A program made the translations under genes and the position numbers. Below, piece by piece: positions 1 to 35,108 of a stretch of 35,108 nt of DNA. This DNA is from Kofleriaceae bacterium (GTDB lineage Bacteria; Myxococcota_A; Polyangia; Haliangiales; Haliangiaceae), in contig JANTGM010000058.1 of NCBI GenBank assembly GCA_024762925.1, positions 1-35,108 of the forward strand. The letters are read 5' to 3'. How positions within the stretch are numbered: the first letter of the stretch is position 1; each line of letters begins with the position of its first letter. The notes below the pieces were generated by a model that was not told the DNA's origin, searched no databases, and saw nothing but the letters and a program-made list of their open reading frames with translations.

Positions 1-158
1 TTCGTGATCGCGAAGTCAGCTCGTTTGCTGGCGAGGCGGGAAGAGGGAGTTTGCTGGGGCAAGCGACCGAGGAACAACGAAGAAGACTGGCTGAGCCCGT
101 CTCTCCAGCGGGCGAGAAGACGAGTGAGCGCGTTCTATATTCATGAATCGCGCACTCG
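1..158 (+). repeat. MITE-like structured repeat, copy 1a (left end cut by window)
   Basis: This stretch aligns with copies at about 11714-11898 and 34837-35011. Shared landmarks in order are GATCGCGAAGTC (7-18), TTTGCTGGCGAGGCG, a hairpin TTTGC-TGGG-GCAAG (50-63), GCGAGAAGACGAGTGAGC, and a right end GAATCGCGCACTCG. Small stems are conserved while their bases change: CTCG/CGAG here is CTTG/CAAG in copy 2, and the first T of TTTGC forms a G-U pair where the other copies have C-G. That points to selection on structure, or to a hairpin-shaped mobile element. Its right end shares the four bases CTCG (155-158) with the left end of the neighbouring inverted copy. About 25 bases of the left arm lie outside the window. 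Confidence 0.72.
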
Positions 159-263
159 TGTGGGATCCAGAGGCATAGAACGCCCTGGCTCGGTTCTTCG
201 CGCCTTGTCAAAGAACGAGATCCCGTCGCCAGCACATTTCTATTCCTCTGAGCCGCACACTAG
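155..263 (-). repeat. MITE-like structured repeat, copy 1b, inverted and internally deleted
   Basis: The two ends are imperfect inverted repeats of 26 bases (CTCGTGTGGG... at 155 and ...CGCACACTAG ending at 263, about 20 of 26 matching). Read on the minus strand, the stretch from GCGACGGGAT through CTCGTTCTTTGACAAGG to GCGCGAA follows copy 3 (34870-34904) closely. It then jumps to a GCGCGAAGAACCGAG block like the one near the right end of copy 3. It therefore looks like a shortened family member (about 110 instead of 175-185 bases) lacking the middle, with the break at the repeated GCGCGAA. It abuts copy 1a head to head and ends nine bases before the mukB stop codon. Confidence 0.65.
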
Positions 264-271
264 TGAGGCTT

Positions 272-3200
272 TCAGAACTCTTCCGATGACTCATCTTTTG
301 TTTCGGAGGAGCCAGCTTCGTTCTCGACCACGGCGCGGCGCCCCGAGACCAGCACCTCCTCTCCGCCGCCCTTGAGGGCACGACGGACGAGGCGATAGGT
401 TGTGTTGTCGCCTGCGTGGGCAACTTCGGGTGCTGCAATGAGAAGCTGCAGCTCCAGATTTCGACACAACTCGAAGAGCACGCCAAGATTGTCCTTGGAC
501 AATCGGTTGGCCTCATCCAAGAACAGAAAACGCAGACTGCCACCGAGCTTTTGACTGCGCAAGAGGTTTGCATCTCGCTCCCACTCCGTAAGCACAACCA
601 TCATTAGCGCCGCTCCAACTCCGATAGCTTCTCCCGTCGAAAGCCGCGTGGGACTTGCCTCTTCCCAGCGGTCACCAGACTGTCTGCGAATTTCGACTCC
701 AAGTTCAAGGTACTCTCGATAGTCCAAGAGGCGCTGGCCACCACCACGACCACCACCATAGCGGCTGAAGATTTCGCTCAGTGCATCTTCGAAGGGGAGA
801 GATGCTTGAAATAGAAGCTCCTGAGCCTGCCCATCTCGCAGCGCTCGGAGAATCTGCTCCATTCGCTCAACACGGCTCATCTGGACGCGAATGCCTGAGA
901 TTGTGCCAAAGTGGATGTTCTCAAGATGCTCGTTGAGGCGCTGGACCTGCCAGCGAGCTCGGCGAAGCTGCACATCGACACCGCGCGCGACGTCTTCTGA
1001 AGCAGAGCGCAAGTCGCCTTCTTGATTGCTGAGCCGCGACTCTAGCCCCGAGAGATGTTCCCGAAGTCGCTCCAAAGCGCGCAGCGGATCGGCTTCTTGC
1101 GAGATCTGCGCCGGTACGCGCTGGCGCATCCACTCGCGCAGGGATAGCCAGACTCGGAGTTGTTCTGATTCTCCTCCGATCTCAACGCCTGAGGGAAGCC
1201 CTTGCACGAGCGAGAGAAGCTCTTCGCCACCCCGAGCTTGGCTCAGCCGATCGACGAGCAAATCGCGTTTCCCTGCCGCCTGAGTAACAAGCTGCTCGGC
1301 CGAGCGAGCGCGCCTCGCCCCCTCACCATCCATGAGAATGCCACTGAGCAGGCCCGCCTCGTCGCACGCATCACGCAGCTCGTTCCAACTCACTTGCGAC
1401 GGCTCGCTCGCCAAGATCTCGTTCTTGACCGCGGCTCGTGCTTCGGCCAGGCGGTGCTCTGATCGCGAGAGTCTCTCCCGATCACGTGCGCCACTCTCCA
1501 CGGCCTCAAGCAGTTCCTTGTCCAGTGAGAGCAGACGACGTTTCACCTGACCTGAGGTGTCCTCGCCAGCCTCACGATCGGGTCCAAGCTCGCTGAGGTC
1601 AAGTGCGAGACGCTCGCGCATGGCCATGGATGCCGCGCACCGCGCATCTGCAGCTTGCCATACCTTGGTAGCCCCAGCCCATTCTTGTTCCGCATTGGCA
1701 ACCGACCGAGCCGCCTCCGCGGTGGCTTCGCGAGCCTGTAGATGTTGCTCCTCGAGTGCCGGAACCAGGCTGGTGCGACTGGCGAGCAACTCCTCAGCGT
1801 CATGCCACTCCGAAGCATGACGATTCGCCATTGCCTCGTTTAGCAGGTCGCGGACTGCAAAGAGTTCGTCACGACGCTGATCCAGAGACTTGATTCGCTC
1901 TTGCGCATCGCTAACGTCGGAGGCTTTGGGCGGCTCGTTGCGAAGGACATCGAGCAAGACCGCCACAGTTTCACGCGGTCCTTGAGCCGCCACAAGCAGG
2001 CCACTTGTGTGTGTGGCGCGCGTAATCTGCTCATCAATGGCGTCGCGCCTTGTTCGGAACTCTGGAGGTTCAAGCAGTGCGCCCTCGGACAGAATACTTC
2101 GTAGTGCATCGACTTCGCCGCGAAGGCCAGTAGCACGCTCTCGAGCATCACTCGCCTGAGTACGAGCGTCCGCAACCTCAGATTGCAGGGATGTGCCTTT
2201 CTTCGCCAGCTCTTCCCGCAAGGGGCTCGGATCTCCAGCGAGATACACGTCAAGAGAATCACGCAGCACGCCAAAGTCGCGATGCAGGGCTGCCAGCTGC
2301 AGCTTCTCACGTGCACTTGCCTCAAGGTCTTCTCGCAACTCCGTGGCACGAGCTCGAGCGCGTTCAATGGCCTCCACTCGAGCGGCGCGACCAAGAGTGG
2401 GATTCCTCGGTACCGGACTCACCCTCGTCGCCAACCCATCAACAACAACCACGCAACTGGCCTGCAAGGAAGTATCACTGGCGACACTCTCAAGAGGAGT
2501 CCCTGCAGCCACCAGCCACACACTCTGGTTTGGTGGCTCGGGCGCTTCGGCTAGCACCTTCGCGGCGGCCTCGACATCATCCACAATAATCGCTTGAGAG
2601 AGAGGCCCAAGGCTCGCTTCCAAGCGCGCAGCATCGCTCGCAGCCAACTCCTCAAATCGACCCGCGACGAGCTCTCCTCCCAGAATATCTCTTACTCGCA
2701 GAAGCTCCGATGAGAGCGATCCGCCTGTGCTCTCGAGATCCGATACAAGTTGCAAGGCGGCTTCACGTGCTCGTTCCAGGCCGATGCGGCTCTGCACATG
2801 CGCCGAGTGCCGGTCCGACAACGCAGCTTCTGCAGCCTCAAGATCCTGCACCGAACGGAATCCTTCTGCGGCCACCTTCAAAGCCGATGAGAGGTGCTCG
2901 GCAGCCTTCGACGCAACCGCATAGCGAGCGCTTCGCAGCTCAAGCGCCTCTGTTTCTAGTGTCATCGATGCAAGGTCTCGCTCGTGTCTTGCCGCGAGCC
3001 CATCGTAGAAGCGGGCGCGCTCTTCGTCTTCGCCCCATAGCGCCTCCACTTGTTCGAGGCGCGCTGCGAGTGCGTCAGCGGCACCGAGTTTGCCAGTAGC
3101 AATCCCGAGTTTCTCCGCACGTTCCCGCGCGCTTTCCTGTCGAGCAATCTTGCCCTCGAGGTCACGACCTTCCTGTTCCAGGTCCGCGAGCCGGCCTTGA

Positions 3201-4732
3201 GTCGCCTCACGGCGATCGAGTTCCGCCAACAACAGCCGGGCTCGCTGGTGTGGACTTGTGCTCTCATGCTGCTCGGTTTCCACGAGCTCCGCCAATTCAG
3301 CCAGGGCACTGCTTGCGCGTTGGTACTCATCTCTGCGAACAGCAAGACTCTGCGTCTCACGTTCGAGTGTTGCGCGTTCGAGGTCGAGCTCTTGCGACTC
3401 CACCTTGAGTCGGGCAAGCGCTACAGCACAGTCGCCAAGGCCAAGTTCAGGAGCGTGCAACGCCTCACGGGCTTGCTGCAAGCTTCGGTGTAGCTGCCGA
3501 TAGTCCCGCGCTCGTCGATGCAGCTCATCCAGACCATCTTGCAGTTTTGCCAACCCACCGGCAGCTCGATCGTATGCTTCCTGAGCCGAGTCTCGGGCGG
3601 TTTGCCACGCAGTGCGCTCTTCGTCGCAGGCTTCCATCACGTGCTTTGCTAGCTCGGCGTTTTTCCTTAGCTCCAAGAGTTCCTCATCGCGCTCTGAGAG
3701 TTCCTGGCGAAGCAACTCTGCCTTGCGGCGACGCTCTTCCTCGAGCTTTGCGTGTTCGAGAGCGAGACGAGCATCTCGTTGACGCGCTTGTACCTGCTCT
3801 TGCCTGGCCTTGTGGGCGGCAACAGCGCTTTCGAGCTCCACATGCCCCCGAGCAACAGCGGAGAGATTTTCCTTCGCCTTCGCAAGGGACTCGCGTCGCT
3901 GATGCGCACGAGCTCGCACAGCCAGTACTTGCGTGCTGAAGAATGCTGTGCCTGCATCGTACACGCCGCTGATCTCGCGCTGCAGCCGTCGCGCATCGCC
4001 CACCTCGCCACGACTTCGCCGGCATGCGTCGAGATTCGCTCGCATTAGGCTTAGCGTGTCGGCAAGGCCAGACTCTTTCTTCAAGACAAAGGAACGAAGC
4101 TCTTGGGTAAGCGTCTTCGAGATTCCTCCTGTCATGCTCGTGCGAAGCATCTCGTTGAACTTGTTTCGGTCTTCCTCGCCGACGAGTCGCATGGGTGTAA
4201 TACCTCGTTCGAAGAGCGCTGAGAAGTACTCCTTCACCGCACGAAAGACCTGCAGGGTTGCGCCCGCCTCGGTAGCTGCCTGGCGCAGCTCGGTGATTTC
4301 TGGAACATGCTCGTCCTCACCGTCTTGAACTAAGAATAGTTCCTGCAACCTGACGTCATCTCGCAATGACTCAATGACGAATGGAGTTGCCTCGACACTT
4401 GGCTCCCCCTTCTTTGTCAACCGCACTCCTGCAATCAACCGACTACCATCAGCACGTCGGATTTCAAGCGCCGTATAGGAGGGGCGTGCTGCCTCGCCAA
4501 GGCGCCCCCAGATGCCACGGTCGCTACCTTTGGCGCCACTCTCGCCTACATTGGTGAAGCGCAGCCTCGATAGATCTGGCAGCAGTGCCACGTAGGCGGC
4601 AATCATCACCGTCGTCTTGCCTGCGCCGTTGCCACCTTCCAAGGCGGTTACGTTCGAATCAAGCAGGTAGCGCTCGTAGAACACACCTCGCCAGTTGACG
4701 AGTAAGAGAGAGATAATCTTGGTGCGACTCAC
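272..4732 (-). CDS. mukB: Chromosome partition SMC-type ATPase MukB
   Basis: This is the ATPase subunit of the MukBEF condensin, which extrudes DNA loops on the nucleoid. The 1486 residues equal the length of E. coli MukB as I recall it. The N-terminus has LVNWRGVF, then the Walker A GGNGAGKTT (K39). Long coiled coils flank a hinge at roughly 660-790, where GPLSQAIIVDD and TLGRAARVEAIE follow the E. coli hinge pattern. The C-terminal head has GGQRLLDYREY, the ABC signature LSTGEAIG (about 1365), Walker B FLFLDEANRL (about 1405) and the MukB-type tail LQLLIAAPE...TTYRLVRR. The start is GTG, nine bases after mukE, with no clear Shine-Dalgarno. Wadjet JetC proteins are usually shorter and lack this MukB hinge, so I favour true MukB. 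It is the last gene of the mukFEB set. Confidence 0.96.
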   Translation of the reverse strand: MSRTKIISLLLVNWRGVFYERYLLDSNVTALEGGNGAGKTTVMIAAYVALLPDLSRLRFTNVGESGAKGSDRGIWGRLGEAARPSYTALEIRRADGSRLIAGVRLTKKGEPSVEATPFVIESLRDDVRLQELFLVQDGEDEHVPEITELRQAATEAGATLQVFRAVKEYFSALFERGITPMRLVGEEDRNKFNEMLRTSMTGGISKTLTQELRSFVLKKESGLADTLSLMRANLDACRRSRGEVGDARRLQREISGVYDAGTAFFSTQVLAVRARAHQRRESLAKAKENLSAVARGHVELESAVAAHKARQEQVQARQRDARLALEHAKLEEERRRKAELLRQELSERDEELLELRKNAELAKHVMEACDEERTAWQTARDSAQEAYDRAAGGLAKLQDGLDELHRRARDYRQLHRSLQQAREALHAPELGLGDCAVALARLKVESQELDLERATLERETQSLAVRRDEYQRASSALAELAELVETEQHESTSPHQRARLLLAELDRREATQGRLADLEQEGRDLEGKIARQESARERAEKLGIATGKLGAADALAARLEQVEALWGEDEERARFYDGLAARHERDLASMTLETEALELRSARYAVASKAAEHLSSALKVAAEGFRSVQDLEAAEAALSDRHSAHVQSRIGLERAREAALQLVSDLESTGGSLSSELLRVRDILGGELVAGRFEELAASDAARLEASLGPLSQAIIVDDVEAAAKVLAEAPEPPNQSVWLVAAGTPLESVASDTSLQASCVVVVDGLATRVSPVPRNPTLGRAARVEAIERARARATELREDLEASAREKLQLAALHRDFGVLRDSLDVYLAGDPSPLREELAKKGTSLQSEVADARTQASDARERATGLRGEVDALRSILSEGALLEPPEFRTRRDAIDEQITRATHTSGLLVAAQGPRETVAVLLDVLRNEPPKASDVSDAQERIKSLDQRRDELFAVRDLLNEAMANRHASEWHDAEELLASRTSLVPALEEQHLQAREATAEAARSVANAEQEWAGATKVWQAADARCAASMAMRERLALDLSELGPDREAGEDTSGQVKRRLLSLDKELLEAVESGARDRERLSRSEHRLAEARAAVKNEILASEPSQVSWNELRDACDEAGLLSGILMDGEGARRARSAEQLVTQAAGKRDLLVDRLSQARGGEELLSLVQGLPSGVEIGGESEQLRVWLSLREWMRQRVPAQISQEADPLRALERLREHLSGLESRLSNQEGDLRSASEDVARGVDVQLRRARWQVQRLNEHLENIHFGTISGIRVQMSRVERMEQILRALRDGQAQELLFQASLPFEDALSEIFSRYGGGRGGGQRLLDYREYLELGVEIRRQSGDRWEEASPTRLSTGEAIGVGAALMMVVLTEWERDANLLRSQKLGGSLRFLFLDEANRLSKDNLGVLFELCRNLELQLLIAAPEVAHAGDNTTYRLVRRALKGGGEEVLVSGRRAVVENEAGSSETKDESSEEF

Positions 4733-4741
4733 GGAGGAGGC

Positions 4742-5521
4742 CTACTCGTCGTTGTCCTGCACTTCTTCAGAAGTCTCCGGCGCATCCTCAGAGTTTTCCC
4801 CATCAGAGTCCACAACCAATTCTCTTACATCCGCCGTTGAGCCGTGCTCACTTGATTCGTCGGAATCCTCCGAATCCATCGTTGGCTCCTCGGTTAGCTG
4901 GATCTCGCCACTTGCAACGAGCTTTGCCAAGGCCTCCGCGGGATCCGCGAGGCCACGCACAGGCTCGGCGAATCGCAGAAGCGCAGGTCGGAGGCGAATC
5001 TGTCCGTCGGCAACGAGCTCGACAAATCCGAAGCCAGCGAGGCGCCTCACTTCAACAGCGACTTTCTTTCTCACGGTTTCCTGTGCGACCCGTTCGTCGT
5101 ATCGACGTCGCTTTGGATTGAAGCTGCGAATGAGGGCATCGGTCCCGACAACACCATCGAGTTGTGCAAGGAGTTGGTCCTTGGTGACGAGTCCTCCCAA
5201 GCCTGCAGTCGCAGGATCAAGATACAACAGCGCCAACGCTTGGCCCACCAGCATCGCCCCCGTGCTTAGATGTTTCTTGCGCAGACGATCGCCAGTTGGC
5301 AACAAGAAGAAGTAGCCATCCGCTCGCTGCACCAGATCACAACCATAGCGCGCATAGAATTCTTCTAAGAGAGACTGAGCATCGATAAGAAACCCATACC
5401 AGGCCGTGTCGTCCCGATCAATGTGACGGCCACGTCTCAGAGCTAGATCAACCTCGGGAAATTCGTCGGCACGTAGCGCGTCCTGCAGGTTGCTGATGGA
5501 ATTGCTTGTGCTCTCACTCAT
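4742..5521 (-). CDS. mukE: Condensin accessory subunit MukE
   Basis: This is the kite-type winged-helix subunit that binds the MukF linker and the DNA in MukBEF. It has 259 residues against about 234 in E. coli. Diagnostic stretches shared with that protein are ALRRGRHID, LLEEFYARYGCDLV, YFFLLPTGD, LALLYLDP and VRRLAGFGFVEL, followed by LRFAEPVRGL.DPAEAL. The C-terminus is a long acidic Ser/Glu/Asp tail (from about 205) like the acidic end of MukE but longer. The ATG start sits inside the end of mukF: the 8-base overlap ATGAGTGA places start and stop together, suggesting translational coupling. The mukB GTG follows after nine bases. Confidence 0.95.
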   Translation of the reverse strand: MSESTSNSISNLQDALRADEFPEVDLALRRGRHIDRDDTAWYGFLIDAQSLLEEFYARYGCDLVQRADGYFFLLPTGDRLRKKHLSTGAMLVGQALALLYLDPATAGLGGLVTKDQLLAQLDGVVGTDALIRSFNPKRRRYDERVAQETVRKKVAVEVRRLAGFGFVELVADGQIRLRPALLRFAEPVRGLADPAEALAKLVASGEIQLTEEPTMDSEDSDESSEHGSTADVRELVVDSDGENSEDAPETSEEVQDNDE

Positions 5522-6941
5522 GATGCGGCTCCGAATTCGGCTCTAGATTCCAATCTTCAATGAGAAGATCCTCTCCAACACGCACCCAAGGACGTGGGCG
5601 CTCAAGGCTGGGTGTCCCCACTTCCGCTACGCTCTGGGCCACGCGTCCTGCGCTGGCAAACTGCTCACCGCCTTCGAGCTCTGAAGATAGATCGGCGGTA
5701 ACTTCCGAGAGAGTCTTTGCGCCTGCCCGCATTCGCTCCTCCACTTGACTGCGGAGGGCGGCATCCGCATCGAAGATTGGGCCTTGCTTTGGTGGTGCGT
5801 CTCGAGGTTTTCGAGGACGAGAAACAGGTGGCGCTTTTGGTCGCGCGATGGTCTCTCGGAGCAGTGTTATCGACTCTCCACCGGCAATGGCCAGCGCGAA
5901 GGAACGACCTGCGGTTCCTGCCAGCTGCTCGCGAAGCCGCTGCGTGAGTGCCCGTGATGGATCGAGTCGCACCACATCACGAAGGAATCGGTGCACATAC
6001 TGAAAGTACTCAGACCAGGCGCTCTGCCGGGCGCTTCCCCACGCCACAATGCGGTCGAGCTTCTCGATGAGCTGATGGGTGATACTAGCCGCTTCCACAC
6101 AAGAAGCACCTAGGGATAACTCTAATATATCTTGGAGCGTCTCCAGCAGTTGCTGACTGTCGCGCAGCAACAACTCATTTAGCTCACGCAGCGTCTTGCT
6201 GGTGCTCTCGAGCAAATCTTGGCACCTTGCAATGGCCCCAAACCAGTCGGCATCGAGCAAACCACGGATGGTGTTTTGAAATGACTCCTGCTGCTGGTCC
6301 AAACCGCGTTGGCGCCGTTCAATACCTCGAACCAAATCACTTGTACTCACTCGCAGGGGCGCAACCACCTGCTGTGCCCAATCCCCCTCGGAGCGTGCGG
6401 ACTTGCAAGCAGCCTTCACCTCATTCAGTGCCAGCGCCAGGCTGCGAGTGAGGACACTCAAACTCTCCCGAGTGAGAATTTCCTCTTCCAACAAGTTCTC
6501 AACGATCGCGGTAGCCAGTCTCGTTAGAGAATACTCTGGTGCGCGCACAACACCTAAGCCATCGATCCGGGACAACATGCGCTGCTCTCGCAGCCTTGCG
6601 ATGGCACGAGTGGCGTTCTTAGCTATAGGCTCGTCATCGACAGTCATCAATTCGCGAACATGCTCAAAGACATCTTCGAGTTGATGCTCGGCGAACGACG
6701 AAAGGTGTGACGTGGTAGATCGCAAGTGCAAGGCAACGAGGAAACAGAGGTCCGCAGTAGAGAGGACCACTGACAAGCCCTGCTGCACAACGGAATCGAT
6801 AGCCTGCGCAATGCGATCTGCGCTCGCATTTGAGTCCAGCTTCGCTCCACCTTCCCCGCCCGTATCGGGAGCGCTTTTGCCCACCACATCGTCCGACGGA
6901 TCGCGCTCGGCATCGTCGTGCTGATGGCTCTGGGAGGTCAC
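5514..6941 (-). CDS. mukF: Condensin kleisin subunit MukF
   Basis: This is the kleisin that bridges the two MukB heads and carries MukE dimers. It has 475 residues against 440 in E. coli. After an Asp-rich N-terminal extension (about 45 residues) comes the winged-helix part (ADLCFLVALHL, AIARLREQRMLSRID). Helical stretches typical of MukF follow: LLDADWFGAIARCQDLL, then KLDRIVAWGSARQSAW and VHRFLRDVVRLDPSRALTQRLR at about 290-335. A Pro-rich linker precedes the C-terminal winged helix that ends PWVRVGEDLLIEDW. The start is GTG. A TATAAC hexamer lies 12 bases upstream but no good -35 is visible. The arsenosugar glycosyltransferase gene ends only 43 bases upstream on the same strand, so read-through from that operon is possible. 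Confidence 0.94.
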   Translation of the reverse strand: MTSQSHQHDDAERDPSDDVVGKSAPDTGGEGGAKLDSNASADRIAQAIDSVVQQGLSVVLSTADLCFLVALHLRSTTSHLSSFAEHQLEDVFEHVRELMTVDDEPIAKNATRAIARLREQRMLSRIDGLGVVRAPEYSLTRLATAIVENLLEEEILTRESLSVLTRSLALALNEVKAACKSARSEGDWAQQVVAPLRVSTSDLVRGIERRQRGLDQQQESFQNTIRGLLDADWFGAIARCQDLLESTSKTLRELNELLLRDSQQLLETLQDILELSLGASCVEAASITHQLIEKLDRIVAWGSARQSAWSEYFQYVHRFLRDVVRLDPSRALTQRLREQLAGTAGRSFALAIAGGESITLLRETIARPKAPPVSRPRKPRDAPPKQGPIFDADAALRSQVEERMRAGAKTLSEVTADLSSELEGGEQFASAGRVAQSVAEVGTPSLERPRPWVRVGEDLLIEDWNLEPNSEPHHE

Positions 6942-6984
6942 GGCCGCGGCGTTATAGCCAAACCGCTGGCGCTAAGCGAGTCGT

Positions 6985-8319
6985 TTACCGCGTGTGCTTG
7001 TAGAACGCTGCCAGGCGCTGCGGCGAGACCCCGAGTCGATAGAGCAGCGGAAAGGTGTTCATGAGCCCCAAGTAGTAGAGCGGGCGCTCTTGGAAGCGCC
7101 GTCCTGAGACTCGTAGCGGGCCGTGAGCCCGTGCCCACTTCCCTCGCTGGAGTAGTCGCTGAGCGAAATCGAGGTCCTCAAAAAGTGGCATTTCCCGATA
7201 TCCATCCAGGTCGCGAAAGGTTGACGCTCTAACGAATTGTGCTTGATCTCCATAGGGCAAACTGGTGTAGCGGGAGCGCATATCTGCCAGTCTTAAGAAG
7301 GGCGCCACCCAGCGGCGGCTGCGCCCAAACGCATCGTAGTCGGTCCGCAGTCGAAACGCGCCGCCAAGGGCACCCGGCACTCCCAGCGCGCTTCGAATCT
7401 GGGCGCTGGCATTCTTGGGAAGTCGCGCATCGGCGTGGAGAAAGAGCAGAATTCCGCCAAGCGCGCGTTTCGCCCCGGTGTTCATCTGACGTGCCCTACC
7501 CGGTTTGCTACGCACAAGGTCTACTCCTAGCTGACTTCTCGCAATTGAGACGCTCCCGTCATTGCTGCCTCCATCGCTTACAATAATCTGCGCAATCCCC
7601 GGAATTTCTCTTAGCTCCAGCAAAGCGTTCTCGAGCCTCTTAGCCTCATTGAGGATTGGCACGATTACAGATATCGCCTGATTTTCGTTGGATCCGAGGA
7701 AAGCACGGGTACAAGGCATTGCAGTTGGGTTCGAATCGAGAAACTCTTGCAGGTGGCGAAGGTCCTCGCTTTCATCGACGTCGAAACGCCTTGGCAAGAG
7801 CGCCACAGACATTCCCGCGCAGGTCAGGCGCCTCCTAGTTTCGTCGAAAGTCTCAGCACAGCTCCAAGAAACGCCAGCCAGCAAACCCTCTGGGCAGCGT
7901 TTGAGACCCATCAGATAGAACCCGCCATCTCGGGAAGGACCGAGCACGGCGTCATGTGTCTGTAGTGCCGTGGCTGCCAGCCTGGCATCGTCGTCGCCAA
8001 GACCGGGAATGTCCGTGCCCACAACGATCGCTGCGTCACTTGTGCGAAGGGCCGCGCGAACGACTCGCTCCATGCGTTGGCCCAGATTGCCTTCTCCCTG
8101 CTGCATGTGTGCGTGGATTGACACGTGTTCCCACAAGCGGGGTGTCCACGAACCTGTGTGCGCGATGAGGAGTTCAGAATTCTTCCAACTCGAGAGAGCA
8201 TCGAGCAGCAAAGCCTCGGCGAAGCGCGCTGTTCCCAGAAGCCCCAGCGCTGGGCCGAGTCGCGTTTTGGCTGCCCCGATCTGCGGAGCCTTCGCAAGCA
8301 GGCAGACGGTTGTTTTCAC
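6985..8319 (-). CDS. Fused arsenosugar-type glycosyltransferase (TIGR04282 + TIGR04283)
   Basis: This is one continuous 444-residue protein joining two families that are usually separate, neighbouring genes. Residues 1 to about 200 are the DUF2064/TIGR04282 nucleotidyltransferase-like domain (VCLLAKAPQIGAAKTRLGP, IVVGTDIPGL, GPSRDGGFYLMGL). From about 210 follows a GT2-type TIGR04283 glycosyltransferase (ISVIVPILNEAKRLENAL, VSDGGSNDGS, PGRARQMNTGA, FLHADARLP, FEDLDFAQRL). The real start is GTG at 8319, which overlaps the TGA of the upstream gene (GTGA) behind a GAGGAG ribosome site. The reading frame continues upstream to 8412, but that part would lie inside the TVP38 gene. The context with ArsS indicates transfer of sugar units in organoarsenical synthesis; the exact donor and acceptor are unknown. 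Confidence 0.9.
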   Translation of the reverse strand: MKTTVCLLAKAPQIGAAKTRLGPALGLLGTARFAEALLLDALSSWKNSELLIAHTGSWTPRLWEHVSIHAHMQQGEGNLGQRMERVVRAALRTSDAAIVVGTDIPGLGDDDARLAATALQTHDAVLGPSRDGGFYLMGLKRCPEGLLAGVSWSCAETFDETRRRLTCAGMSVALLPRRFDVDESEDLRHLQEFLDSNPTAMPCTRAFLGSNENQAISVIVPILNEAKRLENALLELREIPGIAQIIVSDGGSNDGSVSIARSQLGVDLVRSKPGRARQMNTGAKRALGGILLFLHADARLPKNASAQIRSALGVPGALGGAFRLRTDYDAFGRSRRWVAPFLRLADMRSRYTSLPYGDQAQFVRASTFRDLDGYREMPLFEDLDFAQRLLQRGKWARAHGPLRVSGRRFQERPLYYLGLMNTFPLLYRLGVSPQRLAAFYKHTR

Positions 8320-8996
8320 GCCTCCTCTGCCCCTCTGAGTGCTTGCGCCGACCACCTGCCCAGCACCAAGGTCGCAAAGAGCGTTGCCGCAAGCCCAGTC
8401 CAAAACAGCCATCCCCCCTCAACGGAAATGCCTTTCCCCACATCACCAAGAGAGTTGAGCGACGCGCCTAAATGCGTATAGAGCAGGATTCCTGGGACCG
8501 TTCCGAGAGCGGAAGCGACAACGTATCCACGAAGAGAAACGCTGGTGAGTCCAAGAACATAGTTGAGAATCGAGAACGGCACCAAGGGCGAGAGCCTCAG
8601 CAAGAACACCAGCTTCGCCCCCTGCGCCTTTGTCCTCTCCGCGATGATACGAAAGGCCATGCTGTCGCCGTAGCGGCTCTCAACCCATGGTCTAAGCCAA
8701 CTTCTCGCCAACACAAACGCCGCCACAGCTCCCCCCAGACTTGAGGCAAATACGAGAACTCCGCCCTGGTAGGGACCGTAAAGAAGGCCTGCGGCAAGAG
8801 ACAATGGTGATGCAGGCAGCGCCAGGACTGTCGTGGCGACATAGAGCAGTGCGAAGACCAACAACCCAATGGTGCCAAGAGACTGGGCAAGGGCGACGGC
8901 AGAGAGAAGCCAATCGCGCACAGTGCTCTGCATCGCAATGAGCACACCGACTGCGAGCACAACGAGAAAGAAGAGTCTTTTGGTATTCGGGCGCAA
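8316..8996 (-). CDS. TVP38/TMEM64 family membrane protein
   Basis: This 226-residue polytopic inner-membrane protein has about five to six hydrophobic segments: an N-terminal helix (about 8-22), then LGTIGLLVFALLYVATTVL. The family core is ALPASPLSLAAGLLYGPYQGG, with GGAVAAFVLARSWLRPWV and the loop LVFLLRLSPLVPFSILNYVLGLT. That arrangement is the DedA/VTT fold. The start is TTG, directly after the arsS stop; the next in-frame ATG would delete part of the first helix. It sits between arsS and the fused glycosyltransferase, a position such proteins often hold in arsenosugar clusters, perhaps as a lipid or arsenical transporter. That role is inference. Confidence 0.88.
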   Translation of the reverse strand: MRPNTKRLFFLVVLAVGVLIAMQSTVRDWLLSAVALAQSLGTIGLLVFALLYVATTVLALPASPLSLAAGLLYGPYQGGVLVFASSLGGAVAAFVLARSWLRPWVESRYGDSMAFRIIAERTKAQGAKLVFLLRLSPLVPFSILNYVLGLTSVSLRGYVVASALGTVPGILLYTHLGASLNSLGDVGKGISVEGGWLFWTGLAATLFATLVLGRWSAQALRGAEEA

Positions 8997-8999
8997 CGC

Positions 9000-10001
9000 T
9001 TAGTCGGTTTGTATGGCACCGCCGCAGCTCGAGCCTGCCCCCGCAGTGCATCCGAAGCAGTGAGGTGCGGTGCGAATTGGCATTCTTCTTAGTTGCTCGA
9101 AGGAGTCGAGCGCCATCACATTGAGAGGACCTTCAACTCCGCTCGTCCCACTGGGCATCTCAAGCATTTGGTTGAAGTCACAATCGTAGATGCCGCCATC
9201 CCAAGAGATGCTCACTTGCTCAAGGCACATGAGCCCAGCAACCGTGGCTGGATTGAAGTTCTCGCACAGCAGATCCATATATTGATCGAGCTGACCGTCG
9301 CGCCTAAGGCTCTGCGCAAATCGGTTCACAGGAAGATTGCTCAAGGTGAGAAGCGATGAAAACGCGATTCCCATCGCACCAAGTTCGCTGCGGTACTTCT
9401 CCTCGAGGGTGGCTTGCGCAGGAGGTAGAAAGGGGCCGCCTGGGTTGTAGACCAAATCGAGCAGGAGCCCACTGCCCGGCTGGCCATAGCCGAGGTCCCC
9501 AAGTTGCCGCAACGCAGCGATGCTCCTGTCAAAGGTGCCCTTGCCGCGCTGAGAATCGACGTTGCCTTCCGAGTAGCATGGCAAGCTGGCAACAATGTGC
9601 ACGGAGTTCTCTGCAAGGAAGGCCGCCAAGTCCTCTTGGCCTGGTTCAAAGAGCACCGTTAGATTGCAGCGATCAATTACCTCGCGCCCCAATGCCCGCG
9701 CCTTTTGAACCATCGGGCGGAAATTTGTGTTGAGTTCGGGCGCGCCACCCGTGATGTCGAGCACCCCGGCAGATTCGCTGGCAGCAAAGAGGCTCATCAC
9801 CCGTTCTGCGACGTTCTCGCTCATTTGCTCGGTCCGCTTAGGCCCCGCCTCGACATGGCAATGCAGACAGGCTTGATTGCAAACTTTGCCTACATTGACC
9901 TGAATGGTCTCAATACTTCGCCGCACAAGGGGGCCAAGGCCTTGCCGTTGCAAACGCTTGTCAAAGCGCCATCTTGTTAGGGAGACGAGAGGTTGATTCA
10001 T
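9000..10001 (-). CDS. arsS: Arsenosugar biosynthesis radical SAM protein ArsS
   Basis: ArsS attaches the 5'-deoxyadenosyl group of SAM to dimethylarsenite, an early step in arsenosugar formation. The protein has 333 residues. The radical SAM cluster motif CNQACLHC (C41, C45, C48) follows IQVNVGKV. LDITGGAPELN is the SAM-binding GGE-like region with GAPE. The C-terminal part matches the DUF3641 half of the family (LVYNPGGPFLPPAQ, CLEQVSISWDG, YDCDFNQML), ending with an extra cysteine group CFGCTAGAGSSCGG that probably holds an auxiliary Fe-S cluster. It is the first gene of a three-gene operon. No arsM methyltransferase gene is visible on either side within the window, so the substrate must be made from elsewhere. 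Confidence 0.93.
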   Translation of the reverse strand: MNQPLVSLTRWRFDKRLQRQGLGPLVRRSIETIQVNVGKVCNQACLHCHVEAGPKRTEQMSENVAERVMSLFAASESAGVLDITGGAPELNTNFRPMVQKARALGREVIDRCNLTVLFEPGQEDLAAFLAENSVHIVASLPCYSEGNVDSQRGKGTFDRSIAALRQLGDLGYGQPGSGLLLDLVYNPGGPFLPPAQATLEEKYRSELGAMGIAFSSLLTLSNLPVNRFAQSLRRDGQLDQYMDLLCENFNPATVAGLMCLEQVSISWDGGIYDCDFNQMLEMPSGTSGVEGPLNVMALDSFEQLRRMPIRTAPHCFGCTAGAGSSCGGAIQTD

Positions 10002-10148
10002 CGAGTGATCGTCCTTGGGGGCTGAGAATGCCGTGCAAAACCACCATTAGTACAGGCGCGCCCCCAAAAGGTTACGGATCTCGTCGCCAAATGCCCGAGA
10101 ATACTCTGAAGCTGCGACATCGCTGCTGTGAGCTACACTTGTCCTATC

Positions 10149-11690
10149 GTGCGAATCTCGAAGCTCCCCCTCGCTATTTCCCTGAGTCTGGTGTCAGCGT
10201 GCGCTGGCTCAGCTCCACCCCCCGAGGAACCTGTTGCGCAGGTCAGCCCAGAAGAGAGCGCGAGGGAGTTTGTCATCAGCGAGGCAACGCCACCACGGGT
10301 CTACCGAAACGAAAGCGGTATCACCTTGCGCATGGTTGTTCTTGAGCCGCACGAGGGCGAGCTCCCCGAGGCCCTCCTTCAATTCAAAGGCGCAAATTTC
10401 CCAGCGGCCGGCAAGGTGATGCTGGCAAGAGATCACGGTACCGCTCCGTATCAGAATTGGAAAATCCGGTATGACGGCGATGAGCGAAACATCGTCAAGA
10501 TCTACTTGGAGACTAGCGGCAAGGCCAGAGGAGAACTCTCGGTTTCGCTCCGAATGCCGCGCAGCAGAGCTGCGTCGCGAATGCAACTCGACTTAGAGGC
10601 GAGCAAAGCATTTGATGTAGATGCCTTTATTGCCACACATCTTCGCCATAAGGCAGACGGCACGTTGGACGCTCTCGCCAAGGTCGACCGCAAGTACCAT
10701 AAGGAACAGTGGCTTCGCAGGATGGCCTTCGCCCACAAGGAGGTGGAGAAGAACTGCGGGCAAGCCCTGCCTTATGAGGTGGACTTTGCGAGTATTTCGG
10801 ACGTCCAACTCAGCTCGAAGGAGCTGTGCGAGGTTGCCCTTCGCTCCGTTGCGAAGCTCTGCAGACGCGACACACAGACGCGAGAGGATCTGCGACAGAG
10901 AGTCTCGAAAGTGCGCTGCGCATACGCGGAGAACAACAACCTGAGCCTAGATGCTGATGGTACGCTGAACCTTGAGCTCGACAATTCCAATGCGATGAAT
11001 AGCAAGGAGGCATACACCCGACTCAAAGAGATTCTTGGACTTGGCAGGCTCGTACTGGAGGATGAGAAGAAGCGCATCATTGTTTTTGACCCTGATGACC
11101 AGACTGGCAATAGCCCAATTTTATTGGGTGATGACAAAGTACTCCGCAAGCTGCGTCTAGCTCAGCAGGCACTCTGGACTTGGGATCCACACGCAAGATC
11201 GCGCGTAGCCGAGCTTAAGCGTGCGGATACCGGCTGGCAGGTTCGGTGCCGAAGCAAGACGGTGAGGTTTCATCCAGTCTCGCGCAAGCGCCGGGCAAGC
11301 ATTCTCAAGAACGCAAAGCAGAAAGAAGACGTGCTGTGGCGGCGTGAAGCATTTGCGCTCGCTAGGGATAACCGTGGCATCTACTACTACGTAGACAGGC
11401 TCGCCCCGCAGTTTGGCGGCAAGAGCTTTCGAGTCTTTAGGGGCCCGCGCGGGCAGGTTGGGGAAACCGCCCTGGTCGACATCGTGGATGATAGTGATGG
11501 AAAGATCTTTGCGACAAAACGCGGGAAACTTCGCCTGGTCATCGGCAAAAACAGCATGCAAGAAGCCCTTTGGATCGAAGGCAAGAAGCGCCACAAGCTC
11601 GTGGTGCTACCGCTCTCCGGAAACATCGAGCTCATCTACACTGGACTTGGTATCTACGACAGTGAAGTGATGGGTACCATCTGCGAATAG
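10149..11690 (+). CDS. Predicted lipoprotein of unknown function
   Basis: I do not recognise this family. I chose GTG at 10149 because it gives a clean lipoprotein signal (MRISKLPLAISLSLVSAC); a GTG at 10128 would add seven residues before it. A Pro/Glu-rich spacer follows the lipidated Cys. The mature part is about 490 residues, basic, with helical (KVDRKYHKEQWLRRMAFAHKEVEKNC) and beta-rich stretches and five scattered cysteines. Near the C-terminus GGKSFRVFRGPRGQVGE is followed by short beta segments. A TACACT hexamer at 10134-10139, close to the start, could be a -10 box, which would make the message nearly leaderless. It is divergent from arsS and convergent with the barrel gene beyond the repeat. 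Cell-envelope location is inferred from the lipobox only. Confidence 0.8.
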   Translation: MRISKLPLAISLSLVSACAGSAPPPEEPVAQVSPEESAREFVISEATPPRVYRNESGITLRMVVLEPHEGELPEALLQFKGANFPAAGKVMLARDHGTAPYQNWKIRYDGDERNIVKIYLETSGKARGELSVSLRMPRSRAASRMQLDLEASKAFDVDAFIATHLRHKADGTLDALAKVDRKYHKEQWLRRMAFAHKEVEKNCGQALPYEVDFASISDVQLSSKELCEVALRSVAKLCRRDTQTREDLRQRVSKVRCAYAENNNLSLDADGTLNLELDNSNAMNSKEAYTRLKEILGLGRLVLEDEKKRIIVFDPDDQTGNSPILLGDDKVLRKLRLAQQALWTWDPHARSRVAELKRADTGWQVRCRSKTVRFHPVSRKRRASILKNAKQKEDVLWRREAFALARDNRGIYYYVDRLAPQFGGKSFRVFRGPRGQVGETALVDIVDDSDGKIFATKRGKLRLVIGKNSMQEALWIEGKKRHKLVVLPLSGNIELIYTGLGIYDSEVMGTICE

Positions 11691-11713
11691 TTCTCATCGC
11701 CTGTGAGCGTGAC

Positions 11714-11898
11714 GCTACAGACATGTTCCAGAGAGATTGAGATGGGATCGAGAAGTCCGCTTGTTTGCTGGCAAGGCATGCGAAGGGAGCTTGCTGGGGC
11801 AAGTGACCGATCAAGCAATGATGCGCGTTGGCATGTCAACGCGTCCCGGGGGCGAGAAGACGAGTGAGCACGCTCAATCTCTTTGAATCACGCACTAG
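11714..11898 (+). repeat. MITE-like structured repeat, copy 2
   Basis: This is a full-length family member between two convergent genes. Inner arms AGAGATTGAG (11732-11741) and CTCAATCTCT are perfect inverted repeats near the two ends. The outermost ends are more diverged (CTACAGACATGTTC against GAATCACGCACTAG). Inside are CTTG-TTTGCTGG-CAAG, the hairpin CTTGC-TGGG-GCAAG (11790-11803), and GCGAGAAGACGAGTGAGCACG shared with copy 1a. The right end contains the TAG stop codon (11895-11897) of the minus-strand barrel gene, so the element forms that gene's 3' end. No transposase is encoded. Confidence 0.72.
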
Positions 11899-12575
11899 AA
11901 GCTCCCGACAAGGCCAACAGAGACTAGCATTCCCGATGTGTTCACGGAGCCCAGGTTGGCGCTTGTCGTCTCCAACAGGAGCTCCTCGCTGCCCTCACTC
12001 ATCGGAGTCGCGCTAAAGTTCAGAGGCGCCATAGCGCGATAGGCAAGCTTGCCCCGGATGCCGAGATTGAACTCATTGCCTTGGTTCGTGAGCCGCACAT
12101 CTACGCCCGTGCCTAGACTGCTGGCCGCCGACTTGTCCCAATCCTCGAGACTCCGCGCCGAGTTTGAGTCAGCATCGTCCAGCTGCAAGTGTCCCCATTG
12201 CACACCGAGCCCAAACTCCCCGAAGGCCGAGATGCGAGGGGAGATGGGCCTGCAAACGCGGCTGAGTAGCATTACGGTATTCATACCCAGGTCTGACTCA
12301 ATGCGCCCAAAGCTCGTGCCTGAAACACCACCGCTTCCCCAGTTGAGCGCGACTTCTGTGTGTCCAAGAATGGGGACATGCAAGATCGTGAGCCCCGCTT
12401 CCAAATCGAGGCGCGCAAAGCCCGTGGCATTGGTTAACGAATCTACACTCTTGCTAGGTAGGTAGCTCGAGCCACCACCGATGCTCACTTGATAGCGCTC
12501 TGCGTGTGCAGAGGACGTCAGCGCGAGCCCTGCCGCAACAATCAATCCGGGAACTAGCATTTTTGAAGCGTTCAT
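11895..12575 (-). CDS. Small outer-membrane beta-barrel-like protein
   Basis: The protein has 226 residues with a classical signal peptide ending SSAHA-ER (cleavage near residue 25). The mature part alternates polar and hydrophobic residues in about eight strands (YQVSIGGGSSY, ARLDLEAGLTIL, HTEVALNWG, SAFGEFGLGVQWG, FNLGIRGKLAYRA) and ends in a strand closing on Phe (LVSVGLVGSF). This is typical of an 8-stranded OmpA/OmpW-size barrel inserted by BamA. I cannot name the family. It is the last gene of a three-gene operon, two bases after a beta-propeller lipoprotein gene, so it may anchor or export those propellers. Its stop codon lies inside a repeat element. Confidence 0.8.
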   Translation of the reverse strand: MNASKMLVPGLIVAAGLALTSSAHAERYQVSIGGGSSYLPSKSVDSLTNATGFARLDLEAGLTILHVPILGHTEVALNWGSGGVSGTSFGRIESDLGMNTVMLLSRVCRPISPRISAFGEFGLGVQWGHLQLDDADSNSARSLEDWDKSAASSLGTGVDVRLTNQGNEFNLGIRGKLAYRAMAPLNFSATPMSEGSEELLLETTSANLGSVNTSGMLVSVGLVGSF

Positions 12576-12577
12576 GA

Positions 12578-14200
12578 CTACTCATCCTCGTCTAGGTATT
12601 CTTCTAAAAGAAAGCCGCTCATCACTCGGGCATCGCTGCGTTGTGCATCAATGCTCGGTATGTAGGTTGCACGTCCAAAGGCGTCGCCATGATCCACCAT
12701 GATGGCACCTCCCTGGAGCGCAAAGACACGGCCAGGGTCGTCGTCGATCCGAATGTTGGTTGGGTGCAGCGACTGCAGATCCAAGATCCCGACACGCGAC
12801 ACCTGGTTGGTTACGCCGACAAGAAAGCTTCCATCCGCGCTGAAGTCGAAAGAGTCGAGTCTTCCGACTCCCTCGAGCGGCGAGACGGCGCCAAGGCTCA
12901 CATCGAGAAGTCCAAGGACCGTTCGGTTGGCATCGTGCACGATCAGCGCTTGCTCGCTGCCGGGGATTTGAAGAACATCGAGCACAGGCTCCGACATCGT
13001 CACCGTTCGCAAGTCCACCGGAACCAGTTGGTCGGAGATTCCATCGAGCGCGAGTAAGTGCACTCGAGGAAGGCCTTGGGAAATCGATGCAAGCAACGCA
13101 ACTCGAGGCTGCAGATTTGGGTCATTGGGAAAGAGCATGATGCGGTCGATGGGATCTGGCGTGCTCACCGTGACAAAGGAAGCCGTATCGGCGTCAATGA
13201 CCGCGACCTGGCGACTGCTAGGCATGGCAGCCAAGACGAAGCGCCTGTCGATTGCGTCATCCCAAACTGCGACATCGGCGGGGCCTCCTCCGGCTCCAAG
13301 TTCGGCCAGGGCGGGCTGGTAGTCATTGTCCTGTTCCGACTCAGGCTCTTCGGCACTGAGCAGGACCGAGAGGACGTCGGATGCGTTGTCTGAGCGAACG
13401 TATGCGGTTCCTGTGTTTGGCGCAAAGACCAACTCTTGTGGTCGGATCATCGCGGCATTGGTGCTACCTGTCCCGAGACGAATCGTCACTTCTCTCCTCG
13501 TCGGATGCGTTGCATCGAGCAGTGTCAAAGTATTCTCCGCCAGCAGAAAGGCAAACACTCGCGGCGAGGTATCTTCAGCACCCGGAATTCGCATTGGTGG
13601 TGAAAGAACAACGCCATCCGGGGCAGAACCAAACGAGCGCACAGTGCGCAGTGTCGGGTTCTCATCGCTAGGCGCACTCTCCAAGTCGACAATCGCGAGT
13701 TCGTTGGGGTTGCGAAAGACGCCGGTCGTCGCATCAAAGCCACCAGATGAGAAGTAGGCAACCGCCACACTGCCATCGGATGAGACGGCAAGCCGATCAA
13801 AGGCCGAGCCAATCTCGTACGACTGAGCCACCGAGTTTGGTTCCGACAGATCCAGAATCCAGAGTTTCGGATCCTCATCGACCTGGCCCTTTACCAAGGC
13901 CTCCTCACCGCGCGTGATGACCGCAAGATGGTCTCGATCGGGGGTTGGAGTGGCAAATATCGCGTTTCGTCCAATGTCATAGCTGTGAAAATCGGGGCGT
14001 CCATCTGCTGTCTCAATCGAAAGCACGCGGTCGCGCGCTGTATCGACATAGGCAAGGCGGCTCTTGACGGCGACTGGGCCGATGATGACTCGCTCTCGGT
14101 CCCACGACTCATCTCGCTCGTCGCCATAGCAGGCGGCTAGGGAGAGAAAGCAAAGAAGGCCAAACCCTCGGAGTATTCGTGTTTTTCTTAGATTCGTCAT
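12578..14200 (-). CDS. Beta-propeller lipoprotein (downstream paralogue)
   Basis: The protein has 540 residues. The signal ends in lipobox LAAC (Cys at about 24) and is followed by an acidic linker YGDERDESWD. The rest is a string of WD/YVTN-like blades (SRLAYVDTARDRVLSIETADG, DRLAVSSDGSVAVAYF, FDFSADGSFLVGVT). No catalytic motif is visible. It is paralogous to the gene just upstream: the NELAIVDLES region and the C-terminal GRATYIPSIDA..DARVMSGF region line up with DVTVIRL and GRVSFIDVASDAMRTVTGF there. AGGAG lies seven bases before the ATG. It probably sits on the outer membrane or periplasmic face as a binding scaffold; the ligand is unknown. Confidence 0.85.
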   Translation of the reverse strand: MTNLRKTRILRGFGLLCFLSLAACYGDERDESWDRERVIIGPVAVKSRLAYVDTARDRVLSIETADGRPDFHSYDIGRNAIFATPTPDRDHLAVITRGEEALVKGQVDEDPKLWILDLSEPNSVAQSYEIGSAFDRLAVSSDGSVAVAYFSSGGFDATTGVFRNPNELAIVDLESAPSDENPTLRTVRSFGSAPDGVVLSPPMRIPGAEDTSPRVFAFLLAENTLTLLDATHPTRREVTIRLGTGSTNAAMIRPQELVFAPNTGTAYVRSDNASDVLSVLLSAEEPESEQDNDYQPALAELGAGGGPADVAVWDDAIDRRFVLAAMPSSRQVAVIDADTASFVTVSTPDPIDRIMLFPNDPNLQPRVALLASISQGLPRVHLLALDGISDQLVPVDLRTVTMSEPVLDVLQIPGSEQALIVHDANRTVLGLLDVSLGAVSPLEGVGRLDSFDFSADGSFLVGVTNQVSRVGILDLQSLHPTNIRIDDDPGRVFALQGGAIMVDHGDAFGRATYIPSIDAQRSDARVMSGFLLEEYLDEDE

Positions 14201-14209
14201 GATGAACTC

Positions 14210-15895
14210 CTAGTCGACAATGCGACTATTCAAGTCAAAGCCGGTGACGGTTCGCATCGCATCGCTCGCGACATCGATAAACGAGACTCGGCCAAGAGGG
14301 TGGCGCTGGTTGACAAAGGCCATACCCGCTTGTGGCAACACACCCACAGTTTCTGGCGGTGAGCTCATGTTCTGCAGTCGCACAACGCCCGTGTCCAATT
14401 CAATGATGTGGGTTTGCGCGACGGCACCAGGGCCATCTCCGCCGTCAACCAAGACGTACGCTCTTGGTGTAGTTGTAGAGAAGCGAAAGGCTCCCGGGTC
14501 AGCTTCAGTGATCTGGAGTTTGTCGAACCCCGTTGCGATATCGACGATCGAGTATCCATAGCTCCGGTCGATAAACTCCTCGAACGAAATTCCATTTTCT
14601 TGCGCGTCTCCAAAGCTCTTTGCGTGGGTGACAATGAGTGAGGTTGCGGTTGGGTCATAGCCCAAGGAGCGAATGCTCTTTTGCAGGCTGAAGCTTCGCA
14701 CCGCTGGAGCTGGACTCAAGTCCACTACGGTGAGGCGCTCGACGCTGCTGGCATTCGTGAAGAGAATCGCTTGATCCCCAAGGGGCGATAGAACCATGGA
14801 CCCAACGGTCTCTCCGCCAAGGTCGATCCGTGTCACGTCACTGGCATCTGGCAATCCTCCTGCCAAATCGATCACAACCAACTCGCTGGTATCCTTGATA
14901 ACGGCGTAGGCAGCCAAGCCATTTGTGGCCAAGTCCAGATCGCTGGGCTCGCCTGGCAGCACAAGGCCGCGACTCACTCCAAGTTGCCCGGCCGTGAGCC
15001 CGACGACTCGAATTTCGGGATTGGCCACCTCGCGGACCACTGCGAATTCTCCCGAGGCGACGATGTTGACTTCCATGTCGAGCGGGTCGGCGCTAGAGCC
15101 TCCCGAAATATCAACAGGGGCAACAATGCTGGGGCCAGCTTCGATGGCATTCGCCATGTCGATGATCGAAATGCCATCATCGGTAACCACGTATGCACGA
15201 CTGCCATCATCGTTGAACTGCACGTCTCGCGGACGAAATCCGACGCTGAGATCGACGGAACGCTCGCTATCTTGGCGCAGTCGAATCACCGTTACGTCTT
15301 GGAAACTGCCAATCGCTCCAACTCCGGAAAGACCACCTGAGTCGAGGGTCTCTTGTCGCAAGTCAAACCACGCCAGCGCGTAAGAGCCTGTTGGATCAAC
15401 CGAGATGCGATTCATATTTGGCAACACCGGAACGACTCGGGTGTCATCGCCGCCATTCACAGCGCGCACGATGGATGCCGTGCCATTGTTGCGATCCAGA
15501 ACGACGACTCCATCACTTCCGGGAATCGCTTCGAGGACTTCGGGTTGATCGCCCACCGGAATTGACTCCACCGATAAGGTGGTTCCGTCGATCTTGGCCA
15601 GCGCATCGAGCTCACTCATTGCGACGTAGACGAATCGCTCGGAGTGCGTGGGTGCGCTGAGTTCCGATTCGATTTCCACAGCTCCAGGTCCACCATCCGG
15701 CGCCCCGGGTGCAGGCGGCACACAGGTTCCAAACTCGGTGCACGTCCACCCCGTCGGGCACTCGTTGGATGAAAGACAGTCAGGCAAACTGCCTGCGCCA
15801 GCATCGCTGCTGCTAAAGCTCCCATCGCCTGCATAGTCTGAGCCGCATCCAGCTGAGAGCCAGAGTGCTGCTGCCAATATGGTTCGAAACCTCAT
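14210..15895 (-). CDS. Beta-propeller lipoprotein with short Cys-rich N-terminal module (upstream paralogue)
   Basis: The start was chosen at the second of two adjacent ATGs (15895), five bases after GGAGG. The open frame runs further upstream but without a signal. The signal ends in LSAGC, giving a lipoprotein of 561 residues. A Ser/Asp/Gly spacer is followed by a small Cys-rich module, CLSSNECPTGWTCTEFGTC, common in surface lipoproteins of myxobacteria-like organisms, and then Pro/Gly linkers. From there on it is YVTN/WD-type blades (RFVYVAMSELDALAKIDG, NRISVDPTGSYALAWF, SRAYVVTDDGISIIDM). First gene of the operon with its paralogue and a barrel. It diverges from the hutF-like gene across 155 bases. 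Confidence 0.85.
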   Translation of the reverse strand: MRFRTILAAALWLSAGCGSDYAGDGSFSSSDAGAGSLPDCLSSNECPTGWTCTEFGTCVPPAPGAPDGGPGAVEIESELSAPTHSERFVYVAMSELDALAKIDGTTLSVESIPVGDQPEVLEAIPGSDGVVVLDRNNGTASIVRAVNGGDDTRVVPVLPNMNRISVDPTGSYALAWFDLRQETLDSGGLSGVGAIGSFQDVTVIRLRQDSERSVDLSVGFRPRDVQFNDDGSRAYVVTDDGISIIDMANAIEAGPSIVAPVDISGGSSADPLDMEVNIVASGEFAVVREVANPEIRVVGLTAGQLGVSRGLVLPGEPSDLDLATNGLAAYAVIKDTSELVVIDLAGGLPDASDVTRIDLGGETVGSMVLSPLGDQAILFTNASSVERLTVVDLSPAPAVRSFSLQKSIRSLGYDPTATSLIVTHAKSFGDAQENGISFEEFIDRSYGYSIVDIATGFDKLQITEADPGAFRFSTTTPRAYVLVDGGDGPGAVAQTHIIELDTGVVRLQNMSSPPETVGVLPQAGMAFVNQRHPLGRVSFIDVASDAMRTVTGFDLNSRIVD

Positions 15896-16050
15896 CATTA
15901 CCTCCAGCGCACCTCTATCGCAGGGCTTGTGCCGAAGTGGGCAGCGGGTCATTTCGACGACTTGACGAAGTTCCGTTTTGCCATTCATTGCCATCTGAGA
16001 CAGCAATGTCGCGATTGGCGCCAGTGTGGAACCCCTTGTTAGCGTAGGTC

Positions 16051-17289
16051 ATGATCGCAACTCGAGACGGAGATCAGATCGTTCTTCCGGGGCTTGCAAG
16101 CGCGCACTCCCACGCCTTCCAGCGGGCATTGCGAGGACACTGCCAGCGCGAACAAAGCCCGGGCGAGTCCTTCTGGTCATGGCGAGGCACGATGTATGCC
16201 CTGGCCTGCAAGCTCGATCCAGACTCGCTCTACGACCTCGCCCGCTTTGCCTATGCCGAGCTGGCCATGTCTGGAGTCACGGCGATCGGCGAGTTCCACT
16301 ATGTGCATCACCAACCTGGAGGGCGGCCCTACGACAACCGCACCGAACTATCAGAGGTGATGATTCGGGCGGCGCAAGATGTTGGGATCCGAATCTGCCT
16401 GCAGCGCGTTCTGTATCAGCGCGCTGGTGTTGGATTGCCGCTCGAAACCGGGCAAGAGAGGTTCTGTGATAAGCGTCTCGAAGATGGACTTGCGGATGTG
16501 GAGATGCTGCGAAGCCGCTACGAGAACACGCCGGGCGTCACGATCGGGCTCGCCCTCCACAGCGTGCGTGCTTTGAGCCTCGACTGGATTCGCGAGGCGT
16601 CAAGCTATGCCAAGCGCATGCGATTGCCGCTACACATGCACTTGAGTGAACAACAACGAGAACTTCGCGAGTGCAAGCAAGAGCATGGAACAACACCCGT
16701 TGCTCTCATGAATGACAATGGCATTCTCGATGAACACTTTGTTGCTGTTCACGCGACGCATCTCGATCCAGCGGAGGTGGCAGCTCTTGGCGCCTCCAAC
16801 GCGTTTGTCTGCGTATGCCGAACAACCGAACGCGACTTGGGCGATGGACACTGCGACGCCCGGGCGCTGCGGGAAGCCGGGGCAAGATTCTGTACGGGCA
16901 TCGACAGCCACGCACTTTGCGATCCCTTTGAGGAGGCACGAGCGATTGAACTCGATCAGCGAACGGCCGACCAAGGCCGCATGCGAGCAGCAAATGCCAC
17001 CCAGCTTCTGGCCGCTGCCACAGCGGAGGGCTATGAGTCCCTCGGCATGTTCAAGACCTGCGAGAAGGACGAAGTGCGACTCCGAGCAGATGACGCAGCG
17101 CTCGTGGGAGCCACAGACGCCCATCTCGATGATGTGGTGATCTTTGGTGCCTCGCCCAGAGCTGTGGACAGCGTATGCGTTGGTGGGACTCAGATTGTGC
17201 AGCAGGGCCAACATCGCGACTATCAAGCCATTCGAGAGCGGTACGAGAGAACCTTCCAGTCCCTGCTTGAGCAGGCGCGGATCCAGTAG
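16051..17289 (+). CDS. hutF: N-formimino-L-glutamate deiminase (HutF-like), short N-terminus
   Basis: HutF hydrolyses formiminoglutamate to formylglutamate and ammonia in histidine breakdown. The amidohydrolase metal and active-site motifs are in place: HSHAFQRALRG near the start, LHMHLSEQQRELREC, FVAVHATHLDP, and GIDSHALCDPFEEARAIE. The protein has 412 residues; family members are usually about 450, with a beta-sandwich segment before the first HxH motif. Here HSHAF begins at residue 20, and an in-frame TAG at 16045 excludes an upstream extension, so about 45 residues are missing. It may be a shortened but active form or a relative with another substrate. No other hut gene is visible. The kinase gene starts 23 bases downstream. 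Confidence 0.85.
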   Translation: MIATRDGDQIVLPGLASAHSHAFQRALRGHCQREQSPGESFWSWRGTMYALACKLDPDSLYDLARFAYAELAMSGVTAIGEFHYVHHQPGGRPYDNRTELSEVMIRAAQDVGIRICLQRVLYQRAGVGLPLETGQERFCDKRLEDGLADVEMLRSRYENTPGVTIGLALHSVRALSLDWIREASSYAKRMRLPLHMHLSEQQRELRECKQEHGTTPVALMNDNGILDEHFVAVHATHLDPAEVAALGASNAFVCVCRTTERDLGDGHCDARALREAGARFCTGIDSHALCDPFEEARAIELDQRTADQGRMRAANATQLLAAATAEGYESLGMFKTCEKDEVRLRADDAALVGATDAHLDDVVIFGASPRAVDSVCVGGTQIVQQGQHRDYQAIRERYERTFQSLLEQARIQ

Positions 17290-17312
17290 TACGCGTATAC
17301 TCAACGAGCGGG

Positions 17313-19085
17313 ATGGGCAGTGAAACAGCAGAATCCAGTGTCAAAGTGGGCAGCATTGTCGCCGACACCTACGAGATTGTTCGCATGCTCGGCCGCGGTG
17401 GCATGGGCTCGGTCTGGGAGGCTCACCACACCAGGCTTCCAGGAAAACGCGTTGCCATCAAAGTCTTGCACGCGTCGGTCGCCGAAGATCCCGAGGCACT
17501 TGCAAGGTTTCGCCGGGAAGCAGAAATTGCATGTCGCTTAGGCCACCCAAACATCGTTGAAGTACACGACTTCAACAAGCTCGATGATGGCAGTCCCTAT
17601 CTGATCCTGGAGCTGTTGGAAGGCACGAGCCTTGATGAGCACCTCAAGTTGGGCGCGCTTAGCATCGAAGAGTGCGAGGCCTACCTCCGCCAGATTGCCG
17701 CCGCGCTTCAGTGCGCACACATGCAAGGAGTTGTGCATCGCGACCTCAAGCCTCAGAACATATTCTTGGTGCCATCGCCAACGGGTGTTGGGCCGGCCAT
17801 CGCCAAAGTCCTCGACTTCGGCATCTCGAAGATTCGCGGTTCGCAAACCGTTAAGACGCAAGACTCCACGCTGCTTGGCACGCCACAGTACATGGCACCA
17901 GAGCAAGCCGTCGGCCAGCACAACCTCGTCGATGAGCGCACCGACATCTTTGCCATGGGGGCAATGTTTTACGAATTACTCTCAGGCAAACCGGCTTTCG
18001 CTGGCCAGAACATTCCCGAGGTCGTTTACAAGGTGGTTCATGTCGCAGAGACACCGCTAGTTGAGCTCTTGCCCGACATTCAGCAAGAGAAGGCAGCCGC
18101 AATTCACAAGGCACTAAGCAAAGCACAAGATGATCGCTTTGCATCCGTTGCGGATATGGTGCTTGCATTCACGGGTGAAGCGCTACCATCCGAAAGGACA
18201 AGCAATCCATCGATCAAGGTGCGCCCCAACTCGCGGGAACTCGAGTCAGCGGCCACTGTCGATTCGAGCAAGATGGAGATAGCGTCTGCTGCGACCGTCG
18301 ATTCCAGAAATATCAATCTCGAGCAAGCTGCAACCGTTGCCTCGCATAGCAGTGAGATGCCAGCGATGCGCCCAAGCATTACTGAGATCGAAGCCGCCGC
18401 GACCATCGATTCGAGTAAGTTGGATCGCAATGCGGTTTTGCCGGTGTCTCTCAGCGATGCGAATACGCAAGCCGACAGCACAAGCACAAGTTCGTCTCAC
18501 CCGCGAGCAGTTCCGTGGAAGCCCTTGGCTGGCATTGCGGCTCTCGCTCTTGGAATCGGCGCATTCGCACTTATGCGCGGCGGCGACGCCACCAAAGAGA
18601 ATCCCGTAGTGACCAAACGCGTGGAGCGCAAAGCCAAGCGGGCGATGCTTGTCGACGCCAGTACGAAAACCGTGGTGCTCGATGCTGGTGTGCCTCTGGC
18701 CCTCACCCTTGATGCAGCTGTAGCAAAGAGCACGCATACCGATGCCGCCGTTGCACCACGCCAAAGAGTTGACGCTGCACCACGACGAAACAATCCCCCA
18801 AGCAAGCCAACGGTGGTCAGCAAACGCGACGAGGAAGTCCCTGCAAAGGTCACGGAACTCCTGAAAGAGGCGCAAGGACATGTCAAGGCCCGGCGCATGG
18901 ACAAAGCGTTGCTGGCGGCAAAGGCGGCAAATCGCCTCCACAGAACGTCCCGAGGCTATATGCTTCAAGCGGCCGCCTATTGCTATAAAGGCGACCTTCC
19001 CGCTTTCAACGGCGCTCTGCGAAATCTGCCACCAGCTCGGCGCCGAGCTGCCAAGGCGGCATGCCAACGTGTGCGCGACAAGTAG
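17313..19085 (+). CDS. Membrane Ser/Thr protein kinase (Hanks type)
   Basis: The protein has 590 residues. The kinase domain is at about 20-290: Gly loop GRGGMGSV (27-34), Lys50 in VAIKVL, HRDLKPQN (142-149), DFG (168-170), GTPQYMAPEQ and DIFAMGAMFYELLSG. Every catalytic residue is present, so it should be active. A juxtamembrane linker (about 305-375) holds four near-repeats of AAT(V/I)xS, likely phospho-Thr docking sites. One transmembrane helix follows (LAGIAALALGIGAFALM, about 410), then an outer Ala/Asp/Val-rich low-complexity part and a C-terminal helical, TPR-like stretch. TATACT at 17296-17301 may be a -10 box close to the start. It lies between a HutF-like gene and the PDZ giant; the signal it senses is unknown. 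Confidence 0.93.
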   Translation: MGSETAESSVKVGSIVADTYEIVRMLGRGGMGSVWEAHHTRLPGKRVAIKVLHASVAEDPEALARFRREAEIACRLGHPNIVEVHDFNKLDDGSPYLILELLEGTSLDEHLKLGALSIEECEAYLRQIAAALQCAHMQGVVHRDLKPQNIFLVPSPTGVGPAIAKVLDFGISKIRGSQTVKTQDSTLLGTPQYMAPEQAVGQHNLVDERTDIFAMGAMFYELLSGKPAFAGQNIPEVVYKVVHVAETPLVELLPDIQQEKAAAIHKALSKAQDDRFASVADMVLAFTGEALPSERTSNPSIKVRPNSRELESAATVDSSKMEIASAATVDSRNINLEQAATVASHSSEMPAMRPSITEIEAAATIDSSKLDRNAVLPVSLSDANTQADSTSTSSSHPRAVPWKPLAGIAALALGIGAFALMRGGDATKENPVVTKRVERKAKRAMLVDASTKTVVLDAGVPLALTLDAAVAKSTHTDAAVAPRQRVDAAPRRNNPPSKPTVVSKRDEEVPAKVTELLKEAQGHVKARRMDKALLAAKAANRLHRTSRGYMLQAAAYCYKGDLPAFNGALRNLPPARRRAAKAACQRVRDK

Positions 19086-19289
19086 CGCGGTCGAGCTCGG
19101 GCCTGAAACTCTCGTATCGCACCGCTGACGACAAACGCACGTTGCCAACGCACTCCCCATGAATTGCTGCCACGTTGTAAGCCGACCGTGAACACGTTGG
19201 TCGGTGTGGCCGCTGCGGGCCCAGGGTGGTGCAGCGCAAGACCTCCGAGCACTCTTCGAGATCAGCGGCTATTCTCCGCCTAACTCCTC

Positions 19290-22200
19290 ATGCGCAAATC
19301 GAACGTTCTCATAGCAGCTGGTCTGATCGCTATCGTCGTCCTTGGTGTGTGGCTCTGGCCCAGCGGTGATGAAAAGAAAACTTCCGACGACAACAACGTC
19401 GCAGCTGCGTCCAAAGCTATGACGCTGGAAGAGCGACGCGAAGCTAGGCGAAGCGGAAGTGTGAGCACCGCCCCCGCAAGCATCTCGGGAATTGTTGTCG
19501 AACAGGGAAGCGAGCAACCTATCGTCGGCGCGCTCATTTCTCTCAGTCCGCGCAAAATCGAAGGCGGCATGATTTCCCAAGCGGGACAAAGCCCCGCACC
19601 AGTGATCACACGCTCTGATGCCAAGGGGCGCTTTCGAATCTCTGGACTTCGATCCGGCGAGTTCAGCCTGTCAGCCAGCGCAAATGGTTACAAGCCTCAG
19701 GCACAGGACTCCATTGCCTTGGAAGCCGGTCGCGATCGCAACGACTTGAAATTTTCCTTGGCGAGGGGTGGTCACCAGCTGCGCGGTGTGGTTTCCGACA
19801 TCGGCGGTGGAGCGATCCCATTTGCCCAAGTACGCGCAACACAGATCAGCGGTTTCACAATCAGCACGCTCTTTCGCGCACCATTCACGGCGAGAACAGA
19901 CGACAACGGCAACTATGTTCTCAATCTAGAAGACGGCCGCTACCAAGTCTCCCTGTTTCATGAAGACTACCAGCACGATGGTCGGCAGGTGATCATCAAT
20001 GGCAGCGATCGCAATGCAGACTTTGTACTCACGCCAGGCTCGGTCATAGAAGGAGTTGTCTTGCGTTCCAGCGACGATAGCCCAGTCGCTGACGCCCTGG
20101 TGACGGTAATGCCTGCTGGGCGCGGTGGAGGTTTTGTGGTGTCGGGAATCGCTTTTGAGGGAGGAGCGCAAACGGATGCAGAAGGACACTTCACCCTTGG
20201 CGGACTGGGCAGTGGCGCATTTGATATTCGGGCCGTGGCGAAGCACTCGTCTTCGCGCCAACCGAGCCAGGTCGAACTTGGAATTGCGGAGAGCCTAACT
20301 GACGTCGTGGTGTATGTTGACGATGCCTACACCCTCTCGGGATTTGTCGTAGATCGAGATGACGAGTCGATAGCCGAACCTGGAGTTCTTGTCGGGGCCT
20401 ACAACTTCTCTCCAGGGGCCGTCTTTGCCTCGTCAACGCCATCGGCCAGTGATGGCTACTTTGAAATTCACGGTGTCCACCCGGGCACCTACACACTGGG
20501 TGCCGCTGCCGAAGAACGCCCACCCACGTTCTTTGGCGAGACCATCACGGTTGTCGACGAAGACATCAGTGACCTCACCGTGAAAGTGAAGAAGGGAGCA
20601 ACACTTCGGGGAACGATTTCTCCACCACAAGTTACGCAATTGCACTTGCGAGTTTCGATGGACTCAATGGGCATTTCGACCATGTTGCAAGCAGCGGGTT
20701 CGTTGATGGTCAATGGCAAGTCCAACGAAGATGGAGAATTCGAACTCAAAGGGGTGAGCAACGGGGAGTACACGTTGGTTGCGCGATCCGAGACCGGCGA
20801 CAAGGGCACGCTGGATATCAGTGTTTCTGAAAGTATGGATGGCCTTGAGGTCCAAATGCAGGAACGCGCCAGTGCAGAAGGTGTTGTCGTTGACGCCAGC
20901 GGCCAACCTGTCGAAGGAGTGACGGTCGACTTCAACAGCGACGAGGCGAGTCCGATGTCGAGCCTCAGCATAATGCGTCCCGGGCCCGAAGCAATCACCG
21001 GCCCCGACGGCCGCTTTGTGCATGTTGGCCTTGAAGACGGCGGCTACAACGTAGTCGTTCGAGACGGCCCCCAACTTGCGTGGGCGGGCAAGGAGGAGAA
21101 AGCTGCCTATGTTCCAGAGCGAATCGAAGTGAAGAACGGCGCCGACATTCGAGGCATGCGGCTTGCCATTGTTTCTCGCAACGAGACCATTCGCGGCTCT
21201 GTTGTGAATTCTGATGGTGCTCCCGTCACCGACGCTTGGGTCACAGCGAAGTACATTCCCGACGCGAATTCCTCGGCGTCCGTTCGCTGGTCTTCAGGAG
21301 AAGCTCCCGTGCTTACGGATGATGGGGGGCGCTTTGCGGTCACTGGTCTCCGCGAGGGCAAGTACAGCTTAAAGGCCGAGGGAATGCGCGGTGGCTCCAA
21401 GGGAGAAATCGAGAGCACTGGCACAGGGTCTGACGTGACCATTACGCTTGCGGCCCTTGGAAGCATTGGTGGAAAGGTCAGCAAGGCTGGATCTCCCGTG
21501 ACAGATTTCGTCATCTCGGCAAGTGGCCCAACTCGGCGACGTGCGCACATCGTCAATGACAGTGGCGAGTTTCAACTTCGTCGGCTTGAACCCGGTGAGT
21601 ACCGCCTCGAGGTCACATCCATCAATGGAGCTGCTACGGCCAAAGCAACGGTGAAGACGGGCGAAGAATCTCGCACTGCCATCGCCCTTGCAGCTTTTGG
21701 TTCGATTTCCGGTGTCCTGGTCGATAGCGAGTCGGGAGATCCCATGGTGGGTATTTCGGTGGCAGCCACCACGGGCGATAGCGGCAGCAAGTGGGCTGAG
21801 AACACCATGGAAATGCTCCAGGGCAACGGTCCTACCACCGATGAAGAGGGACGCTTTCGAGTTGGCAAGTTGGGCTCGGGAAAAGGGGAAGTGTACTTCG
21901 TAGATCCAAAGGCCAAGGGGTTTGGGCTCATCATCCAACAGGAGTTCGAATTGGCACCCGGAGAGTCCAAGGACCTTGGCGAGATTACGGCCTCGCTGCC
22001 TAGCGACACTCCGAACGAGGACAAACCGAAAGGCACAATTGGCGTCGCAACGGAAATTGGCAAACCGGCACTCTGTGCAGGAGAAGCCAGCGCCGAGGGC
22101 CTTGAGGAGGACAGCCAGCACCTGTGGATCATCTCGGTCGTCGATGGTGGCCCTGCGGACAAGGCTGGCATCAAACCCTGTGATCGAATCACCACGTTTG

Positions 22201-22376
22201 AGGACTTCCCACTAACGCAAGGAGAGGGGGGAATCCCTTTGCAGGTTGTGAAGACCGCAGTTGAGGCCCCAAGCATGGGTAGCCCACTCAAACTTGGCCT
22301 GAAGACGGGTTCTGGCGCCAAGACAGTCTTGGTCGATCCCATCGCCACCGATCCCGAGGAACCGACACCGCAATAG
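19290..22376 (+). CDS. Giant carboxypeptidase-regulatory-like repeat protein with C-terminal PDZ
   Basis: The protein has 1028 residues. It starts with an uncleaved-looking N-terminal anchor (VLIAAGLIAIVVLGVWLWP, about 6-24) and a charged spacer. Then come roughly nine beta-sandwich repeats of the CarboxypepD_reg/CNA-B-like type, each with signs such as SGIVVEQGSEQPIVGALI, DAKGRFRISGLRSGEFSLSA, DDNGNYVLNLEDGRYQVSL and EDGEFELKGVSNGEYTLVA. The last 100 or so residues form a PDZ domain (ISVVDGGPADKAGIKPCDRITTF), normally a peptide-tail binder in envelope proteases; no protease domain is present. It is most likely a periplasmic scaffold fixed to the inner membrane. The kinase gene ends 204 bases upstream and may form a transcription unit with it. 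That gap holds only a weak hairpin (19182-19204) and no gene. Confidence 0.85.
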   Translation: MRKSNVLIAAGLIAIVVLGVWLWPSGDEKKTSDDNNVAAASKAMTLEERREARRSGSVSTAPASISGIVVEQGSEQPIVGALISLSPRKIEGGMISQAGQSPAPVITRSDAKGRFRISGLRSGEFSLSASANGYKPQAQDSIALEAGRDRNDLKFSLARGGHQLRGVVSDIGGGAIPFAQVRATQISGFTISTLFRAPFTARTDDNGNYVLNLEDGRYQVSLFHEDYQHDGRQVIINGSDRNADFVLTPGSVIEGVVLRSSDDSPVADALVTVMPAGRGGGFVVSGIAFEGGAQTDAEGHFTLGGLGSGAFDIRAVAKHSSSRQPSQVELGIAESLTDVVVYVDDAYTLSGFVVDRDDESIAEPGVLVGAYNFSPGAVFASSTPSASDGYFEIHGVHPGTYTLGAAAEERPPTFFGETITVVDEDISDLTVKVKKGATLRGTISPPQVTQLHLRVSMDSMGISTMLQAAGSLMVNGKSNEDGEFELKGVSNGEYTLVARSETGDKGTLDISVSESMDGLEVQMQERASAEGVVVDASGQPVEGVTVDFNSDEASPMSSLSIMRPGPEAITGPDGRFVHVGLEDGGYNVVVRDGPQLAWAGKEEKAAYVPERIEVKNGADIRGMRLAIVSRNETIRGSVVNSDGAPVTDAWVTAKYIPDANSSASVRWSSGEAPVLTDDGGRFAVTGLREGKYSLKAEGMRGGSKGEIESTGTGSDVTITLAALGSIGGKVSKAGSPVTDFVISASGPTRRRAHIVNDSGEFQLRRLEPGEYRLEVTSINGAATAKATVKTGEESRTAIALAAFGSISGVLVDSESGDPMVGISVAATTGDSGSKWAENTMEMLQGNGPTTDEEGRFRVGKLGSGKGEVYFVDPKAKGFGLIIQQEFELAPGESKDLGEITASLPSDTPNEDKPKGTIGVATEIGKPALCAGEASAEGLEEDSQHLWIISVVDGGPADKAGIKPCDRITTFEDFPLTQGEGGIPLQVVKTAVEAPSMGSPLKLGLKTGSGAKTVLVDPIATDPEEPTPQ

Positions 22377-22434
22377 GGTCGGTGATTTGCGCTGAGAGGC
22401 TTAAGACTATCGGTTTCGGGCCGAACCAGACCAT

Positions 22435-23151
22435 GTGTCCCGTCTTCTCGCATTGCTTTTCCTTTTTGCCGGCCTTGCCGCTTGTGGCGATGGTCTTGAA
22501 GCAGACGCACCCGATGCGGCGGCCAGCGTTCCTCCTATCAGCGGAGATCTTGACGCCTTCGATGAGCCTGCAGTGTGTCATGGTGTAAACCAAACGGGTT
22601 GCGAGGATGAGCAGAAGTGCGCCATCGCGAGTGATGCGTGGGCTTGTGTTGCAGACGGGAACAAGGTCTTTGGCGAATCGTGCCAAGAGGATATTGGGCA
22701 AGGTGATGATTGCCTAGCGGGCCTGCACTGCTATGAGGGAACGTGCCAAGAGCTCTGCACCTATGCTCAGCCGTGCACTGACCGTTTTAGCATTTGCATT
22801 CCGATTCCTTCGGATGCCGAGCAACTAGGAATTTGTCTCACGACCTGCGATCCGGTTGCCCAGGACTGCCCCGATACGAGCACTGGCGATCGCCAGGGCT
22901 GCTACCTTTCGGTTTCAGGTCCTGTGTGCGCACCAGTTGCCGAGTCGCCACCACTCGTACCGGGACTGAGTTGCCAGTACCTCAACGAATGTGCGATTGG
23001 GTCGGGTTGCGTGCAAATCGACGAACGCAGCCAGTGTGCCGCGTACTGCGACTTCGGCGAGAACGCCAATCTCTCCGACCCACATTGCGCCGTAATGGAT
23101 GTGTGCCGCCATCTTGAGGGTGGCGACACTGCTGGCGTCTGCGCTCCTTAG
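22435..23151 (+). CDS. Cys-rich lipoprotein
   Basis: The protein has 238 residues with a GTG start. The signal MSRLLALLFLFAGLAAC gives a lipidated Cys17, followed by an acidic, Ala/Pro-rich spacer. The mature part has over twenty cysteines in short modules (CEDEQKCAI, CQEDIGQGDDCLAGLHCYEGTC, CDPVAQDC, CQYLNECAIGSGCVQID), probably all disulfide-bonded on the cell surface. This pattern is common among predicted surface lipoproteins of myxobacteria-like genomes, where its function is unknown. The PDZ-giant gene ends 58 bases upstream. bfr converges on it with 21 bases between stops and no clear terminator. Confidence 0.83.
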   Translation: MSRLLALLFLFAGLAACGDGLEADAPDAAASVPPISGDLDAFDEPAVCHGVNQTGCEDEQKCAIASDAWACVADGNKVFGESCQEDIGQGDDCLAGLHCYEGTCQELCTYAQPCTDRFSICIPIPSDAEQLGICLTTCDPVAQDCPDTSTGDRQGCYLSVSGPVCAPVAESPPLVPGLSCQYLNECAIGSGCVQIDERSQCAAYCDFGENANLSDPHCAVMDVCRHLEGGDTAGVCAP

Positions 23152-23172
23152 CGGAACCTATCGAAGCAAGAC

Positions 23173-23637
23173 CTAGACCTGAGAGGCTAGGTAGTTTTGC
23201 AGCCCGATGTTCTCAATGAGGCTCTGCTGCTCTTCAATCCAATCGATGTGTGCCTCTTCGCTCACAAGGATGGACTTGACCAGTTCGAGGCTGCCATTGT
23301 CATTGGCTTCTGCACAGGCCTTGATTCCTTCGTTGAGGAACCCCACCGCCTCGACTTCGAGAGCCAGGTCAACTGCGAATTGTTCTGGTACTGTCTCGCC
23401 GACTTTGACTTTTCCGAGTCGTTGGAGATTCGGTACGCCCTCAAGGTACAGGATGCGATCCATGAGTGACTCTGCATGCCGCATCTCGTCAATAGACTCG
23501 GCTCGAAGCTTGCCACCGAGCGCGGTGTAGCCCCAGTGCTGGCACATTTTCGCATGCGCGAAGTACTGATTGATTGCGGTTAGCTCGTTGGTGAGAATCG
23601 CGTTGAGTAGTTCGATTACTTTGGTGTCGCCCTTCAT
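23173..23637 (-). CDS. bfr: Bacterioferritin
   Basis: This is the iron-storage 24-mer subunit. It has 154 residues from the ATG at 23637; a TTG nine bases upstream is also open, but family members begin MKGD. Ferroxidase ligands of the four-helix bundle are visible: E18 (NELTAINQYF), E51 and H54 (DEMRHAE), then E94 and E127-x-x-H130 (VSEEAHIDW). Met52, next to the metal site in DEMRHAESL, is the usual haem-ligand position. It lies 29 bases after bfd, which mobilises its iron, and shares the Fur-box promoter upstream of bfd. Confidence 0.96.
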   Translation of the reverse strand: MKGDTKVIELLNAILTNELTAINQYFAHAKMCQHWGYTALGGKLRAESIDEMRHAESLMDRILYLEGVPNLQRLGKVKVGETVPEQFAVDLALEVEAVGFLNEGIKACAEANDNGSLELVKSILVSEEAHIDWIEEQQSLIENIGLQNYLASQV

Positions 23638-23666
23638 GCTGGGCAAACTACCGCAAGTCGTGCTGG

Positions 23667-23855
23667 CTAGCCCGCGTCGACGTCGCTGGAAAGCCCAGCC
23701 TCGTCCTCAATCATGTCTTGGATCTCGCGAGTGCAAGCGCCGCAACCTGAGCCAGCTCCACAAGAATCCGCTACTTGCTTTACCGTCGACGCCCCACTGC
23801 GAATAATTTCGACCAGTTGGACATCGCTAACAGCTTTGCAGAGACAGACAAACAT
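23667..23855 (-). CDS. bfd: Bacterioferritin-associated [2Fe-2S] ferredoxin
   Basis: Bfd reduces bacterioferritin haem to release stored iron. It has 62 residues. Cluster ligands are C4 and C6 (MFVCLCKAV) and, further on, CGAGSGCGAC, the BFD-like Fer2 pattern. The second half has one extra cysteine compared with E. coli Bfd. AAGGAAG stands about eight bases before the ATG. A strong Fur box lies about 60 bases upstream, so iron should repress it. It is the first gene of the bfd-bfr pair. Confidence 0.94.
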   Translation of the reverse strand: MFVCLCKAVSDVQLVEIIRSGASTVKQVADSCGAGSGCGACTREIQDMIEDEAGLSSDVDAG

Positions 23856-23915
23856 GTGAGGCTTCCTTCACTATTTAGAATACGGGAAGTGGCTTCCGAG
23901 GATCAAGGGTTAATT

Positions 23916-23934
23916 GAAAATGATAATCAATTTT
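23916..23934 (-). promoter_or_regulatory. Fur box upstream of bfd-bfr
   Basis: The plus strand reads GAAAATGATAATCAATTTT, matching 15 of 19 positions of the consensus GATAATGATAATCATTATC and keeping the central core perfectly. It is the most AT-rich spot in the area. On the minus strand TTGATC and TATTCT, about 18 bases apart, between here and bfd could form a promoter. An open frame also crosses the site on the minus strand but lacks a credible start. Confidence 0.85.
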
Positions 23935-24122
23935 GATTTCCACCCCTCTTAGGATGGGGTTCCAAGCCCAAGCCCATAGAAATGGATCGGCAAACGTGGG
24001 ATCAGCCAGCATTTCGGGATTCGGAGGTGTCTCTACTAAGAAGGCGATAAGACAGTCATTCGCTGCCTTGGTTACCGCCAGCGCCGCTACGAATCGTTCC
24101 CAAACGGCATCTCGACCGAGAG

Positions 24123-25187
24123 CTAACGAGCCGGCTTGGGAGTGCGCGCCAGGTAGGAGATGTTTGCATGCTTGCGCCAGATGTAGCCGTCTAGGAAGTA
24201 GTGCGTGAGTTGTGGGAGGGCCAGTAACGGCACCACAAAGGCCTCGATGCCACGAGCCCAGGACCAGCCCGAGCCAAAGAGCCAAGCGCGTTCTCGCCAG
24301 ATGAGTCGATCCCATAACAACTCTTCCCCATAGGCGAGCACGACGAGCACGGCAAGAAACACCAAGGGGCCATAGGCCAGCACTCGGATCAGACCAGGGT
24401 GCCCAGCCCGCTCGCGGCGGCGCGCTTCGAGATACACCAGGGCCAGGTACGGCACACCGTGAATAACCACATTTGTGACTGTGAAGGCGTAATCAGAGTT
24501 GAACGCCACGATACCTAGGTACCAACAAAGAGCCGTGGTGCCGACCACGATGTCCTTGCCAGGATTGCGGAGACCAAGCACAAACCAACGCTGCAGAGCA
24601 CGCACGACATATGCCCCGACAACGAGCAGGTAGAGGGGAAACCCGACCTGAGACACCCAGAGTGGAAGCACATCAGAAAAATCCCCAGCGACAAACCATG
24701 AGTACTTCTGAGGCAGATGCGCGTGCCAATACAGCAGTGGATAGACGCTTGCAGCGTAGATTGCCGCCGTGTCGATCCAGCGGTCTACGGCTAGCGTCTC
24801 GCCGCCTTTGCGCCGATAGAGAACCACCCATCCATATTGTTGGCGCACGAAGTGGTAAACGGCGAAGTAGGCGGCAGCACGCCAGAACACATGGGGCCCC
24901 AGGCTGTAGACCAAGACACCCACCACGTACACGAACACTGGCCCCCCAAAGTAGAGCAGGCGTCGGCGCTCTCGCTCATCTCGGTCGAAGTAAACGCGAA
25001 AGAGCGTTGACCACACGTGGGCAACATCGATGAGCAGCACGAAGGGCACCCAAATCCACTCGGGGCTGTCGCTGTGCAGAAGCCCAAAGGCAGCACCAAT
25101 GCCGAGAAGCGCGAAGCTCACGAGTGCACTTCCCAGAAAAACTCCGAGGTCTACAGGAGCACCAAATAGCCAGGGGTACCGACTCAC
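24123..25187 (-). CDS. Polytopic membrane protein with conserved-looking His motifs
   Basis: I do not recognise this family by name. It has 354 residues with about nine to ten membrane helices. Histidines sit at helix edges in striking contexts: VAHVWSTLFRVYFDRDE, VYHFVRQQYGWV, VIHGVPYLALVYLEARRRE and LTHYFLDGYIWRKH. The spacing suggests a metal- or haem-binding membrane enzyme, such as the Brp/Blh or fatty-acid-hydroxylase folds, but I cannot confirm either. It starts with GTG inside the TGA of the FAD-oxidase gene (GTGA), so it is translationally coupled to it and is the last member of the aminopropyltransferase block. The 267 bases beyond it lead to the bfd promoter. Confidence 0.82.
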   Translation of the reverse strand: MSRYPWLFGAPVDLGVFLGSALVSFALLGIGAAFGLLHSDSPEWIWVPFVLLIDVAHVWSTLFRVYFDRDERERRRLLYFGGPVFVYVVGVLVYSLGPHVFWRAAAYFAVYHFVRQQYGWVVLYRRKGGETLAVDRWIDTAAIYAASVYPLLYWHAHLPQKYSWFVAGDFSDVLPLWVSQVGFPLYLLVVGAYVVRALQRWFVLGLRNPGKDIVVGTTALCWYLGIVAFNSDYAFTVTNVVIHGVPYLALVYLEARRRERAGHPGLIRVLAYGPLVFLAVLVVLAYGEELLWDRLIWRERAWLFGSGWSWARGIEAFVVPLLALPQLTHYFLDGYIWRKHANISYLARTPKPAR

Positions 25188-26824
25188 GGATCGTTTGCCT
25201 CGGTTGCAATACGCCTTGCAACCTCAGCAGCCGCTCGATTGCCGCGGTCAAAGGCTTCCTCAAAAAGTGCCACGCCGCTGAGATCACTATGAGCGAAGTG
25301 CACCCGCCCGTGTGGCCTGGCTGCAAGCTCTCGGCGACCATCCCAGATGCGCCCTGGGGTGCTTCGCACCATGCCGTGTCCCCAACGCGCGACATCAATG
25401 CGCTCAACGTAGTTGCGAAGGCCAGGATGAGCACGTTCCAAGTCACTCAGAGCTACTTCGGCCCACTCTTCCCAACCGAGTTCGAGCAGCCGTTTGCGAG
25501 CAACACGGGCATCGGAGTCCACAAGTGGATAGTAGTAGGTGAGCACCGTCGGACCGCGGTGCGGCCCCTTCTGGTGTGTGGCTACAACGTACCCAAGCGA
25601 TGGCGAGTCAAAGAGCACGTTGTCCCAGCACAGCGGGAAGCCAGCCCCACCGGGCCGCTCTCGAACTTGCATATTGGCTACCATCCAGGGGCTTTGCTCA
25701 AAGCTGCGCGCCGCATCTAAGCGTTCTTCTGATAGTCCACGCACTACCCGAGCGTTTATGAACTGCGGCGTTGCCATCACGACGTATCGTGCGCGAACCC
25801 CAACAACCTTGGGCTCGCCGGTGCCGCTTGCGTCCAAGGCAACAATGGAAACCCCGTCTGGTCCGGTTTCCACCGAAACAACCGCGTGTCCCGTTCGAGT
25901 CGCGACTCCCCGTCGCAAGTGGTCCACGAGGTGTGAGTTGCCCTCTGGCCAAGTAACAACCTCCTGGTACGAAGCTCCGGCGGCTCTCTTGCGAGAAGCA
26001 AAATAGAAAAACACTGACCAAGCGCTGGTATCTGCGAGCGTGGTTCCATAGTCATCGCGGCAGGCATACTCCACCCACCAACGCAGCCTCGGCGAGGTAT
26101 AGCCGTTCGCTAGCATCCACTGCGACATCGACAGGGTGTCGAGAGCCTGAACCCGAGGATCGCGAGACCCGAGCGACATCGGCAGAGCAAACGCCGGCTT
26201 ACCTTCAGCATCTCGGAACTCTACCCAACGATCAATCTCGCTCTCGAAGCGCTCCTTCTGTGCCCTTTCGTCAGCACTTGCGCCCGCCACGGGAAAGAGG
26301 CCTTCGTACCATCGCCCCCGGTAGAACACGCGCTCTGATGGATCTGCAACGAGATGTTGTTCAGCCATCACTGGATCACCACTTGGCAATATCTCCTCCA
26401 CCGCGCCAACCTCGCCCAGCAGTGCAATGAGCGGCTGGTTGGCTGCAAGTGGCACTGTCACGTAGTGAGCGCCCCAAGGATGCACTGAGGCGGGCAACGC
26501 ACCTCCTTGCGAGGTGCCTCCTACATGTTCGTCCAGTTCAAGAAGCAACGTGTTGCCAATGCCGAGTCGCTCTAGTTCGCGCATTGCGGACAAGCCAGCG
26601 ACGCCACCTCCGACCACAGCGACCTGGCACTCCGACCAGGTGGACGGCTTGGGCAACGAGGAGACATCGCGCATGCGATGACCGAGGCGCTCGCGGCGCA
26701 GCACCAAACCGCCGTCCATTTGGGAGACGTTTCGCTGCCCTTTTCGACCGGCACAACTGGCAGCCCACAGTGCTGGTGCCCCTAAGAACGCTCGAAGTAA
26801 GTCGCGACGCGCCAGCTCATTCAC
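25184..26824 (-). CDS. Tat-exported FAD-dependent amine-oxidase-like enzyme
   Basis: The protein has 546 residues. The start is GTG at 26824, overlapping the TGA of the aminopropyltransferase gene behind GGAGG. The N-terminus MNELARRDLLRAFLGAPALW is a twin-arginine signal (R6-R7), followed by AASC, a weak lipobox. The dinucleotide-binding motif VAVVGGGVAGLSAMREL with LELDEHVGGTS follows. Later come the flavin monoamine-oxidase-like stretches (RYVVMATPQFINARV) and a C-terminal FAD-contact region (GRVHFAHSDLSGVALFEEAFDRGNRAA) of the amine oxidase/phytoene desaturase clan. As it should act outside the cytoplasm, next to a polyamine-type transferase, oxidation of an amine product is plausible but unproven. 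Confidence 0.88.
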   Translation of the reverse strand: MNELARRDLLRAFLGAPALWAASCAGRKGQRNVSQMDGGLVLRRERLGHRMRDVSSLPKPSTWSECQVAVVGGGVAGLSAMRELERLGIGNTLLLELDEHVGGTSQGGALPASVHPWGAHYVTVPLAANQPLIALLGEVGAVEEILPSGDPVMAEQHLVADPSERVFYRGRWYEGLFPVAGASADERAQKERFESEIDRWVEFRDAEGKPAFALPMSLGSRDPRVQALDTLSMSQWMLANGYTSPRLRWWVEYACRDDYGTTLADTSAWSVFFYFASRKRAAGASYQEVVTWPEGNSHLVDHLRRGVATRTGHAVVSVETGPDGVSIVALDASGTGEPKVVGVRARYVVMATPQFINARVVRGLSEERLDAARSFEQSPWMVANMQVRERPGGAGFPLCWDNVLFDSPSLGYVVATHQKGPHRGPTVLTYYYPLVDSDARVARKRLLELGWEEWAEVALSDLERAHPGLRNYVERIDVARWGHGMVRSTPGRIWDGRRELAARPHGRVHFAHSDLSGVALFEEAFDRGNRAAAEVARRIATEANDP

Positions 26825-28338
26825 TGCCAACGCCTCCACTCTTCTTCGTAGTAGCGCACAAGACGCTGATCGTTTAGACGATTGATCTCGGTGGGTACTG
26901 GCCCCATGTCAACAGGGAACTTGAACATCGCCCCGAGACTGTCGGTGTTTAGATATCGAAGCCCTTCTGGGAGTTTCTCTGGTGGTCCGATTGGGTCGGG
27001 GCCGCGACGAGCGAGTACATATCCCCAGACTCCGAACGATGGCACCGTCGCTTGATATGGACTCACTTGAAAGCCGCTCGCCTTGATAGTCTCGACAATA
27101 CACCAATAGGAAATTCGCGCGTAGAGGGGCGAGGTGGACTGCACGGCGATAGGGGCCTCAGGCTCCAGACGTGACGCCAGCAAACGATACAAACGCCGCG
27201 TGTAGAGCTTGCCGAGAGAGAAGTTGTTGGGATCGGGGAAATCGACAATCGCCACATCAAAGAGCGGACCTTCGTAGCTTGCAAGCCATGTCATCGCATC
27301 AGCGTTAACAACTTTCGTTCGCGCGTCGCGCAAGGAGCTCTTGTTGAGCGCCACGAGTGAAGGCAACGACTTGCCAAGCTTGGTCATCTCCGGATCTAGA
27401 TCCACCAAAAGCACCTCTTCTACGGATGGATACCTAAGAATTTCTCTTACTGCCAACCCATCGCCACCACCCAAGACCAGAATGCGTTTGGGATTGGCCG
27501 CCGTGGACATTGCCGGGTGGACCAGAGCCTCGTGATACCGGTACTCGTCTGAAGAACTGAACTGCAGGTTGCCATTGAGAAAGAGCTTGAACCCCATGCC
27601 CGAGCGCGTGACAACAATGCGCTGGTAGCGGCTCGTTTTCGCATAGACAATCGCATCATCGAACATGCCCTCTTCGGCGAACGAAGTGAGCGACTTCGCG
27701 TTAATCATGCCAGCTGTGAGGATGACAAGCACAACGATCGCTCGGCTTCGCAGAAAGACGATGCCTCCCGTGATTAGGTCGGAGAATATGAAGCTTCCCC
27801 AGAGCGCGACGCCAGCATTGAGCATGCCGAAGAGAAGCGATGTGCGCATGAGCCCGAGCGTTGGCACCAGGAAAATCGGAAAGAGCAGCGACGCCAGAAG
27901 CGCACCGAGGTAGTCAAAGGTTAGTACTCGTGAGACGAGGTTCTTAAAGTCGAGTTCTTCGCGGAGAATTCGCATCAGCAGCGGCAACTCCAGACCGACA
28001 AGAACGCCAATGAGGAAGACCACCCCGTAGAGCACGACCTTGAACCAACCGAGGTAGGCAAAGCTCATGAAGAGCAGTGGCGCCGACAACCCTCCCACCA
28101 ATCCTACGCCTAGCTCGATGTCCAGAAACCGCCGAACGAGATTCTTCGAGAGATATCCCGAGAGCCAAGCACCAACGCCCATCGCCGACAGGTAGAGGCC
28201 AATGATGAGCGAAAATTGTGTGACCGAATCGCCCAGCACGTAGCTCGCAAGCGTGCCAGCCAAGAGCTCGTAGATGAGGCCGCACGTCCCAACGACGAGT
28301 ACGTTGAGATAAAAGAGCGGCGTGCGGCGATAGGCCAT
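26821..28338 (-). CDS. Membrane-embedded polyamine aminopropyltransferase (spermidine synthase fold)
   Basis: The protein has 505 residues. The first about 215 residues form seven membrane helices (VLVVGTCGLIYELLAGTLASY is the typical opening of membrane SpeE-like proteins). The C-terminal half is the spermidine-synthase fold: a small beta domain (YQRIVVTRSGMGFKLFLNG), the SAM site ILVLGGGDGLAVREIL with LVDLDPEM, NADAMTW, and a catalytic loop DFPDPNNFSLGKLYT where soluble enzymes have DSxDP. The family moves aminopropyl groups from decarboxylated SAM to an amine; here the acceptor must be near the membrane. DUF350 precedes it by 25 bases and the FAD oxidase overlaps its stop. Confidence 0.92.
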   Translation of the reverse strand: MAYRRTPLFYLNVLVVGTCGLIYELLAGTLASYVLGDSVTQFSLIIGLYLSAMGVGAWLSGYLSKNLVRRFLDIELGVGLVGGLSAPLLFMSFAYLGWFKVVLYGVVFLIGVLVGLELPLLMRILREELDFKNLVSRVLTFDYLGALLASLLFPIFLVPTLGLMRTSLLFGMLNAGVALWGSFIFSDLITGGIVFLRSRAIVVLVILTAGMINAKSLTSFAEEGMFDDAIVYAKTSRYQRIVVTRSGMGFKLFLNGNLQFSSSDEYRYHEALVHPAMSTAANPKRILVLGGGDGLAVREILRYPSVEEVLLVDLDPEMTKLGKSLPSLVALNKSSLRDARTKVVNADAMTWLASYEGPLFDVAIVDFPDPNNFSLGKLYTRRLYRLLASRLEPEAPIAVQSTSPLYARISYWCIVETIKASGFQVSPYQATVPSFGVWGYVLARRGPDPIGPPEKLPEGLRYLNTDSLGAMFKFPVDMGPVPTEINRLNDQRLVRYYEEEWRRWQ

Positions 28339-28363
28339 GAGAGTCTCGATCGCGGGAGCGTGC

Positions 28364-28582
28364 TCAGCCGAGCAGCGCGCCCATGATGATTAGCGCGATG
28401 CCAAGCACGATTGCAGACATGATCATTGCTAGGGCGTTGTTTTCATCCTCTTCAATCTCTTTGCGAAGCGAGAATGGCGTGAGCTTTCCCATTAGGAAGA
28501 AGGCCAGTGCGAACATCAAAATGCCGACCATTGAGAATGCGAAAGTTGTGAGTAGGGCTTTGCCCAGAAGTTCGAAGTCCAT
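28364..28582 (-). CDS. DUF350 family small membrane protein
   Basis: The protein has 72 residues and two membrane helices (LLTTFAFSMVGILMFALAFFLMG and the end ALAMIMSAIVLGIALIIMGALLG), separated by a charged loop LRKEIEEDENN. This is a single DUF350 repeat; YjfL-type relatives carry two. The start is ATG at 28582, within the TAATG overlap with the upstream gene and behind GAGGAGG; upstream in-frame codons belong to that gene. DUF350 proteins often travel with DUF4178 and aminopropyltransferases, as here. Their activity is unknown. Confidence 0.88.
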   Translation of the reverse strand: MDFELLGKALLTTFAFSMVGILMFALAFFLMGKLTPFSLRKEIEEDENNALAMIMSAIVLGIALIIMGALLG

Positions 28583-28770
28583 TATTTGCCTCCTCGATAG
28601 CCGCCGTATCCGACGTGCCAATAGTGAAATGAGCGGTAGCCCCCAGGAGACCCCATAACGGTCTTGGGAACGAAGCGAGTTTTTTGGCTAGTGTATTCCC
28701 AACCAGTGCGGCTCACGTAGCCATAGGCACCGATGCCAGCTAAGCCGAAGAGCAGGTAGAATTTCATCAT
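28582..28770 (-). CDS. 62-residue Tyr/Gly/His-rich membrane peptide
   Basis: One N-terminal helix (MMKFYLLFGLAGIGAYGYV) is followed by a short basic stretch and the tail GYRSFHYWHVGYGGYRGGK. The tail is packed with aromatic, His, Gly and basic residues, unusual for a linker and suggestive of a modified or ligand-binding peptide. GGAGG lies 11 bases before the ATG. The stop codon TAA overlaps the DUF350 ATG (TAATG), so it is translated together with it. I know no family name. Its tight place between DUF4178 and DUF350 is strong support that it is a real gene. Confidence 0.8.
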   Translation of the reverse strand: MMKFYLLFGLAGIGAYGYVSRTGWEYTSQKTRFVPKTVMGSPGGYRSFHYWHVGYGGYRGGK

Positions 28771-28785
28771 TGTGTCTGCATCCTC

Positions 28786-30714
28786 CTAGTCGTCGTAGTC
28801 GTAGTAGTCGTGATCCCAAGAATCGCCACCGAAGGAATCGCCTTCGCCACGGCGTGTTTTCTCAAACCCGAGTTTGTGAAGGAACGTAAAGAACGGAATG
28901 ATGGCGAGAAAGCCCAGCAAGATTAGGAAGTAGCGAAGTCGAACGACGCCCTCGCGGATCGTGATCTGCACGCTTGCAGGGGCACCCGTGTTCTTGCGCT
29001 CCATGGCAACTCGGAGCGTGTACTCGCCACTGCCTACTGCTTTGAGCACCCGCTTTTTGCGTGATGAACCCTCTTTCCAATCATAGCCGCTGTACTGCTC
29101 AATGGGCATGTCGAAGAACGTCACGGCGCCTGTCTTCTCGTTGATGAGATCCATTTGCAGATAGACCCATGAGTTGTCGACAGCGGAGTACGCATCGACC
29201 TCAATGTTGCGGCCGCCTTTGAGCTCGAAGGGTTCGCTGAAAACAACTTGCGTGCCTGGATCGGAGCCGGTTGGGAACTGCATCGTGCCTCGGAATACTT
29301 CTGTGCCGCTCGCTCGCGACTTGCCGTAGACGAACACACCGATGGCCAACACCAACAGGACTGCGAACGCTTTGAACACGCCGTTATATGGATAGGGCTG
29401 CCCAAGGCCCACGGTCCCGTGAATCGGGTCCCGGAGCTTCACGCCAAAACACGCCTCAACGTCTTCCTTGGGCCAGTAGGTGCTCTTTGACCACGTTACC
29501 TCGGTCGCCGAACGCTCTTCGGAAAGTGTGTGCGGCGGGCTCGTGAACTCGCGCATCTCGACGCGTTCTCCTGGCTCTACATTCCAGTAAAACTGCCCAA
29601 GGACATACTCGACTTGCCCGCTCCCCGACTCGACAAGTTCGTAGTTCCGGCCGCCGTGTTTGGCAAGAGATGTGAGCACTTGAACATCTGCGAGATTTAC
29701 TGGCTCGACCATGCTCCAATGTCCATTGGAGTCGACAAGCCAACGAAACCCCAAACGCGGATTGTAGAGCAGGTACTCGTCCCAGTAATACGTATCCCCG
29801 TCGTCGTAGGTGGAGCGAACCATGTAGCCGCAGACCTGCATCTCTTCGCCATCAACCATGCCCTTGCTGCCAAGCGGAATTGGCGGATCGGGGAAGCGGT
29901 TTTTGTCGAGGATTTGCAGGACGCTAAGATGCCCCTGATTGACATCGCTTAAGGCACCACAATAGGGACACGCAACACGCTCGCATTGCTGAGGGGCAAC
30001 AAGATCCAGCGAGCCTCTGCAGTTTGGGCACTCTAGTGTGCGCGCCTTTAAGCCTGGCCCGGCAATCGCCTGCTCCATTGACTCATCACGAGCAGGAGCG
30101 TTTGCGGAAATTCCAATCTCAGCGAGGGTTACTTCTTTACCAAGATAAAAGGTTGGAGGTGAGTCGCCATAGTCGAGGGTTCCAAATGCGCCATCTTGCC
30201 CGCTAAGATCTGCATAGGAATAACTCTTACCCGGCTCAAGCAGATAGGGAATCTCGCCCTTTGCCCCCAGCGTCTGGGCGGTGCCAACTTCGGCGACCAC
30301 CATGCCTGCACCAACTTGGGGAAGTGGCATGCCGGGCCCGAGCTGCTGAAAGGCGGGCGGTTGCGGAAGCGGGCTTGCGAAGGACATGTAGAAACGCCCT
30401 TGTGCCTCGGAGAGCCATCCCCAGTGACCACTATCGAAGGCGCAATACCACTCGTCCCAAACACCTCCAGCGCCGTGCTTGATCTGCGTTCGCCCAACAA
30501 TCTGAAAGCGCGACTCGCCGTAGCGACCTTCGAGAAAGAGATCTAGCGGCGAGGCAGATTCGAGCAGATCGATAACCTTGCCATGGTCTTCTAGCCCGCG
30601 ATCTGTTCGAGCCACAGCAGCCGAGCAGAATTCGCAAACCGTGACGAACGAGCTACCCACGCGAAATTGCACCTGCCCGCCGCAGCTGGGGCAGTTCGCG
30701 CTTAGACCACTCAT
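28786..30714 (-). CDS. DUF4178 zinc-ribbon membrane protein
   Basis: The protein has 642 residues from the ATG at 30714; a TTG nine bases earlier is also in frame. A zinc ribbon (CPSCGG...CEFC, about 8-31) opens the protein. A first DUF4178 domain (LEGRYGESRFQIVGRTQIKHG, WDEWYCAFDSGHWGWLSEAQG) is followed by a second zinc ribbon (CPNCRGSL...CPYCG, about 230-255) and a second DUF4178 domain (MQVCGYMVRSTYDDGDTYYWDEYLLYN). Two membrane helices (FAVLLVLAIGVFVYG and LRYFLILLGFLAIIPFFTFL) enclose an outer beta domain of about 130 residues. The tail is acidic and Tyr-rich (DSWDHDYYDYDD). First gene of the six-gene block, it diverges from the HExxH protein gene across about 70 bases that must hold both promoters. 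Confidence 0.9.
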   Translation of the reverse strand: MSGLSANCPSCGGQVQFRVGSSFVTVCEFCSAAVARTDRGLEDHGKVIDLLESASPLDLFLEGRYGESRFQIVGRTQIKHGAGGVWDEWYCAFDSGHWGWLSEAQGRFYMSFASPLPQPPAFQQLGPGMPLPQVGAGMVVAEVGTAQTLGAKGEIPYLLEPGKSYSYADLSGQDGAFGTLDYGDSPPTFYLGKEVTLAEIGISANAPARDESMEQAIAGPGLKARTLECPNCRGSLDLVAPQQCERVACPYCGALSDVNQGHLSVLQILDKNRFPDPPIPLGSKGMVDGEEMQVCGYMVRSTYDDGDTYYWDEYLLYNPRLGFRWLVDSNGHWSMVEPVNLADVQVLTSLAKHGGRNYELVESGSGQVEYVLGQFYWNVEPGERVEMREFTSPPHTLSEERSATEVTWSKSTYWPKEDVEACFGVKLRDPIHGTVGLGQPYPYNGVFKAFAVLLVLAIGVFVYGKSRASGTEVFRGTMQFPTGSDPGTQVVFSEPFELKGGRNIEVDAYSAVDNSWVYLQMDLINEKTGAVTFFDMPIEQYSGYDWKEGSSRKKRVLKAVGSGEYTLRVAMERKNTGAPASVQITIREGVVRLRYFLILLGFLAIIPFFTFLHKLGFEKTRRGEGDSFGGDSWDHDYYDYDD

Positions 30715-30785
30715 CGCCGCCAAGAGTAGAGAAAGCGAAGACCCGGCGCAACCATGGGCCCGAATCCCGCGCTAGTCTATTTGCC

Positions 30786-32399
30786 ATGAGCACGTTGGGA
30801 GAGGAGATGCCCATCAAGGGCGGCACGAAATCTGGCTGGATATTTCTCGCCCTCCTGGTCTTGGTGCTAGGCGGCGGCCTCTTGGGCATGCAGTGGCTCG
30901 GCGATCGAGACGGTGACAAGAGCGGGCCGATTGCCAAGCCGCCAAGGCTAGAAACGCCTCCCACCGGTGCCTACTTGCAGGGCGGACGCCCCACCAATGA
31001 CGGCCCCGCTCGTGACATCTTCTTCAAAACTCTGCCACAGTTTGTCATTGCCTTAGATGCATGGGGACGCGACTCTTCCCGCGATCCTTCGCAGATTCGC
31101 ACGGACCTCCAAGAAGAGCGCGGAGCGGTGATGTTGAGCGCTCACAACGCGGGCATCCCCCTACAAGCAGCCGAGCGGCTTGAGGGACTCTTGGATGCGT
31201 GCATGGCTGCTGCGGTGGCCGACGAAACCGAGCTTGACGACGCAGCCGACACGATGCTGAAACGGACGCTTGCCCTCAACGACGCCTTGGCAACTGCGGG
31301 ATTGGGATTTTTCGTAGATGCCGAGATGCTAACTCGGGGACGAGGGCGCTCAGTCCTGCTCTTCACCTTCGAGGTTCATCGAGTCGTGCTCTACCGAAGT
31401 GGTGGTCACGATGTACGCACCTTGCGCGTGCGACGACTCGACAATCTTAACTGGACCTACAGCTTGCTTGGCTTTACCGCCCCACAACGGCGCGATGCTG
31501 TGGTCTTGGACAACAAGGTCGACGAGCACCTGCTCGAGCTCTTGCCGTTGTTGTCGGACGAGGTGCAACTGGATCCGTTTGCGTTGCCTTTGGAAGACAC
31601 CTACGCCGACTGGTATACTGCTGCTCGAAAGCGTGCCACCAGTGTTGTAGCCGCTGAACTCGGCAAAGCCGGCCCCGATGTCGCCGAGCTCGCATCACTC
31701 ATCGCCCAGCGCCACGCGATTTACGACGATTGGAATGAAAGACTCAAATCGAGGCAAATGAGCATCGATCCCCCAGACAGCCTTGAAGTCACTTGGGACT
31801 ACCGTCAACAAATGGAAGGTCTGGCGACCCACTCCGCGATGGACCAACTGGACAAGATTCAGAGCAAGCTCAAAGGCAAGAAGATGCAACGGGCGTTTGC
31901 GTTGGCTCAAGATCACTTTGCACAGTCGGTAGAGCGCCACGAGACGCAGCATCGACTGGATCTAGCGGAACTCTACAAACTGCCGATGCCAGAAGAACTC
32001 GCAGCGTATGTGGGCGAGTTGCCCGATGGCTACCGCGGCCAGAGTGGGCTCGCTTCCAGTGCGGTCGCAGAGATGAGCGCCTATTTGAGTGAACTCGCCC
32101 GCGACCCGCTCACACCAAGAACCAATCTCACACTGCTGGCCCGTTACCTTCTCAATCGCGGCGCCTGGGGGATGGGCGAGAGCTATGCAGCATTGGTGAT
32201 TTTTGAGGGACTAGCGGCCGAACTCGGCATGGATCACCCACCCCTCGTAGTGGGTCGCAGCATCGATCGGGATGTTGTCGCCAAGCTCTTCATGGCGTTT
32301 ACAGACCTCGATTCCGACGCACTTCAGGATGCCTCGATGACTCTCTGGGCGCGGTACTTTGAGACAGACCTTCCCGTTCTCGAACTCGTGGCCCGCTAG
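30786..32399 (+). CDS. Membrane-anchored protein with HExxH metallopeptidase-like motif
   Basis: I do not recognise this family. It has 537 residues with one N-terminal helix (WIFLALLVLVLGGGLLGMQWL, about 18-38), so the bulk is probably periplasmic. It is mostly helical, with a beta stretch near 190-240 (RGRSVLLFTFEVHRVVLYR). At residues 385-389 the sequence HETQH in QSVERHETQHRLDLAELY is a gluzincin-type zinc site. About 40 residues later AVAEMSAYLSELARDP offers glutamates as the third ligand. An N-terminal Pro/Gly linker and a Leu-rich C-terminus complete it. It is divergent from the DUF4178 operon, hence probably functionally linked. Peptidase activity is inference from the motif and could be wrong. 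Confidence 0.75.
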   Translation: MSTLGEEMPIKGGTKSGWIFLALLVLVLGGGLLGMQWLGDRDGDKSGPIAKPPRLETPPTGAYLQGGRPTNDGPARDIFFKTLPQFVIALDAWGRDSSRDPSQIRTDLQEERGAVMLSAHNAGIPLQAAERLEGLLDACMAAAVADETELDDAADTMLKRTLALNDALATAGLGFFVDAEMLTRGRGRSVLLFTFEVHRVVLYRSGGHDVRTLRVRRLDNLNWTYSLLGFTAPQRRDAVVLDNKVDEHLLELLPLLSDEVQLDPFALPLEDTYADWYTAARKRATSVVAAELGKAGPDVAELASLIAQRHAIYDDWNERLKSRQMSIDPPDSLEVTWDYRQQMEGLATHSAMDQLDKIQSKLKGKKMQRAFALAQDHFAQSVERHETQHRLDLAELYKLPMPEELAAYVGELPDGYRGQSGLASSAVAEMSAYLSELARDPLTPRTNLTLLARYLLNRGAWGMGESYAALVIFEGLAAELGMDHPPLVVGRSIDRDVVAKLFMAFTDLDSDALQDASMTLWARYFETDLPVLELVAR

Positions 32400-32499
32400 G
32401 CTTCGGAGCGCAGGATCCCGGGAGTGCTCCCAATACAGCTCTATTTCACGCACTTACCAGAGTATAAGAGAGACTTATTGCGGTAGTAGCAGCGCTGTA

Positions 32500-32528
32500 T
32501 TGACCTATGTAGGCGGTAGGGCTACATA
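32500..32528 (+). promoter_or_regulatory. Sigma-70-type promoter with overlapping dyad operator
   Basis: TTGACC (32500-32505), 17 bases, then TACATA (32523-32528) form a good promoter for the gene at 32612. The spacer and -10 box contain perfect 7-base arms TATGTAG (32506-32512) and CTACATA (32522-32528) separated by nine bases, an arrangement suited to a dimeric repressor that would block the promoter. The transcribed leader of about 75 bases holds a near direct repeat, AAAGCAGTATC and AAAGGCAGTATC (32562-32588). GGAG lies eight bases before the ATG. Confidence 0.65.
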
Positions 32529-32611
32529 CAGCCTCCCATCGCGCAAGTGCTTGGGATCGAAAGCAGTATCTCCTCCAAAGGCAGTATCCCTTTCAAACAT
32601 CGGAGTTCTCC

Positions 32612-33664
32612 ATGTCCTTACCAAACCTATTCTCTTCACAGCCTTTTAAGGCAGCACTTCTACCTCTCACACTACTCGCAGCACTCGCTGCTTGCGGTGA
32701 CACCAACGTCGATCAGAACTCGGATCGCGGCCCTCTTGGCAAAGCCGACACGATTGGCAGTTGCGAAGAAAACTGTGGCGGCCAATCCGATGGCGCTTGC
32801 TGGTGTGATGACCTTTGCGAAGGCTACGGCGACTGCTGCGATGACAAAGTTGCTGTCTGTGATGCCCCTGAGCCCACGGTCTGTGGTGGCTGGGTTGGCG
32901 ATACCTGTGCAGCAGATGAGTTCTGTGCATTCTCTCTCTCCGCAATCTGCGGTTGGGCTGATGCAAGTGGGGTTTGTGCTCCTCGTCCTGAGGCCTGCGC
33001 CCAAGTCTTCGACCCTGTTTGCGGTTGTGACAGTCAGACCTACTCCAACAGCTGCATGGCCGCAGCCTCAGGTACAAGCGTCTCAGCTCTTGGCGCCTGC
33101 GAGGAACAGCCCATCTTCTGTGGTGGCTTTGGCAACATTGCCTGCCCCGACGGACTTGAGTGTGTCGATGATCCGAACGACAGCTGCGATCCAAGCAATG
33201 GTGCCGATTGTGGTGGCATCTGTGTCGAGCCAGAAGAGTGTCAGCCAGTCCTATGCGAACTTTTCTGTTCTAACGGTCTTAAGACCGATGCAAACGGCTG
33301 CGAAATCTGTGCATGCAAGGACCCAATCGGGCCAGTCGACTCTTGCGAAGGCAGCTGTGGCGAGCAAAGCGCCAGCGGCAACTGCTGGTGTGACGATGCC
33401 TGCGTTGGCTACGGCGACTGCTGCGGAGACATCGACGAATTCTGCAGTGAGCCAGAGCGCGTTCCAGCCGGTGGCACCTGCGTGAAGAACTCGAATGACG
33501 AGTGCCAAACCGATGCCGACTGCAACACTGGTGGTTGCGGTGGCGAGCTTTGCTTCAACCCCGCTGTTTCCAATGGAATCTCCACCTGCGAGTGTGCGGG
33601 TCCAGGCGCTCCTGTCAGCGGCTGCGGCTGCGTTGAAGGCTCTTGCACTTGGTACAACGAATAA
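32612..33664 (+). CDS. Surface lipoprotein with somatomedin-B-, Kazal- and antistasin-like modules
   Basis: The protein has 350 residues with a lipobox ending LAAC (Cys28). A first somatomedin-B-like module (about 50-84: CEENCGG, CWCDDLCEGYGDCCDD) is followed by a Cys-rich stretch and a Kazal-like inhibitor module (about 125-165: DPVCGCDSQTYSNSCMAAASG). Then come an antistasin-like module (CQPVLCELFCSNGLKTDANG with CEICACKDP) and a second somatomedin-B-like module (CEGSCGE, CWCDDACVGYGDCCGD). The C-terminus is again Cys-rich and ends CTWYNE. Kazal and antistasin folds are protease inhibitors, so defence against outside proteases or adhesion is plausible. Expression should be under the dyad operator upstream. 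A strong terminator follows. Confidence 0.88.
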   Translation: MSLPNLFSSQPFKAALLPLTLLAALAACGDTNVDQNSDRGPLGKADTIGSCEENCGGQSDGACWCDDLCEGYGDCCDDKVAVCDAPEPTVCGGWVGDTCAADEFCAFSLSAICGWADASGVCAPRPEACAQVFDPVCGCDSQTYSNSCMAAASGTSVSALGACEEQPIFCGGFGNIACPDGLECVDDPNDSCDPSNGADCGGICVEPEECQPVLCELFCSNGLKTDANGCEICACKDPIGPVDSCEGSCGEQSASGNCWCDDACVGYGDCCGDIDEFCSEPERVPAGGTCVKNSNDECQTDADCNTGGCGGELCFNPAVSNGISTCECAGPGAPVSGCGCVEGSCTWYNE

Positions 33665-33720
33665 CAACACAACCATAGGTATCCCGACGAGCGAGGTCCG
33701 CCTTGCACGTCGGTCAAGAG

Positions 33721-33757
33721 GCCGGGTCGCATGCTAGCTGCGACCCGGCTTTTTTTA
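33721..33757 (+). terminator. Rho-independent terminator
   Basis: An 11-base perfect stem GCCGGGTCGCA / TGCGACCCGGC encloses the loop TGCTAGC and is followed at once by seven T residues (33750-33756). It ends the lipoprotein transcript 57 bases after its stop codon and isolates hemH, whose start therefore lies downstream of it. Confidence 0.93.
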
Positions 33758-33808
33758 TCTTGGGTGAGCGCACAGAAATCGCACTCGTGGTACCACTGCC
33801 ATCAATTC

Positions 33809-34840
33809 ATGCGTGGCCTCTTGCTTGTCAATCTCGGTACTCCCGATGCACCAACGTCGTCAGCGGTGCGGCGCTATCTAAGAGAGTTTCTAAGCGACCC
33901 TCGAGTGATTGATATCAATCCAGTGGGTCGAGCAATACTGCTCAACCTCATCATCTTGCCCTTCCGCTCAGGCAAGAGTGCCAAGCTCTACCAGAACATC
34001 TGGACGGAAGAGGGCTCGCCGCTTCTCACACACAGCCAGGACCTTCACAGGAAGGTAAGCGCGAAGCTTGGGGACGGCTGGCACGTCGAACTCGCCATGC
34101 GGTACGGCAACCCAAACATTCCCGATGCACTCGATCGCTTGCAAGCGGCAGGCTGCGAAGACATCGTGGTTCTAGCGCTCTACCCGCAAGCCGCTTCGTC
34201 CTCCACAGGATCGACAGTAGAGAAAGTCTACAGCGACGCCAAAGAGCGCTGGATCGTTCCTTACTTCCATGTGGCCCCGCCCTTCTATGACGAGCCCGAG
34301 TTCATTGAGGCCTTCGCAGATCAAGGTCGCGCCCTCTTGGAGAGCAAGAAGCCCGATCATGTCGTCTTCTCATTCCACGGACTCCCTGAGCGTCACATGC
34401 GCAAGAGCGACCCCACTGGCAACACCTGTTTGGCCTCGGAGTCCTGTTGTGCGGCCATCACTAGCAAGAACGCCGGGTGCTACCGCGCTCAGAGTTATGC
34501 TACCGCCAGGGGCATCGCTGCCTCGTTGGGACTAGAAGACGGCAAGTGGACCGTTTGCTTTCAATCGCGCCTCGGACGTACGCCCTGGATCAAACCATAC
34601 TTTGACGAGGTGCTTCCCGAGCTAGCCAAGGCCGGTGCCAAGAATCTCTTGGTGTACTCGCCAGCGTTCGTTGCCGACTGCCTCGAAACCCTCGAGGAAA
34701 TTAGCATTCGTGCTAAGGAGCAGTGGGATGAAGTTGGCGGAGAGGAACTCACTTTGGTGCCCTCCCTCAACTCAAGCGATCGTTGGGTCGACCTTGTTGT
34801 GGAGCTTGCAAAACGCAACGCCACATCTCGTGCCGCCTAG
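33809..34840 (+). CDS. hemH: Ferrochelatase with internal cysteine cluster
   Basis: Ferrochelatase inserts Fe2+ into a porphyrin, the last step of protohaem synthesis or its coproporphyrin variant. It has 343 residues from the ATG at 33809, where MRGLLLVNLGTPDAPTSSAV is the family opening; the open frame further upstream runs back into the terminator. Catalytic His190 stands in VFSFHGLPERH; CFQSRLGRTPWIKPY and YSPAFVADCLETLEEI are the other signatures. Four cysteines at 207, 213, 214 and 224 (NTCLASESCCAAI..NAGC) sit just after the active site and match the internal [2Fe-2S] type described, as far as I remember, in Myxococcus and Bdellovibrio. The TAG stop codon overlaps the left end of a repeat element. 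Confidence 0.96.
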   Translation: MRGLLLVNLGTPDAPTSSAVRRYLREFLSDPRVIDINPVGRAILLNLIILPFRSGKSAKLYQNIWTEEGSPLLTHSQDLHRKVSAKLGDGWHVELAMRYGNPNIPDALDRLQAAGCEDIVVLALYPQAASSSTGSTVEKVYSDAKERWIVPYFHVAPPFYDEPEFIEAFADQGRALLESKKPDHVVFSFHGLPERHMRKSDPTGNTCLASESCCAAITSKNAGCYRAQSYATARGIAASLGLEDGKWTVCFQSRLGRTPWIKPYFDEVLPELAKAGAKNLLVYSPAFVADCLETLEEISIRAKEQWDEVGGEELTLVPSLNSSDRWVDLVVELAKRNATSRAA

Positions 34841-35011
34841 TGTCGGATCCCGAATAGTTGATCGATGGATCGCGACGGGAGTTCGTTCTCTGGCAAGGCG
34901 CGAACAACGAGCTTGCTGGGGCAAGTGAGGCGCTGAGCAACACAGAGCCGAAGGCGTCCAGAGCGCGAAGAACCGAGCGAGCGCGAGCAAGAGTTTTGAA
35001 TCCGACACTAG
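34837..35011 (+). repeat. MITE-like structured repeat, copy 3 (complete)
   Basis: This is the best-preserved copy. Ends are CTAGTGTCGGATCC and GAATCCGACACTAG (34837 and 35011), near-perfect inverted repeats of 14 bases. CTAG at both edges could be a 4-base target duplication of the YTAR type known for IS5-group elements. Internal stems include GTTCG/CGAAC and the hairpin CTTGC-TGGG-GCAAG (34912-34925). GCGCGAAGAACCGAGCGAGCG near the right end recurs in copy 1b. The left CTAG supplies the hemH stop codon. There is no open frame of note. Confidence 0.75.
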
Positions 35012-35108
35012 GCTAGTTTCCGTCCCGCTAGGGACAAAAACTAGCTAACGCTTGCGAGCAAGCGTGGTGTTTCGCGCCTTCGGCGCTGTGGTCTGGTGTT
35101 CCACACCA
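35012..35108. other. Run of short hairpins at the right window edge
   Basis: No gene is seen here. In order: GCTAGTTT/AAACTAGC with inner GTCCC/GGGAC (35012-35046), CGCTTG-CGAG-CAAGCG (about 35050-35065), GCGCC-TTC-GGCGC (about 35077-35089) and TGGTG-TTCCA-CACCA, which may continue beyond the edge. The first resembles a terminator for hemH transcripts reading through the repeat, with a short A run rather than T run after the stem on this strand. Four stems in under 100 bases suggest a structured RNA or another small repeat family. Confidence 0.45.

Follow-up and report, generated by a model that had tools for sequence, protein, structure and literature searches.

The window, that is, the whole stretch of DNA analysed here (35,108 nucleotides), carries a mukF-mukE-mukB operon that we read, with a probability of roughly 0.6, as an auxiliary chromosomal MukBEF without nuclease, which would have lost the nuclease of an ancestor of the plasmid-defence type. 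It belongs to a family of full-length MukB proteins in which we newly observed two kinds, with and without a JetD/MksG-like Toprim nuclease gene adjoining mukB on its 3' side.

ORF analysis of the window found the operon intact on the minus strand at positions 272-6941, complete and in the enterobacterial order, as the preliminary description had it. Its features are:

5514..6941, minus strand: mukF, kleisin, 475 aa, GTG start; NCBIfam MukF 292 bits (cut-off 407)
4742..5521, minus strand: mukE, KITE subunit, 259 aa; Pfam MksE 112 bits, MukE 109 bits
272..4732, minus strand: mukB, SMC ATPase, 1486 aa, GTG start; NCBIfam MukB equivalog 835.6 bits (cut-off 699)
4610..4636, minus strand: Walker A GGNGAGKTT, MukB 33-41
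2306..2773, minus strand: MukB-type hinge, MukB 654-809; PF16330 94.2 bits
626..643, minus strand: ABC signature LSTGEA, MukB 1364-1369, by alignment to E. coli MukB
512..529, minus strand: Walker B FLFLDE, MukB 1402-1407, by alignment to E. coli MukB
1..271, minus strand: tail 3' of mukB to the contig end; start of a JetD-like gene absent (profile search)

The mukE and mukF genes overlap by 8 nt, and 9 nt separate mukE from mukB. The window is the whole of contig C58 of the host genome (G000), hence only 271 nt lie 3' of mukB. Upstream of mukF no smtA/cmoM-like gene was found, as had been noted before; the next genes there are of the arsenosugar type.

The window MukB exceeded the cut-off of the NCBIfam MukB equivalog (NF003422) over residues 1-1481. 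It scored 251 bits against the Pfam MukB N-terminal domain (cut-off 23) and 94 bits against MukB_hinge (cut-off 27), which bears out the hinge type originally assigned, and its top PDB match was MukB (E = 4e-97). At 1486 aa it is not MksB-sized, a shorter motor being expected of MksBEF, and it lacks a Smc-type hinge, the sole PF06470 match of the host genome lying elsewhere. The ATPase residues K39, S1365, D1406 and E1407 are kept and correspond to K40, S1366, D1406 and E1407 of E. coli (the K-12 MukB locus proteins served as reference). The signature and Walker B thus lie almost where they do in E. coli, as first described, E1407 being numbered identically in both. Walker A residues K39 and T40 were invariant across 39 of 39 non-gammaproteobacterial MukB rows. 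MukE and MukF matched their NCBIfam equivalogs, but below the cut-offs of 250 bits (MukE, 104.7) and 407 bits (MukF, 292). Pfam MukF_M (94.6 bits) and KicB (48.8 bits) passed theirs on MukF, MukF_C (14.6 bits) fell below, and MukE exceeded the Pfam MukE cut-off. On these profile matches we class the motor as MukB proper and the whole complex as a MukBEF of divergent type.

Residues of E. coli MukB that contact AcpP and ParC were taken from passages of PMC8602292 and PMC8523169. In the window MukB, W1117 appears kept and K1114 and C1118 changed among the AcpP contacts, and D697 appears kept and D745 and E753 changed among the ParC contacts; these calls are soft because the coiled-coil alignment (at ~27% identity) and the hinge-loop alignment are uncertain across such a distance. 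The MatP check suggested by the preliminary description was negative in all MukB-bearing genomes (0/52), E. coli being the only control to match. With MatP absent and some AcpP and ParC contacts apparently changed, regulation probably differs from that of E. coli MukBEF.

The nuclease gene adjoins or overlaps the mukB stop at 12 of 48 mukB loci and on a Burkholderia plasmid. It is absent from 24 loci, each with at least 1 kb 3' of mukB, and 12 loci, window included, reach a contig edge. These nuclease-bearing sister systems went unnoticed in the preliminary description. On the Burkholderia pyrrocinia plasmid, mukF-mukE-mukB is directly followed by a gene for DUF2220, the JetD/MksG nuclease domain, and SAVED and WYL genes lie nearby. 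The JetD-like proteins have ~325 aa; seven of the eight adjoining nucleases scanned reached the Pfam JetD_C cut-off (22), the eighth scoring 16.9, and no DUF3322 match was found in proteins of this type. E196, D241 and D243 were kept in 13/13 aligned sequences. By spacing, not by structure, this pattern would correspond to E236 and D279, given as metal-binding acids of MksG in a passage of PMC10123090. Profile comparison with two canonical JetD proteins covered the Toprim DxD stretch only (E = 5e-4, probability 30%), and the PDB profile search returned MksG across the Toprim stretch (E = 5e-4); the JetD kinship therefore rests on the Toprim half. The JetD-like protein of the UBP9 bacterium, predicted alone, had a mean pLDDT of 36.

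By profile, the motors of the nuclease-bearing sisters are true MukB. The three tested exceeded the MukB equivalog cut-off (889, 1052 and 1211 bits), all with a MukB hinge; a canonical JetC (1137 aa) from a genome of the host's class gave no NCBIfam match at the limit used. Columns that distinguish the two kinds of MukB were scattered, with no docking motif apparent. Canonical JetC and JetD genes are separately present in G505 and G543, and in G543 nuclease-bearing and nuclease-less MukB coexist. The JetD-like profile matched 13 of the 52 MukB-bearing genomes at E ≤ 1e-135, and one more weakly (9e-5). Nuclease and mukB lie side by side in 12 of these 13; in G581 they are on separate contigs. 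Class-wide, 18/317 genomes matched, 11 at E < 1e-100. Some nuclease-bearing operons are broken: G573 has a mukB without its middle, G328 and G355 carry the first residues of mukF beside the remainder of the nuclease gene, and fragments occur in four further genomes. Neighbour-ORF clustering had seemed to put JetD-like genes at 31 loci; this was rejected as an artefact, overlapping mukB reading frames having been mixed with JetD-like genes.

The 271-nt tail of the window gave no match to the JetD-like profile at E ≤ 1. Equally long tails of nuclease-bearing loci, taken as controls, matched in 4/4 cases (1e-31 to 1e-37), so that 271 nt are enough to reveal the start of a nuclease gene. A genome-wide search of G000 with two profiles found no JetD-like gene.

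To place the loss, a tree was computed from concatenated MukF, MukE and MukB (42 rows, 1329 columns) for 38 of the 48 loci, the Burkholderia plasmid and three gammaproteobacteria; ten loci with short or broken mukB were excluded. Twenty-two nuclease-less rows, window included, formed one clade (support 100/100), in which the window paired with its congener (100/100). The sister group consists of six nuclease-bearing rows including Burkholderia (100/100), the joint node having a support of 100/99, and the remaining nuclease-bearing rows branch outside the joint clade with moderate support. The nuclease-less rows G199 and G183 lie outside the main clade, deep and poorly placed. Because the nuclease-less clade is nested among nuclease-bearing rows, secondary loss in the window's branch follows for any root outside that branch; the loss of a nuclease present in its ancestor is thus supported by the sequence tree. 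The fewest-changes count was 2 with or without the gammaproteobacteria, and therefore does not settle gain versus loss for the ancestor shared with E. coli MukB. In a tree of the MukB head only, the nuclease-less clade had a support of 84, with long branches meeting.

Inheritance was followed by setting MukB head differences against ScpA differences for 21 nuclease-less rows (window included) and 11 nuclease-bearing rows. Close nuclease-less copies diverged in step with their hosts (MukB head/ScpA 0.02/0.02, 0.03/0.03, 0.10/0.10, 0.13/0.23 and 0.16/0.28). For all nuclease-less rows the Pearson correlation was 0.47 (Mantel p ≤ 0.0005), and a Spearman value of only 0.18 shows that host tracking is loose among distant pairs. 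G511, a member of another family, stood among the rows of family f1 in the tree (0.21/0.52). Nuclease-bearing pairs in the class gave 0.06/0.43 and 0.29/0.04, and the seven such rows within the class a Pearson value of 0.10 (Mantel p 0.36); here copies jump between hosts. Across the whole phylum, nuclease-bearing rows correlated with their hosts (Pearson 0.60, p 0.01). Nuclease and MukB diverged together (Pearson 0.94, p ≤ 0.0005, 13 loci), which indicates inheritance as a unit.

The host genome (6.79 Mb, 246 contigs, 98.3% complete) contained 35 MYXO-CTERM matches, as compared with 0/14 control genomes. We take this tag to be typical of Myxococcota, so the host belongs there, and its Myxococcota-like character was judged rightly at the outset; a 16S rRNA search of the genome found none. 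Single-contig genomes of 12-15 Mb occur in the host's class. The check for Smc-ScpAB, also suggested earlier, revealed SMC and ScpA in G000: one SMC hinge (PF06470) gene lies on contig C13, not on C58, and ScpA matched in the profile search. Among the MukB-bearing genomes, ScpA was found in 48/52, and in 27/27 of the best-quality ones.

Proteins of the full-length MukB family come from several Myxococcota families, together with one UBP9 bacterium and a single Burkholderia plasmid. In a phylum sample of 377 genomes, 28 had PF04310 matches (E ≤ 1e-3), 15 of them strong (E < 1e-60); the 13 weak ones were short P-loop stretches and were excluded. In the class, 58/317 genomes matched, 42 strongly (E ≤ 1e-39; one of the 42 split in two pieces), with strong matches in 13/30 genomes of family f1 and 8/16 of genus g3. 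The UBP9 bacterium is one relative among the matches listed in a contig scan with a MukB alignment. A plasmid search with the window MukB returned 15 records: 14 were gammaproteobacterial MukB of the E. coli type, and the fifteenth was the B. pyrrocinia MukB (43% identity over 93% of the query). The occurrence of MukBEF outside its gammaproteobacterial range, as proposed in the preliminary description, is confirmed; its novelty is not, since one clause of a 2013 review already places MukBEF in "some Gamma- and Deltaproteobacteria" (PMC4255302). Later passages, in a review of 2023 and a paper of 2024, limit it to enterobacteria and relatives (PMC10586767, PMC10945525).

An old or a transferred MukBEF had been considered at first. 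Recent horizontal transfer of gammaproteobacterial mukFEB agrees with the E. coli-like gene order and nearly equal MukB length, but the MukB is ~27% identical to that of E. coli as against 58% to its congener, a long branch separates the window's family from gammaproteobacterial MukBEF in the three-protein tree, and the G+C content is 0.59 in mukFEB versus 0.575 elsewhere in the window. These observations contradict the transfer, which we consider scarcely credible; the old origin stands. Likewise contradicted, by the profile scores, and of hardly any probability is a misnamed JetC/MksB of the Wadjet type: in Pfam the window MukE scores slightly higher for MksE (112 bits) than for MukE (109 bits), but PADLOC JetC scored 65 bits on the window MukB against 836 for NCBIfam MukB, the MukB hinge is present, and the head-only tree, with long branches, places the protein apart from JetC. 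The initial reading as a true MukBEF, neither MksB nor JetC, is thereby upheld. With three subunits and intact ATPase residues, the complex might be the main chromosomal condensin, Smc-ScpAB having been replaced as in E. coli. The SMC and ScpA found in G000 led us to reject the replacement; MukB is also missing from relatives in the same genus and MatP from all 52 genomes, and we regard this role as very improbable.

That the nuclease-less MukBEF still acts against plasmids or phages, via compaction or an unlinked effector, we consider unlikely, yet worth weighing: its presence is patchy within a genus (8/16 in g3), Smc and ScpA coexist with it, and nuclease-bearing copies are closely related. 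Against this role stand the absence of JetD from G000 (two profiles), the host tracking of close nuclease-less pairs and the gene context. Neighbour comparison across the mukB loci found no conserved partner gene adjoining the operon, and the ten downstream neighbours scanned encode metabolic, signalling, surface or unassigned proteins. Several observations also weigh against the auxiliary-organiser reading. The patchy presence (8/16, and 13/30 in f1) is unlike a housekeeping condensin, distant nuclease-less pairs track their hosts weakly (Spearman 0.18), and nuclease-bearing rows track theirs too across the phylum (Pearson 0.60, p 0.01). G199 and G183 are deep, and gain versus loss at the gammaproteobacterial branch is not settled by a count of 2.

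Comparison with known systems helps to place the complex. It shares with E. coli MukBEF the subunits, F-E-B order, MukB length, hinge type, ATPase motifs and the lack of a linked nuclease. It differs in its low MukB identity (~27%), the company of Smc and ScpA, the absence of MatP, the patchy presence and the apparent change of K1114 and C1118 (AcpP) and D745 and E753 (ParC), W1117 and D697 being retained. The label "E. coli-like" given initially is too strong at this identity, and the accessory setting does not bear it out. With Wadjet/MksBEFG (JetABCD) the family shares the F-E-B operon and, in the sister operons, a JetD_C Toprim nuclease as the fourth gene. Unlike Wadjet, it has a motor of MukB length with a MukB hinge (JetC has 1137-1151 aa in two genomes of the class), the window has no nuclease, and the ~325-aa sister protein, without a DUF3322 match, departs from canonical JetD. 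MksBEF without MksG, as in Pseudomonas aeruginosa, is likewise a nuclease-less complex next to Smc-ScpAB, but the window motor is MukB proper by profile.

According to passages of the 2023 review, MukF-MukE forms a bridge between MukB dimers, which extrude loops of DNA, and in Wadjet a motor of the same kin is believed to switch on JetD, whereby small circles are cut (PMC10586767). In the mechanism we propose, the locus would encode a loop-extruding SMC complex with MukB as the motor, MukF as the kleisin and MukE as the KITE subunit. The window's branch would have lost the JetD/MksG-like Toprim nuclease gene that immediately follows mukB in its sister branch. In the absence of this gene, DNA would be bound and extruded but left uncut, and the complex would help to organise the chromosome in an auxiliary role, alongside Smc-ScpAB. 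By analogy with characterized complexes, we infer its assembly, loop extrusion and chromosomal action, as well as plasmid restriction by the nuclease-bearing sister operons.

The same review calls Wadjet as the origin of MukBEF and MksBEF a tempting speculation (PMC10586767). For a 2025 paper, 254,733 bacterial genomes were searched for Wadjet-group operons; it describes MukBEF as being without MksG/JetD (PMC7617805). Among the papers listed by our literature search, none dealt with a nuclease-bearing MukBEF of myxobacteria, and the PMC7617805 dataset may already include such operons. We tentatively suggest, as a possibility we hold to be somewhat doubtful, that the operon of MukB with a JetD-like protein is an unrecognised true-MukB Wadjet that restricts plasmids and keeps the ancestral four-gene state, and that nuclease-less chromosomal MukBEF arose from it at least twice, towards the gammaproteobacteria and in the window's branch. 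There are hints, then, of a chromosome folder derived from a plasmid-defence system. As far as the passages cited go, the findings speak against the recent view of MukBEF as limited to enterobacteria and their relatives and as accompanied by matP. A true MukB with a JetD-like fourth gene, together with a nested branch without it, makes the Wadjet-origin speculation directly testable, and having nearly the same motor with and without the nuclease makes the effect of its loss directly comparable.

Directly upstream of mukF in the window, Pfam and NCBIfam matches identified a run of arsenosugar-type genes:

6985-10001, minus strand, arsenosugar-type genes

This segment encodes a fused TIGR04282/TIGR04283 glycosyltransferase, a VTT membrane protein, and an ArsS radical SAM protein. 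Positions 10128-16006 of the window hold four sizeable ORFs that neither Pfam nor NCBIfam assigned to a family under the limits applied; one of these four gave weak matches of the beta-propeller type and no other family match. Near the far end of the window, a single protein (32612-33664, plus strand) combines Kazal, antistasin, and somatomedin-B-like domains.

Among the nuclease-bearing operons, the one at locus L045 of genome G018 showed a mukE–mukB gap of about 2.2 kb (10739-12949), which was found in none of the other operons listed. The operon at locus L172 (genome G573, contig C76, 4498-7700) was broken within mukB, of which only residues 1-30 and about 1341-1472 remained, while mukF, mukE, and the nuclease gene were all retained. 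Two further loci were reduced to remnants joining the mukF start and the nuclease gene:

L170 (genome G328, contig C394), 3697-4611, mukF-start/nuclease remnant
L171 (genome G355, contig C583), 1007-1921, mukF-start/nuclease remnant

In both, mukE and mukB were missing, and the nuclease gene, from residue 47 onward, adjoined the first residues of mukF. The junction and the score were identical in the two genomes, which are assigned to different families; perhaps this reflects a shared or misbinned contig.

Genome G543 carried nuclease-bearing and nuclease-less full-length MukBEF together (loci L082 and L083), and canonical JetC and JetD genes were additionally present.
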